64,000 nucleotides of DNA from Roseimicrobium sp. ORNL1 (GCF_011044495.1 NZ_CP049143.1:1364001-1428000), one strand, 5' to 3'. Positions 1 through 64,000 are shown, numbered from the stretch's first letter. Numbers and translations: made by a program. Notes: generated by a model from the letters alone, not told the origin.

Positions 1-117
1 ACCAAGGATTTCCGGAAGGACGGCGACAAGGGCCACCACTTCGACAACGTGAAAGAGGACTTCATCCGCGACCACGTGGCCCCGCTGCTCATGGGGGAAA
101 CGGTGGCGCAACAGTAA
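1..117 (+). CDS. C-terminal end of an unidentified protein (5' truncated by window)
   Basis: Frame 1 is open from the first base to a TAA at 115-117 and encodes 38 residues ending in DHVAPLLMGETVAQQ. The stretch is charged (GDKGHHFDNVKEDF) and has no membrane segment. Codon use resembles the neighbouring genes and the frame closes just before a palindromic element, so it is probably the real end of a gene that begins left of the window. Too little is present to name a family. Confidence 0.6.
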   Translation, partial: TKDFRKDGDKGHHFDNVKEDFIRDHVAPLLMGETVAQQ

Positions 118-169
118 CCCGCTAGTCCAAAATCTGCGCGGCAGACTTTTGCTCGACGAAGATAAACGC

Positions 170-282
170 CCACGCGGCCCTGGGAGCGCTGGCTTCCGGC
201 CGGCGTTTTCGAAGCTGTTCCCTGCGAGAGCTTGCAGCACCAAGACGCCGGCCGGAGGCCAGCGCTCCCAGGGCTCTCGTGG
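170..282. repeat. REP-like imperfect palindrome
   Basis: Two 29-nt arms at 178-206 and 245-273 are reverse complements with a single mismatch. Outer bases (CCACG at 170-174, CGTGG at 278-282) and an inner AAGCT/AGCTT pair (212-216, 229-233) extend the fold, giving a cruciform or hairpin over 110 nt long. The GC-rich arms centred on GGGAGCGCTGGC are typical in style of dispersed REP/BIME elements mobilised by RAYT transposases, but no transposase is present here. It lies between two convergent genes (ends at 117 and 296) and could also act as a two-way transcription stop. Confidence 0.7.
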
Positions 283-295
283 ACTGGTACGCGCC

Positions 296-475
296 CTACG
301 ACAGCAGCTCCTTGAGCTTCGCCTCCACCGCCGTGAAGGCCTTGTCCACATGCTTTGCCAGGTCCCGCACCGTGGTCTTTGCAATGCTGTCCACGTGCTT
401 GTTGGTCCCTTCAGGCGTGTGGGCGATGAACTTCGCCGCGGCGACCAGGATGGCGACTGTGAGCAGGAACTTCAT
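296..475 (-). CDS. 59-aa small exported or membrane-anchored protein
   Basis: The reading frame starts at ATG (complement of 473-475) and ends at TAG (complement of 296-298). It begins MKFLLTVAILVAAAKFIAHT, a short hydrophobic signal or anchor segment. The rest is an amphipathic, lysine-rich helix with heptad-like spacing (DLAKHVDKAFTAVEAKLKEL). The composition is clearly protein-like and the codon pattern is GC3-rich as in its neighbours. No Shine-Dalgarno sequence is visible. The function is unknown; it could be a small periplasmic coiled-coil or a membrane-associated peptide. It has been placed by composition only. Confidence 0.5.
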   Translation of the reverse strand: MKFLLTVAILVAAAKFIAHTPEGTNKHVDSIAKTTVRDLAKHVDKAFTAVEAKLKELLS

Positions 476-508
476 CGAGAGATGGGGTGGGGGACCGAGG
501 TCGAATTC

Positions 509-538
509 TTGAGAAATCTAAGCCTTGTCGACTATAAT
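509..538 (+). promoter_or_regulatory. Strong sigma70-type promoter pointing at sucA
   Basis: TTGAGA at 509-514 (5/6 match to the -35 consensus) is followed after 18 nt by a perfect TATAAT at 533-538. Transcription would start near 545 and run through the long hairpin at 591-688 into sucA at 888, giving a leader of about 340 nt. No better promoter was found closer to sucA. The transcript could also be a separate small RNA. Confidence 0.5.
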
Positions 539-590
539 CGCCACAGAATAGGGCAGTTGTCTGGATAATCGCGATTTTGAGAGCCCCCGT

Positions 591-688
591 ATGGTGAAAT
601 GGCGAAATGGTGAAAATCTAAAAAGTCCGTGGGTGAAAAAATTACCCAGACACTTTTATGAAACGGCACCATTTCGCCATTTCACCAT
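591..688. repeat. Long hairpin with perfect 22-nt arms in the sucA leader
   Basis: The arms at 591-612 and 667-688 are exact reverse complements. The interior continues to pair (an AAAAGT...TGGGT stretch at about 620-633 against ACCCA...ACTTTT at 643-657), so almost the whole 98 nt folds. Each arm is itself built of short AATGGYGA units. There is no T-run after the right arm, so it does not look like a standard intrinsic terminator. It may be a small palindromic mobile element or an RNA structure in the leader. The stretches 539-590 and 689-887 show nothing else. Confidence 0.65.
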
Positions 689-887
689 AGCCACCCTGAT
701 ACGAAGCACAGCAAACGCCCCCAATTCAAGGCAAGCGACGTATCCGAATCATACTCTTTGGCACTCTTCGTGATACACGGGCGCACACCGCGAGCGGATG
801 CACGAAAATTCACGCCTCTGAAGTAGCACCTGCACTTGCAACGTGCGAAATTTGCGCCCCTTTAGTCTCCCCCTGCAAAACTAGATC

Positions 888-3671
888 ATGAACGCCACAT
901 TGCCGTACCGAGCAAACGCTGACCTGCTCGATGAGAAGTACCTCGCCTGGAAAGAAGATCCCCGCAGTGTAGAGCCCGCCTGGTCGTCGTTCTTTGAAGG
1001 TTTTGAGCTCGGCATGGCCCAGATTCGCCCGTCGGGTGCGCCCGCGGCAAAGGGAGCAGGAGCAGAGCAGGCCGCCGCAGGTCAGCCACTTTCGGAAAAG
1101 ACCCTCGCCTTCCGTACCAAGGTCACCAACGCCATCCTTGATTTCCGCCGCATCGGCCACACTGCCGCCTGGCTGGACCCGCTGAGCAAGACCGCGCCGG
1201 AGCAGCCGCTGCTTACGCCTGCCGGACTGGGATTCACTGAGGATGAGCTGAATGAGGAAGTCATGACGAACTTCCACGGCCAGGGCCGCCCCATGAAGGC
1301 GAGCGTGATGCTGGAGGAACTCCGCCGCATCTACTGCGACAAGATTGGCTTCGAGTTCATGCACATTCACAACCGTGAAGTGCGTGCCTGGCTGCGTGAA
1401 CGCATTGAGGGCCGTCTCGATGCCCCCGCTCCCTCCCCCGAGCAGCAGGCGGAAGTCCTCCGCTGGGCGCTGGAGCCGGAAACCTTCGAGCGCTTCCTGC
1501 ACAAGCGCTACGTGGGCCAGAAGCGCTTCTCCCTGGAGGGCGGCGAGTCCCTCATGGTGGCGCTGCAGAACATCTTTGAAAAGCTACCCGCCGCTGGCGC
1601 CCAGGAAATCGTGATGGGCATGGCCCACCGTGGCCGCCTCAGCGTGCTGGCCAACTTCCTGAAGAAGCCGCTCAAGGTCCTCTTCTACGAGTTCTCCGAA
1701 AACTACGTGCCCAACATGGTGGCCGGTGACGGGGACGTGAAGTACCACCTCGGCTTTGAAACCCACCGCCGCGCAAAGACCGGCGATGAGGTGATGATCC
1801 ATCTCGCCGCCAACCCGAGCCACCTCGAAGCCGTCGACCCGGTCGTGGAAGGCAAGGCCCGCGCCCGCCAGCGTCACCTCGGTGACACGGTGAACCGCAA
1901 GAAGGTGCTGCCCATCCTCATCCACGGGGACGCCGCGTTCGCTGGTCAGGGCATCGTGGCGGAGGTGCTGAATCTCTCCCAGCTTCCCGGCTACCGTACC
2001 GGTGGCACCATTCACATCATCACGAACAACCAGATCGGCTTCACCACGCTGCCGGCGGATGCCCGTTCCTCCTTCTACTGCACGGACGTGGCGAAGACCA
2101 TCGAGGCGCCGGTGATTCACGTGAATGGCGACTCGCCGCTGGATGTGGCTTTCGCCGCCCAGCTCGCGCTCGACTTCCGTCAGAAGTTCTCCCGCGACGT
2201 CGTCATCGACATCGTGTGTTACCGCCGTCACGGTCACAATGAGACGGACGAGCCCAGCTTCACCTCGCCGAACATGGCTCGCCTCATCGCCAGCCAGCCC
2301 AGCACCGCCACGCTCTTCCGTGACAAGCTGGTGAAGGACGGCGTGATCACCGCTGAGCAGGCAGACGCACTTCAGAGGGAGCTCGAAGGAAATCTCGAAC
2401 AGGGCTTCTCGGACCTCGCTGAGGAAGAAAAGACCAAGGGCAGCAATCCTTTCGAAGGCAGCACCGCCCAGCCGCAGCCGCGCTACACGCATGATCCGGT
2501 GAATACCGGCGTGCCTGCGGAGAAGCTGCGCAACATGGGCCTGAAGCTGGTGGAACCCCCGCCGGATTTCAAGCTGCACCCCACCATCGAGAAACGCTTC
2601 CTCGCTGCGCGCAAGAAGGCGCTCGAGACCGGCACCGGCTTCGACTGGGCCCATGCCGAGGCTCTCGCATTCGGCTCCCTCCTTTCCGAAGGCACGGGCG
2701 TCCGCCTCAGTGGTCAGGACTGCCGCCGTGGCACCTTCTCCCAGCGTCACTGCGTGCTGTATGACAACAGCACCCGCGAGCGCTACATCCCGCTGCAGAA
2801 CCTCGCTCCGGAACAGGGCCGCTTCTGCGTGTACAACTCTCTCTTGAGCGAGGCTGCCGTGCTCGGCTTCGACTACGGTTACTCCTTGCTCGCTCCAAAC
2901 GTGCTCATCTGCTGGGAAGCCCAGTTCGGTGACTTCGTGAACGGCGCCCAGGTCATCATTGACCAGTTCATCGCCAGTGCCGAGAGCAAGTGGCAGCAGT
3001 CCAGCGGCATCGTGCTGCTCCTGCCGCACGGCTTCGAAGGCCAGGGTCCGGAGCACAGCAGCGCGCGTCTTGAGCGCTTCCTGCAGCTCTGCGCCGGTTG
3101 CAACATGCAGGTGGCGAATGTCACCACGCCCGCGCAGTACTTCCACCTGCTGCGCCGCCAGATGAACCGCCCCTTCCGCAAGCCGCTGGTCATCATGACT
3201 CCGAAGAGCTTGCTGCGCCATCCGCAGGCCGTGAGCAAGCTGGAGGACATGGCCGAGGGCACCACCTTCCGCGAAGTGCTGGACGACGACGCGCTCACCA
3301 CGGATCCGAACCGCGTGACCCGCCTCATCTTCTGCTCCGGCAAGGTGTACTACGACCTCATCAACTTCCGTAAGGAGAATGATATCAAGAACGCCGCGAT
3401 CATCCGTGTGGAGCAGCTCTACCCGCTGCACGTGGACATGATTGAGCAGGTCGCTGCCCGCTATCCGCGTGCGCAGAAGAAGTGGATCTGGTGCCAGGAA
3501 GAGCCGGAGAACATGGGCGCTTGGACGTTCATGCATCACCGCCTCGAGGAGCTGACCAATCACGTGCTGCGCTACGCCGGCCGTGAGCGTGCCTCCAGCC
3601 CAGCTGCTGGCAGCAAGGCTATTCATACGCACGAGCAGGAGCGCTTGGTGGAAGACGCGTTCAGCGTGTAA
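888..3671 (+). CDS. sucA: 2-oxoglutarate dehydrogenase E1 component
   Basis: A 927-residue thiamine-diphosphate enzyme that decarboxylates 2-oxoglutarate and transfers the succinyl group to the lipoyl arm of E2 in the TCA cycle. The length matches the family (E. coli about 930). The N-terminus has the E2-binding pattern typical of E1o (LLDEKYLAWKEDPRSVEPAW). Further diagnostic blocks are MGMAHRGRLSVLANF, ANPSHLEAVDPVVEGKARA, GDAAFAGQGIVAEVLNLS near residue 347, TNNQIGFTT near 378 (ThDP/Mg binding), GHNETDEPSF, and EAQFGDFVNGAQVIIDQFI plus LLPHGFEGQGPEHSSAR in the C-terminal half. The ATG at 888 fits the family N-terminus; no Shine-Dalgarno is visible. It shares the locus with sucB, but two unrelated genes lie between them. 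Confidence 0.97.
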   Translation: MNATLPYRANADLLDEKYLAWKEDPRSVEPAWSSFFEGFELGMAQIRPSGAPAAKGAGAEQAAAGQPLSEKTLAFRTKVTNAILDFRRIGHTAAWLDPLSKTAPEQPLLTPAGLGFTEDELNEEVMTNFHGQGRPMKASVMLEELRRIYCDKIGFEFMHIHNREVRAWLRERIEGRLDAPAPSPEQQAEVLRWALEPETFERFLHKRYVGQKRFSLEGGESLMVALQNIFEKLPAAGAQEIVMGMAHRGRLSVLANFLKKPLKVLFYEFSENYVPNMVAGDGDVKYHLGFETHRRAKTGDEVMIHLAANPSHLEAVDPVVEGKARARQRHLGDTVNRKKVLPILIHGDAAFAGQGIVAEVLNLSQLPGYRTGGTIHIITNNQIGFTTLPADARSSFYCTDVAKTIEAPVIHVNGDSPLDVAFAAQLALDFRQKFSRDVVIDIVCYRRHGHNETDEPSFTSPNMARLIASQPSTATLFRDKLVKDGVITAEQADALQRELEGNLEQGFSDLAEEEKTKGSNPFEGSTAQPQPRYTHDPVNTGVPAEKLRNMGLKLVEPPPDFKLHPTIEKRFLAARKKALETGTGFDWAHAEALAFGSLLSEGTGVRLSGQDCRRGTFSQRHCVLYDNSTRERYIPLQNLAPEQGRFCVYNSLLSEAAVLGFDYGYSLLAPNVLICWEAQFGDFVNGAQVIIDQFIASAESKWQQSSGIVLLLPHGFEGQGPEHSSARLERFLQLCAGCNMQVANVTTPAQYFHLLRRQMNRPFRKPLVIMTPKSLLRHPQAVSKLEDMAEGTTFREVLDDDALTTDPNRVTRLIFCSGKVYYDLINFRKENDIKNAAIIRVEQLYPLHVDMIEQVAARYPRAQKKWIWCQEEPENMGAWTFMHHRLEELTNHVLRYAGRERASSPAAGSKAIHTHEQERLVEDAFSV

Positions 3672-3728
3672 TCGAGCCGACGGTTTCTACTCGTTCAATA
3701 AGCAGGTAGCCTCAACCACCTGGCTCCC

Positions 3729-4151
3729 ATGAAATACTTCTCACGAAGCTTCGTGTGGGCCGTGGTGTCTATGGGAGGCGGAGTTGCGCTGGTCTTTTTT
3801 GTGCTCTGGTGGATGATATTTGGTGTGCCGGTGACCGGCACTGCGGGCCCTGCCGAGTACCGCAGGGGTAATCTCACCAAAAAAAGGGTGGGCTACAAGG
3901 TCCAAGTCCACTTTGTCACTAAAGAGGGGCAGTCTAAAACCGTGGCCATCGCGTGTTCCTTTCGTGACAGCTATCCGGAAGGCAGTTCTGTTCCCGTGCG
4001 TTACGATCCAAAGAATCCGGGCAATGCACGGTTGAATGTCTTCTGGGATCTGTGGGCATGGGCACTGGTCTCAATGACTATAGGTGGCCTCTCCCTGTTC
4101 GACTTCCAGCAGGAACAAAAGCGAGCGCTCGAGCGCGGCAAGTCCGCGTGA
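3729..4151 (+). CDS. DUF3592-type small membrane protein
   Basis: 140 residues with a hydrophobic segment at about 8-34 and another at about 105-123, separated by a soluble beta-rich loop. The loop carries the DUF3592 pattern: a conversion-type strand (YKVQVHFVTKEGQSKTVAI), then YPEGSSVPVRYDPKNPGNARL. DUF3592 proteins have no assigned biochemical role. The gene begins 57 nt after sucA and ends 42 nt before the next lipoprotein gene, all on the same strand, so cotranscription with sucA is likely. The start codon is preceded directly by CCC and has no Shine-Dalgarno. Confidence 0.8.
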   Translation: MKYFSRSFVWAVVSMGGGVALVFFVLWWMIFGVPVTGTAGPAEYRRGNLTKKRVGYKVQVHFVTKEGQSKTVAIACSFRDSYPEGSSVPVRYDPKNPGNARLNVFWDLWAWALVSMTIGGLSLFDFQQEQKRALERGKSA

Positions 4152-4193
4152 CACCCTGCTTGCACACCGCCCCTCCCGGCATTCATTCATCCC

Positions 4194-5015
4194 ATGTTGA
4201 AAAGCCTGCTGCCATTCTGCGCTTTCGCGTTTCTCCTCAGCTCCTGTGGCGACGGCAAGCCCGGTGCATTCGACAAGGCAGGCTACCATGTCGATGGCAC
4301 GAAGGTCTGGTATCTCGCTACGTGGACGGCCAAACCTTTCGAAGTGGTTGGGGCAGATGCGGCAAGCTTTAAGCACCCGCTGCCGAAGGGCGAGTCCATC
4401 TACGCAAAAGACAAGAACCACGTGTACCTCCGCGCCCGCGTCGTGCCTGGCGCGGATCCCGCCACGTTTGAGATGTTTGATGATGAGTACTCGCGCGATG
4501 CAAAATTTGTGTATCGCGGTGAGGAGCGCATCTGTGATGATTCTGCGAACTTCGAGGTACTGGGCGGCAACTTTGTGAAGAACAGCAAGGCCGTGTACCG
4601 CCTCTATCCCAAGGTGGAGGTCCAGACCACGGACGTGGCAAACTTCCGCAAGCTGGCCCAGAGTGAATACCATTCCTACTTCGCCGACACCGAGCACGTG
4701 TATGTAAATGGCATCATCGTGGAAGGGGCCCTGCCCGCCAGTTTCAAGGTCATCAAAGGTGGATTTGGCAGGGATGAAAAACAGGCCTTCTATTTCAGCG
4801 AGCCCATGCCCGATGGCACTCTCATGGACAGCTTTGAGGTGCTGGATGGCCCCTATGCGCGCGATGGGCGGCGGGTCTATTTCATGGGGAAAATCGTGGA
4901 AGGCGCGGACCCGGTCACTTTTGAGGTGACGGACGCGAAATTCCAGCGCGCCAAGGACGCAAAGAATCGCTACCAACAGGATAAATCAGTGCCCGCAACC
5001 CCGGGAAATCCGTAA
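4194..5015 (+). CDS. DKNYY-repeat lipoprotein
   Basis: 273 residues. The N-terminus (MLKSLLPFCAFAFLLSSCGDG) is a lipoprotein signal peptide with lipobox LSSC, so the mature protein should be lipid-anchored. The body is built from repeats of the DKNYY type: a charged/aromatic motif such as KDKNHVYLRARVVPGADPATFEMFDDEYSRDAKFVY recurs as NSKAVYR, TEHVYVNGIIVEGALPASFKVI, DEKQAFYF and DGRRVYFMGKIVEGADPVTFEV. DKNYY domains are widespread envelope proteins of unknown function. It sits between DUF3592 and sucB; a hairpin with a T-run follows the stop. The start is preceded by CCC. Confidence 0.85.
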   Translation: MLKSLLPFCAFAFLLSSCGDGKPGAFDKAGYHVDGTKVWYLATWTAKPFEVVGADAASFKHPLPKGESIYAKDKNHVYLRARVVPGADPATFEMFDDEYSRDAKFVYRGEERICDDSANFEVLGGNFVKNSKAVYRLYPKVEVQTTDVANFRKLAQSEYHSYFADTEHVYVNGIIVEGALPASFKVIKGGFGRDEKQAFYFSEPMPDGTLMDSFEVLDGPYARDGRRVYFMGKIVEGADPVTFEVTDAKFQRAKDAKNRYQQDKSVPATPGNP

Positions 5016-5017
5016 TT

Positions 5018-5043
5018 CATCGTGCACGTCGTCACGATGTTTT
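5018..5043 (+). terminator. Probable intrinsic terminator after the DKNYY gene
   Basis: Perfect 7-bp stem CATCGTG (5018-5024) / CACGATG (5033-5039) with an 8-nt loop, followed by TTTT at 5040-5043. It starts just after the stop codon at 5013-5015 and separates the sucA transcript from sucB. Confidence 0.5.
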
Positions 5044-5069
5044 GATCTTCACTTTGCGTGGCGTAGAAA
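5042..5069 (+). promoter_or_regulatory. Candidate sucB promoter
   Basis: TTGATC at 5042-5047 and TAGAAA at 5064-5069 (4/6 matches each) are separated by 16 nt and lie directly downstream of the terminator hairpin, 28 nt before sucB. If real, sucB can be transcribed independently of sucA. Confidence 0.3.
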
Positions 5070-5096
5070 GCTCCTCTAGGTTCGCAACCCATTCCC

Positions 5097-6245
5097 ATGT
5101 CCACTGAAGTCAAGATCCCCACGCTCGGCGAATCGATTGCCGGCGGCCTCATCTCGAAATGGCACAAGAACGACGGTGATGCCGTCAAAGCCGGAGACGT
5201 GCTGCTCACGCTGGAGACCGATAAAGTGGCTCAGGAAATCGCGGCTGAAGCGGATGGCGTGCTGCGCCAGAAAGCCAAGGAAGGCGATGAAGTGGAAGTA
5301 GGCGCGGTGGTCGCCACGATTGAATCCGGCGCTGGCGCACCCGCTGCCGCCGCCCCGGCTCCCGCACCAAAGGAACCCGAAAAGGCAGCCGCCTCGGCAC
5401 CCAAGGCCGCCGAGCCTGCACCCGCACCTGCTGCCAAGAAGGAAGAAGCTCCGAAGGCAGAGGCTGCTCCCCAACTGAAGCTCGTTCCCAAGCCTGAGGC
5501 AGAAGCTGCTCCCGCCCCGGCTCCGAAGCCCACTCCCTCACCGGAAGGCCGCACCACGCGCAAGAAGATGACGCCGCTGCGCCGGAAGATTGCCGAGCAG
5601 CTCGTGAATGCCCAGCGCACCGCGGCCATTCTGACCACCTTCAACGAGTGCGACATGTCCGAGGTCATGACCCTGCGCAAGGTGATGCAGGATGACTTCG
5701 TGAAGAAGCACGGCGTGAAGCTCGGTTTCATGTCCTTCTTCGTGAAGGCCGTGGTGGATGCCCTCAAGTCCGTGCCGCAGATCAATGTGCGCGTGGACGG
5801 AGACGAAATCATCTCCAACAATTTCTATGACATCGGCGTGGCCGTGGGCACTGAGAAGGGGCTCATCGTTCCCGTGATTCGTGACGCGGATCAGAAGTCC
5901 TTTGCCGACATCGAGAAGGATATCCTCGCCTACGCGAAGAAGGCCAAGGAGGGCAAGATTGCCATCGATGACCTCACCGGCGGCGTTTTCACCATCAGCA
6001 ACGGTGGTGTGTACGGCTCCCTCCTGAGCACCCCGATTCTCAATCCTCCGCAGAGCGGCATCCTCGGCCTGCACGCCATCAAGGAACGCCCCATCGCCGA
6101 GAACGGCCAGGTCGTCATCCGCCCGATGATGAACCTCGCCCTGAGCTACGACCACCGCGTCGTGGACGGCAAGGAAGCCGTGACCTTCCTCATCCGCGTG
6201 AAGGACTGCATCGAGAAGCCGGCGAGATTGCTGGTGGGGGTGTAA
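5097..6245 (+). CDS. sucB: Dihydrolipoamide succinyltransferase (E2o), without visible E3-binding domain
   Basis: 382 residues. Residues 1-78 form a biotinyl/lipoyl domain; the lipoylated lysine should be K43 in [10 protein letters not shown]. Residues about 79-150 are a flexible Ala/Pro/Lys linker. The acyltransferase domain starts at about 152 ([17 protein letters not shown]) and ends with the catalytic motif DHRVVDG, H353 and D357. It transfers succinyl groups from E1o (SucA) to CoA and forms the core of the complex. In typical bacterial SucB a 35-residue peripheral subunit-binding domain sits between linker and catalytic domain; here no such sequence is seen, as in mitochondrial DLST. Low-complexity slippage is unlikely because the frame is continuous. 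The start is preceded by CCC, without a Shine-Dalgarno. Confidence 0.95.
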
Positions 6246-6247
6246 GC

Positions 6248-6276
6248 CTGTCTGCGGGCAGTGCCCGTCTTATAAT
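6248..6276 (+). promoter_or_regulatory. Promoter for the 6290 gene, with palindrome in the spacer
   Basis: CTGTCT (6248-6253), 17-nt spacer, perfect TATAAT (6271-6276). The expected transcription start, near 6283, is only about 7 nt before the ATG at 6290, so the mRNA may be nearly leaderless. The spacer holds the small palindrome CGGGC-AGT-GCCCG (6255-6267), which could be an operator or a weak stop for sucB. Confidence 0.45.
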
Positions 6277-6289
6277 CTCGGAGCGACTG

Positions 6290-6709
6290 ATGAACGTACG
6301 GGACAAGCTGCTAGTGAATCTCTTTCGCCTGGCAGCGTGTCTGCTGTGCACATGCGTCCCTTGCTCTTGTGTAATTTACCCGCACCGCGACCGCTCGGTG
6401 CAGGTCTCGAATCGAGAAACAGGAGCGCCTGTGTCCGGGGCTAGATTTCAGTTCACTCACGCCGTCCCTGCGGTGCACCTTCCGCGCTCCCCCGAACCCA
6501 TTGATGTATTGCTGGGAGCGAATGGAGAGGCAAAGTTGCGCCTTCCCGTGGTTGTGGGATGGGCACGCGTGAATGGTGTTTCCGTGTTGTTGCAACCGGA
6601 AGACATTCGCGATGGCGGGTCGTTTGAAATCTCAAGCGATTCCAAGCAGACCTCCCGCCACCGCACACCAGCCATGTTGCTCAGGATCGAGAAAGTCTCC
6701 CGACCATAG
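6290..6709 (+). CDS. Small exported protein with carboxypeptidase-regulatory-like fold (hypothetical)
   Basis: 139 residues. The N-terminus has a hydrophobic export segment (about 7-27) rich in cysteine (ACLLCTCVPCSC), compatible with a lipoprotein signal, although the lipobox is not clean. The mature part contains VSNRETGAPVSGARFQF, the pattern of carboxypeptidase-regulatory/transthyretin-like beta sandwiches, followed by GEAKLRLPVVVGWARVNG. No catalytic residues are recognisable. A GGAG sequence lies 6 nt before the ATG. The gene is 44 nt after sucB and 27 nt before the next gene, so the two small genes may form their own unit. Confidence 0.6.
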   Translation: MNVRDKLLVNLFRLAACLLCTCVPCSCVIYPHRDRSVQVSNRETGAPVSGARFQFTHAVPAVHLPRSPEPIDVLLGANGEAKLRLPVVVGWARVNGVSVLLQPEDIRDGGSFEISSDSKQTSRHRTPAMLLRIEKVSRP

Positions 6710-6736
6710 TGCGCACCCAAAAACCAAGTCGTACCC

Positions 6737-7186
6737 ATGAAAAAGACAGCCCCTTGGATTCTGCTGGCGTTTGTCATTGCCTCCGTTGCCGTTTCAAAAG
6801 CGGTCGAGCCGGACAAGGCTTGGAGTGAGGTGCAGATCCGCTACATGGATGTCACTGACGCGGCACAAGCACTGGTGAAGGAAAGGCCGGACTTGGCCGA
6901 AGCACTGGTCAGGATCGATGTGCGTCGTAGCATGATCCTTCTGGACCCCGCCAGCCCTGCCTATGAAGGAGCCGTCAAAAAACTGGCGGCGCTCGACGCA
7001 CGTCCAAGGCAGGTGACTTACAAGATGGAGATCACCGAAGTGACCAAAGGCCGCGGTGACACGAAGGAACGTGTGGTGTCACGAGCGACGATTACCACTC
7101 TGGAAAAGAACCCCGCTGTGTTCACACACCACATCTACGGTGAGAGGTCGCTGCGCATCTCGGTGACCTCGCAGATGTCCAAGTAA
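6737..7186 (+). CDS. Secreted protein with secretin N-domain-like fold (hypothetical)
   Basis: 149 residues with a cleavable signal peptide (MKKTAPWILLAFVIASVAVSKAV). The following 65 residues run VQIRYMDVTDAAQALV, then a helix and VRRSMILLDPASPAYEGAVKKLAALDARPRQV. This alternation of strand, helix, a conserved-looking I-L-L-D strand and a helix before a xARPxQV strand matches the shape of NolW/secretin N-domains. No pore domain follows, so it is not a secretin by itself. The last part (KMEITEVTKGRGD...) is a beta-rich extension. Family assignment is by pattern only. The start is preceded by CCC. It is convergent with the PATR gene at 7239. Confidence 0.5.
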   Translation: MKKTAPWILLAFVIASVAVSKAVEPDKAWSEVQIRYMDVTDAAQALVKERPDLAEALVRIDVRRSMILLDPASPAYEGAVKKLAALDARPRQVTYKMEITEVTKGRGDTKERVVSRATITTLEKNPAVFTHHIYGERSLRISVTSQMSK

Positions 7187-7219
7187 GGGAGACGACCGCA
7201 ACGGCCAAGCAGCGAGACT

Positions 7220-7235
7220 CGCCGAAGTCCCGGCG
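7220..7235. terminator. Weak hairpin between convergent genes
   Basis: CGCCG (7220-7224) / CGGCG (7231-7235) with a 6-nt loop fills most of the 52-nt gap between the stop codons at 7186 and 7239. It has no T-run on either side, so its role as a terminator is uncertain. Confidence 0.2.
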
Positions 7236-7238
7236 GCA

Positions 7239-10200
7239 TCACCCCTGCGTCCTCCGCTTCCTTCGCAACACAATCCCCATCACACCCAAAAGCAGCAACA
7301 CCGCGCGGCCCGGCTCCGGCACCACGCCGGCGGTCACGACCAGAATGCCATTGCTGGCAAACAGGCTGGTGTCCCAAACCAAACCGCTGGACAGTTCCGG
7401 AAGCCGCAGGTCATAGGCAGCACCTTCACCACCCCGGCGAAATCCACCCGTGTTGAAGCCCGCGGCATAGACGGAGCCCCAGTCAATGAGGTTGAAGACA
7501 TCCCCCGCCATGGCGGTGTTGAGCGCATAGTTCAGATCCACTACCTCAATGATGGAACCTGAGCCGACGGTCAGTGCCCCGCTGATCTCCAGGTGATCAT
7601 GGTAGTCCGTGAGAGCAGGTTCACTCAGCAGTGAGTTTCCCGGGAGGGATGCCAGTGCCGCGCCGTAGCCGGGGTCATCCTGGCTCGCCAGAGCTCCGGA
7701 TACTCCCAAGTCAAAATAGGTGTATGCCATGGCGACTTGAAGTCGCAGCGTGCCTCCCGATTGGACTGTCAGATTGCCATCCACGAACAGTGTGCCGAGG
7801 CTGGTGCCTCCCGTATCGCCAGGAGCGATCACGCCCCCACTGCGCACGAGATGCGTGATGGAGGGAGCGCCCTGCACCACACCGGTACCTGAGAGCGTGC
7901 CTCCACTATTCACCTGCACGCCGCCGGTGCCCGTGCGTCCCACCGGGTTCGCGCTGTCGCGGTCTCCCATGCCGCCACGTCCCACCTGCAGATTGCCTCC
8001 GGCCACCGTGGTCACACCTGTATAGGTGTTGAGCTGGGTGAGCACCGCGGTGCCGTTGCCGTCCTTGATGACGTTGAGACGATTGGAATACACTTCTGCC
8101 GAGGCTGCGCTGTACCACTCAGGGGTGACCCCATCCCGGAACAGGATGTCCCAATCGGTATTCGCAGTCTGCACCACGCGCACCGTTCCGGCGTTGTTGG
8201 CGGCGTTCTCCACCACCGTCTTGTTCTCCGCCGCGTCACCGGTTTGCAGCGCCTTGAGGTCGCCGATGGTCACGTTGTGGCCTCCTGCCTGGAAGGACGC
8301 GTTGTAGCCCAGGTTCACCTTGTTGGCCGCAGTCAGCGCGAGGTCATTGCCCACCCGCAGGTAATGCTCCTGCAGGTTGTTGATTACGCCAGTGTTCCCC
8401 ACTGTCAGACTGCCGGTCCACGCGGAGGGTCCGCCAGTGGCGGAGTTGTTCCCATTGAGGAGGAAGGTCGCTTTCACGCCGTTCGTACCCGCTCCTGTCA
8501 CTGCCATGACGGTGGTGATGTTGCCTGTGCCGCCGATGTGCCCGTTGAAGACAAGGTTGCGATAGGCTCCGCTGACATGCGCACTTTCCAATTCTCCAAC
8601 CGTGGGTGCCAGGCTGGCGGCGCTGGTATTGCTTTCTTCAAAGGTGAAGCGCACGTCCCCGTTGAGCGTGATGTCGCCTTCGAAGACGTACTCATCCTGG
8701 TTGCGACCGGCATTCACCGGCCTGGCCCCAATGGAGCGTACCTGCGTGCCGGCATTGGCGCGCACCACGATGTCCTGGAGCACGCGATACTTGGTGGTGA
8801 ATGACTGGTTCGCGTAGAGAAACAACCCAGCTTCCCCGCTGGTGCTGCTCGTCGCCCCCAAGGTGATGGTGCTGCCGGAACCAAACGGAGAGCCCTGGGT
8901 GATGCCGGTCACCCTCCCGTCGCGGATGTCCCAGTTCCCGGTGAACTCACTGTTGTTCTGGTAGAGGTAGAGCTGGCCGCTGCCGGTCTTGATGATGTCT
9001 CCCGAACCTGTGAGGAAACCTTCCGCCAGGTTGAGGCGAAGTATGCCGCCGACGTTCAACGTCCCGCCTTTGTCAGTAATGGTCATGACGCCATCGACAT
9101 AGCCGTCGGTGTGTCCCGATGCAGTGCCCAACGTGCCACCGTCCAGCGTGACCCACTCCTTGATACCGGCGCTCGAGGCGGTCATCACGACATCCAGCCT
9201 GGCCCCTTCTTCCACGATGGTACCATCAATGGAGGAGTCATTGCTTCCGAGGATGCCCGAGTCTGCCACAGCGCCCACGTTCACTTGCAGTGTTCCGGCC
9301 TTTACGGTGGTGAGGCCGTAGTAGGCATTCCAGGTTTGTTGTGAGTTGGGCGTGGCGGCGAAGGTGGTGGGGATTGCCAGGTTGTTGGTCAGAATCAGTT
9401 TGCCCGCGCCTTCCTTGATCAGGTCTCCCACACCGGGATTGGCGGACATCTGCGTGGAGGAAATATTTCCCGACAGCACATTGTCCTCAGAGCGGATGGC
9501 GCCAGCGATGGTCAGCGTCGTGCCTGCTGCCACGAGGTCAATGTGACCTCCGTTGCCGCCCAGCGTCAGAGTTCTCGTGGCGCCGAAGGTCAGGCTTCCC
9601 AGGTCAGTACCGGGCGTGGTGTTGTGGGCGAAGCGAAGCCGTCCTCCATTGAGGTATACTGAGCCTGTGCCCAGCGAGCTTACCGCGGGCACCTGCAGCG
9701 TGCCGACCTGCCACTTCCCAGTGGTGGCGTCCATGCCGCCTCCGCTTACAAAAGTGGTGCCGCTATAGGTATTGGTGGTCTGGGTGAGCTTGGTCACACC
9801 CGGGCCTGCCACCACGAGATTGAGTGTCGACAGAGCACTGAGTCCCACACTGGCATCGTGGTTGTTCGTATAGTCCACGATGGTGGACCCGATCGTGAAG
9901 ATACCCTCGGTGTTGTAGTTGTGGATGATGAGATCCCGCGAGGTCGGTGCAGCTGCGGGCGTGGTGCTGTTCGCCGCAACTCCGGTGGTGAAGTAGGTGC
10001 TGGGCAGCGCGGAGGTCAGGTAGCCTCCATTGATGGCTGCACCCGCCGCACCCACACTGTTGGAAACGAGAATAGCGCCTCCATCCATGGCCATGAGTCC
10101 GGAACTGCCCACGCTCTGGGAGCCCAGTACCAGGCGGGTGGTGGAGCCCAGGGTCACCACACTCCCCGAGGCAGCATCCGCCGCGAAGCGCAGGGCGCGC

Positions 10201-13200
10201 ACGCCCACGAAGTCATTGTAAGTGCCGCCACTCGCGAGGTTGCCGGTGAGCGTGCCGGTGAAGCCGTTCGCACCTCCCAGAGCATCATCCGTGAAGTAGC
10301 CGGTGCTGCCGGTGACATAGCTGTTCCATTGCGTCACGTTCGCCGTGCCCAGGCCGCTGTTGGCGTTGTAGAGGCTCGCGGAACCAGCCACGGCTCCCCC
10401 TGCATCCACGAAGCGGGTATTGCTGCCTTCTGCGACGAACGCAGCGAAATCGACAAACTCCTCGCCCGATCCGTTGCGATACTTGTAGGTGGCGTATGGC
10501 AGAATCGCGCCCTGACCGAGCGTGGTACTGCTTCCGGTGGGAGCGTTCTGCGAGTAGTACACCTTAGCCGAGCTAGCCGTCGTGGTGTCCGCAAAGACTT
10601 GCAGCGTGGCTCCGGCGAAGCGATCCGGCGCACGCCAGTACCAGTCTGGATTCAGCATCTGCGTTGGAACGCCATCCACTGTGACCGTGATGAACTGCGG
10701 CGCTGCATTGTGCAGTCCCAGATGCAGATTGAGCGTCTTGGCATCTCCTGGCTTCAGCACCACGGAGGAGTTGCCCGCCTTCAGCGTCAGCACGCCGCGA
10801 AGGTATTCTGAATTGGATGCGCCGGTGGCACCCTGGTTCACCAGTCGCAGTTCGCCGCCGCCCAGGGTCAATTGGTAGGGGTTGTTTTGGTTGGCGCCGG
10901 ATGTTCCGCTCACATGGGAAAACGTATCCGCCTTGCCCGCGTAGTTGAGCACGAGCGCGCCACCGAAGACATTGATGCCTCCGTTCACATCGGAGCTGGT
11001 CGTGCCGCCCATGAGTTCCGACGTGCCACGTCCTACCTTGGTGATGGCTCCCACCGCGCTGTCCAAGCGGAAGCCCGCGCCATCGGTGAAGCTGGTGTAG
11101 AACTGGGAGGTCCCGCCTTCAGCCTGGTAGAGCCGCGCCTCGCCGAAGTTCTGTGTCTTGTTCAGCGCACCCTGCGTCACGATCTTTGCGTGGGAGAACG
11201 TCAGGGCGCTTGCGGCAGTCACCGAACTGGTCAGGGATGCGCTCAGCGTGATCGTATTGGTCACGGTATCAATCGCGGTGATCACCGTGCCGGGCTGGAT
11301 GCCTGTGCCAGTGATGGCCATGCCCACCTGGAGGTTCGTGACATTGGCGAGGGCAATCGTATTGCCGAGGTTGTAGAAGGAGAGGGAGGCGCCGCTGGCC
11401 ACGCCTCCGGTGGCCACGCTCTTGCTGAGGATCACCCTGCCATTCGCCGCATCCACGCTGACGATGCGGGTCCCGGCTTGAATTCCTGTTCCCTCCACGA
11501 GCATGCCGGCAGTGAGGCCAGACGTACTGCTCACGCTGACGGTGAAGTTCCCAGCCGCGGCGACTGAACTCGCGGTCTGGGTGGATGCTAGGTTGGTCCA
11601 GCCTGTCGCCTTGGCCTTCGTGTCCTGCGTGGCGTTCATGCCGAAGGTGAAGGTCGTCGTCCCGTTGGTGTGGCCGAAGGCAACCGTGCCGGAGCGATTC
11701 TCACCACCGATCAGCACGGTGGAGTTGGAAGAGTAGGGCGCGGCATTGTTGCCGTAGATGAAGCTCTGTGTCCGATAGGCAGAGCCGGCCTCCGTCAGCA
11801 GGAGAGCGCTGATGGTACCGGCGCGATCCATATCCGCCGCGTTGCCGTCATTCTGGCGGAAGAACGTGCGGCTGAAGTTGGTGCCGTCCACGCCGAACCC
11901 CTTGTTGATATGCAGGTAGCCGGAGTACATCTGCACGTAGGCATTGGTCTTCGTCGCGTCCTCGATGAAGAAATTAAATTTGTTGTGTGTCAGGATTTTG
12001 TTGGTGGTGGAAGTTCCGGAGTAACCCGTGAACGTCAGCGCCAGCTTTTCATGCGTGGCTACTGCGGCGCGGCCGTCAATGTCGGAGAGCTCGCCATCCA
12101 GAACGAAGTTGGCGTTCACTGCGCGCACGCTGGTGGTGGAAGTTTGCTCCCCCTGAATGGTCAACCCGCGGCCTGATTCCATGGCCGTATATAGAATGGG
12201 GTTGGCGGCTCCCACGCCGGTCATGTTTCCGTTGATGACCATGGTGCCTGTTCCGCGGTTGTAGAGGGTCAGGTTGTTATACTCGCCAGCTTCGCCTACG
12301 TTCTCCAGCATCACATCCCCGTTCCACGAGTTGAGCTTGCCTCCGGCAGCGTAAAAAGCATTTCCGCGCCAGAGCAGGTCCTTTTGCTGGGTTTCATCCG
12401 TGAGCGAACCGATGTTGATGCCGCTGTTGAGCAGGAAGGTGCCGTAGTTGATCACTTCGTTGCCCGCTCCCGATTGGCCCAATGCCGTGTCCGTATAGAC
12501 CCACAGTTCGTTGAGCGCGTGCGTGGTGATCCCACTGTAGGTATTCCAGCCAAAGAAGTGGGCCTGGCCGCCGCCCGTCTTGGTCACTCCGCCAGTGCCG
12601 GTGAGAGTGGTGTAGAACTGGACCGTATTCGTCACGTCCAGGTAAATGATGGCCTCCCGGCTCCCAAAATCGATCGTGCCTCCCCGGATCACCGCTGTGC
12701 CGTAGCCACCTCCCGCAGGCGTGGCCGTGGTGGCCCGTCCACCATTGAAGAACATGGTGCCCGAACCGCCGGTTACTTCGTCATGAAGGGCGTCTCCGGC
12801 CCAATCTCCCAAGTGCACCACGTTATTCCCTGCGATGCGGATGTTCGTCGAGGCGACGACCGTCGGTGACACCGGTGACTCCTGCCACCATGAGTTGAAG
12901 GCGATGTGGCCGGCCAGTTGATTGTCCGTCACACCGATGCGGATGGTCAGCGGACTGCTGGTCGCTCCGGTGGATCCGGTGATCTTTACATTGTCATCCG
13001 CGAGCGCTGCGGGCGTGCCTCCCGTGAGGTTGCTGGAGGAGATCACCGCGGTGGTGGCTCCCGCACCGATCTCGCGGAACTCCGTGCTGCTCAGCGGCCG
13101 CACGTAGTTGACCCCTGCGATGGTCTCCACCGTCATGAGGCTTGTGCCGACGCGGCCCGTGATGGTATTGGGGTCGGGATTGCCAAAGGCACCGATGAGC

Positions 13201-14708
13201 ACCTTGCGGTTGTAGCCGGAGGAACCGTTTCCTCCCACCAGCCACTCATTCGGGAGAGTGTTCAGGATGATTTTGCTGAGTGTGGTGGATCCTGAGGCAT
13301 CGGTGCTGCTGAAATAATTGTAACCGGTGGCCGCCGCAGTGGTGGCAGCTTCAGCAAAGGCCACCGTGCCGCCGGTGTTGCGGTCGTAGTGATCCATCTC
13401 CAGCGTCAGCACATTGGCGCGGATGTTTACCCCGTTGCTGGCCTCCGAGTGATCAAAGCGCACCACATTGTGTCCATTCTCCACGGACAGGGTGCCGATC
13501 TTCTCGGAGCTGTTCACGCCATCGGTATTATTCCTCCGCAGCACCAGTCCTCCGTTCAGGGATCCCTGCTCCAGCGTTACCGTCGCCGTATTGCTGATGC
13601 GGTCATTGCTGTTTGCGGTGGTGTTGTCCAGCAGGAAGGTTCCGCGTGCGATGCGGATGGTCTGCGTGGCGAGCGATCCTTGGGCGCCACCCAACGCCAG
13701 AGTGCCCGAACCCGTGATCGCTTCTCCGGTGAAGGTATTGACCCCGTTGAGTGTCAGGGTGCCGCTGGTGACCTTGAGCAACGACACCGTACCCGCGCCG
13801 TTCTCAATGACACCACCGAACGCAAAAGCCGTCGAAACGCCATCTCCCACAGCCAGGATGGAGGTGGTGCCGACCACGCCATTGGTCACCTTGCCCGCTC
13901 CTACCAACTGACCGATGCCTTCGCTGTAGCCGTTCAGATCCAACGTGCCGAAGGCATTGACTGTTACCACGGTTCCCGAAGCGATCTGATCACGATAACC
14001 TGCGCCGAGGTGGGTATCCCCTAGCCCGGTATACGTGCCGCCGATCTGGACGGTCGCCGTGTCAGCAGCCGTAGCGCCACCCACGGTCAGCGCTCCCGTC
14101 ACCGCCCGTATCGTGGTGTTGCTATTGCTGTCCTTGGCCAGCACGATGGTGCCCTGCTGGGCGTTCAGGACACTGAGTCCGTTGTTCGCGCCGCCGGAGA
14201 TCACGAGCTTCCCGTTGCCGGTCTTGTTCAGCGTGCCCGCCCCGATGGCACCATTGAGTTCCAGCGTCCCTGCGGCATCTGCCACGTTTGCATTTAAGGC
14301 AGTCGTGAGTGTCAGCGCGTTGCGGATGATGTCCGTGGCTGTGCCCTGCTTCAGGAGACTGTTTCCCCCGACCTTTGAGAAGGTGATCGCGGAGCCCGTC
14401 AGTTCAAAAGCGCCTGGCGTACCTGCAGTGACGTCCCCGATGGTGAAATCTCCAAGGGTGAGCGTCGAGGAGGCATTCAGGGTGAGCGTTCCACCGTGAG
14501 CCAGATTCAGCATCGCGGCGACGGTGTTGCTCGGCAGCCCGCTGCTCCAGTTGCCTGCAGTGTTGAGAGTGTTATTCACGCTGCCATTCCACACTGTCTG
14601 GCCGGTCACTGGTCTTGCCAGGGGCGTGGTCAGCAGAATCAGGAGATACAGCGGAAGACAGCGACGCAGTTGTAGAAACTGCCCGGGGGGAAAGCAGCCG
14701 GATGTCAT
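7239..14708 (-). CDS. 2489-aa PATR beta-helix protein with PEP-CTERM tail
   Basis: A surface protein, probably a long right-handed beta helix. The chosen start (complement of 14706-14708) gives MTSGCFPPGQFLQLRRCLPL followed by a hydrophobic signal core ending near TGQ; the ATG 17 codons upstream adds only a polar extension. The mature N-terminus has the WNG...NWSSGLPS motif common in PATR proteins. Six to eight beta-strand repeats are recognisable, e.g. NTFTGEAITGSGTLAL and NTYTGVTTVAGGNLQV. A tandem pair of GLxxGMxVxGTGI modules lies at 11187-11549. The C-terminal domain GDVFNLIDW...GLVWDTSLFASNGILVV is followed by VVPEPGRAVLLLLGVMG and RRKRR: a PEP-CTERM exosortase signal. No autotransporter barrel is present. 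No cysteine was noticed in the mature part. A paralogue of the genes at 18951 and 49288. Confidence 0.9.
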   Translation of the reverse strand: MTSGCFPPGQFLQLRRCLPLYLLILLTTPLARPVTGQTVWNGSVNNTLNTAGNWSSGLPSNTVAAMLNLAHGGTLTLNASSTLTLGDFTIGDVTAGTPGAFELTGSAITFSKVGGNSLLKQGTATDIIRNALTLTTALNANVADAAGTLELNGAIGAGTLNKTGNGKLVISGGANNGLSVLNAQQGTIVLAKDSNSNTTIRAVTGALTVGGATAADTATVQIGGTYTGLGDTHLGAGYRDQIASGTVVTVNAFGTLDLNGYSEGIGQLVGAGKVTNGVVGTTSILAVGDGVSTAFAFGGVIENGAGTVSLLKVTSGTLTLNGVNTFTGEAITGSGTLALGGAQGSLATQTIRIARGTFLLDNTTANSNDRISNTATVTLEQGSLNGGLVLRRNNTDGVNSSEKIGTLSVENGHNVVRFDHSEASNGVNIRANVLTLEMDHYDRNTGGTVAFAEAATTAAATGYNYFSSTDASGSTTLSKIILNTLPNEWLVGGNGSSGYNRKVLIGAFGNPDPNTITGRVGTSLMTVETIAGVNYVRPLSSTEFREIGAGATTAVISSSNLTGGTPAALADDNVKITGSTGATSSPLTIRIGVTDNQLAGHIAFNSWWQESPVSPTVVASTNIRIAGNNVVHLGDWAGDALHDEVTGGSGTMFFNGGRATTATPAGGGYGTAVIRGGTIDFGSREAIIYLDVTNTVQFYTTLTGTGGVTKTGGGQAHFFGWNTYSGITTHALNELWVYTDTALGQSGAGNEVINYGTFLLNSGINIGSLTDETQQKDLLWRGNAFYAAGGKLNSWNGDVMLENVGEAGEYNNLTLYNRGTGTMVINGNMTGVGAANPILYTAMESGRGLTIQGEQTSTTSVRAVNANFVLDGELSDIDGRAAVATHEKLALTFTGYSGTSTTNKILTHNKFNFFIEDATKTNAYVQMYSGYLHINKGFGVDGTNFSRTFFRQNDGNAADMDRAGTISALLLTEAGSAYRTQSFIYGNNAAPYSSNSTVLIGGENRSGTVAFGHTNGTTTFTFGMNATQDTKAKATGWTNLASTQTASSVAAAGNFTVSVSSTSGLTAGMLVEGTGIQAGTRIVSVDAANGRVILSKSVATGGVASGASLSFYNLGNTIALANVTNLQVGMAITGTGIQPGTVITAIDTVTNTITLSASLTSSVTAASALTFSHAKIVTQGALNKTQNFGEARLYQAEGGTSQFYTSFTDGAGFRLDSAVGAITKVGRGTSELMGGTTSSDVNGGINVFGGALVLNYAGKADTFSHVSGTSGANQNNPYQLTLGGGELRLVNQGATGASNSEYLRGVLTLKAGNSSVVLKPGDAKTLNLHLGLHNAAPQFITVTVDGVPTQMLNPDWYWRAPDRFAGATLQVFADTTTASSAKVYYSQNAPTGSSTTLGQGAILPYATYKYRNGSGEEFVDFAAFVAEGSNTRFVDAGGAVAGSASLYNANSGLGTANVTQWNSYVTGSTGYFTDDALGGANGFTGTLTGNLASGGTYNDFVGVRALRFAADAASGSVVTLGSTTRLVLGSQSVGSSGLMAMDGGAILVSNSVGAAGAAINGGYLTSALPSTYFTTGVAANSTTPAAAPTSRDLIIHNYNTEGIFTIGSTIVDYTNNHDASVGLSALSTLNLVVAGPGVTKLTQTTNTYSGTTFVSGGGMDATTGKWQVGTLQVPAVSSLGTGSVYLNGGRLRFAHNTTPGTDLGSLTFGATRTLTLGGNGGHIDLVAAGTTLTIAGAIRSEDNVLSGNISSTQMSANPGVGDLIKEGAGKLILTNNLAIPTTFAATPNSQQTWNAYYGLTTVKAGTLQVNVGAVADSGILGSNDSSIDGTIVEEGARLDVVMTASSAGIKEWVTLDGGTLGTASGHTDGYVDGVMTITDKGGTLNVGGILRLNLAEGFLTGSGDIIKTGSGQLYLYQNNSEFTGNWDIRDGRVTGITQGSPFGSGSTITLGATSSTSGEAGLFLYANQSFTTKYRVLQDIVVRANAGTQVRSIGARPVNAGRNQDEYVFEGDITLNGDVRFTFEESNTSAASLAPTVGELESAHVSGAYRNLVFNGHIGGTGNITTVMAVTGAGTNGVKATFLLNGNNSATGGPSAWTGSLTVGNTGVINNLQEHYLRVGNDLALTAANKVNLGYNASFQAGGHNVTIGDLKALQTGDAAENKTVVENAANNAGTVRVVQTANTDWDILFRDGVTPEWYSAASAEVYSNRLNVIKDGNGTAVLTQLNTYTGVTTVAGGNLQVGRGGMGDRDSANPVGRTGTGGVQVNSGGTLSGTGVVQGAPSITHLVRSGGVIAPGDTGGTSLGTLFVDGNLTVQSGGTLRLQVAMAYTYFDLGVSGALASQDDPGYGAALASLPGNSLLSEPALTDYHDHLEISGALTVGSGSIIEVVDLNYALNTAMAGDVFNLIDWGSVYAAGFNTGGFRRGGEGAAYDLRLPELSSGLVWDTSLFASNGILVVTAGVVPEPGRAVLLLLGVMGIVLRRKRRTQG
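11187..11549 (-). repeat. Tandem pair of GLxVGMxVxGxGI modules in the 2489-aa protein
   Basis: Two units of about 60 residues follow each other: SSTSGLTAGMLVEGTGIQAG...RVILS and VTNLQVGMAITGTGIQPGTV...TITLS. Each has a strand, a G-(L/M)-x-V/I-x-G-T-G-I turn and a closing (V/I)xLS strand. The same module occurs in both other PATR proteins in the window. Confidence 0.65.
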
Positions 14709-14813
14709 TGATGGGGATTTTCTGGAAGGGAGTTCCCCGCTTACAGAAACAGCATCCATGCCACCACGCTCCCCGCGGGCGTCCCGGCGGTGACGTCTTT
14801 TGATGATATTGTG

Positions 14814-14840
14814 ACTCGAACGATTTCGAACGAATCGAGT
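14814..14840. promoter_or_regulatory. 27-nt interrupted dyad upstream of the 2489-aa gene
   Basis: ACTCGA at 14814-14819 and TCGAGT at 14835-14840 are inverted, with a further CGAACGA direct repeat inside. It lies in the 154-nt gap between tetR (ends 14863) and the start at 14708, on the side where the promoter of the minus-strand PATR gene should be. It may be an operator. No convincing -35/-10 pair was found, so a readthrough transcript from snoaL-tetR is also possible. Confidence 0.3.
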
Positions 14841-14862
14841 GCGAGCACGAAAGCTCAGCCTG

Positions 14863-15480
14863 TCACCGCACCATCGCTGCCCGCACCAGTGCCTTCGCTG
14901 CCCAGCTCTTCACCTTGCGCGCACTCTTCTCATCCATGCGCAGGACATCCTGGAAGACGATCATCGACTCGGTGCCGAAGATGACGGACAGCGCAGCGCA
15001 GAGTTTCTTGTAGTCCCCATCACGAAAGCGACCGCGCGAAGTGGAGAGCGCAGCCTCGATGAGTGGCAGTCGTCGATTCTGGCGGACAGGAGCAGCATCC
15101 GCATCATCACGGGAACGACCAATGCTGTTCGCCAGCATGATGCGCAGAGAGGCTTCGTTGTCATAGGTGGCGCGATGCATTGCTGTCTCGGCCTTGTCGA
15201 TGCGAGCTTCGGCATCGGTGGAGGTGTCGCCATCGAAGAGCGTCTCCAGCGTTCCTACCGCGGCATCTGCAGGCGCCTCCGCGAGCAGCGCCTCCACATT
15301 GGGAAAGTAGCGGTAGGCTGTGGCGCGTGAGACGAGCGCTTCCTTTGCAATCTCATCCATGCTGGGCTTGTGCCCTTGCTTGATGAGCTGACTGGCGGCA
15401 CGCAGAAGATCCTTGCGCGTGCGCAGTTCTCGATTGCTTGGACCCGATGGCGCGGGCCTGGCTGGGCTCTTCTTTTTCAT
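14863..15480 (-). CDS. TetR/AcrR-family transcriptional regulator
   Basis: 205 residues. The N-terminal helix-turn-helix is clear at about residues 21-70 (TRKDLLRAASQLI, then PSMDEIAKEALVSRATAYRYF, the classical TetR signature). The rest is an all-helical ligand-binding and dimerisation domain typical of the family. Its start codon overlaps the stop of the upstream snoaL-like gene (ATGA, 15477-15480), so the two are translationally coupled. The palindrome at 15944-15961 in front of the operon is the likely operator, implying autorepression relieved by an unknown small molecule. Confidence 0.9.
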   Translation of the reverse strand: MKKKSPARPAPSGPSNRELRTRKDLLRAASQLIKQGHKPSMDEIAKEALVSRATAYRYFPNVEALLAEAPADAAVGTLETLFDGDTSTDAEARIDKAETAMHRATYDNEASLRIMLANSIGRSRDDADAAPVRQNRRLPLIEAALSTSRGRFRDGDYKKLCAALSVIFGTESMIVFQDVLRMDEKSARKVKSWAAKALVRAAMVR

Positions 15481-15908
15481 GCGGCCTCAGCAGGGGTGAG
15501 CTGTTGCAGAATCGACGCGAGGTCCACCCACACCTGCTCCTTCTGGATCTGCCCATCATCCTTGAACTCGAGCACATGCAGGAGACGGAAGGCGAGGGGA
15601 CGATTGTTTCCCTCGATGCCGAAGGGGCGTCCCGGCGCGCGGCCTTCCCAGAGCGACTCATCCACCATGAAGTTCTCTCCGTACCTGCGGTTCAGGGTAG
15701 TGGCCTTGCCATCCGCGAGATCGCTGAACAGCGTCTCATAGAATCCGCGGATGCTGGCGTGATTACGACTGGGACCGGTGGGCCAGCCGACGATGTCATG
15801 CGTGGCATCCTGTGAGAGCGTGGCGAGCACGCCTTCCACATTGTCGCTGGCTTCGTAGCCGAAGTGTTCATCCAGCTTCTGGTCCATCTGGGCAGGGGTG
15901 AGGGGCAT
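15477..15908 (-). CDS. SnoaL-like / NTF2-fold protein
   Basis: 143 residues with the features of the NTF2-like alpha+beta cone: an N-terminal helix (MDQKLDEHFGYEASDNVEGVL), an early strand (ATHDIVGWPTGPS), a helix with FYETLFSDL, and C-terminal strands with HVLEFKDDGQIQKEQVWVDL. SnoaL-like proteins are polyketide cyclases, dehydratases or binding proteins; the specific substrate cannot be read. It is the first gene of a two-gene operon with a TetR regulator, which suggests a stress or detoxification role controlled by its substrate (inference). The ATG at 15906-15908 (complement) is the first start after the operator. Confidence 0.8.
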   Translation of the reverse strand: MPLTPAQMDQKLDEHFGYEASDNVEGVLATLSQDATHDIVGWPTGPSRNHASIRGFYETLFSDLADGKATTLNRRYGENFMVDESLWEGRAPGRPFGIEGNNRPLAFRLLHVLEFKDDGQIQKEQVWVDLASILQQLTPAEAA

Positions 15909-15943
15909 GGTGAGCTTCTTGTGGGTTAGTGTGGAATATAGTT

Positions 15944-15966
15944 ATGAGACGATTGTCTCATTTCAA
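15944..15966 (-). promoter_or_regulatory. Probable TetR operator embedded in the snoaL-tetR promoter
   Basis: The palindrome ATGAGAC-GATT-GTCTCAT (15944-15961) has perfect 7-nt arms. On the minus strand, TTGAAA (15966-15961) would be a -35 box. It is followed by a 17-nt spacer that is almost exactly the palindrome, then AACTAT (weak -10). Repressor binding would block the RNA polymerase. The site lies 36 nt upstream of snoaL and faces GNAT on the other side, so it may control both directions. Confidence 0.6.
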
Positions 15967-16063
15967 GAGGAAGTTCTTACTGCAACTTTTGATTCAGGCG
16001 CATTTCGCTCGGCTTCAGGGAACGAAGCATGCTAAGTTTTCTCCAATTCCCCTCCACACCCCC

Positions 16064-16519
16064 ATGGCAGTCACCGTCCGAATCCTGAAGCCTTCAGACG
16101 CTGGCCTCATCGTCAGTGCCGCGCCCGGCGTGTTTGATCATGCACCGCAAATGCCGCTTACCACGGAGTTCCTCAAGGATCCCTGGCATCACCTGGTTGC
16201 AGCCATCGATGAAGGCCGTCTTGTGGGCTTCATCTCCGCCATGCATTACTTGCATCCGGACAAGTTGACGGAGCTTTGGATCAATGAGGTGGGTGTCGCT
16301 CCCACACATCAGAGCAAAGGCATCGGTGCTCAGCTGCTGCGAACCATGCTGGATCACGGAAGGAAACTTGGCTGCGTGAATGCCTGGGTGCTGACAGACA
16401 AGGCGAACACGGCGGCGATGCGTCTCTATGCGGGCGCAGGTGGCGTGGAGGTGGAGAAGCCAGCGGTGATGTTCGAGTTTGACCTTGGAAGTCGCGAGCC
16501 TGCCGTGGGAGCATCGTAA
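16064..16519 (+). CDS. GNAT-family N-acetyltransferase
   Basis: 151 residues when started at the ATG at 16064 (MAVTVRILKPSDAGLI). A longer frame back to a GTG at 15929 would cross the TetR operator and add a non-homologous leader, so it was not chosen. The acetyl-CoA-binding motif is visible as EVGVAPTHQSKGIGAQLL (Q-x-x-G-x-G), followed by the helix and the C-terminal LTDKANTAAMRLYAGAGG block. It should transfer an acetyl group from acetyl-CoA to an unknown amine. It is divergent from snoaL-tetR, with the operator in the shared intergenic region. The start is preceded by CCCC and has no Shine-Dalgarno. Confidence 0.88.
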   Translation: MAVTVRILKPSDAGLIVSAAPGVFDHAPQMPLTTEFLKDPWHHLVAAIDEGRLVGFISAMHYLHPDKLTELWINEVGVAPTHQSKGIGAQLLRTMLDHGRKLGCVNAWVLTDKANTAAMRLYAGAGGVEVEKPAVMFEFDLGSREPAVGAS

Positions 16520-16659
16520 TTCTTCGCAGAGAAAAGAATCGCTGCGGAGGCTCGTTTCCGACAAAGTCACCCGACTGTTGAAATTTTGTTCTTCCGCATG
16601 GCGTGAAGATCCTAGACTATTGAACCAGGATGGCTGCGCACCTGTCAGCCATAGAGAGC

Positions 16660-17562
16660 ATGTCTGAACCTCCATTCTCAGCATCCCCAATCCGCCATCC
16701 CCTTGTATGGGTCCGGAACAAGTTCCTCGCGGGCTTGGCAGTGGTGATTCCTTTGGTGGTGACGTTCTGGATTCTGAAGCTGGTTTACGAGTTCATTCGG
16801 AGCCTGAGCCAGCCACTGCTGGAGTCCTTCGCCGGCGTGTACAACCAGGCGATGCCGGACCCAACGCTGCAAATTGACATCACCAGCGAGCATTTTTCGC
16901 AATTCGTAAGCCTGATCGGCTTCCTCATCCCCATGGGGTTGGTGGTGGCCTTGGGTGTGATGGCCACGAACGTCATCGGGGTGCGCGTGGTATCGGCCAT
17001 GGACAAGCTCCTGCTGAGCATCCCGGTCATCTCCTTCATCTACAAATCGCTTAAACAAGTGATTGAGGCCTTCCGCGGTTTCGGCGGCACCCGCAGTTTC
17101 AAAAGAGTGGTGTACGTGGATTATCCTTCACCCGGAATGAAGCTTATCGGCTTCGTCACGGGTCAGTACGATGACCCCAGGACGAAGAAGAACATGAGCT
17201 GTGTCTTCCTGCCCGGAGCCCTCAGCCCCATGACCGGTCTGCTCATCGTGACCGAGACCACGCGTCTGGAGGATGCACCCCTGACGATAGAAGATGCCAT
17301 GAAAATGATTTTTTCGGGCGGACTCATTGCACCGCCCAGTGAACAGGAGCTGGCGGCCCGGGCTCTGAAGAAGCCCAAGGCTTCCAAGCAGCGCGACGTA
17401 CAGGCGCCAGTTCCACAGAATCCGGATTTCGCCCATCTCCCCACCGCTGAGGACTCGATCGACACCTTCACGGATCCGCCGACCACATCTTCCTCATCGG
17501 TGCCTGTTCCCGAAAAAGAGAAGTCCGCGATGCTGGTTGGAACCGCCGGACGCGAGCGCTGA
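16660..17562 (+). CDS. DUF502-family inner-membrane protein
   Basis: About 300 residues from the ATG at 16660, which has AGAGAG just upstream; an ATG at 16630 would add ten residues. Two hydrophobic segments lie at about 22-44 (LAGLAVVIPLVVTFWIL) and 83-108 (FVSLIGFLIPMGLVVALGVM). The conserved DUF502 core follows: a helix with IPVISFIYKSLKQVIEAF, FKRVVYVDYPSPG, and VFLPGALSPMTGLLIV. The cytosolic C-terminus (KPKASKQ, then a Pro/Ser/Thr-rich tail) is low complexity. The biochemical function of DUF502 is unknown. It converges on the LptA-like gene at 17614. Confidence 0.9.
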   Translation: MSEPPFSASPIRHPLVWVRNKFLAGLAVVIPLVVTFWILKLVYEFIRSLSQPLLESFAGVYNQAMPDPTLQIDITSEHFSQFVSLIGFLIPMGLVVALGVMATNVIGVRVVSAMDKLLLSIPVISFIYKSLKQVIEAFRGFGGTRSFKRVVYVDYPSPGMKLIGFVTGQYDDPRTKKNMSCVFLPGALSPMTGLLIVTETTRLEDAPLTIEDAMKMIFSGGLIAPPSEQELAARALKKPKASKQRDVQAPVPQNPDFAHLPTAEDSIDTFTDPPTTSSSSVPVPEKEKSAMLVGTAGRER

Positions 17563-17566
17563 AGGA

Positions 17567-17593
17567 CGGCGACCGATTTTCGGATGGTCGCCG
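17567..17593. terminator. Bidirectional terminator-like hairpin
   Basis: Perfect 8-bp stem CGGCGACC (17567-17574) / GGTCGCCG (17586-17593) with an 11-nt loop, located in the 51-nt gap between the convergent DUF502 and LptA-like genes. It is followed on the plus side by a pyrimidine-rich stretch. The position and symmetry fit a shared stop for both transcripts. Confidence 0.5.
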
Positions 17594-17613
17594 ATGGGTT
17601 GGCTTTCTCTACT

Positions 17614-18483
17614 TTAATTCCCGGCCGCTGGACCGGCTTCTTCCATCAGCCGTTTCGCCACGCGCGTCTGGGCGCGGCCTTCGGTGAGCATCTTGCCGGT
17701 CTTGGGGTAGAGGAGCACTTTTGTACTTTGCTCAGCGGCAACCAGTTCTTGGCCCTGGCCTTGGATTTTTGGCCAGCCCGTCATGACTAGGGTGCCTTTG
17801 CCTGGATCGTAGACCGCCTGGCCTGATTGGCCGCGGTAGCGCTTCTCAGGGGGCACGCCGGTGAGCTGCACGTTCACGCTCCCTTTGGCTTCCACCATCT
17901 TGAAAGAGGTCCGGTCCTTGCCTAGATGCACGACCAATTCATCCCCAGAGAGATTGAACTGCGGCGAGGTCATGGAAACGTGGCCGCGAAACACCACCTT
18001 CAGGCTGCCCATGTCCACCCGGGTCGCTTCGTCCGCAGTGATGTGAAATCCCGATCCCGAGGGTACTCCCTCAAACGCCGTCTCTTCCGGAGGGGCCTGC
18101 TGTCTAAAATTTTCGATTTCAGGAAGTTGCTTCGATTTCGCAGAAGGGGAGGGGGTGCCTGACTCCATCCAGTTCCTCTGCCTCGTTGCCCGAGACCCCA
18201 AGGGGCGTTGCTGGACATCTTCACCCAAAGGGGCGACCCCGTCAGCTCCGCCACTGGCCCAGGCAAATCTTGCGTGCTCGCGGCTCAGTTCTGGCGCCAC
18301 CGGCGGTTGCACACCGACGCCCCTGCCATTGGAATGAGTCGGAAGCTGCTGAAGTTGAGAGGTTCGTGCGCCTTTTGTGAAACTGTCATTCTCCACCTTC
18401 ACCAGCCAGCCGGAAATGGCGATGAGGCTCAACGGCACTGCGATGAGGTAGGTGGACGGCGTCACGGCGCAACGAAAATTCAA
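17614..18483 (-). CDS. Membrane-anchored LptA/OstA-like protein
   Basis: About 289 residues starting at a TTG (complement of 18481-18483); a GTG at 18465 is an alternative. Residues 10-28 form an N-terminal membrane anchor (LIAVPLSLIAISGWL), followed by a long Ser/Pro-rich linker to about 140. The C-terminal domain shows the LptA/OstA beta-jellyroll pattern: ITADEATRVDMGSLKVVFRGHV, FNLSGDELVVHLG, AVYDPGKGTLVMTGWPKIQG. LptA-like proteins bridge lipopolysaccharide transport across the periplasm. The long linker and single anchor resemble LptC/LptA fusions or unrelated envelope proteins, so a direct role in LPS transport is only inferred. An AGGAA sequence lies about 14 nt before the TTG and can be hidden in a hairpin. 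Confidence 0.65.
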   Translation of the reverse strand: MNFRCAVTPSTYLIAVPLSLIAISGWLVKVENDSFTKGARTSQLQQLPTHSNGRGVGVQPPVAPELSREHARFAWASGGADGVAPLGEDVQQRPLGSRATRQRNWMESGTPSPSAKSKQLPEIENFRQQAPPEETAFEGVPSGSGFHITADEATRVDMGSLKVVFRGHVSMTSPQFNLSGDELVVHLGKDRTSFKMVEAKGSVNVQLTGVPPEKRYRGQSGQAVYDPGKGTLVMTGWPKIQGQGQELVAAEQSTKVLLYPKTGKMLTEGRAQTRVAKRLMEEAGPAAGN

Positions 18484-18507
18484 GAAATATTAACTTTTCC
18501 TGAATTT
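18476..18507 (-). promoter_or_regulatory. Hairpin that can sequester the TTG start and AGGAA of the LptA-like gene
   Basis: On the minus-strand transcript AAATTCAGGAA (18507-18497) pairs with TTCTTGAATTT (18486-18476) at ten of eleven positions, with a 10-nt AU-rich loop. The first arm holds the AGGAA ribosome-binding-like sequence and the second holds the TTG start codon. This is the geometry of a translational-control hairpin. Confidence 0.4.
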
Positions 18508-18583
18508 CTGTCAACCCTTAACGAAGTAGCCTAATCGACGTAACCACAATGTATTTAGTAAAGGTTTTCTTTAGGATGTGCTA

Positions 18584-18596
18584 CAGACGCCGTCTG
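18584..18596. promoter_or_regulatory. 13-nt palindrome CAGACG-C-CGTCTG
   Basis: Perfect 6-nt half-sites around a single central base, in the 467-nt gap between the divergent LptA-like gene (starts 18483) and the giant gene (starts 18951). Its symmetry and position fit a regulator-binding site. The rest of 18510-18690 is AT-rich with no other clear element. Confidence 0.3.
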
Positions 18597-18692
18597 GTGG
18601 TTTCCAAGGTCCTCGTTTTTTTGAGCTGTCAAGAGGCGTAGGAGCCGCGTTTGAGTGCAAATCGCCGTTTGATTTCGCGCGACAAAAAATTC

Positions 18693-18722
18693 TTGCCTGA
18701 ATACTCATCTTAAGGTGATAAT
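18693..18722 (+). promoter_or_regulatory. Candidate promoter of the 10,039-aa gene
   Basis: TTGCCT at 18693-18698 (4/6) and GATAAT at 18717-18722 (5/6) are 18 nt apart. The spacer contains an imperfect palindrome, TCATCTTAAGGTGA (18705-18718). The implied leader is about 220 nt and ends in an extremely pyrimidine-rich stretch (18898-18950) without any Shine-Dalgarno. A second inverted pair, CGCATCA/TGATGCG (18835-18841, 18867-18873), lies inside the leader. Confidence 0.4.
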
Positions 18723-18950
18723 CCGAATAATTTCTTAGCGTTAGGTACGGATTCAATCGGAATGCAGTTCACATCAAACTCCCCATCACTTCTACAGCCG
18801 ACTCCCGACCTGACCCAAGTGGATGCAGTACCCACGCATCAGCGCTGGCCGCGTGAGCTTTTGGCGTGATGCGCTTGTGACTACTAAGTACTGACCACTT
18901 CTCCCTTTTTGCCCTTTTTCGCTCCTTTCGTCCCCGAACCCCTCTCTCCC

Positions 18951-21900
18951 ATGAAAAACACTGGCCCCTCACCACTCATGCGTCTCGTCGGACTCATGCT
19001 AGTTCTCCTGGTGCCGTTTACCACGATGCCCGTCACGCTTGGGGCGACTTGGAACGCAGGAGGCTTTGAAGATAATTGGGATGATCCGGCGAACTGGACG
19101 GGCGGGGTGCCTAACGCCACTGGTGCCACTGCCACATTCAACACTCTCGCAGGCGGGGGTTCGGTTCTGGTTATCTCCGGCAGTGATCCCACCGTCGGCA
19201 CGATTCAATTCAATGGAAATACAGCGTATTCACTGGACGACTTCGATGGGACGGGCGCGTTCATCAATATGGATGGATCCTCGACCACCGCGCTGATCGA
19301 GATGCTGCTCGGCACGACCGCCGACCAGACCATCAACGTGGATCTCCGTCTCACCGATAACCTGAGCATCTTGCAGAACTCCACCACGAACACCCTGGCA
19401 ATTTTCGGGGATATTTCGGAAAACGTGGCCGGACGCAGCTTGACCAAGGACGGTGCGGGCAAGCTCATCCTCTCGGGTGTCAGTTCTTACACGGGCACCA
19501 CTACCATCAATGCCGGCACAGTGCAACTCGACGGCGATGCGCCTTCGGGAAGTACGGGAGCCTTCGGCAATGCGACCTCGGCGGTTTTGCTGGGTGCGAC
19601 TTCCGGAACTGCCAATGCATCACTGCTTTCCAACGGCGTTGCCGTGGGGAGGAACATCACCGTGCAAGCGGGGAACTCCGGTTTGATCACCTTGGGCGGA
19701 AATGGCACCGGAGCGCCTTCCACCTTCACCGGGAACATCGTCCTCAACAAGTCCGCCAACTTCACCGCGGGCGCTTCCACGCTGCAAAAAACCACTTTCC
19801 AGACGGGCGTCATCTCCGGAGTGGGAGACGTCAATGTGGTTGCCCCCGGGGGCGGCACGGTGGTGCTCTCCGGTCTCAATACCTACACGGGTACCACGCG
19901 TGTGCTCGCCGGCACTCTTGAAGTGGGTGCTGCGGCACCTGTCTCCGCCGCTGGCGCCCTGGGTAATTCCAGCACCGCGGTACTGCTCGGTGACACCTCT
20001 GGTTCGCAAGATGCGGCCATCACCATGGGCGGCACGTTGACGATGTCTCGTAATATTACGGTCCAGGCCGGGAATACCGGAACCATCCGCATCGGCGGCA
20101 TCAATACCACGGGCACCACCACCTTTGCAGGGAATATCCTGCTGAACAAGGCCGCCACCCTGTTTGCGAGCGCGGGCGGTACCACTGTTGCTTCCGGCAG
20201 CATTTCCGGTGCTGGTCATCTCACCTTAGATGCCACCGGCGGCACCTTCAACCTCAGTGGCGGCAATGCCTTCACTGGCGGCCTGACGATTCTCGGCGGT
20301 ACGGTCATTCTAAGCAACGCCAGCTCCATCAACTCCGGTGGGGTCAATGCCTTGAATCTTGTTGCCGGCACCATGCGCCTCAGCGGTGTGAACGCCGCCG
20401 TGGCGGATCTCAGCGGCACCGGCACCATTGATGCCACGGGAGCCAACACCTTCACGGTGAACAAGACCTCCGGTACGAGCACCTTCTCCGGGGCCATGAC
20501 CACTGGACTCAGCTTCACCAAGGCGGGGGCCGGCACCCTCGTTTTGCAGGGGGCGAATACGTACACCGGTACGACTTCAGTTCTCAATGGCACGCTGCGC
20601 CTCAACGCGGGCGCGGGCGGTTCCATGGGCGCTACCGCACTCATCCTTGCTGGCGGTGGCTCCTTTGAATATCTCAGCAGTGGAGCAGGCTCCAATCTCG
20701 CCTTGGGTGCCCTGACGCTCAATAACGCTGCGAGTGGCGGTGGTACCGTCGTCTCCACCTACGGTGGCGCTGGCAATTCGTCCATCACCTTCTCGTCGAT
20801 CACGGCTCGCAACGCGGGTGTGGCGGTAAATTTTGTCACTTCCGGCGGCGCCAACGGCACCACGAACAAGATCGTCCTCACCTCTGGCCAGGCCGCTGGC
20901 GTGATGGGTGGCGCCTTCCACTACAACGGCTCCAACTACGCTGTCTATGATGCTGGCGGATTCGTGCGCGGAATGGTCTACGGCAGCGATGCGGGCACTT
21001 CCCTCCTTAATGCGCTGACCGGAGGCACCCATGCCGCCGTCAATGTTACCCCGGCCACTCTGGGCAACCTCTCTTTGCAGACCCTCAAGCTGGATGGCGC
21101 AGGAGTAAACATCAACCTCAGTGCTGGAGCCACATTGACCCTCACCAACGCGGGTGGTCTGCTCAAGGCCGGCGGCGGCACTTCCACCATCTCCGGTGGT
21201 GCGGGTCTTGCCACCACCGCAGGTGAGTTTGTGATTCGCACGGACGTCGCTTCGGATAACATCCTGCTCAATACTTCACTCCTTGGAAACAACATCACGG
21301 TCGTGAAGACCGGTGCCGGCTCGCTGACCTTGGGCACGGTCCAGTTCTTCAATGGTACGATGCGCATCGCTGGCGGCAAGGTGGTGCTGGGTGTCTCGAA
21401 TGCCCTGCAAAACGTCGCGGTGGATGTGGGTGGCGCGGATCCTCTGGACTTCGGCGTTTTCACCACGGTTCAACTGGGTGGCCTCTCCGGAACGGGCGCA
21501 CTTGATTTTGGCGCGGTGAACCTCGTCTTGGGCAACGCGGGCACCAGCCCCGCAGCCTTCGCGGGCACGCTCATTGGCACTGGCTCGATCACCAAGGTGG
21601 GTACTGGCATCCAGACCATCACCGGCGCCAGCCTCGGCTACACCGGTGACGTGTTCGTGAACATGGGCACCTTGCGTATCGGAACGTCGAATGCCTTCGG
21701 CTCAGCCGCGGCTTCCAGTGATATCTACCTGAACACCGGCGGCACGCTGGGTCTGTTCAGCGATGGTGCTCTCAATCTCCCGAACGACATCTTTGTACGC
21801 GGGAATGCGACCATCAATACGGCGTCGGCGACAGGTGTGCCTACAAATATTGCGCACATCATCAACAACCTGACGATTGACAACAACACCCTGACCCTGA

Positions 21901-24900
21901 CGAGTGCGAACGAATATGACATCACCGTCAACGGCACGCTCACCCTGCGTGGACCTGCCACCTCGATCAGCAATGCCGGCACTGGCACACTGACGTTCCG
22001 TGTCAATGGACAGGTTACGGGTGATGGTGCCTTGAATCGTTACACGAACTCCGGCTTTGTCCAGCTGTCCAACAACAGCCTGACCAACCCCAACAACTAC
22101 ACGGGCGGTACCAATGTGTATTTTGGTGTCTTGTTGGCGGATGTGGGCGCGGTCAAACTGGGCACGGGTCCTGTCTACGTTTCGCCGCTTGGTCAATTGC
22201 GCATCAGCTCTATTGACCCCCTGTACCTGGATTTGGCGAACACGATCAAGCAGAAGATTGCCGTCAACTCCACGCTCACCACGGTCACTACTCAACACCA
22301 GGGTGCGACCGCGCCCAGCGCTGGTCCGACTACGACCAGCATGACGGCCAGCTTCGGCAGTTTCGAAACCGTTGCAAATTTCGCGATCGGCTCATCTGCC
22401 AATTCAATCACTTCAAGCCCAATCGGCGCGGCGTTCCGCTTGGGGAACGTCGATATGACCGGTGCCAATACGATCGACATGTCGCAGATCGGCAGCCATG
22501 CCGCTGGTAACGGAGCGTGGTTCTTGGGCGCTCGCAACGGTGACCGCACCATCAGCACCACGGCTCCCATTGGCGCAGACGGTGGCGTCTACCGCTTGGG
22601 TGCCAACGATGCTGCCACTCGCGTGCTCATCATGGGCGCGGCCAACCTGCTCACTGGAAACAACAGCGTCGTCATCGGCTCTCCCTATAACAATGTGATT
22701 TCCGGCTTCGGCGGTGGCACGGGTACGGTGCGTTACAATTTCGCCCAGAACTACACCGGCAGCACCACGATCAATCGTGGCAGCACTCTCGACATCAACG
22801 CGGCGAACACGATTCAAAATCCCATTCCTGCGGCCAGTGTGCTGAACATCTTCGGCCAGCTGGCCCTGAGCGGAAACTACACCGGCACGGGCCCGCAGTT
22901 GGGGAACACGACCTTCAACATCATGAACACCAACTTCGCCCCTGTCACCGGACAGATCGTGGGCTTGGTGATCAACAACAACGCCCTCATCACAGGGACT
23001 ACGAATCACCGCATCGGAAGCGGCGCGACCTTCAACCTGAGCTCAGGAAACATCCGCTATGTGGGTTCCACCAGCGCGGTGACTTCGCCGCAAACGTTCG
23101 GCACGGTGAACTTCCAGGGCAGCAACCTGATGGAAGTAGCCCGCGGAGCCGCTACTGCGGACAATGCCGTGGTGACGGTGGGCAGCCTCAATCGTGTGGA
23201 TGGCGGCACGATGACCTTCCTGACTACCGGCGGTACGCTTGGTGGCGCCGACACCAAACTTCTCATCAACAGCCTGAATGGCACAGCGCCGGCTTCGCTG
23301 CTGACCAATGGCATGCTCGCCCCCTGGCTCATCGAGCACAGCACGGCGGCCAGCCCGACCTTCGTGACCTATGGCGCCGCAGGCATCGCAGCCATCACCT
23401 ATGATGTGACGGCGACCACCGCTGCCCTCCTGCAGGGCGCCACCGCCAATCAAAAGGTCGACCTGACCACCGCGGTCGCCCTCACAGCCGGGGCAAACGT
23501 CTATGCACTCCGTGTGGGGAATATTGCCATCACCGGAGCCCAGACGATCACGATTGGGGCCAATGCGCCGATCCCTGATGGTGCGGGCGTCATCTTTGGA
23601 AGCACCGCCTCGCAGACTCACGCGAACAACTGGGCCTTTGGCACCGGCGGCAACCGGGAAGCGGTGGTCTACAATTCTACATCCGGTTTCACCACCACCC
23701 TGTCCGGCACTTTCAATGCGACCGGGCTGACGAAGTTTGGTCCGGGAGCCCTGTCACTCACTGGGGATAACCGCGGCGCGGGAGCCACCGCATTGCTGTC
23801 GGGCACCATCAATATCAATCAGGGCAGCCTCATCGTTGCCAACCCGAACTCCATCGGCACCCGCTCCAATCCCAACAGCCCCTATGTGGTCGAGGCCAAC
23901 GAGGTGCGACTGGCAGGCGGCAACCTGGACCTCACCGGTGCCACGGCTGGGGCCGCGAACTATCTGAATAACGTCACTGCGGTGAACAACTCCACGCTGA
24001 CCTCCGTGAACAACGCCCGTCTGCGACTGGGCAGCGTGACCGTTGCCGCACGGCAGGGCGGAGTTCCCGATCCCACCATCCTGACTGTGAATACTGGCAG
24101 TGTGGTTTTCACTGGCGGACTCACGCTGAACCAGGCCGCCATCCTGAACTTTACGCCCGCAGGTGTGAACAACATCAGCTATTTCGAGGGGGCACTCAGC
24201 GGCACGGGAGCCACTCTTGAGAAGTGGGGTGCAGGTGGGGTGGCCTTCATGGTGAACAGCGCCTATGCTGGCCCCATCACGGTGCAGCAGGGTCTCCTGG
24301 CCTCGGCTATTGGCACCTCGGGCGCCAAGCCTTTCGGCACGGGCTCGATTACGATCAATCCCGGCGCTGCACTGCGCATCTCCCATGCCACCAATGTTAC
24401 GGGTGGGATCACGATGAATAGCGATCTCACCGGTCTCGCCATCATCTCCCTGGGGTACCACGGGGCCCTGCCGGCCATCACCTTCAACAATGCCAATATG
24501 TCCGGTCCCTACAGCGGTGTGGTGGCCATTGATGTGGCGGGCTACAGTTCGAACCTCAACATGGGCACTCTCGCTGGCGGCACGGCCTTCCTGGGCAGTG
24601 TCAGCGGCACCCCGGCAGGCACCAGTGTGAGCCAAGCCTTCGCAGCAGCGACCTTCACCGGCACCCTGGCGCCAAGCAGCAATGTGTACCGGATCGGCGG
24701 CGGCGGCGGTTCCTTGAGCATGAACCGTGCAAACCAGCTCACGGGCAGCAATGTAACGGTCCACTTCGGCGCGCTGAACAACACCGTCCAGGGCAACTCC
24801 GTGGCCATGAATGGCGGTGGCGGCACCACCATTCTCAACCAGACAAACAACTACACCGGCCAGACTATTTTCAATGCCGGCCAGACCGTCACCATCGGCA

Positions 24901-27900
24901 CGCCGGCTGCCTTTGGCACCAGCACGTTCATCTTCAACGGCGGCACCATCCAGAGCGCCTTCAGTCGTGCGGTCGGATTCGTTAATGGTATCACCCTGAC
25001 CAACAATGTGAAGTTCTCGGGTGACGTTGTCTTCAACTCGAGCTTAAACGGCGCTGCTGACTTCACCCTCGCCGGGACCGTGGGTCTCTCCGACAATGCG
25101 GTGGGCGGCTCGATGCGAACCATCACGGTGAACACCTCGCCGTTCAACCAGCTTGGCGGCGGAATAATCACGATCAGCGGTGTGATCAGCGATGGCGACA
25201 GCGCTTACAATGGCATCATCAAGGCAGGCGCCGGTGCGCTGCGTCTGACGGGTAACAACACCTATACCGGTGTGACCCAGGTAAACACCGGCACGATCAT
25301 CGTTTCCAACAACAACAACCTGGGTGTGAACCGTGAAGTGAACCTGAACGGTGGCGCCCTGAGCTTCTGGAACTCCTCCTTCACCTTTGACAAGGATCTG
25401 AACTTCATCGCGGCGAGCGGTGTGGACGTGAGCGAAGGCAGCGTCATGACCCAGAGCGCCAATTCCAACTGGCGCGGCAGCGCGGCGCTCGTCAAGCAGG
25501 GCGGCGGTACTTTGATTCTCCAGGGTGACAACAGCTTCACCGGCCTCATTCTCAGCCAGGGCGTGGTGGTCGTCTCCACCAACGCGAACCTGGGCAACCC
25601 GATTACCCCTGGTGGCATCACCTTCAACAACAACGCCCAGAACCCCAATGGCGCCAACTATGGCAACGCCACGGTGGCGGTGCCGGTGTTGCGCTTCGCC
25701 GAGAACCTCACCACCAACCGTGTGGTCACCATGAGCACTGCGGGCGCCATCGACGTGGTGGCGGGCAAGACCGTCACCTTGACGGGCGCCTTTGCAGACG
25801 GCGGCGGCAACCTCTCCAAGGTTGGCGAGGGTACCCTCGTTCTGGCCAACACTGCGAACTTGCAGAACAACACGCTGATCCACCAAGGTACCCTTCAGAC
25901 CTCGGTCACGACCGGCACTCCGTTTGGTGACACCAACGTGATTCTCCACGGCGGCGTCCTTCGCTTGCTGGCGACTGCCGACAGCACCATCACCCTTGGC
26001 AGCGGAGCGAACGCCTTCCAGTTCGCTGGTGGTGGCACCCTCCGCCTTGATCAGACGGGCGCCTTCAACTCGCAGGCCACCGCCGCGAACCTCGTGCGCG
26101 TCAACCAGGGGACCATGGTTATCTCTCCTGGCGGTACCTTGGGAGGTACTTCCGGCGCCCGCTCGCGCCTTCTCGTCACCACCAATATTCTCGGTGTTGC
26201 CGCGGCCTCGGCCAATGTGAACGGCATCATCGCTCCGGTCATTGTGACCACGGATGCGAACAACAATGCGAACTTTGTGACCTACAACACCACGGACGGT
26301 TTCGTGGCTGGTGCGCCCACTACTTCCGTCACGAGCCTCTCTGGCGCACAGAGCACCGCGGTGGCAAACATCACCACGACCCAGAACCTGACCGGGGTGA
26401 ATGACATCTATGCGTTCAAGACCACGGCGAACGTGTCTGGTGGCGCCCTGCGCATCGTGAGTACCTCCGCCACCAACATGGGCGGTATTCTGATCAACGG
26501 TGCCGGTTCAGCCGCACCCGTCATCAGTACCGATCTCTACTTTGGAAACCTGGGCACTGCCGGACTTCCGTACGTGGACGTTGCGGGCTACGGTGAAGGC
26601 GTGGTCTATGTGAGCGGTGGCTATACCAGCGGCAAGGCGACGCTTAGCGGCTCGGTGAACTCGGGGAACTTCACCAAGTTCGGCCCGGGCAAGCTTCTTC
26701 TCAGTGGCACCAACAACATCCAGGGCGTGCTGACCGTGCAGTCCGGTGCAGTGGAGTTTGGATCGGGGACGTCCCAGCCCGCCTCCATTGGCGTGGTGCT
26801 TAATGATGCTGCCGCACTCGATCTCAATGGCGGCACGGTCAAGGTCGCTTCCATCAGCGGTACCGCGGGCGTGATTACCAACTCAGGCGCGAGCCCGGGA
26901 ACGCTGGTGATCGTGGGCACCCAGGACCGCTCCTGGACCGGAACCTTCGAGGACGGTGTTGGTACAACCAAGATCGTGAAGGGCGGTACGGGGGCCTTGA
27001 ACCTCGTCATGGCTTCCAGCGCGAACCCGCTGGCCAATTTGAACACGAACACGGGTGGATTTGTGCTGCGTTCCGGTTCGGTGCGCCTGGACAATGTCTA
27101 TGGTTTTGGCGGTGCCAATGGCACCATGCCAGGGGATCTTGAAATTCAGGGCGGTACGCTTTCGCTGTTCCCGGTCGGTACCGGAGTCGGGTATGCCACC
27201 ATTATTGGCAACCAGTCCACGCTGGGCGTCAATGTCAAGGTCACCGGTACAAACGTGAACTGGTTGACGGATAACAACGCCAACGGCACCAACGGATTCA
27301 ACGATCAGCGCATCCAGTTCGGAAATCTGAACGTCGGCAACGTCACCTTCAATGTCAACCCGACCACGGACCTCCAGTTCATCCGCTTCGCTGGTACGAC
27401 TACCATTGGAGGCAACAGTTCTGTCTTCTCAGTGAACACCCTGCCCAACGCTGCGCGCACGGCGATGGAATTGAGCGGCGTCATTACCGATGGCACCAGC
27501 AGTTACGCGTTGAACAAGACGGGTCTCGGATACTTGGTGGTGAGCGGCAACACCAATACCTACAATGGTGGTACAAACGTCCTGGCAGGTGTCCTTCAGG
27601 TGACCTCAACCAGCGGTAATCCGCTCGGCACGGGCAAGGTCGTGGTGAATCCCGGTGGCACCCTGCGTATTGCCGGCCTGGGGAGCTTGTCGGGCGTGTC
27701 CGATGTGGAGATCCTGAGCAACACAAGCGCGTTGGGTTACCTCGTTCTTGACAGCAATGAAAGCATCACCACGCCGTTCCTCACCACGGGCTTGAATTCT
27801 CACATCAACAACGTGCTGGCCCTCGGCGTGCCCTCATACTCGGGGACCATCGACATGTCCAAGGTTGGTGACGGCATGCAGTTCCTGGGGGCATTCAACC

Positions 27901-30900
27901 AGGCGTACGGCAGCACCGGTGTGCAGTTCGTGGGCACCCTGCTGGCCGGGGTAGGGAACCGGTACCGTGTGGGTGCCAATCACAACGGTGGCAACCTTGT
28001 ATTCTCGGGTGTCGACAACACGTTTACTGGAAACAACGTCTTGGAATTGGGTTCGCCGATTCGCTCCTATACGTTGGCTGTTATCAATCCCGGGGTCACC
28101 GTGAGCGGTGTACTCAATCCGAACTCGACGGGCATCACCGTCATCATGAATTCCAACAACTACACGGGTGGCACGATCGTGAACAACGGTTCCACGCTCG
28201 CAGTGAACGTGGGTGGCGCGGACATTGCCAGTGCGAACACGCCGCTGGGCAGCGGTATTGTGGAAGTACGCCAGGGCGGCACGCTCGTTTATGAAGGCGC
28301 ACAGGGTTCTGCTTTCCGCAGCACTGCCAATGACAATGCCAATGTCATTAACTTGATGGCAGGCGGCATGGTGCGCGTGAGCGATAACAACGGGGTCTTC
28401 ACCGGCCAGGGCGGACAAGGGCGCTGGGGTGACAATGTCGGTATCACTCTCAACGGAGGCACGTTCAGCTACCAGGGGGGGAGCAACCTGGACGGTTCGG
28501 AACGCATTGGCAATGTCCTGCTTGGAACCGGTGCCGGCACCTTGGGAATGGCTCGCATCAACTCGGGTACGGCCACTCTGATCGTCAATGACATTGTCCG
28601 TGGAAGCAACAGGGGCGTTCTTGTGGTCGATACCAGCGGCGCCAACATTCTCAATGCCGCCACTGCCTATGAGCGCCTCATCGTGCTGAATCCGACCTTC
28701 GCCGCCAACGCGGGTGCTACCATGACGGGTTCGGGAGCCATCGCGGGCATCGCTCCGGTATGGATGGTCGATGGCGACAACAACACTTTCCTTAGCAACC
28801 AAGGTTCGATCCTCGGACTTCAGCCGCTCATCAGTGCCGCTACCATGGGAGCCGGCCAGGTGGGATACAGCCACCGGATGACTGCCACCGGAACCTTCAC
28901 CACTGGACTCAACACCGGGACGGCGACAGTCGATGTCTCCGGCGGCACCCAGACTTTGGGCGACGACACAAACATCTACGCCCTGCGCACCAGCCAGGCG
29001 ATTACTGCCTCTGGGGCCAACGATACAATCACCCTTGCCAGCGGAGGACTCATTCTGACCAATACGGCCGACATTGACATCACGGCGAAGATCACCACAC
29101 CGGGTGAGTTGTTCATCTACCGTCCAGCCACAGGGGGCATTACCAACCTGTCCGGAACCATCACTGCGGCAGGTATCACCAAGTGGGGCACTGGTGATAT
29201 GCGCATCAGTGGTGACAATAGAAACACCCTCACGGGAGATATTGTGTTGAGCGGACACCAATGGTTCCGTTTCAACAATTTGTGGGCTCTCGGTGGTGAT
29301 ATTGCCAATCCGTACGCCGACAGCAACCGTGTGATTTTGAATGCTGGCCAGATCCACAGCGACGTCGCCAACCAGTATTATCGGAGCGACCTCATCATCA
29401 ATGCGGACTCAAACATTGGTGGCAACAACATGATCCTCAAGAGCCTGACGATCAACAGCACCAGCTCTGCCTTTGGCACACCGACTGTTTATCGAGCCAC
29501 AAACAACAGCGCCATGAGCTACGAAGGCGTGTCCACGTTCAATGCCAACGTCTCCTTCATGACGGAAAACGCCGTGAACCTCTGGGGTGGGATTGCCGGA
29601 GCTGGCAGCTTCCAGAAGTGGGGCTCAGGCGGCTCCGTGAACATTGGCGGCAACAATGCCGGATACAACGCCTCCTTCACCGTAAATCAGGGCCTCGTGT
29701 ACAGCGTGAGCGGTGCAGCGGGCAGCAAACCGTTCGGCTCCGGCACTCTGATTGTACAGCCCGGTGGCGCGCTGGGCATTGTCCATGCGGACAACATCAG
29801 CCAGGGCGTCGTGATCAACAGCGACATGTCGGGCCTCGGCGTGCTCTCCATGCAGTATGTGGGGGCGGTCCCGCTGTCTTCGGTGACCTTCAACAACAAC
29901 GGAGCGAACTATGATGGCGTCATCGCCATTGACGTGGCGGGCTACAGCTCGGTCATCAATCAAGGAGCCATCGCCAACGGACGTACCTTCCTGGGCGGCA
30001 CGATTGCCCAGGGCTCGGCCTATACCGCGACCACCCTTGGTGTGGGTGCCGGGAACACCTACCGCTTGGGCGGTGGTGGCGGCACGTTGTGGATCAATTC
30101 CGCGGTACTCTCGGGTGCCGGCAATTCGGTCCAGTTCGGAGCTATCAGCAATAACGTACAGGCGCAAAGCATCGCCCCCGCGCTCGGCGGCGGCACCATC
30201 TTGGTGAACTCGATCAACAGCTTTGGTGGGAATGCCTACATCAACTTGGGGCAGACCGTGGAAATTGGGAACAACATGGCGCTGGGCACATCCACCATTG
30301 TGTTCAACGGCGGCACCTTGCGACCCAATGGCAACCAGGGTATTGGACGCCTAACCAAGAGCATCAATCTTTCCAACGATGTCGTCTTCATGGGGGATGC
30401 CATCATTGATGCCAACGGTGTGGACTTCACGTTCAACGGCGACATCAGTCTCAGCGACGCTGGCACGGGCGCGGGCGCGTTCCGCACCGTCACCACGAAC
30501 AACTTGAATGCCCGGGTCGTCTTCGCAGGCACGGTTCAGGACGGCCCTGGCGTCGCCATGAATCACCTTGTCAAGGCAGGTGCAGGGTATCTCGCCCTGA
30601 CCGGCACGAACACGTACACCGGATTCACCCAGATTAACGCAGGCACCCTTGCCGTGGGCAGCGCCGGGGCCATCAATGCAGCCTCTCACATCATGCTGAA
30701 CGGAGGCGCGCTGGCCTTCTACGATGTGAACTACAATCTAAACAATGACATCACCGTGTTGAATGCGGCGAGCACGATTTCCGTGGGCAACAACCGCACG
30801 GTGGTGCAGAGCGCCTCCAGCAACATCTCCGGCCTCACCTTCACCAAGAATGGCAATGGGGTCCTGAAGTTGAATGGCAACAACAGCTTCAACGGCCTCA

Positions 30901-33900
30901 ATATTTCTGGTGGCCGTGTTGAAGTGTCCACCAATGCAAACCTTGGCGAGGTGGTGACTCTCACCGGAGTTGGTGGCCCGATTAACCTCACGGGTTCGCG
31001 CTCCACGGGTGGTACACTTGCCATCACGGACAGTTTCACCACATCGAGAGCCATTGCGGCCCTCGCAACCGGTTCCATTGACGTGGCATCCGGAGAAACG
31101 CTCGCGACGTTCGGTGCGGTGACTGGCACCGGCACGCTGATCAAGCTGGGTGGCGGCACCATGGTCGCACTCAACGGAAGCGCGGTGCAGAACCTGACGG
31201 TCTCGGAAGGTGTTTACGCCGTAACGTCCAGCAACGCATTCATTTCCTCCGTCGCTGGTGTGACTGCCACCGCAGGCGCGGTGGGCCAGAACACGGTCAC
31301 CGTGGCCAGTGCCACCGGGTTGTACGTGGGATTGACGGTCTCTGGGACAAACATCCCTGCTGGCTCCTACATTGTGGCCATCAATGGAAACGTCATCACG
31401 CTCAACACCACCATCACCACCGCAGTGGCCAACAACACTGCCTTGACGGTCGGTTCCGCAGCAGCGTCCAACCTCAATTTGCAGGGTGGCATCTATGCCC
31501 TGGTGCAGAATGGTTCCAATATCAACGTCGCTGGTGGCAGCACGGTCACGCTGAATGCTGGCGGTGGCGGTCACCTCCGCTTGGACAACACGGCGGCAGC
31601 TTCGACGCAAATCGCTGTGCAGAACATCAACCGCGTGAACAACGGTACGCTGGTCATTGATGTGGGTTCAGCACTGAACCTTGGACAGGCAGGCAATGGC
31701 GGGGCCAGGGTGATTGCCACGAACGTGTTCGGCGTGGCCCGTGCGTCAGCCGTGGTGAACGGCATTTTCTCACCCACGATTGTGGGGGTGAACGGGGCGG
31801 GTACGCCCACGTTCCTGGCGAATGATGCCACCAACGGATTCGTGGCCTATAGCGGCGCGACTGTCACCGACATCAATAACGTGGCGTTCAACGGAACCAG
31901 TGTGGCGGACTTCACCACGGCGCAGGTTCTCACGGGGAATCGCACAGGATATGCCATCCGCACGAGCAGCAACATCGGCACCAGTGGTAACTCCGCGCTT
32001 CGCATTGTAAGCGTGGGCGCCACCGTGGCGGGAGCAGGGCAGGGCGGCTTCATTCTGCATGGCACAGGCGCGGCTCCAGTCATCAGCGCTCCAGTCATCT
32101 TCGATCCATCGGGCTTTGCTGGCGGTTCAAACCGCTCGGGTGAAGGCGTGGCTTATGTGGCCAACAACTTCACTTCCGGCACCGCGGCCTTTACCGGGTC
32201 CCTGGTGGCCAATGGCTTCACCAAATTTGGCCCTGGCACGCTGGAACTTCGCGGCGACGCTACCATCTTCAGCGGCGCGGCTGCAACGGGTCTGAACATT
32301 CAGGAAGGCACCGTACGCCTCAGCAGTGGCGGCAAGTTCGTCGGGATGACCACTGATGTGTACATCAACAAGGGTGCGACACTCGATTTGAATGGCAACT
32401 CGATCTCGGTCGACAGCATTGCAGGTGCCGGTGGCTCATCCGGTGGCTTGATCACCAGCGCCGCTCCTGCCGTACTGAACGTCAGCGGCCCGGGCATCGC
32501 CACCGTCCGTGCGGGGACCACCACGTCGGGAAGCAACACGCTCACCGGCTTGAGCTCGACGTCGGATCTCTATGTGGGAATGTCCGTCTCAGGCGTCGGC
32601 ATTCCTGTCGGTACAATCATCACCTCCATTGCCAGCGGCACTTCCGTCACGCTGAGCAACAATGCGACGGCTGCGGGAACACCCACCATTACCTATGGTA
32701 CGGGAGCTTACTCCGGGCGCATCGGTGGGGCCATCACTCTCACCAAGACAGGGAATGGCTCGCTCACCCTCGGTGGCCCGCGCGCGGAATCTCCCGATGC
32801 TGGCAACAACACCTTCACCGGCGGTGTGAAACTCTACCAGGGGTCCCTGGCGGTGCAGAGCAACTATGGTCTGGGCGGCTACGGTGGTGCAGCCACTGGT
32901 GCTGTGGATCTGTATGGCGGCACCCTCGTGCTTCAGAGTGACGGTGCCGGCGTAAACGGCAACACGGTGTTTGGCAACGAAAGCGTCGGCGGATTGACGC
33001 TGAACCTCAAGGGCAATGCCACGATCACGTTGGATCGCGCTTTTGGAGCCACTGGCTCTGCCACCAATACCCTTGGCAACACCATCCAGGTCAGCACGCT
33101 GAACCTCAACAATGGTACGTTGACGCTCATGTCCCCCGTACTCGCGGTGGCAAACGTTACCGTGACCCAGAACAACACCATCATCACCGTGCCGTCGACC
33201 AGCGGTTTGCAGGTCGGCATGCAGGTGACGGGGACCAACATTGGCGCGGGCGCAGTAATTACTGCCATCAACTACGGGAACAATCAGGTCACCCTGAGTG
33301 TGGTGAATGCGAACGTGGCGCAATCCACGCAGACCATCACCTTCACTGCGCCCACCGCGACGCCCACCGTGAGCATGAGCATCACGGTGCCGCAAAACAC
33401 CAACACCATGACGGTCACGTCCACTTCCGGTCTGGCGGTAGGCATGGTGGTGTCGGGGACCAACGTCACCGCAGGTTCTGTCATCACGGCCATCAATCAC
33501 ACGACAAACGTCATCACGTTGAGTGCGAACACCGCAAACGTGGGTGCCAGCACGCAGGCCGTGACGTTCACCGCTCCCGCGACCAACTACGGGCTGCTTG
33601 TGAAGGACAACACGAACATCCTTGGCCAGTATGCCACCATCAACCAGCCCACCAACGGGCCGAGCCAGCGGATTGAACTTGCGGGCAAGATCACTGGCAC
33701 GGGCGCTCTCAACAAGACCGGTGGTGCGGTGAATGAATTCCGTACGCTCGTCATCTCTGGAAACGCCAACACCTGGTCCGGTGGTCTGAATGTGATCTCC
33801 GGTTCGGTCCAGATCACCGCCACCAGCGGTACGCCACTGGGTACTGGTTTGGTCCGTGTCTTCCCGGGTGCGACCCTTCGTATTGCGGGCAATGGCAGCA

Positions 33901-36900
33901 TCAATGATCCGAGCAAGCTGCGCGTGTTGAGCTACATGAACACTTTGGGCAGCATCACCCTGGACGAAGACTTCAACCCCACGGTGCTCAACAGCACCAA
34001 CTTCGCCAGCGTACAGAATGTCGCGTTGCTCCTGGGCCGCTCGATGTGGAATACATCCCTGAACATGGGTGCGATTGGCGATGGTCGCGCCTACCTGGCC
34101 TCGGGCATCGGTACCGAAGTCAACTACCTTGGCACAACCCTTGGCGTTGGCGCCGGCAATGTGTACCGCCTTGCTGGTGGAGCTGGTGGCACGCTGGCCT
34201 TCAGCGGCTCTGACAATGTGTTGACCGGTACTGCGCGAGTGCAGTTTGGTTCGGAACGCAGCAACGTCCTCAACACCGGAAATGCCAACTCCGTCACCAA
34301 CCTGGGTGGCACGGTGATCATCCGTAACTCCAACAACTACAGCGGCGGCTCGTTCATCACCAAGGGCACGACAGTGCAGCTGGACACAGGAGCAGCTCCT
34401 GGTGGCGCTACGCCGCTGGGCACGGGAATCGTGGAAGTTTACGGTACGTTGCAAACGGCCCCAGACGCTCCTGGCTACAATGGATCAGCCTCCTTCGTGA
34501 ATGCCGCCACCGGTGCGAACCCCACGAACGCCAACACCATTGTGTTGCGTCCGGGCGGCAACGTCATCATCAATGATGCTCCCGGCACAGTCGCTGGTGG
34601 CGAAGGCCGCTGGGATGATCAGGGCGCGGTGGATTTGAACGGCGGTGTCTTCCGTTTCAACGGGGCCGCCAACTACCGCAGCGTGGAAACCATTGGTGAC
34701 GTCATTGTCCGCAAGGGCGGCACCCTCCAGGTGGTGAGATCCGGCACGGGTGGCAGCAGCGCGACCCTGAATATTGGCAACCTGACCCGAGAGGATCGAG
34801 GCACCCTTTCAGTGCTGTCCTCCGGTGCCCAGCTCGGCATCCCCGCCAGCAACCCCAACCACTGGGATCGCATCATCACGACCAGCGTGCTGGCGCGCGG
34901 AGGCGTTACGAACAACGGCGTGGGAGTCGTCAATGGTGGCATGGTGGCCCCATGGATGATTGATGCCCAGAACAACACGTTCATGGGATATGACGCCATG
35001 GGCATCGGTTCAGGCTTCCAGTCCATCCAGAGCACCGCCACCCCGGTGGCGGGCACCCTTGCCTACTCGGACATCATCACCACCGGCACCTACACTCCGG
35101 CGAACTTGACGGCGACCGACATCGTCGATGTGACTACGGCGGACCTTACGCTGACCAGCGACGCCACGGTGTACGCCCTGCGCACAAGCCGGACGATCAA
35201 CGCCTCCGGAACCAATGACTCGCTCACCATTGTGAGCGGTGGTTTGCTTGTCAACACCACGGCGGTCATCCACAACACGGGCCTCACGGGAACTGCCAGC
35301 ACCCTGCAGAACATGACGCTGAACTTCGGCTCTGCCGAGGCGATGGTCTTTGTTGCCAGCAATCAGACAGCGACGGTGAACGCGAACATCACAGGCAGCA
35401 ATGGCCTGACCAAGTTCGGCACGGGCACCCTTCTGATCAATTCCAACAACACCCTCCTCACCGGACCCATCACGGTGAATCAGGGCACTCTCTCCGTTCG
35501 CAACGGCATCGGCGGCGCGGGTGCACTCAACGGCCAGGACGTCACCCTCACGGGCAACAACGCCACGCTGACCCTGGACGGCTTTGTGCTGAACAACAGC
35601 GGCACCCACAGCCAGAACGCCACGAACGTCCGTGGCACTGCGAACAGCAACTTGAATGTGACCATCACGGGTGACTCCACGCTGCGTGTGGTTGACACCG
35701 GGGGCTCCGCGACCCATACCCGCCAAACCATCAACAACCTGACGTTTGCGAACTCCGGTCCGGCCCTCACGGCCAACAGCACCATCACGCTGACCTTGGG
35801 TAACGGCGTTGAAGTGTTGGGCACCACTACCTTGATCGCAGCCAGCCGCATCAACCAGATCGACACTGGCAACGCTTCTGCCGCGGGCTCCACCTTCACA
35901 GGCAAGGTCACCGGCACTGGTCCGCTGGACAAATACACCTCCGGCACAGGCAACATCCTCACACTCGCCAGCGGCGCCAACGACTACAGCGGCGGCACCT
36001 TCATCCGTGGTAACAACAGCTCGGTACCGAATATCGTGTCCTCCGGCACCCGCACCGGCACGCCCTTCGGCACCGGAGCCATCACGGTGGAGCCCGGTGG
36101 ATTCCTGCGCATTCAGGACCTCTCCAATATCGCCAACAATCCGGTCACGCTGATCAGCGACGATCTTGGTCTATCCGGCATTTCTCTGGGCTACAGCCGC
36201 GGTGCGCTGCCCTCGTTCATCACTGTTGGCACGCCGGTGGGTGGGCAGGTGAAACTTCAGACCACGAACCTCAACGGCTTCAGTGGAGTACTTGGTATTG
36301 ACGTCGCCTCCTTCTATACAGGGATCAACATGGCCACCTTGGGCGACGGGAAGATGTTCATCGGCGGTACGGTGCAGAGCATCCCGTTTGTGAACACGCC
36401 GTTCAACAACTTCAACTACCTCAACCAGACGCTCGGAGCGGGCGCGGGCAACGTCTACCGCCTCGGCGGTGGCAACGGCACGCTCATGAACTTCGGTGGC
36501 GCGATCTTTGAAAACGTGCTGACCGGTACGGCCAGTGTCGAAGTGGGCGCAGGGATTGGTGATCTCGGCAGCAACGGCGGTGGCTTGCTGGGTACTCGTG
36601 GTACCTTGGGCGGACTCACCCGCCAGGACTTCAGCGGAAATATCCGCGTGAATGTGGGCAGCATCATCCAGCCACAGAACAGCTTCGCCTATGGCACGGG
36701 CAAACTCATCATGAATGGCGGCCAGATGTCGCAGTTCTCGGGCAACATCGCCCTGGTGAACGACATCGACCTGACCGCGGACTTCCTCCGTGACGGCAAC
36801 TCCCAGTTCGTGCTGCTTGGGAACATCAACATGTCGCCCGGTGGCGTCGGTTCCCCGCGCAGCTTCATCATCAACGGCTCCAGCCGCATGGTGGTCAATG

Positions 36901-39900
36901 GTGTCATCAGCGGTGCGGATGGCAGCAATTTCACCAAGACGGGTGTTGCAGAATTGGTCCTGAACAACAAGAACACCTATCAGGGTACCACCACCCTGGG
37001 TGGCGGGGCCGTGTGGTTCAACAGCGACATCATCGCCAACCAGGCTGGCGCCTTCGGTATCAGCGATACCCCCATCATGGTCTCCGGAAGCAGCGTGATG
37101 GCTGCCGGCCAGGTGGTCATCAACCGCGATCTCATCTACACGTCCAGCGGTGAACTGCGCGCCTGGACACCGTTCCAGGTGACCGTGAATGCGGATGTCC
37201 TGGTGAACAGTGGCGCCACTCTGACCGTCAGTGCGCTGCGCGGGAGCAATGGCTACCTGAGCAACGGCATCGACTTCCGTGGAGCCATCACGGGCCAGGG
37301 AGCCCTGGTGCTGGGTGATACCGGCAACAACGGCCGCAGCGGCACCATCCGCCTCTCCTCGTCGGATCCGACTGGCATCAGCCGCAACACCTATGCCGGC
37401 GGCACCACCATCCGTGGCGGTCGTATCCAGATTGCTTCGGACAGCTACTACGTGGGAACTGCCGCTGCGCCTACGAACATCATCTCAGGGCCGTTCGGCA
37501 CGGGGTCGATTGTCCTCTCGGGCATTGATACAGCCTCGTTCAGCGGCAACGTTCGCTCCTTTGGGATGTTTGAGGCCTACGGGGCGGACCGCACCGTGGT
37601 CAATCCCTTCGGCACCTTCACTGGTGTTGACGCCAACGCGAACGTCTTCTTCGGAGGTCGCTACAACCTCACGTTCGCAAACACGACGAGTGTGAACATC
37701 AACACCGACAACACGCTGCGCAACCGCGTGTTCCAGGTGAACAACACGACGGGTGTGGTGACCTGGAATGCGGGCATGACCAATACCGGCACCCAGGGGA
37801 TGAACTTCCTCAAGACCGGCAACGGCACCCTGGTGCTGGGTGGGGCGACCACCGTCAACACCTTCGCCAACATCCTCAGCTCCGACGGAAACTACGGCAC
37901 CAGTATCTTTATTGATGGTGGCATCCTCCGCGTGAGTGCTGATACTGCACTTGGCAGCGCCAATGTGGGCGCAACGACCGGCGGTCAGTACAACGTGGCA
38001 AACTCCGCCGCCCAAATCCGCATCCGCGGGGTGAACAACACGGCGAACACACTCCAGACCGTGACTTCGCTGCAGGCGGCCGCGACCTTCAGCTCAAGCC
38101 GTACGATCCTGTTGCAGACGGCCAATTCGTTCAATGGCATCGATGTGATGAGCGGGGCCACGCTGACCTGGAACGGAGAAATCCGCGACATCAGCGGTGG
38201 AACGGTCTCCTTGGTGAAGTCCGGTGCCGGCACCCTGGTGCTGAACAATGCGAACACCACCGCCTTCGCGGGTACCGCGACCGTTGGCACGACCTTCGCG
38301 AACTCGTTTGATAACCTTATCATCGGTGGTCTCGCGCAGAACAATGTTACCCTCAATGGCGTCCAGAACGGCCGCGGAGTGGGCGGCGGTGTGGTCTCCA
38401 CCACGGTGAACACGAGCTCCACGCCGTTTGGCACGGGCAGCATCACCATCCATGGCGGCACCCTGCAGCTCAACAACGCCGGTGGTGTGAACACGAACAT
38501 GGCGCTTTCCATCCCGACGCTGAACTACGGCGCGGGTGCGAACATCCGCCTCACCAAGGCGACGGGCGGCACGGGCATTGCCCAGCTCACGGCTTCGACC
38601 GCATTCAACCGCGTGGGAGATGGCACGTTGGTGCTGCAACTCGACTCGCTGGCGGACCTCGGCGTTGGCAATCGCTTGATGGTCACCGCGGGCGCACCGG
38701 GCAACACCAACAACATGCTGACCACTCCGACGGTGGTAGCCAAGGTAAATGGCGCGAGCCAGGATGCTGAGTTCACCCGCTATGATGCGACCAACGGCTT
38801 CCTGCTGATTGATCGCGGTTCACTAAACGTGACCAGCCTCTCCGCATCGGCCGCTACCAGCAATGCGGACATCAGCATTCTCGCCAACGGTGTGGTGGGA
38901 GCCGGCGACATCGCCGTCAACTCGCTGCGCACCTCGGTGAACATCACGCCGACGGATGGCACCTCCCGCCTGCTCATCGGCAGCGGTGGCATGATCATCA
39001 ATGGCGCCGCGCCGGTCGACATCAGCGCGAACCTGCTCTTCGGCACCGGCACCGGAGCCAACCTGAAGCAGGCCCTTGTCTATGTGCGTGACGGCCAGTC
39101 CGGTACTGGATTCTCCAGCATCACGGGTGGTTTCACCGCGACGGACTTCGTGAAGTTCGGCGCCGGCAACCTGCTGATTGGCGGCACCAACAATGTGATG
39201 GCTCCAGCGGCGAACTCCAACCTCCGCAACTTCGTAATCAACGAAGGCTCGGTGAAATTCGCCAGCGCCGCCAGCCTGCCCAGCCTGAATATCTCCGGAC
39301 TCGGACCGGTGAATGGCGTGAACATCAGCGGGGTGAACCTGAATGTGAATGAGACCTCCGTGTTCGACTTAAACGGGTTGTCCCTCGGGTTCGCTGGATT
39401 CAGCGTCAACATCGTCAACAACGTCGCCACCGGCACCATCACGAACAACGGCGCTGCTGCCACCCTCGTGATTGGCGGTCACAACCAAAACACCACCTTC
39501 CAGGGTGCGATGACCGACGGCACCGGCGCGCTTGCCTTTGTGAAGAGCGGTTCCGGCAACGTCCAGCTCATCGGCAACAGCACCTATTCCGGTGGCACGA
39601 CCATCAATGCGGGCACCATCATCAGCTCCAACGTGTTGGGCAGCCAGACGGCTCTGAGCGGCAACTTTGCCGTTACGAACATGGCCACCGGTGTACTGCG
39701 GGTGGACGAATACCAGGGTCTGGGCACCGGACCGATCACCCTCGCGGGCGGTACCCTCCAGCTCAATTCACTGCGCACTCTCGAACATGAAACCGAGGAT
39801 GGCTTCAATGTGCTCACCTTCGGACCCACGGCCCAGGGTGGTTATGACATTGTGGTCAGTGCGCAGAACAACTTCGGATCGAGCAATACCACCAGCCGCA

Positions 39901-42900
39901 TCTACAACAACAATGTTGTTACCACAGGTGCGTTCTCGGCGGTGAGAAGCCTGAAGATTGATGCTTCCGCCATCACCTTCGATGGCGCTACGGATACCGG
40001 CTTGTTTGTCCGCGGCACCACGACGCTGGCAGGGGATACCCAGATCAACACTCCCCGAAATGTGGTCTTCGGCGGCAAGGTGGCCGGTACCGGCGCCACC
40101 AAGGTGACCAAGACCGGCCAGAGCACCTTGTTCCTCACGAACTCGGATGCTGGCACGAATGCCAACTCGGGCATTGCGGCCTGGGACATCATGCAGGGCC
40201 TCGTGGAAGTGCGCATGAGTGATGGCACCACTTCCAACCCGTTGGTGGATGGCAGCACGATCACCATCAATGGCGGTGGCACCCTCAACATCCGCCATGA
40301 AGGCAATGGACTGGAAAACCTCCAGCGCATCACGACCTTCCAGACGAACAATCTGCAGTCCGGCAGTCTCTTCGGTGTGGAAAACAGCAACTTCATTGCC
40401 TCCGGCAATGTGAACGCGATCAACCTGAACCGCTGGTCCCTCAACTCAGTGGCGCAGAACAAAGCCATCTGGTTCAACAACTTGAGCGTGGGTGGCACAC
40501 TGGGTTCGCCAATAACGAGCTTCAACGGTGGCAACAACTACAGCGCCTGGATCAATGGCACCACCACTGCGGTGAAGGACATGACCCTTCATAACGACTC
40601 TGTGATCGTGACCTTGAATGGCAACATTGTCATGCCCGGCACGCTCCTGAAGTACGGTAACCAGAGCGTCTTCGTGAATGCGGACAGCACCGCCACCCAT
40701 ACTGGCGGCACCTGGATCAACCAGGCGACCCTGTTCTTTGGCACCCAGGAGAGCGTTGGTTACCAGACCTTCAACATGAGCAACACGGCGAAGGTGGGCG
40801 CGGGCAACATCTTCGTGCAGGCAGGCGCGGCGATTCAGTTCAATGCTTCCACCAACGTGGCAGTGGGCCAGATCACTGAGATCCACAGCAGCCTCACGAA
40901 CTACGGCATGATTCGCCTGGCTTCCAACGAAGCCCTGTCGAACTTCAACCTGCGTGCGGCCAACGGCTACGGCGCGGCCGCCGTTCTGTCGCGTGGTTCC
41001 GGCTCCAATCAAGTGGGCCAGAGCTTCACCCTCGCCACGAACATCGGCGCCGGTGTGCTCTCCCTTGGCTCCGTCTACACTCAGACGCTGGACATGGCAG
41101 CGATCGGTGACGGCACCTGGTTCCTCGGCTCCGCCTCGAACAACATCGGCCTGCAGGGCAGCTACAATGCCTCCACCCTCGGTGCTGGCGTCGGTAACAT
41201 CTACCGCCTTGGCGGGGGAGCCAGCACGTTGAACATCGGCAGCGACCTGGCCTTCGACAACATCCTCTCCGACGGTTCACGTGCGGGAGTGGCCAACCGC
41301 CTCGTCGTAGGCAGCATCGCCGCCCAGAATGCCAGCGTGGGTAACACCACGGGCACGGTGATGATCCATACCGATCAGAACTACACGGGCAGCACCCTGG
41401 TCAATCGCGGCAGCGTGCTGGATCTCCGCGGACGGCTCGCGTCCTCGACCTATGAAGTCTACGGCACCTTTATCCTGAGCGATCAGGGTACCATGGTGAA
41501 TGCGGCCAACACGGCGAACATCGCCACCAGCGTGATGCTCCGCGGCGGCAGCGAACTGCGCTTTGACAACACCAACGGTGGACTTCCCCCGGCAGCCACC
41601 ACCCAGGGACGCTGGGCGGACAACGCGGGAATCACGCTCGACAGCTCGTCGCTGCGGGTGACCGGCTCCATGACCATGGACCTGGTGGAAAATGTGGGAG
41701 CCCTCACGGTGAAGGGTGGCTCCGGTGTCGTGGTCCAGCGGGGTACGCAGGCGCGTTACATGCAGATCAATTTCGCGAGCCTTGTCCGCGGCGCCAATGC
41801 CACGCTGACACTTCAGGGACTGGCCCAGGCCAACCACAACAGCGCCGCTACTTTGGGCACGGCCGGTATGCTGGGTACGGACGAGCGCATTTCCGTGACT
41901 GGCGGCGTGCCGGTAGTCAACAACATGGTGGCCCCATGGATTTGGAATGCCGTGGATGGACAGTTTGTCACGTATGGTCCCAACGGGTTTGTGAATGCCG
42001 GGTGGAGCGTTTCCTCTACCTCGACGACGCCCACTGGCGCCATTGCGGCAGCCACGGATCGTCTCCTGATGACGGCAACCAATCCGGTGCTTTCGAGCGG
42101 TCCGCTGAGCGTGTGGGCGCTGCGTTATGACTCGGTGAACAACTCCACCGCCTCCATCTGGACCGCCACCAATCAGGCCACAGACGTGCTGAACATCGGC
42201 AGTGGTGGTGTGATTGCCGGCGGCGGTGAGAGTGTCGCGCTGCACCTGAATACGGTCTACGGCGGGGGCACGGGCGAGGCGATCTTCCACGTCGTCAACG
42301 CAGCCGCTGAGGTGACAACGCTGTTCATCGGCAACAGCTCGAACAACGCCACCGGCCAGATTTCCGCCTCGTCGATCATCAAGGACGGACAGGGCATTCT
42401 TTCACTGGAAGTCCCCCAGTCCACCTTCACGGGCAATGTGGTGCTGAATGCCGGTACGCTGGCGGTGCGCAACTTCGCCACGACCGATACTGCGGCCACC
42501 AATACGGCGGCGGGCAATGGCGGCACGATCATCATCAACGGTGCGGGTGCGACGCAGAATGGCACGGGTGCCACCCTGCAGCTCCGCGCACGTGGCTCGG
42601 CGAACAACGTGTTCGTGGACATTCCCAATCACATCCTGATCGGGGAGAACAATCCGCTCGCCCTGATTGATGTGAACCAGAGCAGCACCACCACCGGAGT
42701 CATGATTCGCGCGGCGAGTTTGACCTTCAGTGGCATCACGGGAGCGGACGCCACTCCTGAGAGCCGTGAGCAGGGCCAGACCCTCCAGGTCTCGGGCGGG
42801 AACAACTTCTCCTTCGGTGTTCTTGGGACCACGAACCTCGGCCCCAGCGGGAACGTCTTCTTCCGCACGGAAAACTCAGGCGCCAACATTGTGCTGTTTG

Positions 42901-45900
42901 GTGAAGTGACCGGCGCGGGTACCCTGGTTCGCGCCCAGCAGATCGTCACTGGCCTCAATCCGGTGCCGACCATGATCCTGGCCAACACGACCACGGCGAA
43001 CACCTACACAGGTGGCACCATTCTCATGGGTGGTACCATGGAAGTCCGGGCGAAGTCCTCCACCTCGACCAACACCACAAACGCCACCACGGCGCTGGAT
43101 CGCGGTGGCTTTGGCACGGGTGATGTCACCCTCCTTGGCGGTCAGTTGAACCTGAGGGTGGATGGCAATGTCACCGGGACCAATCGTGAGCGCTTCACGA
43201 TGGCGAACAACTTCATCGTGCGCGGCAGCTCCACGATTGATCTCAACCAGATCGCCACGGCAGCGGCGATGGGCTCGCCCGGCGGCGGTGTGGGTGGTAC
43301 GACCAAGCACGTGCGCATTGCTTCATTGGACATTGGTTCCCAAACGCTCACCGTACAGACAGGCAACAGCTATGTGGCGGAGTTTGGCAGCGTCTTGCTG
43401 CGCGGTACCGCGACCTTGAACAACACGCAGGACTTGGTGCTCTACGGGGTGAAGGATGGCTCCAGCGGCACCGACAAGGCTGGCCTCTACCTCATCAAGA
43501 ACGGTGGTGGGGTGCTTTGGGTGAATGACGCCACCAGCACTCTCAGCGGTGGTATCGTGGTGAACGCTGGCCAGCTTCGCTTCGGTGACAACGCCGCGGC
43601 TAATCCGAACGCCATGATTGGCACCGGTCTCATCCGGGTGAACAACGGCGCCGTCGTTCGTCTGGAAGGCCCGGGCAACCTGGCGAACCAGTCTGATCCG
43701 GTGAACATGCAGAAGATCCTGGTGAACAGCACTCCGCTGGTGATGTCCCGCGTCGACCTGCGCAACACGTCCATCACGCCGGACTTCCTCAATAACGATC
43801 TCCAGTTCATCCACGATGATTCGTCCGGTCTCCTTGGCATTGAAGGGACCTACGGGAACACCTTGAACATGTCGCTCATCGGCAATGGCCGCATGTGGCT
43901 GGCTGCGGACAACGGAGGGGGCACTTATTCCGCCACCTCGCTGGTCGCAGGTCTGGGCAACGTGTACAACGGTGACACCAATGAAATCTACCGTCTGGGT
44001 GGTGGTCAGCAGACCCTGAGCTTCACCGCGACGAGCAACAGCGTGCTGACGGGCCTCACTGCGAAAGTGTACGTCGGAAACCTGTCCACCAACGTGAACG
44101 GCAGCGTCGCCTTCAACAACACCAACGACTATGGTGGCGGCACCGTGGTGATGCCAAATTTTGGTGCTAGTACCAACACTGCCACAGCTATCATCACCAC
44201 CGGTGGCGCCAATACCCCGCTGGGCTCGGGAGCAGTGGATGTGTTTGGCACGCTCACCGCCCGTGGCACGGCAGGTACGTTCGTCAATGGCACCGGCAGC
44301 GCGAACACCAATGTGATCAACCTGCATCCGGGTTCCATCCTGTCGTTGGACGGCAACTCCGGAACCGCAGGCAACAACAGCGACCGTTGGGCGGATTCCA
44401 CAGGCATTGCGCTGAATGGCGCCACCTTCCTGTTCCAGTCTCAGTCGGGCACGGCGATTACCGAAACGGTGGGCGCCTTCACCTTTGAGCGTGGTTCCCG
44501 CATCAGCATCATCAATCCCGCCAGTCCCACCGCGGCCCAGATCCTCATCACTTCATCGCTCACCCGCGTGGGCGACGGTACGATGGTGTTTGTGCCAGGA
44601 GATACGTTCGGAACTTCGGCGAACAACACGGACAACCTGCGTATCGCCGGAGCACTGCCGGCGCTCTCCAACGGCATGATGGCCGGTTACTACATCAACG
44701 GATTCAGCAATAACTTTGTGACCATCGTGGATGTGGGCGGCAACAAGCAGGTGCAGGATGTCACCTACACGCAGACGGTGACCACCACGACCTTCCCGAC
44801 CGGCCTCACGGCGGGCACGGATCGTGTGACGGTCAACTCGGTGAGCCCGGTGATGACCGATGACGCCGTGCTCTATGCCTTGCGCTTGAACAACGCCAGC
44901 CTGAGCAGCGGAGCCGGTCGCATCAATACCGTGACCTTCAAGGAAGCAGGGACTGAGATGGGTGGTCTGCTGGTCAGCGGTGGCAACCCGACCGTCAGCA
45001 CCAACCTGAAGTTCGGCAGCGCCGGCAACAAGGAAGGCCTCATCTACATCGAGAACGGTCGCACCATGACCATGACCGCGGACATTGCGGCCAGCCAGGT
45101 CACGAAGTTCGGCACCGGTCTCCTGACCATCAGCAAGGATCAGATGACGTTCGATCAGACAGCCAGGGCGAACTTCAACTGGGTGGTCAATGAAGGCACC
45201 CTCCAGTTGAACACCTTTGGAGCGAGCGGCACCGGCGCCATCACACTGAACGGCCAGAACACCACGCTGAACCTGCGCGCCGTAAGCGCCAACCCGCTGA
45301 ACACCGTCTACAGCATGTCGGCCATCAACGCGGTGAACTACAGCACCATCGATTGGGATTCCACCATCAGTGATGCCACGGCCACCATTGGCGCCATCAA
45401 CGTGACCAACACCGGCACGGCGACGGGCGTGGGTGACGATGTTCCGGCCCACCTGCGGTTCAACTTCGCCAACAGCCGCCTGCGTAACTTCCTCAATACC
45501 GGGGTCATCACGCTCAACGGCACCACCGCCGTGGATGTGAACTGGGGCGCCAACACCACCAACGGTACCAACTCCGGCATCATCGCCGGAGGCCTGGCGG
45601 GAAGCAGCACGCTCCTCAAGTGGGGCAATGGCTACATGTACGTCCGTGGAAATAACAGCGGCTTCAGCGGCAAGGTCTTCATTGAACAGGGCGCAATCGG
45701 AGTCCTGAACAACGGCGCCCTTGGTACGGGAGCGGTCACCGTGCGCAAGTACGGTGTGCTCGACATTGGTGTGTCGAACTTCACTCCCACCAACAGCAGC
45801 ATCACCTATGAAAAGGGTGGTATTGAGCGTTGGAGCGTGGACAGCGCCCGCAGCGGCACGGTGAACCTTGCCGGCGGCACTCTGCAAATCAATGCGGACC

Positions 45901-48900
45901 AGTCCAACACCAATGCGATCATCCAACTGAATGGCGGCGGCATCGAAGGCTGGATCACCCAGAGCGACGCAGCGTCCAACAACAACAACATCACCGGTGC
46001 GTACCGCACGGTGGGCAGTGGTGTGACCTTCCAGATTGCAGGCAGCTCCACAGTTGGCCAGAACCTGACGGATGGTATCAACGGCCTGGACAACGGCCGC
46101 TCACCCACCCAGAACTCGACGAACATCTATACCGGCACCAACGCCCAGTACTATGGAGTGATTCTCGAACTGAAGGGCAACATCTCCGGCAGCGGCTCGC
46201 TGACGAAGCAGGGCTACGACATTGTGACCCTCTCCGGTCAGAACACCTACACCGGCGGTACCACCGTCATGCAGGGCGTGCTCCGCACGGGTCGCACCAA
46301 TGCAATGCCTGTGTCCGGTGACGTGACGACGATGAGCAACGGCGTGCTCGACCTCTACGGATTCAGCCAGACGATGCGCCACCTGCGCTCGCCGGCCTCG
46401 ACGCTGGGAGATAACATGGGCTACGTGACCAACACTGGCACGGAGACGGTGAACCTGACGGTGGGCAACAACAGCACCCAGCACTTCACCTATGGCGGCA
46501 CCGTCCAGAGCAACATCCGTCTGGTGAAGACCGGCAGCCATGTCTTCCGCGTCACCGCGCCGAACACCTATGTGGGCGGCACGCAGGTGAACGCCGGCTG
46601 GCTGGAAACGGCCAATACCTCCGGCTCCGGCACGGGCACCGGTACGGTCACCGTGAACAGCGGTGGCACCCTGGCGGGCGGCAACGCCGCCGGCACCACC
46701 GGCATGATCAGTGGCCTCGTAGTCCTGAACAACGGCGGCAGCCTGCAGCCTGGTGCGGTGACCATCACCGGGGCCCCGCTCACGGGCACCCCGGTCAGCC
46801 AGGGAGGCACCCTCAGCGTGGGCGCCCTTCAGTTGAGTGGTGGTTCCATCACCTTCCAGCTCGGCGCTCCTGCCAATGTCAACAATGACAAGATTGTCGT
46901 GACCGGTACGGACTTCGTGAGCGGTGCCGCGGTGCTGAACATCACTGCTGCCACATCGATCCTCATCGAGGAACTGCTGGCGAACAGCTTCACCTCCGGT
47001 TCCTACACCCTGATGACCTACGCGAATGGCACTCGCAACGGCTTCAGCAATCTGACGCTGGGCACGACGACCATTCTCAACACCAACGGCTTCTTCTCGC
47101 TGTCACTGGTGGATGACTTGGCCAATGAACGCATTCTCCTCAATGCAGTGGTCAACAGTGCCACCGGACTCCGCTGGAACCAGCCGGTGGGTTCGGATGG
47201 CATCTGGGATACCAACTCGCATACGCCGAAGAACTGGCTCAACCCGAGCGCGGTCGCTTCCGATTGGGTGCAGCCGGGCTTCGACGCCATCTTCGATGAC
47301 ACGGCGGTGGGAACCACCCCGGTGGTGCAGGGCACGGTGACTCCGGTTTCAGTGCAGTTCCAGAACAGCACCAAGGATTACACCATCAGTGGCACGGGCA
47401 TCATCGCTGGCAGCGGTACCTTCAGCAAGACGGGCTCCGGCAAGGTGACCATCAACATGGGCTCCAACACCTTCACCGGTGGGTCGACCCTGAGCCTGGG
47501 CACGGTGCAGTTTGGCGCGAGCACCACGGTGGTCGCCGGAGCTATCACGCAGGGTCCTCTGGGCACCGGCACGATTGCGCTGAATCCGACGGGCACCCTT
47601 ACCCTCCAGGCGGATGCCTCGGATCGTACCCTCGCCAACAGCGTCACGGTGGGTGGCTCGGGCGTCGTGAACTTCGCCACGAACGGTGGTGGAAAGCTCA
47701 TCTTCAGCAATCAGGTTGCCGCAAACAACCTCACCTTGGGAGTGAATTCGGAATTCAACGTCGCTACGGGAGCCAGTGTGGCCTTCCAGATGCCGATTGT
47801 GAGCGCCGGGTTTGACCTGACCAAGTCTGGCAATGGCATCATGGAGCTCGCGAGCGCCAATACCTTCAATGGCAAGCTGATTGTGGCGGACGGTGAACTG
47901 CGGACCACGGCGGCAAATGCGCTCAACAGCACCACCAACGTGACGGTTGCTCCGTCCACGGCCGGGGATACCGCCACGTTGAACCTCAATGGCAACAGCA
48001 ACTCGGTGTCCAGCCTGACTCTGGGTGGAGCCACGGGCAGCACGGCAGTGGTGAACACCGGCGCCGGCACGCTCAACCTGACTGGCAGCGTCACTTACGA
48101 CGCCACCAACAACGCCGGTTCGGCCACCATCAACGGCAACGTGAACCTTGGAGCCGCCAACCGCACGTTCGATGTGGGTGACAGCACCAACGCGACCGCG
48201 GGAGAGTTGATTGTGAATGCCCCGATTGGCAGTACCGGCGGCGGTGTCGTCAAGAATGGCGCCGGCGTGATGGTTGTGACCGGAGCGAATACCTACACGG
48301 GTGGCACGACGGTGAACGACGGCACCTTCCAGGTGAACGGCAGCGTCTCCTCCGCAGTGACGGTGAACAAAGCCGGCGGCAGCCTCTCGGGAGGCAACGC
48401 TGCAGTGCTGGCGGGTAATGGCACCGTCAACAGCAATGTCACCGTGGGTCAGGCGGGAGGGGTCGGCATCGTGAAGCCGGGCACCACCGGCGGAGCGGAT
48501 CGCGGCACCTTGACGGTGGCTTCGATGACCGTGAATAACGGCTCGCAGATCCAGCTTGGCGTCAGGAGCCCGACGCTGAATGACTCGGCCTTCTTCAACG
48601 CCATCAAGAACGGCACCACTGCCTCAGCCTCGGCCTGGCTTACCACGGATCCCAATGCGGCAGCCCACCTTGCGGCCTGGGATGTGAATCCGAGCGTTCC
48701 TACGAACTATGACTTCATCGAGGTCACCGGCGCCCTGTCCCTTGGTGACAGCGGTACCCACGCTTGGGGTGAGGGCACGGTGGTTATCTTCAATGAAGGC
48801 TACTCCGCTGGTCTGGGAGATGTCTTCAACCTGCTCGACTGGTCCGGCGCGCTGGGTGGTCTCTTTGCCACCGGTGCCTTGCACCTTGATGCCAATACGA

Positions 48901-49070
48901 ACCAGATTTCCGGAGACCTCGACCTGCCGACGCTGGGCAGCAACCTCAAGTGGGACGTCTCCGCCTTCGCCAGCCACGGCATCCTGGCGGTGGTGCCGGA
49001 ACCCGGCCGCGCACTGCTTCTGGTGTTCGGTTTTGCCGCCCTCCTGCTGCGCCGCCGCCGGAACAAATAA
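18951..49070 (+). CDS. 10,039-aa giant PATR beta-helix protein with PEP-CTERM tail
   Basis: One uninterrupted frame of 30 kb, about 1 MDa. The ATG at 18951 (MKNTGPSPLMRLVGLMLVLL) opens a clean signal peptide; an ATG 14 codons earlier adds no signal features. The mature N-terminus has the W...NW...P motif (ATWNAGGFEDNWDDPANW). About 40 PATR units are recognisable by eye, e.g. SSYTGTTTINAGTVQL and NTYTGGTTVNDGTFQV. The middle (about 22,500-44,800) is a higher-order array of two alternating long motifs, eight of each. Four GLxVGM modules lie at 31,260-33,578. Near 47,160 a second N-terminal-type domain starts (LRWNQPVGSDGIWDT...NW), so the last 640 residues resemble a separate small PATR protein. 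It ends GDVFNLLDW...VVPEPGRALLLVFGFAA-RRRR, an exosortase signal. No autotransporter barrel, enzyme domain or cysteine was noticed. It probably forms a long extended surface or matrix fibre. Confidence 0.93.
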   Translation: MKNTGPSPLMRLVGLMLVLLVPFTTMPVTLGATWNAGGFEDNWDDPANWTGGVPNATGATATFNTLAGGGSVLVISGSDPTVGTIQFNGNTAYSLDDFDGTGAFINMDGSSTTALIEMLLGTTADQTINVDLRLTDNLSILQNSTTNTLAIFGDISENVAGRSLTKDGAGKLILSGVSSYTGTTTINAGTVQLDGDAPSGSTGAFGNATSAVLLGATSGTANASLLSNGVAVGRNITVQAGNSGLITLGGNGTGAPSTFTGNIVLNKSANFTAGASTLQKTTFQTGVISGVGDVNVVAPGGGTVVLSGLNTYTGTTRVLAGTLEVGAAAPVSAAGALGNSSTAVLLGDTSGSQDAAITMGGTLTMSRNITVQAGNTGTIRIGGINTTGTTTFAGNILLNKAATLFASAGGTTVASGSISGAGHLTLDATGGTFNLSGGNAFTGGLTILGGTVILSNASSINSGGVNALNLVAGTMRLSGVNAAVADLSGTGTIDATGANTFTVNKTSGTSTFSGAMTTGLSFTKAGAGTLVLQGANTYTGTTSVLNGTLRLNAGAGGSMGATALILAGGGSFEYLSSGAGSNLALGALTLNNAASGGGTVVSTYGGAGNSSITFSSITARNAGVAVNFVTSGGANGTTNKIVLTSGQAAGVMGGAFHYNGSNYAVYDAGGFVRGMVYGSDAGTSLLNALTGGTHAAVNVTPATLGNLSLQTLKLDGAGVNINLSAGATLTLTNAGGLLKAGGGTSTISGGAGLATTAGEFVIRTDVASDNILLNTSLLGNNITVVKTGAGSLTLGTVQFFNGTMRIAGGKVVLGVSNALQNVAVDVGGADPLDFGVFTTVQLGGLSGTGALDFGAVNLVLGNAGTSPAAFAGTLIGTGSITKVGTGIQTITGASLGYTGDVFVNMGTLRIGTSNAFGSAAASSDIYLNTGGTLGLFSDGALNLPNDIFVRGNATINTASATGVPTNIAHIINNLTIDNNTLTLTSANEYDITVNGTLTLRGPATSISNAGTGTLTFRVNGQVTGDGALNRYTNSGFVQLSNNSLTNPNNYTGGTNVYFGVLLADVGAVKLGTGPVYVSPLGQLRISSIDPLYLDLANTIKQKIAVNSTLTTVTTQHQGATAPSAGPTTTSMTASFGSFETVANFAIGSSANSITSSPIGAAFRLGNVDMTGANTIDMSQIGSHAAGNGAWFLGARNGDRTISTTAPIGADGGVYRLGANDAATRVLIMGAANLLTGNNSVVIGSPYNNVISGFGGGTGTVRYNFAQNYTGSTTINRGSTLDINAANTIQNPIPAASVLNIFGQLALSGNYTGTGPQLGNTTFNIMNTNFAPVTGQIVGLVINNNALITGTTNHRIGSGATFNLSSGNIRYVGSTSAVTSPQTFGTVNFQGSNLMEVARGAATADNAVVTVGSLNRVDGGTMTFLTTGGTLGGADTKLLINSLNGTAPASLLTNGMLAPWLIEHSTAASPTFVTYGAAGIAAITYDVTATTAALLQGATANQKVDLTTAVALTAGANVYALRVGNIAITGAQTITIGANAPIPDGAGVIFGSTASQTHANNWAFGTGGNREAVVYNSTSGFTTTLSGTFNATGLTKFGPGALSLTGDNRGAGATALLSGTININQGSLIVANPNSIGTRSNPNSPYVVEANEVRLAGGNLDLTGATAGAANYLNNVTAVNNSTLTSVNNARLRLGSVTVAARQGGVPDPTILTVNTGSVVFTGGLTLNQAAILNFTPAGVNNISYFEGALSGTGATLEKWGAGGVAFMVNSAYAGPITVQQGLLASAIGTSGAKPFGTGSITINPGAALRISHATNVTGGITMNSDLTGLAIISLGYHGALPAITFNNANMSGPYSGVVAIDVAGYSSNLNMGTLAGGTAFLGSVSGTPAGTSVSQAFAAATFTGTLAPSSNVYRIGGGGGSLSMNRANQLTGSNVTVHFGALNNTVQGNSVAMNGGGGTTILNQTNNYTGQTIFNAGQTVTIGTPAAFGTSTFIFNGGTIQSAFSRAVGFVNGITLTNNVKFSGDVVFNSSLNGAADFTLAGTVGLSDNAVGGSMRTITVNTSPFNQLGGGIITISGVISDGDSAYNGIIKAGAGALRLTGNNTYTGVTQVNTGTIIVSNNNNLGVNREVNLNGGALSFWNSSFTFDKDLNFIAASGVDVSEGSVMTQSANSNWRGSAALVKQGGGTLILQGDNSFTGLILSQGVVVVSTNANLGNPITPGGITFNNNAQNPNGANYGNATVAVPVLRFAENLTTNRVVTMSTAGAIDVVAGKTVTLTGAFADGGGNLSKVGEGTLVLANTANLQNNTLIHQGTLQTSVTTGTPFGDTNVILHGGVLRLLATADSTITLGSGANAFQFAGGGTLRLDQTGAFNSQATAANLVRVNQGTMVISPGGTLGGTSGARSRLLVTTNILGVAAASANVNGIIAPVIVTTDANNNANFVTYNTTDGFVAGAPTTSVTSLSGAQSTAVANITTTQNLTGVNDIYAFKTTANVSGGALRIVSTSATNMGGILINGAGSAAPVISTDLYFGNLGTAGLPYVDVAGYGEGVVYVSGGYTSGKATLSGSVNSGNFTKFGPGKLLLSGTNNIQGVLTVQSGAVEFGSGTSQPASIGVVLNDAAALDLNGGTVKVASISGTAGVITNSGASPGTLVIVGTQDRSWTGTFEDGVGTTKIVKGGTGALNLVMASSANPLANLNTNTGGFVLRSGSVRLDNVYGFGGANGTMPGDLEIQGGTLSLFPVGTGVGYATIIGNQSTLGVNVKVTGTNVNWLTDNNANGTNGFNDQRIQFGNLNVGNVTFNVNPTTDLQFIRFAGTTTIGGNSSVFSVNTLPNAARTAMELSGVITDGTSSYALNKTGLGYLVVSGNTNTYNGGTNVLAGVLQVTSTSGNPLGTGKVVVNPGGTLRIAGLGSLSGVSDVEILSNTSALGYLVLDSNESITTPFLTTGLNSHINNVLALGVPSYSGTIDMSKVGDGMQFLGAFNQAYGSTGVQFVGTLLAGVGNRYRVGANHNGGNLVFSGVDNTFTGNNVLELGSPIRSYTLAVINPGVTVSGVLNPNSTGITVIMNSNNYTGGTIVNNGSTLAVNVGGADIASANTPLGSGIVEVRQGGTLVYEGAQGSAFRSTANDNANVINLMAGGMVRVSDNNGVFTGQGGQGRWGDNVGITLNGGTFSYQGGSNLDGSERIGNVLLGTGAGTLGMARINSGTATLIVNDIVRGSNRGVLVVDTSGANILNAATAYERLIVLNPTFAANAGATMTGSGAIAGIAPVWMVDGDNNTFLSNQGSILGLQPLISAATMGAGQVGYSHRMTATGTFTTGLNTGTATVDVSGGTQTLGDDTNIYALRTSQAITASGANDTITLASGGLILTNTADIDITAKITTPGELFIYRPATGGITNLSGTITAAGITKWGTGDMRISGDNRNTLTGDIVLSGHQWFRFNNLWALGGDIANPYADSNRVILNAGQIHSDVANQYYRSDLIINADSNIGGNNMILKSLTINSTSSAFGTPTVYRATNNSAMSYEGVSTFNANVSFMTENAVNLWGGIAGAGSFQKWGSGGSVNIGGNNAGYNASFTVNQGLVYSVSGAAGSKPFGSGTLIVQPGGALGIVHADNISQGVVINSDMSGLGVLSMQYVGAVPLSSVTFNNNGANYDGVIAIDVAGYSSVINQGAIANGRTFLGGTIAQGSAYTATTLGVGAGNTYRLGGGGGTLWINSAVLSGAGNSVQFGAISNNVQAQSIAPALGGGTILVNSINSFGGNAYINLGQTVEIGNNMALGTSTIVFNGGTLRPNGNQGIGRLTKSINLSNDVVFMGDAIIDANGVDFTFNGDISLSDAGTGAGAFRTVTTNNLNARVVFAGTVQDGPGVAMNHLVKAGAGYLALTGTNTYTGFTQINAGTLAVGSAGAINAASHIMLNGGALAFYDVNYNLNNDITVLNAASTISVGNNRTVVQSASSNISGLTFTKNGNGVLKLNGNNSFNGLNISGGRVEVSTNANLGEVVTLTGVGGPINLTGSRSTGGTLAITDSFTTSRAIAALATGSIDVASGETLATFGAVTGTGTLIKLGGGTMVALNGSAVQNLTVSEGVYAVTSSNAFISSVAGVTATAGAVGQNTVTVASATGLYVGLTVSGTNIPAGSYIVAINGNVITLNTTITTAVANNTALTVGSAAASNLNLQGGIYALVQNGSNINVAGGSTVTLNAGGGGHLRLDNTAAASTQIAVQNINRVNNGTLVIDVGSALNLGQAGNGGARVIATNVFGVARASAVVNGIFSPTIVGVNGAGTPTFLANDATNGFVAYSGATVTDINNVAFNGTSVADFTTAQVLTGNRTGYAIRTSSNIGTSGNSALRIVSVGATVAGAGQGGFILHGTGAAPVISAPVIFDPSGFAGGSNRSGEGVAYVANNFTSGTAAFTGSLVANGFTKFGPGTLELRGDATIFSGAAATGLNIQEGTVRLSSGGKFVGMTTDVYINKGATLDLNGNSISVDSIAGAGGSSGGLITSAAPAVLNVSGPGIATVRAGTTTSGSNTLTGLSSTSDLYVGMSVSGVGIPVGTIITSIASGTSVTLSNNATAAGTPTITYGTGAYSGRIGGAITLTKTGNGSLTLGGPRAESPDAGNNTFTGGVKLYQGSLAVQSNYGLGGYGGAATGAVDLYGGTLVLQSDGAGVNGNTVFGNESVGGLTLNLKGNATITLDRAFGATGSATNTLGNTIQVSTLNLNNGTLTLMSPVLAVANVTVTQNNTIITVPSTSGLQVGMQVTGTNIGAGAVITAINYGNNQVTLSVVNANVAQSTQTITFTAPTATPTVSMSITVPQNTNTMTVTSTSGLAVGMVVSGTNVTAGSVITAINHTTNVITLSANTANVGASTQAVTFTAPATNYGLLVKDNTNILGQYATINQPTNGPSQRIELAGKITGTGALNKTGGAVNEFRTLVISGNANTWSGGLNVISGSVQITATSGTPLGTGLVRVFPGATLRIAGNGSINDPSKLRVLSYMNTLGSITLDEDFNPTVLNSTNFASVQNVALLLGRSMWNTSLNMGAIGDGRAYLASGIGTEVNYLGTTLGVGAGNVYRLAGGAGGTLAFSGSDNVLTGTARVQFGSERSNVLNTGNANSVTNLGGTVIIRNSNNYSGGSFITKGTTVQLDTGAAPGGATPLGTGIVEVYGTLQTAPDAPGYNGSASFVNAATGANPTNANTIVLRPGGNVIINDAPGTVAGGEGRWDDQGAVDLNGGVFRFNGAANYRSVETIGDVIVRKGGTLQVVRSGTGGSSATLNIGNLTREDRGTLSVLSSGAQLGIPASNPNHWDRIITTSVLARGGVTNNGVGVVNGGMVAPWMIDAQNNTFMGYDAMGIGSGFQSIQSTATPVAGTLAYSDIITTGTYTPANLTATDIVDVTTADLTLTSDATVYALRTSRTINASGTNDSLTIVSGGLLVNTTAVIHNTGLTGTASTLQNMTLNFGSAEAMVFVASNQTATVNANITGSNGLTKFGTGTLLINSNNTLLTGPITVNQGTLSVRNGIGGAGALNGQDVTLTGNNATLTLDGFVLNNSGTHSQNATNVRGTANSNLNVTITGDSTLRVVDTGGSATHTRQTINNLTFANSGPALTANSTITLTLGNGVEVLGTTTLIAASRINQIDTGNASAAGSTFTGKVTGTGPLDKYTSGTGNILTLASGANDYSGGTFIRGNNSSVPNIVSSGTRTGTPFGTGAITVEPGGFLRIQDLSNIANNPVTLISDDLGLSGISLGYSRGALPSFITVGTPVGGQVKLQTTNLNGFSGVLGIDVASFYTGINMATLGDGKMFIGGTVQSIPFVNTPFNNFNYLNQTLGAGAGNVYRLGGGNGTLMNFGGAIFENVLTGTASVEVGAGIGDLGSNGGGLLGTRGTLGGLTRQDFSGNIRVNVGSIIQPQNSFAYGTGKLIMNGGQMSQFSGNIALVNDIDLTADFLRDGNSQFVLLGNINMSPGGVGSPRSFIINGSSRMVVNGVISGADGSNFTKTGVAELVLNNKNTYQGTTTLGGGAVWFNSDIIANQAGAFGISDTPIMVSGSSVMAAGQVVINRDLIYTSSGELRAWTPFQVTVNADVLVNSGATLTVSALRGSNGYLSNGIDFRGAITGQGALVLGDTGNNGRSGTIRLSSSDPTGISRNTYAGGTTIRGGRIQIASDSYYVGTAAAPTNIISGPFGTGSIVLSGIDTASFSGNVRSFGMFEAYGADRTVVNPFGTFTGVDANANVFFGGRYNLTFANTTSVNINTDNTLRNRVFQVNNTTGVVTWNAGMTNTGTQGMNFLKTGNGTLVLGGATTVNTFANILSSDGNYGTSIFIDGGILRVSADTALGSANVGATTGGQYNVANSAAQIRIRGVNNTANTLQTVTSLQAAATFSSSRTILLQTANSFNGIDVMSGATLTWNGEIRDISGGTVSLVKSGAGTLVLNNANTTAFAGTATVGTTFANSFDNLIIGGLAQNNVTLNGVQNGRGVGGGVVSTTVNTSSTPFGTGSITIHGGTLQLNNAGGVNTNMALSIPTLNYGAGANIRLTKATGGTGIAQLTASTAFNRVGDGTLVLQLDSLADLGVGNRLMVTAGAPGNTNNMLTTPTVVAKVNGASQDAEFTRYDATNGFLLIDRGSLNVTSLSASAATSNADISILANGVVGAGDIAVNSLRTSVNITPTDGTSRLLIGSGGMIINGAAPVDISANLLFGTGTGANLKQALVYVRDGQSGTGFSSITGGFTATDFVKFGAGNLLIGGTNNVMAPAANSNLRNFVINEGSVKFASAASLPSLNISGLGPVNGVNISGVNLNVNETSVFDLNGLSLGFAGFSVNIVNNVATGTITNNGAAATLVIGGHNQNTTFQGAMTDGTGALAFVKSGSGNVQLIGNSTYSGGTTINAGTIISSNVLGSQTALSGNFAVTNMATGVLRVDEYQGLGTGPITLAGGTLQLNSLRTLEHETEDGFNVLTFGPTAQGGYDIVVSAQNNFGSSNTTSRIYNNNVVTTGAFSAVRSLKIDASAITFDGATDTGLFVRGTTTLAGDTQINTPRNVVFGGKVAGTGATKVTKTGQSTLFLTNSDAGTNANSGIAAWDIMQGLVEVRMSDGTTSNPLVDGSTITINGGGTLNIRHEGNGLENLQRITTFQTNNLQSGSLFGVENSNFIASGNVNAINLNRWSLNSVAQNKAIWFNNLSVGGTLGSPITSFNGGNNYSAWINGTTTAVKDMTLHNDSVIVTLNGNIVMPGTLLKYGNQSVFVNADSTATHTGGTWINQATLFFGTQESVGYQTFNMSNTAKVGAGNIFVQAGAAIQFNASTNVAVGQITEIHSSLTNYGMIRLASNEALSNFNLRAANGYGAAAVLSRGSGSNQVGQSFTLATNIGAGVLSLGSVYTQTLDMAAIGDGTWFLGSASNNIGLQGSYNASTLGAGVGNIYRLGGGASTLNIGSDLAFDNILSDGSRAGVANRLVVGSIAAQNASVGNTTGTVMIHTDQNYTGSTLVNRGSVLDLRGRLASSTYEVYGTFILSDQGTMVNAANTANIATSVMLRGGSELRFDNTNGGLPPAATTQGRWADNAGITLDSSSLRVTGSMTMDLVENVGALTVKGGSGVVVQRGTQARYMQINFASLVRGANATLTLQGLAQANHNSAATLGTAGMLGTDERISVTGGVPVVNNMVAPWIWNAVDGQFVTYGPNGFVNAGWSVSSTSTTPTGAIAAATDRLLMTATNPVLSSGPLSVWALRYDSVNNSTASIWTATNQATDVLNIGSGGVIAGGGESVALHLNTVYGGGTGEAIFHVVNAAAEVTTLFIGNSSNNATGQISASSIIKDGQGILSLEVPQSTFTGNVVLNAGTLAVRNFATTDTAATNTAAGNGGTIIINGAGATQNGTGATLQLRARGSANNVFVDIPNHILIGENNPLALIDVNQSSTTTGVMIRAASLTFSGITGADATPESREQGQTLQVSGGNNFSFGVLGTTNLGPSGNVFFRTENSGANIVLFGEVTGAGTLVRAQQIVTGLNPVPTMILANTTTANTYTGGTILMGGTMEVRAKSSTSTNTTNATTALDRGGFGTGDVTLLGGQLNLRVDGNVTGTNRERFTMANNFIVRGSSTIDLNQIATAAAMGSPGGGVGGTTKHVRIASLDIGSQTLTVQTGNSYVAEFGSVLLRGTATLNNTQDLVLYGVKDGSSGTDKAGLYLIKNGGGVLWVNDATSTLSGGIVVNAGQLRFGDNAAANPNAMIGTGLIRVNNGAVVRLEGPGNLANQSDPVNMQKILVNSTPLVMSRVDLRNTSITPDFLNNDLQFIHDDSSGLLGIEGTYGNTLNMSLIGNGRMWLAADNGGGTYSATSLVAGLGNVYNGDTNEIYRLGGGQQTLSFTATSNSVLTGLTAKVYVGNLSTNVNGSVAFNNTNDYGGGTVVMPNFGASTNTATAIITTGGANTPLGSGAVDVFGTLTARGTAGTFVNGTGSANTNVINLHPGSILSLDGNSGTAGNNSDRWADSTGIALNGATFLFQSQSGTAITETVGAFTFERGSRISIINPASPTAAQILITSSLTRVGDGTMVFVPGDTFGTSANNTDNLRIAGALPALSNGMMAGYYINGFSNNFVTIVDVGGNKQVQDVTYTQTVTTTTFPTGLTAGTDRVTVNSVSPVMTDDAVLYALRLNNASLSSGAGRINTVTFKEAGTEMGGLLVSGGNPTVSTNLKFGSAGNKEGLIYIENGRTMTMTADIAASQVTKFGTGLLTISKDQMTFDQTARANFNWVVNEGTLQLNTFGASGTGAITLNGQNTTLNLRAVSANPLNTVYSMSAINAVNYSTIDWDSTISDATATIGAINVTNTGTATGVGDDVPAHLRFNFANSRLRNFLNTGVITLNGTTAVDVNWGANTTNGTNSGIIAGGLAGSSTLLKWGNGYMYVRGNNSGFSGKVFIEQGAIGVLNNGALGTGAVTVRKYGVLDIGVSNFTPTNSSITYEKGGIERWSVDSARSGTVNLAGGTLQINADQSNTNAIIQLNGGGIEGWITQSDAASNNNNITGAYRTVGSGVTFQIAGSSTVGQNLTDGINGLDNGRSPTQNSTNIYTGTNAQYYGVILELKGNISGSGSLTKQGYDIVTLSGQNTYTGGTTVMQGVLRTGRTNAMPVSGDVTTMSNGVLDLYGFSQTMRHLRSPASTLGDNMGYVTNTGTETVNLTVGNNSTQHFTYGGTVQSNIRLVKTGSHVFRVTAPNTYVGGTQVNAGWLETANTSGSGTGTGTVTVNSGGTLAGGNAAGTTGMISGLVVLNNGGSLQPGAVTITGAPLTGTPVSQGGTLSVGALQLSGGSITFQLGAPANVNNDKIVVTGTDFVSGAAVLNITAATSILIEELLANSFTSGSYTLMTYANGTRNGFSNLTLGTTTILNTNGFFSLSLVDDLANERILLNAVVNSATGLRWNQPVGSDGIWDTNSHTPKNWLNPSAVASDWVQPGFDAIFDDTAVGTTPVVQGTVTPVSVQFQNSTKDYTISGTGIIAGSGTFSKTGSGKVTINMGSNTFTGGSTLSLGTVQFGASTTVVAGAITQGPLGTGTIALNPTGTLTLQADASDRTLANSVTVGGSGVVNFATNGGGKLIFSNQVAANNLTLGVNSEFNVATGASVAFQMPIVSAGFDLTKSGNGIMELASANTFNGKLIVADGELRTTAANALNSTTNVTVAPSTAGDTATLNLNGNSNSVSSLTLGGATGSTAVVNTGAGTLNLTGSVTYDATNNAGSATINGNVNLGAANRTFDVGDSTNATAGELIVNAPIGSTGGGVVKNGAGVMVVTGANTYTGGTTVNDGTFQVNGSVSSAVTVNKAGGSLSGGNAAVLAGNGTVNSNVTVGQAGGVGIVKPGTTGGADRGTLTVASMTVNNGSQIQLGVRSPTLNDSAFFNAIKNGTTASASAWLTTDPNAAAHLAAWDVNPSVPTNYDFIEVTGALSLGDSGTHAWGEGTVVIFNEGYSAGLGDVFNLLDWSGALGGLFATGALHLDANTNQISGDLDLPTLGSNLKWDVSAFASHGILAVVPEPGRALLLVFGFAALLLRRRRNK
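19480..20250 (+). repeat. Tandem repeat of about 125 residues at the N-terminus of the giant
   Basis: Two neighbouring units align along their length: SSYTGTTTINAGTVQLDG...AFGNATSAVLLG...RNITVQAGNSGLITLGG and NTYTGTTRVLAGTLEVG...ALGNSSTAVLLG...RNITVQAGNTGTIRIGG. The first spans about 19,480-19,860 and the second about 19,865-20,250. The DNA has diverged at third positions, so the duplication is old. Confidence 0.65.
31260..31454 (+). repeat. GLxVGMxVxGxNIPAG module, copy 1 in the giant
   Basis: Encodes NTVTVASATGLYVGLTVSG, TNIPAGSYIVAINGNVITLN and a closing strand; about 65 residues between PATR units. Confidence 0.55.
32508..32699 (+). repeat. GLxVGMxVxGxGIPxG module, copy 2 in the giant
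   Basis: Encodes NTLTGLSSTSDLYVGMSVSG, VGIPVGTIITSIASGTSVTL and TITYG; the same fold as copy 1 with clear sequence drift. Confidence 0.55.
33147..33578 (+). repeat. Tandem pair of GLxVGMxVxGTN modules in the giant
   Basis: Two adjacent units of about 70 residues: STSGLQVGMQVTGTNIGAG...VTLSVVNANVAQSTQTITF and STSGLAVGMVVSGTNVTAG...ITLSANTANVGASTQAVTF. They are the most similar pair of this module in the window and look like a recent duplication. Confidence 0.7.
47158..49070 (+). other. Second start-type domain and complete small PATR unit fused to the giant's C-terminus
   Basis: Just before this point the protein shows a normal terminal domain (DKIVVTGTDFVSGAAVLNI...GSYTLMTYANGT...ERILLNAV). 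A fresh W...W...NW...P...F domain then begins (LRWNQPVGSDGIWDTNS, KNWLNPSA, DAIFDDTA), as at mature N-termini of PATR proteins. It is followed by three PATR units and a second terminal domain with the PEP-CTERM signal. The layout fits head-to-tail fusion of two formerly separate proteins. Confidence 0.55.
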
Positions 49071-49086
49071 CCACCTGCAAAAAGCA

Positions 49087-49120
49087 CGGTGGCGTGAGGT
49101 ACTCCAACCCCACGCCACCG
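49087..49120 (+). terminator. Terminator-like hairpin after the giant gene
   Basis: Perfect 10-bp stem CGGTGGCGTG (49087-49096) / CACGCCACCG (49111-49120), lying 16 nt after the stop codon. The T-run (49139-49143) is offset by about 18 nt, so termination efficiency is uncertain. The remaining bases to 49237 show no gene. Confidence 0.5.
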
Positions 49121-49237
49121 CTTGAATATCAACAAGATTTTTTCCCTGACTGCCACCGCTTGGACATCGAAGACACCGGGGTGTTTGAAGCTGCCCTAAA
49201 CTAAATATTTCCCCCAGATTTGGGTGGTAGAATTGGC

Positions 49238-49266
49238 TTGTCTTTGGGCGAGGAAGTCGTCATAAA
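49238..49266 (+). promoter_or_regulatory. Candidate promoter of the 3414-aa gene
   Basis: TTGTCT (49238-49243) and CATAAA (49261-49266) with a 17-nt spacer, 4/6 matches each. It would start transcription only about 15 nt before the ATG at 49288, giving a very short leader without a Shine-Dalgarno. Confidence 0.4.
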
Positions 49267-49287
49267 TGGCACTACGAAGCATTTACA

Positions 49288-52200
49288 ATGAAAATCCCCC
49301 CCTTTTCATTAACTTGCCGCAAAGGACTCGTAGTCGGCGGTATGGCCATCTTTTCAGCGTTTGGGCAGATTGGAGCCCAGATTCTCGACTGGCATGTGAA
49401 TCCATCAAACCCGAGCGTTTCCATTGAGTGGAACGCCTCCGCGATCCCGGGCTCTCCAACGACAGCAGCGCCGTATTACGGATGGTTCAACACGCAGACC
49501 AATGCCTTTGGTACCTACACGGGCGCAGGCTTGGCTGGTGGCGTCGGTACCATTGCGAACCTGTCGCGTGACCTTGGCGGGAATGCCACGGTTACCATCA
49601 ACTCGCCTGTGACCATGGGCATGCTCTTGCTGGGGGACCTGAGTGGCACGAGCACTTATACCCTGGGTGGGACCAGCACGCTGACGTTCAATACGGGCAA
49701 CAGTTCCCACTCTCTTTTGAACAAGGTGCTTGGCGGTGGGGATACCCTCAGTGTTGCCAACGTCGCCATTGTCGGTGCATTGGACATCAACACCAACGTT
49801 GGCACAATCAGCTCGACCTCGGCGTTCAGTGGCACAGGGCCGGTGAACTTTTTTGGCAATGGCACCATCGCATTGCGTGGAAACAGCGATGCCCTTACAG
49901 GCACGGCCACGCTCTACGGGTGGAACAGCACCAGCACGACCGCGCGAGTTCGACTGGGAGCGAGTGCGGGCAATGCCCTCGGGGGAAATGTCGTGATTGG
50001 CCAGGGTACGCGGGACTACGCAGGCTATGCCGTGCTGGAGCTTGACTCCGCTCGCACGTACTTCGACCAGCTCGACAACAACGCCCAGCTCCGGTTCGAC
50101 GGTCAGGGTGGACGCAACGCCTACTTCAAGATGATGGGCGGCAATGAAGAGGTGGGCAGCATCTGGGCCCCAGAAGGCACCTCGGTGATCGAGAACGTGG
50201 AATCCGAAGTGATCAACACGAACTCCATCCTCACCATCGGGACGAACAACTCGAATTCTTATTTCAATGGCCACATCCGCAGCCGCGCCAGCGGTGCCGG
50301 CACCGGCCTCTTGGGCATTACCAAAAATGGTACAGGCACGCTCACGCTGGTGGGCGGTGAAATCCGTTATGGCGGCCCCACCATCATCAATGCCGGGCGC
50401 GTGATCCTGCAGGACACCAGTCGCTTCGACAGCAACGTTTCGAATTCGGGCACCCTGGAAATTCGCACAAACTCGGATGTCTTCATGATGTTCGACTACA
50501 CTGACAACGGCGGTACCGGAAGCATCGTAAAGAGTGGCACGGCTGCACTGATGCTGGGGCAAGGGTCACGCACCGGCAACATCCGGCAGACCACGAATCC
50601 GAACGAGATTCTCAACCTGCATGATACCACTGGCATTGACATCGGCATGCGCATCACAGGAACGGGCATTCCGGCCGGCACCACCGTGATCGGCAAGACG
50701 GCGAACAGCATCACTCTCAGCAACCCGATCACCCCCGGGACTGCCAATGCTGACAATGCCACCTTCACTTTCTACCGTCAGGATGCGTATGTCTTCAATT
50801 CCGCGTTTCGTGTGCAGAGCGGCACGTTGAACGTGAATGTGCAGACCGCGTTCAATGGCGGCCTGATCCTCACCGGGGGATCGCATATCGCCTTCAACCC
50901 TTCGGCGAACACGACGACCAATCAATCGTTCGGCGGTGGCAATAGCACGGTAGCTGGCCTGTCCCAGACCGAAGGTGGTTCCGCCCTCTTTAACGTCGCC
51001 GGGGTGAACGTCACCGGGAATGCGTTGTTTGATGATTATGCCGGAGCTCAGGATATCGCGATGGTCGATATCTCTGCCGCGACCAGCTTTGGAGGCACTT
51101 TCACCTCCAAGCGGCGTGAAGTGGACGTGAAGGCGGCCACCACCTTTGCCAATGGTTCCAACATCTTTCTTGAGGGCAGTGTGGGTGGTACCAACGTAAC
51201 CGGGACCACCATCCCCAACTCCTCGGGGATCCAGACGCTTTCCAACATCTTTTCCGTCAGAAACAACGGGGCTCTGCTCCTCCCCGCCGGTACGGCGAAC
51301 ATCAACCTCAACGGCAGCTACTTCATCATCGACAACAGCGGGGTGAACATGGGGGACCGTGTGGCCAATGGATTCAACTTCGTCTCCAACGGCGGGGTGC
51401 TGCGCTACTTCCACGCCAATAACGATACCAACTATTCCGAAACGCTGGGGGCCTTCACCCTCAACAGCAGCACGCTGATCATTGAAACTTCCCGATCGAA
51501 CACCGGATTCACCAGCACGCTGACCCTGGGCAGCCTGACCCGGGCAAACAACTCCTTCTCCACGGTACAATTCCTCAGCAACGACGGAACGGCAAATACC
51601 TTCGTGGGAGGCAGTTTGGGCACGGCTCAGAACAAGGTGCTCATCGCGAACAAGGCGGCGGACGAGGCATTCATGGGATCTTGGGTGACCGTACTGTCGC
51701 GGGTGGGTACCACCAACGTGCTGGAATGGGCCAAGTATGACTATGACGCCAATTCGGCTATCGCAACGGGGGTCACCCCATTTGTCGATGCTGATTATGC
51801 ACTCAACACCGGTGAGGGTACGTGGGCTGCGGGGCAGAACATCAAGCTCCGTGCCAATGGAGCCAATGCCGCCGCCACGTTGACAGCGGCCAGGACCATC
51901 AACTCCCTGAATATGCAGAGCCAGTCCGCCAACTCGGTGACGCTTACCTTGGGGAATACCGCCACCACTGCCTACACCCTAAAAATCGGCAGCGGCGGCA
52001 TCATTGCCTCAGGTCTCAACAACGCAGCCATTAACACCGTAAACAACACCACGGGAATCGGCAGGTTGATGGGTGGATTGATGGCTGATGGTACCTATCA
52101 ATTGATTACGACCGTCCAAAATGATGGCGGCAACGTCCGTGACTTGACGATTACGGCGGTCATTGCCGACTTTGATAACCTTACCTCGAATGCCACTTCG

Positions 52201-55200
52201 CTTGTAAAAGCGGGCACGGGCAGATTGCTCCTTGGTTCCACGACCTCCACGTTGCACCAGAACAATACCTATAGTGGTGGCACTTATATCAACGGTGGCG
52301 CCCTCCTCTTGCGTGCGCCCAATGCCGGGACCGAACTGGATGGACTTCTGGGTGCCACTGGCAAAGCGGTGACCCTCAATGGGGGCACCCTGCGCATCGT
52401 GGACAGCAGCTTCAATATCACGGCGAGCGCGGCGCTGGCCCGTACGTTCCGAATTGGTGAATTCGGTGGTGTGATTGAAGTGGATAATCCGGCGGGCGGA
52501 CCGAGGATATTCAACCTTGTGGGTGCGGTGACTGGCATCAGTGGGGCGGCTACCCAAGGGGTTCTCAGCAAGACTGGGGCGGGCAATTTGAATGTGACTA
52601 GTGCTGGAAACAATCTGGCTGGCGGCTTCTACCACAGCCTGGGGACAACGACGTTCACTGGTGGCGGGAACATTTTTGGCTTTCTCTATCACGACGGTGG
52701 TGACCTGACGATCAGCGGGAGCGGCAACCAGATTGGCCGGCTGCGCTTTGAAGGTGGGAACCTGACCATCAGCGGCACGACGTTCGCGACCAGCGCGACG
52801 AACGAGAATATGCAGGCCCTTGCCTCGTCCGGGGGGTCTAATTTGCGCTTTCTGAACAACAACGTGATCAACCGTGAGCTTCGTATTTCCGGGGCGGACG
52901 TGATTTTCGGGGATGCGGCGAATCAGCTCGGTTCTCAAAACATCTATACCCCCTCCGCCGTTGTCATGACTACGGGGTCCCTTGAAATTGCGTCTCTGAA
53001 CGGCCTTGTTAAGAGCGTTTTGGGAGAACGCATGATTGAGTCGCTCACACTGGGTGACGGAACGCTCCGGTTTTCCACCACTTCTGGGACGGACTATGAT
53101 TTTACGTTGAAATCGCTGACCGGAAACGTCGCGTCGGTCATCGAAAACATTGGGACGGATGATGTGAACCTGGTCATCGAAAGTGACTTGAATCTTACCT
53201 TTAGTGGGAAGCTTCAAGAGGGCTTTTCGGGGGGGAAACTTGGATTGACAAAGAAGGGGCTGGGAATGCTGACCCTGAGCAATGACGAAAGTGCCTTCTC
53301 GGGCCCTACCGTGGTGGAGGGGGGCGTGCTCAATTCAACGAATCTTAACGGTCTGGAAGTTCCCGGTGCGGATCAGGGCAACGCTGCGCTTTTTGTCCTC
53401 AAGAACGGCACTGCATTCCGGTATTCGGGAAGCTCTGCCGGGTTCTTTGATCGTAACTTGACCGTTGGAGCAGGTGTTGAAGGAGTGAGCTTCGTCGCTG
53501 CGGGTACAGGCAGCACTTCCGCTCAAACGCGCGCTGCAGTATTCGAAATCGACGGGTTTGGGGACTGGAACATGGCGTTTACCGGCGCCGGAAGCGCACA
53601 CATTATTCTCACGGGGTCCAACACGGGTGACAACCTGTTCAACATCGGGATCGGCGACAATGGTGCGTCATCTACCTCGCTGACGAAAACCGGTGTTGGA
53701 ACGTGGGTGATGGAGAGGGAGTTTAATACCTATACCGGCACCACGACCATCATGGCGGGAACGCTGGCGGTGGCCGCTGATGGTGCCTTTGGCGCAGCTG
53801 GTGGGCCCGCCGTTCGTCTTGCGGGTGGCACCTTGGAGTTGAGGGATGTGAATTACAGCACTCTGGAAACGCTGGCGATGGAAGGTGGCGTTCTGGCGGC
53901 ACTCACGGGAACGAACACGTGGGCGGGTGACATTGTGCTCGGCATGAGCAGCACGATCAACGTCGCCACCGGTGCCAGCCTGACGATCGGCAATCTCACT
54001 GGTCGCGGCGGTCTCACCTTCCAGGGCGAAGGCACGCTGGTTTTTGATGGAAACAACTATCCGACGTCTCCCGCTCTGCCGAATGGATACGGCTACGGTG
54101 GTATCACCGTGCAGGCGGGCACTTTGGTCCTCCGCTACCACAACAATCTTGAAAACAAGCTGCCCAACAGCGGCCTGAACTTGGGCGGTGGTCGACTTGG
54201 GGCTACGCTTCACATTGCGAATGCCACGGGCTTCACCACGCTGACCGAGGATGACGTGTCTGGCACAACTCTTTCCTCCGGTGCGCATAAGATCACGCGT
54301 GACGCCAACGCGAGCAACATCTACTTGAAGATGAACGCCCTGAGCCGCCAGATTGGTTCCACCTTGGAACTGGGCGGGGACAACATCATCACGACGGACC
54401 TGCTGAACGTCAACTTCATCCTCGGTGGCTGGGCCACGGTCCTGATGCCGGATGGCAGTGTGAGCTGGGCTATCAATAGCGGCGTCGTGCAGAACAACGT
54501 CCTTCAGGACAATCGCGCGCTTGCCACCGTCCCCGGCTTTGGGGTAGGTGACGGCCTGGTGCGTGGCATGGCGGCTTCGATGTACACGGTGGACCAGTGG
54601 GGCCGGGAGGACTCGGGCCCCTTCGTTGGGTTCCTTCGCAACACGGATGTGGTGAACGGTGGCTCGTACACCAATAAGGACACCAATACGCTGCGCTTCA
54701 ATGCAGATTCATCGCCGATTGTGAATCTGACCGGGGTCAACACCGTGATGACTGGTGGTATCCTGGTCACGCCAAAGGTGGGGGGCTCAGGAGTCGCCAG
54801 GTATCCGAAGATCCAGGGCGGCACCATCACCGCAGGCGCGAATGCTTTCGGCAGCGATTTGCTAGTGCACCAACAATCCGAGAACGGCGTGTTTGAGATT
54901 GCCTCAGTGATTGCCAACAATCCTGCCATCGGCCACAAGGTCGACAACGTCACCTTTACGAACGGCAGTCGTATCGTGGGCATCCCGGCTGGGGAGATTG
55001 CCAATCTGTATCCTGGCATGCAGGTGACAACGGGGACGGCCTCAGCGCCGAATGTTCCCGCCGGCACCTACATTGTCGCGGTGGACAGGGACAACAATAC
55101 CATCACGCTCAGCTCCAACGTGTCTGGAAGCAGCACCACCGTGACGCTGCAGTTCAACCGGCTCAATGGTACCATTTCCAGTGGCACTAATACCGTGCTG

Positions 55201-58200
55201 AATCTCTCTGCCAACTATGTCACGACGGGCTTGTACGTGGGGATGTTTGTGACGGGCCCTGGGATTGCGGCAGGCACGACCATCACCGCCGTCAACAGCT
55301 CCACTCAGGTCACCCTGAGTACGGGTGTCAGCGGTGGCAGCAGCGGGTTCTATGAGTTCAACCCGAACAATGGTCTGGTGAAGAACGGCGCGGGAATCCT
55401 CCTGCTGACGGGATTGAACACCTACACCGGTCCCACGGTGATCAATGAGGGCACGCTGGCGATTCTCTCCGTCTCGAACGGCGGGGTGGCCAGTTCACTC
55501 GGAGCGTCCTCTGTGGCCGCGGGCAACCTCATCTTCAATGGTGGCTCCCTGTTGTTTGCAGGAGAGGTCGGCTCGACCGACCGCGGTTTTACCAACAACA
55601 ATGAAGCGCTCTTCGACGTCATGCGCGCTGCTTCCACCCTGACCATGACAGGGGGCGTGGCCACTGCTTCGTCTATCTCGGAGTACGTCCTGAGGAAGCA
55701 GGGTTCGGGCACGCTGGTCCTTGGCGGCGCCATGTCCGGATTCGGGCATACGAGACTCGTCGCGGAGGATGGTACGCTCCGTGTACTGCTGACCGCGAAC
55801 GATCGCTATGCGCGCGCCGATCTTTCTGCCTTGGAAGTTTCCGGAGGCACCTTTGAAGTCTATGGCAGCACGGGAAGCTTTTCTCAGACGATGCCGAAGC
55901 CACTGACCATCGGTGCTGGGGCTTCCACGATCCGAGTGACCTCCGAAGGCTCCGGCACGTCCATGACCTTGGTTTTGGGGGATGGCACGGAAGACGTGGT
56001 GCGGTATTCCGGCAGCACGGTGTACTTCGAGGAGAATCCCACCCTCAATGGTGTTCCTACGGTCAACGGTGGTGTTGCAAACATCCGCCTCTGGCTGCCA
56101 ACGATCTACTCCAACGTCATCCTTCCCTGGGCGGTGTATCGGGACACCTCGAATCTCAGCCAGCTGGGGGTGAATGAATTCGCCACGTCGGTTCCCAACC
56201 TGTCTGCCAACGGGGTCGGCGAAATTGTCTCCGCCAACTCTGCGTTCCTCCACAACATTGGCACCAACAATGAGGTTGGCGGCGCCGCGAATGCGGCGAG
56301 CTGGAACGGTTCGATCGCAAATCCAAGTGAAAGCGATTCTCCCAACCAGAACTTCGCTGGTACGACCGTGGGGGCTGCTCGAGTGCAAACGCTCAGATTC
56401 TTCTCCGCAACTGCCGACAGTACGGTCACCATTGGCAGCACCTTCTTGATTGAGCGTGGCGCCATTTTGATGGCCAATCATATCGGCAACCACGACAAGG
56501 TCATCACGGGTGGGACCATCACGAGCGGTCTGACTTCAAATACGCTGGGGGTAGTTGACCTCATCATCCACAACTACAATCCAGCCAATGACTTTGTCAT
56601 TGACTCGCAGATCGTAAACAATACTTCCCAGACCAAGATCCTGGCTCTGGTGCAGTCGGGCACGGGTACGACCACGCTGACCCATGCAAACAACACCTAC
56701 ACCGGGGCCACTTATATTACCGGTGGGGTGCTCCGGGTGGATCAGGCTGGCTCGCTTTCCGCAAACAGCAACCTGGTGCTGGACGGAGGTGTGTTGGGCT
56801 TGAATCATGGGACCACCTTCACCCGGACGTTGGGTACGGGTGCTGGTCAGGTGCAATTCACAGGCAGTGGTGGTTTCGCAGCTTATGGAGCCAATCGCAC
56901 GGTGAGCCTGAATTCCGGCGCAGCCCTTACGTGGGGTCTGGGTGGATTTGTGCCCGGCAGCGACATGCTCCTGCTTGGCTCGCACGATGCGACGCACACG
57001 CTTATTTTCACCAACGCGATCGACCTGGGTCGTTTCTTCCGTGTGGTGCAGGTGAACAATGGTGGTGCCCAGGTGGAGGCGGACATGACGGGAAACCTCT
57101 CGGGCCCCGGCGGCAGCATCATCAAGACAGGGACCGGCACGCTCAAGCTTTCCGGCACCAACACCTACACTGGGCCTACGGTGGTCGCCAACGGCACCCT
57201 TATTGTGAATTCGGCCTCCAACCTGGGCACTACCGGGGTGGAACTGGGCACCACGATTGAAAGCAGCACGGATTCAACGGCGATTCTGCAGCTGGCCGGT
57301 ACTGTTGCCAATCCTGACGTCATGAATCTGCCCATCACCGTGGGTAACAAGAACTCGGAAAGCATCAATATGGTGCAGACCCAGGATGACTTCAACATTA
57401 CCGGTACGGTGACCATCAACCGTACTGGCGCCATGGGGCGCACGTTCATTGCTCCCAATGCCAACACGACTGCCACGTTCTCGAACATCACGGGCACGGG
57501 TGGCATCACGGTCATGGAGAGAAGTTCGGGTGCTGGCGAGGGCACGGTGGTTCTGGCAGGTGCAAATACCTATGGTACCGGCGCAGGGTACACCGGACCG
57601 GGCACGGCAATCTCCGGTGGTACTGTGGTACGCGAAGGGCGCGTGCTTCTGCGCAATTCGGGTGCACTCGGTGGCACTACGGTTGAGTTGGGTGACTCCC
57701 GCACCGTGAAAACCGATGTGAAGTGGGCGACCAATGAGCGCTCGATCACGGCCTTGGGCGGCTTCTTCGATGCAGACAGCGATGGTATCGGTCTCAGCGG
57801 TGGTCCTGGCGGATTCCACCGGTTGAGCCCCGCGATCTTCGAGGGTACTGTGGCTATCAATGATCGCATACTGATCAAGGATGAGCTTGGGAATCCCGAA
57901 CTCAACGGGATTTATCGGGTGGCTTCATTCAACGTGGACGACGGAACGGTCAACTTGGTGCGGGCCGACGACTTCGATCAAGCGGCTGAGATGCTGTATG
58001 GTTCCACGGTCACCGTGACCAATCCTTCCTCTCCGCAAAATGGCACCACCTGGTTCATGGCGGCGCCGAATGTGACCACGCCGAACCAGGCGGATACGGA
58101 TCCCACGATCTGGCTTTCCACCGCAATCGACAACAACATCAGCCTGTTGGCGGACGCTGCAGGCATCGTGGTCACGAATGCAATCGACATCAATGCGACC

Positions 58201-59532
58201 AACGGTGCCGGTACGACGACCGTGGGCGGTTCCTCCGCGCTGACTTCCGGTACCGCCGAGTTCAGCGGCGCAGTTACGCTGCAGAACGTTGTCAACGGTA
58301 CGGGTGAGACCAAGACCCTGACCGCCACCTCGTCCACGACGACGAATGACGGCATCAAGTTCTCCGGAATCATCGGTGAAGGCGCGGCTGAGGACACCCT
58401 CTCGATCAACAAGACGGGCACAGGTCGAGTAACTCTGAGTGGCGCCAATACCTACAAAGGTACCACGACGGTGTCGCAAGGCTACCTGCGCGCTTCCAGC
58501 AACAATGCGCTGGGCGGCACGGGATCCCAAGGCACCACGGTGGCCGATGGAGCGACGCTGGAATTGACCGGAAATATCACCATCCCGAGCACCGAGACTC
58601 TTACCATCTCCGGTACTGGAGTGGGGAACGGCGGCGCGCTGCGCAACGTCTCTGGCGACAACTTCTACAATGGTGCTGTGCAACTGGCCGCCGATGCGCG
58701 GATCAATTCCGATGCCGGGACGCTCACGTTGGGATTCACCCCCAACTCGGTGACGGGCACCAACAAAAACCTCACTGTCGGCGGAGCTGGCAAGGTGGTT
58801 ATGGCGGGAGCCGTTTCCTTGGGAACTGGTTCGGTGACCAAGGATGGAGCGGGTACTCTGGTTTTCAGTGCCAGCAACACCTACTCCGGTGGCACCACGG
58901 TGAGTGGGGGTGTCCTGGAAGTGAACAATCCCGTCGGCGGATCGGGCACGGGCACGGGTAACATCAACGTGACGAGTGGCACTCTTGGAGGCAATGGCTA
59001 CATCGCCCCGACCGCCATCGCCGGCACCAGCATCACCATTGCCGCAGGTGCCAATCTGTCCGTGGGCCAAACCGGTACCGGTCCGGTCGAGACGCTCAAC
59101 ATCGGCCTCTCTGGCAGCACGCTCGTGCTGGCTGGCACGCTGCGAGTGGACATGTACGCGAATGAAGCCGGCCTCACGGCGACGGAAATGGATCGTCTTG
59201 TCTTCACCGGCACTGGCTCGGTGAACCTGACGGGCTCCAGCTTGGTAATTGGCAACATCAACAACCTCCTGGAGTCGGCCTTGACGGTCGGAAGCCAGTG
59301 GCAGCTCATCGATTGGGGTGGTTTGGCCGTGGTGGGAACCTTCTCCAACCTTACCAGCACGAGCATTCCCGACCTTCCGACCCTCACTGGGGGCAAGATG
59401 TGGGATTTCTCCCAGCTTTATACTACGGGTGTGATCGGCATTACCGTGGTTCCCGAACCGGGCAGGGCAGTGTTGTTGCTGGTAGGACTTGGCCTTATGG
59501 TCATGCGCCGCCGGCGGACTATGAAGGCCTAA
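49288..59532 (+). CDS. 3414-aa PATR beta-helix protein with PEP-CTERM tail
   Basis: An exported surface protein. The signal peptide is MKIPPFSLTCRKGLVVGGMA followed by a hydrophobic stretch to about residue 30. About twelve PATR units are visible, e.g. NTYTGTTTIMAGTLAV and NTYSGGTTVSGGVLEV. GLxxGM modules occur at 50,587-50,781 and as a tandem pair at 54,940-55,370. A phage-tail-like NGIYRV domain sits at residues 2852-2928. A block ending VVDLIIHNYN near 56,550 is shared with the 2489-aa protein (RDLIIHNYN), confirming paralogy. The C-terminus is QWQLIDWGG...KMWDFSQLYTTGVIGITV, VVPEPGRAVLLLVGLG and RRRR: a PEP-CTERM signal. It lies 217 nt after the giant gene and 157 nt before the Verru_Chthon gene, all co-directional. 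No barrel, no catalytic domain. Confidence 0.92.
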   Translation: MKIPPFSLTCRKGLVVGGMAIFSAFGQIGAQILDWHVNPSNPSVSIEWNASAIPGSPTTAAPYYGWFNTQTNAFGTYTGAGLAGGVGTIANLSRDLGGNATVTINSPVTMGMLLLGDLSGTSTYTLGGTSTLTFNTGNSSHSLLNKVLGGGDTLSVANVAIVGALDINTNVGTISSTSAFSGTGPVNFFGNGTIALRGNSDALTGTATLYGWNSTSTTARVRLGASAGNALGGNVVIGQGTRDYAGYAVLELDSARTYFDQLDNNAQLRFDGQGGRNAYFKMMGGNEEVGSIWAPEGTSVIENVESEVINTNSILTIGTNNSNSYFNGHIRSRASGAGTGLLGITKNGTGTLTLVGGEIRYGGPTIINAGRVILQDTSRFDSNVSNSGTLEIRTNSDVFMMFDYTDNGGTGSIVKSGTAALMLGQGSRTGNIRQTTNPNEILNLHDTTGIDIGMRITGTGIPAGTTVIGKTANSITLSNPITPGTANADNATFTFYRQDAYVFNSAFRVQSGTLNVNVQTAFNGGLILTGGSHIAFNPSANTTTNQSFGGGNSTVAGLSQTEGGSALFNVAGVNVTGNALFDDYAGAQDIAMVDISAATSFGGTFTSKRREVDVKAATTFANGSNIFLEGSVGGTNVTGTTIPNSSGIQTLSNIFSVRNNGALLLPAGTANINLNGSYFIIDNSGVNMGDRVANGFNFVSNGGVLRYFHANNDTNYSETLGAFTLNSSTLIIETSRSNTGFTSTLTLGSLTRANNSFSTVQFLSNDGTANTFVGGSLGTAQNKVLIANKAADEAFMGSWVTVLSRVGTTNVLEWAKYDYDANSAIATGVTPFVDADYALNTGEGTWAAGQNIKLRANGANAAATLTAARTINSLNMQSQSANSVTLTLGNTATTAYTLKIGSGGIIASGLNNAAINTVNNTTGIGRLMGGLMADGTYQLITTVQNDGGNVRDLTITAVIADFDNLTSNATSLVKAGTGRLLLGSTTSTLHQNNTYSGGTYINGGALLLRAPNAGTELDGLLGATGKAVTLNGGTLRIVDSSFNITASAALARTFRIGEFGGVIEVDNPAGGPRIFNLVGAVTGISGAATQGVLSKTGAGNLNVTSAGNNLAGGFYHSLGTTTFTGGGNIFGFLYHDGGDLTISGSGNQIGRLRFEGGNLTISGTTFATSATNENMQALASSGGSNLRFLNNNVINRELRISGADVIFGDAANQLGSQNIYTPSAVVMTTGSLEIASLNGLVKSVLGERMIESLTLGDGTLRFSTTSGTDYDFTLKSLTGNVASVIENIGTDDVNLVIESDLNLTFSGKLQEGFSGGKLGLTKKGLGMLTLSNDESAFSGPTVVEGGVLNSTNLNGLEVPGADQGNAALFVLKNGTAFRYSGSSAGFFDRNLTVGAGVEGVSFVAAGTGSTSAQTRAAVFEIDGFGDWNMAFTGAGSAHIILTGSNTGDNLFNIGIGDNGASSTSLTKTGVGTWVMEREFNTYTGTTTIMAGTLAVAADGAFGAAGGPAVRLAGGTLELRDVNYSTLETLAMEGGVLAALTGTNTWAGDIVLGMSSTINVATGASLTIGNLTGRGGLTFQGEGTLVFDGNNYPTSPALPNGYGYGGITVQAGTLVLRYHNNLENKLPNSGLNLGGGRLGATLHIANATGFTTLTEDDVSGTTLSSGAHKITRDANASNIYLKMNALSRQIGSTLELGGDNIITTDLLNVNFILGGWATVLMPDGSVSWAINSGVVQNNVLQDNRALATVPGFGVGDGLVRGMAASMYTVDQWGREDSGPFVGFLRNTDVVNGGSYTNKDTNTLRFNADSSPIVNLTGVNTVMTGGILVTPKVGGSGVARYPKIQGGTITAGANAFGSDLLVHQQSENGVFEIASVIANNPAIGHKVDNVTFTNGSRIVGIPAGEIANLYPGMQVTTGTASAPNVPAGTYIVAVDRDNNTITLSSNVSGSSTTVTLQFNRLNGTISSGTNTVLNLSANYVTTGLYVGMFVTGPGIAAGTTITAVNSSTQVTLSTGVSGGSSGFYEFNPNNGLVKNGAGILLLTGLNTYTGPTVINEGTLAILSVSNGGVASSLGASSVAAGNLIFNGGSLLFAGEVGSTDRGFTNNNEALFDVMRAASTLTMTGGVATASSISEYVLRKQGSGTLVLGGAMSGFGHTRLVAEDGTLRVLLTANDRYARADLSALEVSGGTFEVYGSTGSFSQTMPKPLTIGAGASTIRVTSEGSGTSMTLVLGDGTEDVVRYSGSTVYFEENPTLNGVPTVNGGVANIRLWLPTIYSNVILPWAVYRDTSNLSQLGVNEFATSVPNLSANGVGEIVSANSAFLHNIGTNNEVGGAANAASWNGSIANPSESDSPNQNFAGTTVGAARVQTLRFFSATADSTVTIGSTFLIERGAILMANHIGNHDKVITGGTITSGLTSNTLGVVDLIIHNYNPANDFVIDSQIVNNTSQTKILALVQSGTGTTTLTHANNTYTGATYITGGVLRVDQAGSLSANSNLVLDGGVLGLNHGTTFTRTLGTGAGQVQFTGSGGFAAYGANRTVSLNSGAALTWGLGGFVPGSDMLLLGSHDATHTLIFTNAIDLGRFFRVVQVNNGGAQVEADMTGNLSGPGGSIIKTGTGTLKLSGTNTYTGPTVVANGTLIVNSASNLGTTGVELGTTIESSTDSTAILQLAGTVANPDVMNLPITVGNKNSESINMVQTQDDFNITGTVTINRTGAMGRTFIAPNANTTATFSNITGTGGITVMERSSGAGEGTVVLAGANTYGTGAGYTGPGTAISGGTVVREGRVLLRNSGALGGTTVELGDSRTVKTDVKWATNERSITALGGFFDADSDGIGLSGGPGGFHRLSPAIFEGTVAINDRILIKDELGNPELNGIYRVASFNVDDGTVNLVRADDFDQAAEMLYGSTVTVTNPSSPQNGTTWFMAAPNVTTPNQADTDPTIWLSTAIDNNISLLADAAGIVVTNAIDINATNGAGTTTVGGSSALTSGTAEFSGAVTLQNVVNGTGETKTLTATSSTTTNDGIKFSGIIGEGAAEDTLSINKTGTGRVTLSGANTYKGTTTVSQGYLRASSNNALGGTGSQGTTVADGATLELTGNITIPSTETLTISGTGVGNGGALRNVSGDNFYNGAVQLAADARINSDAGTLTLGFTPNSVTGTNKNLTVGGAGKVVMAGAVSLGTGSVTKDGAGTLVFSASNTYSGGTTVSGGVLEVNNPVGGSGTGTGNINVTSGTLGGNGYIAPTAIAGTSITIAAGANLSVGQTGTGPVETLNIGLSGSTLVLAGTLRVDMYANEAGLTATEMDRLVFTGTGSVNLTGSSLVIGNINNLLESALTVGSQWQLIDWGGLAVVGTFSNLTSTSIPDLPTLTGGKMWDFSQLYTTGVIGITVVPEPGRAVLLLVGLGLMVMRRRRTMKA
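50587..50781 (+). repeat. GIxIGMxIxGTGIPAG module in the 3414-aa protein
   Basis: Encodes HDTTGIDIGMRITGTGIPAG and TTVIGKTANSITLSN, then a closing strand TFTFYRQ. It belongs to the same family as the modules in the giant. Confidence 0.6.
54940..55370 (+). repeat. Tandem pair of GLxxGMxV modules in the 3414-aa protein
   Basis: The first unit has IANLYPGMQVTTG...NVPAGTYIVAV...NTITLSSN, the second YVTTGLYVGMFVTGPGIAAG...TQVTLSTG. The pair organisation matches the tandem pairs in the other two PATR proteins. Confidence 0.6.
57841..58071 (+). other. Phage-tail-fibre-like NGIYxV domain inside the 3414-aa protein
   Basis: Residues about 2852-2928 read VAINDRILIKDELGNPELNG, IYRVASFNVDDG, LVRADDFDQAAEMLYGSTVTV and GTTWFMAAPN. 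This is the order of conserved elements in a domain common in phage tail fibres (GDRVLVKDQ, NGIYxV, xRATDxD, G.xVxVxxGTxNxxTxW). It is inserted between two PATR regions. Confidence 0.55.
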
Positions 59533-59549
59533 ATTGAGCGTTCGCCACG

Positions 59550-59583
59550 CTTGCAGAATCAAAGTGAGTGATTCTAAAGCAAG
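59550..59583. terminator. Hairpin after the 3414-aa gene
   Basis: CTTGC + AGAATCA (59550-59561) pair with TGATTCT (59569-59575) and GCAAG (59579-59583), with a 7-nt loop and a 3-nt bulge. There is no T-run, so it may be a regulatory site or RNA-stabilising stem rather than a classical terminator. Confidence 0.35.
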
Positions 59584-59619
59584 TTCGGATGCTGCAATTA
59601 CAATGTATGTATATTTTCA

Positions 59620-59648
59620 TTGACGGCTTTTGTCGTTTCTGATTGAAT
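59620..59648 (+). promoter_or_regulatory. Candidate promoter of the Verru_Chthon cassette
   Basis: TTGACG (59620-59625, 5/6) and TTGAAT (59643-59648, 4/6) with a 17-nt spacer, about 40 nt before the ATG at 59690. Confidence 0.4.
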
Positions 59649-59689
59649 TGCGATTAATCGGGGCCCTGTCTCCGCACGTCTCTCTTGCT

Positions 59690-62600
59690 ATGAACCACGT
59701 AGAACCTCTCAAAACTCCGACCCGTCGCCGCGGTATCGCCTTGGTCGTCACAGTGAGTGTCCTCGCGCTAGCTACCATCCTGTTGCTGGCCATGTTCTCG
59801 GTCACCGAGTCGGAATACAAATCGACCCAAAGCTATGCTGCCGGGCAAACCGCGAAGCTTTTGGGGGAAGATGCGGTGAACCTGGTGATCAGCCAGATTC
59901 AGTCCGGCTCTCAACAGGACTCCGGGTATCCTGGTCGTGAGTTTCATGCAACGCAACCGGGGCTCGTTCGTCGCTATACAGAAAACGGGGCATTTTACAG
60001 TGGGCACAAGCTGTATTCGGACTCGCGGATGACCGAAGTCGCCATGGGCTCTGCTGGCGAGACGGCATTGACGGACGATCTGCCTCCCACAGATTGGAAC
60101 TCTTCAATAAACATTGGGCGCTATGTGGACCTGAATGAGCCGGCGGTCACCGCGGACGCTGCAGGAAATGTGCGGGTATTGTTCCCGATTGTGGATCCGC
60201 GCGCGTTCATGCGTGATCCCAATTCGCAGGTGACGGGTGCAGCGCTCGTGGAGGGTTTCTCATACTCTGACAAACTGGAAACCAGCCAGGGAGGGAATGC
60301 GCCGCTGAACGGCGTCGTCCTGCCTACAGGAGGTGCAGGGGACGGCTCCAATCTCCGTCTGCCCATGCCGGTGGAATGGATTTATGTTCTGAAGGATGGC
60401 ACCATGGGCACCCTGGATGCAGGGCGCACATTCGTCGGTTCGGGCGGCGCCAGGCCCTCTGCTCAAAACCCGATTGTGGGAAGATTCGCGTTCTGGACGG
60501 ACGATGAGAGCTGCAAAGTGAATATCAATACGGCGTCCGAACCCACCTACTGGGGCCTGCCTATCACATACCATGAACGTGCTCACCTGTGGGCGGAAAG
60601 GCCGCCGACGATTTATGAATATCAGAGGTTCCCAGGCCACCCCGCGACCGTGGCGCTGAGTACGATATTCTATCCGAATCAGGACCTGGACCAATACGGG
60701 AAGCCTACTTCCGAGGTCCAGAAAATCATCGACATGAAAGAGGCCATCTACCAGATCATCCCCAAAATCAACAATGGGGGCTCGATAGCTGGGACCGTGC
60801 CGTTTGCGCCGGATGACTTGGATCGCGCCCAGGCGGAAAAAGTGAACATCGCAGACTCCATTCGTGAGCGCTTGTATGCGAGCCTGGATGAATTGCTCTT
60901 TTCACAACAGTTCAACGGAACTTCCAGAACACAAAATGATCTCCGCGTGCAAGGGCAGCCCCTGATCACTCCCGCAGTGCTGGAGCGTTCCCGGTTTTTC
61001 CTCACGGCGAACAGCCGTTCGCCGGAATTCAGCATGATGGGGGTGCCGCGGGTGGCCATGTGGCCGGTTGCCGACGAATCCCTCCTGCAGTCGCGCCGCA
61101 CCATCTATGATAAGCTCATCGCCTTCTGTGCCACACTCGACTCCAATCGTCAGGGTGAGGGTGGACAGACTGCCAACACCTATTTCTTCCGCAGGAAGGA
61201 CGCGCACAGCTCCTCCACTGATGTGAACCTCACCCGTAATAAACAGCTGCTGGACTACCTGTACAGCATGATGTCGTCCACCTATCCTCGAGGCACGCTG
61301 GGAAGCGGCAGCAGCTTCCTTGCGAAATACGGCGAGAAGGACACGCGGCAGATCGTGGTCTCAATTTTTGACTACGTTCGCTCCACCAACCTTTATGACG
61401 GCTTTCTTGCGGAAAAGCTCAATAACCTGAGGGATGGCCAGAACGGTGTCATAGACTCCCCCCTTAAAGCCTACACGGAGAGGGATAAAATCATCAAAAA
61501 GGATCTCCCGGTGGACAACAAATACAATACCTACACGGAACCGCGGTACAGGACAAAGCGTGTCCAGGATGACAGCGGCAGGGGGGGGGACATTCCTGAC
61601 GTCGTGGTGGCTGACAAGGCCTTTCCCGGCCATGGCCAGGTGTCACCGTCCCACTGGCGCGTGGGCACGGAAACCTACATGGGATATGCCCGCAGTGTGA
61701 CGGTGTCGGAAGCGGCCCTTCACTTCATCTGCACGGCGGATGGCAAGAACGACGATACCAGTTTCAGGATGTGGGAAAAGGTGGGCGCTAGCTGGGTGAA
61801 GGGTTCGCAGGTGAGCGGGGGACGCTCGGCCCCTAGGATTAAGATCAACCAAATTGAGCAAGTTCCCTCAGCCATTCCTGAGATGGCCAAGTTTGGCCCT
61901 ACAGACGTTCCTGAAGAGGAAATGAAATGGTACTCCAACTATCCACCCTTCCCCGCGCGTGATGCACCGAGGTACGGAGCGGACCCCCTGGTGCCCAAGA
62001 GTAATCCGAAATGGGCCGGCTATCATCCTGGCTACAATCCCCAAAACTGGAATCTCTCGCTTCCAGATGACACGCCCCTTGCACAAGATGAAAAACGCAT
62101 CCAGGCGTGCCTGCAACTGGAGCTTTTCTGCCCCTCCGTGGGTTGGGGCAAGCTTCATCCCGAGCTTACCTTCGTTCTGGATGGCACGGCCGTGAGTGCC
62201 ATTACGGTCAGTGGCCAGTCGATCTTCAGCACCACGGGAGACCTTGTCGTAAAGTCAGAAGGCTCCAAGGATGGCAATGACTCGGGTGTCAGAGGCATTT
62301 TCGAGCAGCGGGATGCCTCTCCCAGCGGTGGCACGGCGAGCTTTAAAAATCTCGTGGTTGACAAGCGAGTTCACACCATCGGGAGAATGTCTGCTGATCC
62401 GGATTACAACTCTGGGGCGGGTGGTGGTGAGCATGCCAACATGGCCAACCTCGACCTGGTTAGCAGTTTCATCACGGTCAAGCGCGATCAGTACATGACG
62501 TTTACCGTGCCGAGGCCGATCAAGCTCGATATCTATGACGATCACGACTGGCAGGGCAGGGAGCCCATCCAGACCATCAATCTCACCTTCCCGGTGGGAC

Positions 62601-64000
62601 CGACGACGGTGATGACGCCCGATATTGTCTGTAATACCACGGCGAGGCGTGACTTCTACAATACGAATGGCGACAGATACCTGCAAAGAGCCATTGAGGC
62701 GCCCCGTTGGTGGGCATTCAACTGGGCCGGTGCCGTGAACCGCTATAAAGGTGACGCTGAAGACTATCTCCGCAGGCCGGAGAATATCAAGGAGCGCATA
62801 AAGGAGGAGTATGTGGGCGACAACATCCGCTGCTGTGGACGGCTGCGCATCGATGGGCGAACCGATGGTGTTTTTGAGGCTCCCAATCAGTCTGCGAACA
62901 ACAAGTTTCCCACGGATCAGCAGTTTATTTATGGGGCATCCCCCACCTACAACCTCGTCAAGAACAAGTTTACTGACCGGGACAACCCCAAGGAGCATTA
63001 TGGGACAGATGTCGTCCGCAGCATCATTCCCAAGTATGGGGACTACCGGCTCATCGCCGCGCGGCGCGTGGTGCCGGGCGACATGTGGGTGCCTCATCCG
63101 CTCTGGGACTATAAGGATATTGCGATGGCACATAATCTCACTTCCGCCGATTCGGACAGGGAGCCCGGATTTGATCGCAGTGGCCAGCCAGGCGTGGAAG
63201 ATGATCCCACCCGACGGCTGGTGAAGAATACCAACCAGGCGGAGAGCTACGAAAACCCCAAGATTCCCGACATGCCGCATACTCCCGAAGCAGCGGCGGC
63301 GGCGGCAAGGTACCGCGATTTTGACAATGCCGTGGGACCCACGAGAGATGGTGCCTATATCAACAAGCCGGATGAGGGTAATTTCTCCGCCAGGTACTTC
63401 TGGATTCAGAATGCCACGCGGCTGTACAGAAACGCCTACTTCCACAAAACTTGGGAGACGGACTCGGCTGGGGACATGTATTTTACTCCCAACCGGATGA
63501 TTCAGTCGCCGGTGATGTTTGGTTCCCTCCCCACTGGTGTCTTTGGTGGACAGCCGGGGCCCCAGGCAGATGCAGCTACCCACGGAGTGCCGTGGAGAAC
63601 GCTGCTGTTCCGGCCTGATGTTACCTACCCGTCCGGCGGCGCCAGCCATGCAGGCATGGTGGTGCCCAGGGATCACTATGTGCTGGATCTCTTCTTCATG
63701 CCCGTAGTCGAACCCTACGCCATCAGCGAGCCGCTCTCGGTGGCTGGCAGGATCAACGTGAATTACCAGATTATGCCGTTCACCCACATCCGGCGCGCGA
63801 CTGGTCTTCATGCCGTCCTTAAGGGCGAGCTGATGAACGCGGTTCCGAAAAAGCAGGGGAAGAATTATCTGAAGGCCAAAGACCCCAACGTGTTTCCTCA
63901 GAAATTCTGGGAGGAGAACCGCTCTGACAAGGCGATCCCCAACGATCAGATCCAGTACTTCCATCGCAAGATCAATATTGCGGAAACGCTCAAGCAGCTT
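59690..64000 (+). CDS. Verru_Chthon cassette protein A (3' end beyond window)
   Basis: The ATG at 59690 opens a frame that runs without a stop for 1437 codons to the window edge. The N-terminus, TRRRGIALVVTVSVLALATI followed by LLLAMFSVTESEYKSTQSYA, is a type IV-prepilin-like segment: a basic stretch, Gly, then about 20 hydrophobic residues. Protein A of the Verru_Chthon cassette (TIGR02600) is recognised by this start, by WTDDESCKVNINTASEPTYW near residue 270, and by the C-terminal block MPVVEPYAISEPLSVAGRIN and NYQIMPFTHIRRATG near 1340, then FHRKINIAETLKQL. In Verrucomicrobiota the A gene is normally followed by B, C and D, which also have pilin-like N-termini and would lie right of the window. 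The function is unproven; a pseudopilus-like export or assembly role is suggested by the N-termini. Confidence 0.9.
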   Translation, partial: MNHVEPLKTPTRRRGIALVVTVSVLALATILLLAMFSVTESEYKSTQSYAAGQTAKLLGEDAVNLVISQIQSGSQQDSGYPGREFHATQPGLVRRYTENGAFYSGHKLYSDSRMTEVAMGSAGETALTDDLPPTDWNSSINIGRYVDLNEPAVTADAAGNVRVLFPIVDPRAFMRDPNSQVTGAALVEGFSYSDKLETSQGGNAPLNGVVLPTGGAGDGSNLRLPMPVEWIYVLKDGTMGTLDAGRTFVGSGGARPSAQNPIVGRFAFWTDDESCKVNINTASEPTYWGLPITYHERAHLWAERPPTIYEYQRFPGHPATVALSTIFYPNQDLDQYGKPTSEVQKIIDMKEAIYQIIPKINNGGSIAGTVPFAPDDLDRAQAEKVNIADSIRERLYASLDELLFSQQFNGTSRTQNDLRVQGQPLITPAVLERSRFFLTANSRSPEFSMMGVPRVAMWPVADESLLQSRRTIYDKLIAFCATLDSNRQGEGGQTANTYFFRRKDAHSSSTDVNLTRNKQLLDYLYSMMSSTYPRGTLGSGSSFLAKYGEKDTRQIVVSIFDYVRSTNLYDGFLAEKLNNLRDGQNGVIDSPLKAYTERDKIIKKDLPVDNKYNTYTEPRYRTKRVQDDSGRGGDIPDVVVADKAFPGHGQVSPSHWRVGTETYMGYARSVTVSEAALHFICTADGKNDDTSFRMWEKVGASWVKGSQVSGGRSAPRIKINQIEQVPSAIPEMAKFGPTDVPEEEMKWYSNYPPFPARDAPRYGADPLVPKSNPKWAGYHPGYNPQNWNLSLPDDTPLAQDEKRIQACLQLELFCPSVGWGKLHPELTFVLDGTAVSAITVSGQSIFSTTGDLVVKSEGSKDGNDSGVRGIFEQRDASPSGGTASFKNLVVDKRVHTIGRMSADPDYNSGAGGGEHANMANLDLVSSFITVKRDQYMTFTVPRPIKLDIYDDHDWQGREPIQTINLTFPVGPTTVMTPDIVCNTTARRDFYNTNGDRYLQRAIEAPRWWAFNWAGAVNRYKGDAEDYLRRPENIKERIKEEYVGDNIRCCGRLRIDGRTDGVFEAPNQSANNKFPTDQQFIYGASPTYNLVKNKFTDRDNPKEHYGTDVVRSIIPKYGDYRLIAARRVVPGDMWVPHPLWDYKDIAMAHNLTSADSDREPGFDRSGQPGVEDDPTRRLVKNTNQAESYENPKIPDMPHTPEAAAAAARYRDFDNAVGPTRDGAYINKPDEGNFSARYFWIQNATRLYRNAYFHKTWETDSAGDMYFTPNRMIQSPVMFGSLPTGVFGGQPGPQADAATHGVPWRTLLFRPDVTYPSGGASHAGMVVPRDHYVLDLFFMPVVEPYAISEPLSVAGRINVNYQIMPFTHIRRATGLHAVLKGELMNAVPKKQGKNYLKAKDPNVFPQKFWEENRSDKAIPNDQIQYFHRKINIAETLKQL

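What the first reader, a model, noticed from the sequence alone, without database searches (positions are those of the whole stretch)
22500..44800. Giant protein built on a double-unit higher-order repeat
In the 10,039-aa protein two long motifs (B: GDGxxFLGG...GNxYRLGGG; A: GMVAPW...YALR...TKFGTGTL) alternate strictly, eight copies each. B-to-A spacing alternates short/long through pair 7, giving a true period near 5.3, 6.2 and 7.0 kb. This looks like growth of the gene by repeated duplication of a roughly 2000-residue cassette, far above the level of the single PATR strand. I know of no description of this level of organisation.
Basis: partly seen in the sequence, partly recalled or inferred. 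Interest (0 to 1): 0.75.

Follow-up and report, generated by a model that had tools for sequence, protein, structure and literature searches.

The report
Bacterial giant protein with alternating super-repeat
A 10,000-residue bacterial surface protein is built from two kinds of large module that alternate in a fixed order, and related bacteria keep that order module by module, so the pattern is old and conserved; it resembles the 'super-repeats' known from muscle giants such as titin, but is built from beta-helix modules.

Summary
The ORF at 18909/18951-49070 (+) holds eight B and eight A blocks in strict alternation. B-to-A spacers read 127, 395, 126, 450, 130, 640, 119, 125 aa, that is S-L-S-L-S-L-S-S. 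Self-comparison shows one continuous diagonal at a double-unit offset (about 1,800, 2,070 and 2,340 aa), far above shuffled controls. L units fall on one side of a tree branch at 100% support, and linkers mostly duplicate with their units. Relatives in Verrucomicrobiaceae, plus one genome of another family in the order, encode 6,700-14,700-aa proteins with the same order: S-(LS)2-S in most, S-(LS)3-S here and in one other. Most units match the same position in another genus better than any sister unit in their own protein. So the cassette duplication is real but old, and units stay individually distinct. AlphaFold models are beta-rich and align with autotransporter-type beta-helices. The C-terminus is a PEP-CTERM signal; the genome has three exosortase genes. 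Best reading: a giant, exosortase-processed, surface-attached beta-helical rod, probably an adhesin or matrix scaffold. It is a new variant of a known kind: super-repeats are known in titin and nebulin, and other PATR giants here also carry 1,000-2,000-aa duplications. Function is untested.

The parts
18909..49070 (+). Giant PATR/PEP-CTERM protein gene, 10,053 aa from TTG 18909 or 10,039 aa from ATG 18951 (start not tested); signal-peptide-like N-terminus
22155..22808 (+). B block 1 (S unit 1)
23190..23777 (+). A block 1 (S unit 1)
24330..24908 (+). B block 2 (L unit 2)
24909..26093 (+). long spacer of L unit 2 (395 aa) with PATR matches
26094..26714 (+). A block 2 (L unit 2)
27621..28217 (+). 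B block 3 (S unit 3)
28596..29222 (+). A block 3 (S unit 3)
29730..30278 (+). B block 4 (L unit 4)
30279..31628 (+). long spacer of L unit 4 (450 aa) with a PATR match
31629..32261 (+). A block 4 (L unit 4)
33834..34394 (+). B block 5 (S unit 5)
34785..35450 (+). A block 5 (S unit 5)
36063..36686 (+). B block 6 (L unit 6)
36687..38606 (+). long spacer of L unit 6 (640 aa)
38607..39191 (+). A block 6 (L unit 6)
40791..41426 (+). B block 7 (S unit 7)
41784..42419 (+). A block 7 (S unit 7)
43614..44186 (+). B block 8 (S unit 8)
44562..45143 (+). A block 8 (S unit 8)
23772..29219 (+). Double unit D1: linker + L2 + linker + S3 (about 1,816 aa)
29220..35450 (+). Double unit D2: linker + L4 + linker + S5 (about 2,077 aa)
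35451..42419 (+). Double unit D3: linker + L6 + linker + S7 (about 2,323 aa)
48993..49061 (+). PEP-CTERM sorting signal (TIGR02595, 19.5 bits, cut-off 16)

Best explanation
The gene encodes a giant, exported, exosortase-processed surface protein that forms a long rod of right-handed beta-helix. The rod is an ancient super-repeat: a module S (B block, about 125-aa spacer, A block) and a lengthened version L (same B and A, spacer of 395-640 aa that includes PATR coils). Linker + L + linker + S was duplicated as one block, giving S-(LS)3-S here and S-(LS)2-S in most relatives. Shown: module order, grouping of all L units, similarity of whole blocks with their linkers, conservation of order across genera, purifying selection in one pair of homologues, the PEP-CTERM match, exosortase genes in the genome. 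Predicted: the beta-helix. Inferred: surface location after exosortase cleavage, and that the rod presents A and B at set intervals to bind polysaccharide matrix, surfaces or other cells (adhesion or matrix scaffolding).
For: Self-diagonal at the double-unit offset. L/S split on one branch at 100%, one change of type against 23.4 in shuffles. Linkers mostly match by kind: S-to-L z 10.0 and 4.7 (third pair none), L-to-S z 10.6, 8.8 and 3.9, cross pairs at most 4.2. Same order in 13 further long proteins, one of them cut by a contig end. C-terminal double unit separates from the others at 100%. Most units are closest to the same position in other genera: unit 5S 49% to G009 2S against 37% to its best sister; 6L 49 against 37; 7S 45 against 32. 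dN/dS 0.16 over 11,505 codons between two relatives, with all twelve 1,000-codon blocks under 0.23. Models of an L unit and of S plus the next B: pLDDT 82.4 and 77.7, pTM 0.79 both; re-alignment to solved beta-helices and autotransporter passengers gives Z up to 12-13. PEP-CTERM over its cut-off; three exosortases over cut-off.
Against: No expression, localisation or phenotype data. Foldseek itself gives no match at E 0.001, and best Z of 12-13 for repeats is only moderate. A and B match no Pfam family beyond a marginal PATR hit in two B blocks, so their binding role is a guess. The gene is patchy: the one other genome of the genus that was searched has only a shorter L-S-S protein. The time of the D1/D2 duplication is not settled: the L half does not reject a window-only duplication, and the A+B cores of L2 and L4 group within the gene, which may mean partial homogenisation or weak signal.
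Confidence: 0.6

Rival explanations
1. There is only a single B-A unit repeated eight times; the long spacers are separate PATR insertions that happen to fall in every second unit.
For: L and S units share the same B and A blocks, and PATR repeats vary in number in other proteins (PMC9704523).
Against: L units are one side of a branch at 100% in a tree built without the spacers; long spacers of units 2 and 4 are themselves similar (209 bits); linkers outside the units mostly follow the same two-unit period; the order recurs in homologues.
Confidence: 0.05
2. The array is a young, growing one: the extra double unit in this protein was made recently in this lineage by unequal recombination.
For: D1 and D2 are the most alike double units within the protein (stretches of 33-41% identity), L2 and L4 pair at 89% in the unit tree, and the other gene with three double units also shows its first two L units paired.
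Against: Identity is only about 33-48%; D2 groups with D1 of six relatives at 99% to the exclusion of the window's D1; sister relation of window D1 and D2 rejected, AU p 0.0086 whole and 0.003 in the S half.
Confidence: 0.15
3. The module order is kept because units have position-specific partners or spacing roles along the rod, as titin super-repeats do on the thick filament.
For: Order and unit identity are conserved at positions across genera, and most units resemble their positional counterparts more than their sisters.
Against: Simple descent without homogenisation gives the same pattern; no partner or ruler target is known; copy number differs between relatives (two or three double units).
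Confidence: 0.2
4. The protein is a storage or decoy bulk protein, or a degenerating relic, in which the repeats have no specific role.
For: Patchy distribution and great length variation (6,700-14,700 aa).
Against: Open frame over 10,000 codons with no stop, and dN/dS of 0.16 along a relative's whole length.
Confidence: 0.05

Closest known systems
PATR / TIGR02601 beta-strand-repeat giants with PEP-CTERM in Verrucomicrobiota
   Same: Carries PATR matches, a beta-helix prediction and PEP-CTERM; this genome has about 150 PATR matches over many genes.
   Different: Most of the A and B blocks is not PATR; the ordered S/L super-repeat with B is found in this genome only in this gene.
Titin A-band super-repeats (PMC7427331) and nebulin super-repeats (PMC7109182)
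   Same: Unlike modules in a fixed order, repeated as a block within a giant protein.
   Different: Eukaryotic Ig/Fn or helical modules with known filament partners; here predicted beta-helix modules, three block copies only, no known partner.
Classical (type Va) autotransporter passengers, e.g. antigen 43, IcsA, pertactin
   Same: Predicted fold aligns with these passengers.
   Different: No autotransporter beta-barrel family found in the scans; the C-terminus is a PEP-CTERM signal instead.
Periscope proteins and other repeat-number-variable adhesins (PMC9704523)
   Same: Rod-like surface proteins whose length changes by repeat number.
   Different: There repeat number variation goes with DNA repeat identity; here units are 25-48% identical and most positions have their own lineage.
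Giant1-5 proteins of Apilactobacillus kunkeei (PMC12863079)
   Same: Giant extracellular proteins of 3,000-8,000 aa with a beta-solenoid domain.
   Different: There the solenoid is an N-terminal domain on a long rod; I found no alternating super-repeat described in the passages read.

Membership tests
PATR (PF12951 / TIGR02601) protein | PATR repeats over the curated cut-off | tested here: met
   18 and 14 stretches in the two halves by Pfam, 19 and 13 by NCBIfam
PEP-CTERM/exosortase substrate | C-terminal Pro-Glu-Pro, transmembrane stretch, basic cluster over the TIGR02595 cut-off | tested here: met
   19.5 bits against 16; VPEPGRALLLVFGFAALLLRRRRNK
PEP-CTERM/exosortase substrate | Exosortase encoded in the same genome | tested here: met
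   three PF09721 matches over cut-off
Type Va autotransporter | C-terminal outer-membrane beta-barrel | tested here: not met
   Pfam reports only PATR for aa 1-9,997; the last 756 aa give PATR, PEP-CTERM and partial passenger-type matches in NCBIfam, no barrel
Type Va autotransporter | Beta-helical passenger | tested here: inconclusive
   predicted only; Z to 12-13 on re-alignment, but no Foldseek match at E 0.001
Super-repeat giant (titin-like organisation) | Unlike modules in fixed order, repeated together as a block | tested here: met
Super-repeat giant (titin-like organisation) | Ruler or partner-spacing function | not testable with these tools
   needs localisation and mutants
Periscope (repeat-number-variable) protein | Near-identical tandem repeats | tested here: not met
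   no tandem arrays up to a period of 500 bases; units 25-48% identical over A+B cores

The most novel reading that the evidence does not exclude
A family of bacterial giant beta-helix proteins uses an ordered, position-specific super-repeat as a structural ruler or patterned display on the cell surface, so that double-unit number sets rod length while each unit keeps its own role.
Probability: 0.2. Interest if true: 0.7.

Novelty: new variant of a known kind. Interest (0 to 1): 0.5.

Why it matters
It gives a clear, testable history for how a 10,000-residue bacterial protein arose: a module, a lengthened module, and block duplication of the pair, followed by long independent descent of each copy. 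Units here stay distinct by position instead of being made alike, which suggests that module order may be under selection. It also defines two modules (A and B) without a Pfam family, in a group of very long bacterial proteins.

Tried and rejected
Whole-protein self-BLAST collapsed to one hit; 400-aa segments were used instead. The alignment of the eight B blocks was too diverse for the named-genome scan; a close-relative alignment worked. The A profile matches two nanobodies in the PDB (E 7e-5 and 0.71): treated as chance, since the many other nanobodies in the PDB do not match. Conserved gene neighbourhood: several relatives share flanking genes with each other, but the window's gene does not share them. 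The Verru_Chthon cassette next to the gene is not listed near the homologues of relatives that the search covered (G009, G011, G027, G028, G032, G034), so it is not used to infer function. Papers on PATR, giant proteins and PEP-CTERM gave no description of this super-repeat. Two AU tests (all three window double units together; window D1 with G032 D1) did not finish.

Full report
What is there. The ORF at 18909-49070 (+) has 10,053 codons from a TTG, or 10,039 from an in-frame ATG at 18951. The protein is rich in G, T, A and N. It has a signal-peptide-like start (by eye), PATR matches and a C-terminal PEP-CTERM signal over its cut-off.

The repeat. Eight B and eight A blocks alternate without exception. 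B-to-A spacers are 127, 395, 126, 450, 130, 640, 119 and 125 aa: short (S), long (L), S, L, S, L, S, S. The A-to-B linkers also alternate: 187, 303, 171, 526, 205, 534, then 399. In segment self-BLAST, one continuous diagonal runs from aa 1601 to 5580 at the double-unit offset, drifting from about 1,800 through 2,070 to 2,340 aa. Its best scores are 191-292 bits (weaker parts 108-143); five local shuffles reach at most 95.5 and the reversed protein at most 89. The long spacers of units 2 and 4 match each other too (209 bits), and PATR matches lie in both. Linkers mostly match by kind: A1B2 with A3B4 z 10.0 and with A5B6 z 4.7, though A3B4 and A5B6 do not match each other; A2B3 with A4B5 z 10.6 and with A6B7 z 8.8, A4B5 with A6B7 z 3.9. 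Pairs of unlike kind reach at most 4.2. The last linker, A7B8 (S to S), also matches A5B6 and A6B7 (8.4, 6.8). So the block that duplicated is best read as linker + L + linker + S, and the array as S-(LS)3-S.

On the A+B cores alone (spacers left out), units 2, 4 and 6 form the best of 56 possible three-against-five splits. With 72 homologous units added, all L units lie on one side of a branch at 100% SH-aLRT; type changes once on the tree against 23.4 times on average in shuffles.

Relatives. In this genome B occurs only here; A has weak matches in other PATR proteins. Among 96 genomes (own included), 33 have B; in an even draw of 388 genomes of the phylum, 10 do, own included. Named relatives are MAGs of Verrucomicrobiaceae, one called Prosthecobacter. 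I read long frames from 18 gene regions of relatives. Five read S-L-S-L-S-S; one is cut at a contig end after S-L-S-L; seven read L-S-L-S-S after divergent N-terminal regions with A-like blocks only; one, G032, reads S-L-S-L-S-L-S-S as here. One of the seven, G082, is of another family in the same order. A second, shorter group reads L-S-S (G001, G018, G006), and a partial frame in G027 reads S-S-L-S-S.

Age. In a tree of 31 double units (1,666 columns), the C-terminal double unit (window D3) separates from all others at 100%, and the window's D2 groups with D1 of six relatives at 99% while its D1 lies outside. Holding window D1 and D2 together is rejected (AU p 0.0086). Split by halves, the S half rejects it (p 0.003); the L half does not (p 0.34), and the L spacer alone pairs them weakly. 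In the unit tree L2 and L4 pair at 89. I read this as an old block duplication with weak or partly homogenised signal in L; the exact branch is open. These trees are quick searches with SH-aLRT support only. Most units are nearer to the same position in other genera than to any sister: 5S 49% against 37, 6L 49 against 37, 7S 45 against 32; L2 and L4 are the exception at 48% to each other. Two close relatives differ with dN/dS 0.16 over 11,505 codons, under 0.23 in all twelve blocks. The gene is kept by selection in that pair, yet its distribution is patchy.

Controls. The two neighbouring PATR genes in the window show no comparable internal duplication, but other giants of the genome do: the 6,261-aa protein has offsets near 995 and 2,050 aa at up to 195 bits, the 5,502-aa protein near 1,870 aa at up to 166 bits. 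Large-cassette duplication is thus a wider habit of these proteins here; the strict two-type order with B is particular to this family.

Structure and function. AlphaFold2 models of L unit 2 (803 aa, 16 sequences, pLDDT 82.4, pTM 0.79) and of S5 plus B6 (1,046 aa, 17 sequences, pLDDT 77.7, pTM 0.79) are almost all beta strands. Foldseek's best matches are mostly autotransporter and other beta-helix structures, none at E 0.001; re-alignment gives Z up to 12.3 and 13.2. A and B have no Pfam family beyond a marginal PATR hit in two B blocks. The genome has three exosortases over cut-off, and Verrucomicrobium spinosum was reported with 65 PEP-CTERM proteins in the paper that defined the signal (PMC1569441). 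From general knowledge of beta-helices (about 0.48 nm rise per coil, 20-25 residues per coil; my estimate) one double unit would span roughly 40 nm and the protein roughly 200 nm if it were one straight rod. I therefore read it as an exosortase-processed surface rod for adhesion or matrix building; only the sequence organisation and its conservation are shown.

Known or new. Super-repeats are known in titin (7- and 11-domain blocks, PMC7427331) and nebulin (PMC7109182). Giant beta-solenoid surface proteins are known (PMC12863079), and repeat-number variation in PATR proteins is known (PMC9704523). I found no account of an alternating S/L super-repeat in PATR giants, within an open-access library only. 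I rate it a new variant of a known kind.

Noticed in passing
window 49288-59532, 59630-64000 and on to position 66872 counted in window coordinates (L079): Directly downstream lie a second PATR/PEP-CTERM protein (3,414 aa) and a Verru_Chthon cassette, proteins A, B, C and D. The genome has about ten protein-A matches; the role of this pseudopilin-like cassette next to PATR giants is unexplained.
   Followed up: partly
window about 31300-33570 (aa about 4130-4890): A short motif of the form GLxVGMxVSGTNIxAGxxITAIxxNxITLS recurs about four times in the long spacer of unit 4 and in the linker after it; by eye only. Such inserts may explain part of the growth of the period from 5.4 to 6.3 kb.
   Followed up: no
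G000:C1 3985001-4015000 (L091, L092) and 5081001-5106000 (L093, L094): Two other PATR giants of this genome (6,261 and 5,502 aa) have their own long internal duplications with offsets near 995/2,050 and 1,870 aa.
   Followed up: partly
G035, G036, G027, G038, G053, G011 (C25), G082 proteins, N-terminal halves: The largest relatives (11,500-14,700 aa) carry A-like blocks without a detectable B, often 900-1,100 aa apart, before the conserved L-S-L-S-S part: perhaps older, degenerate units.
   Followed up: no
G000:C1 about 1351929-1353100 (in L080): Two adjacent frames resembling an IS3-type transposase pair lie upstream of the window, near another PATR gene; by eye only.
   Followed up: no
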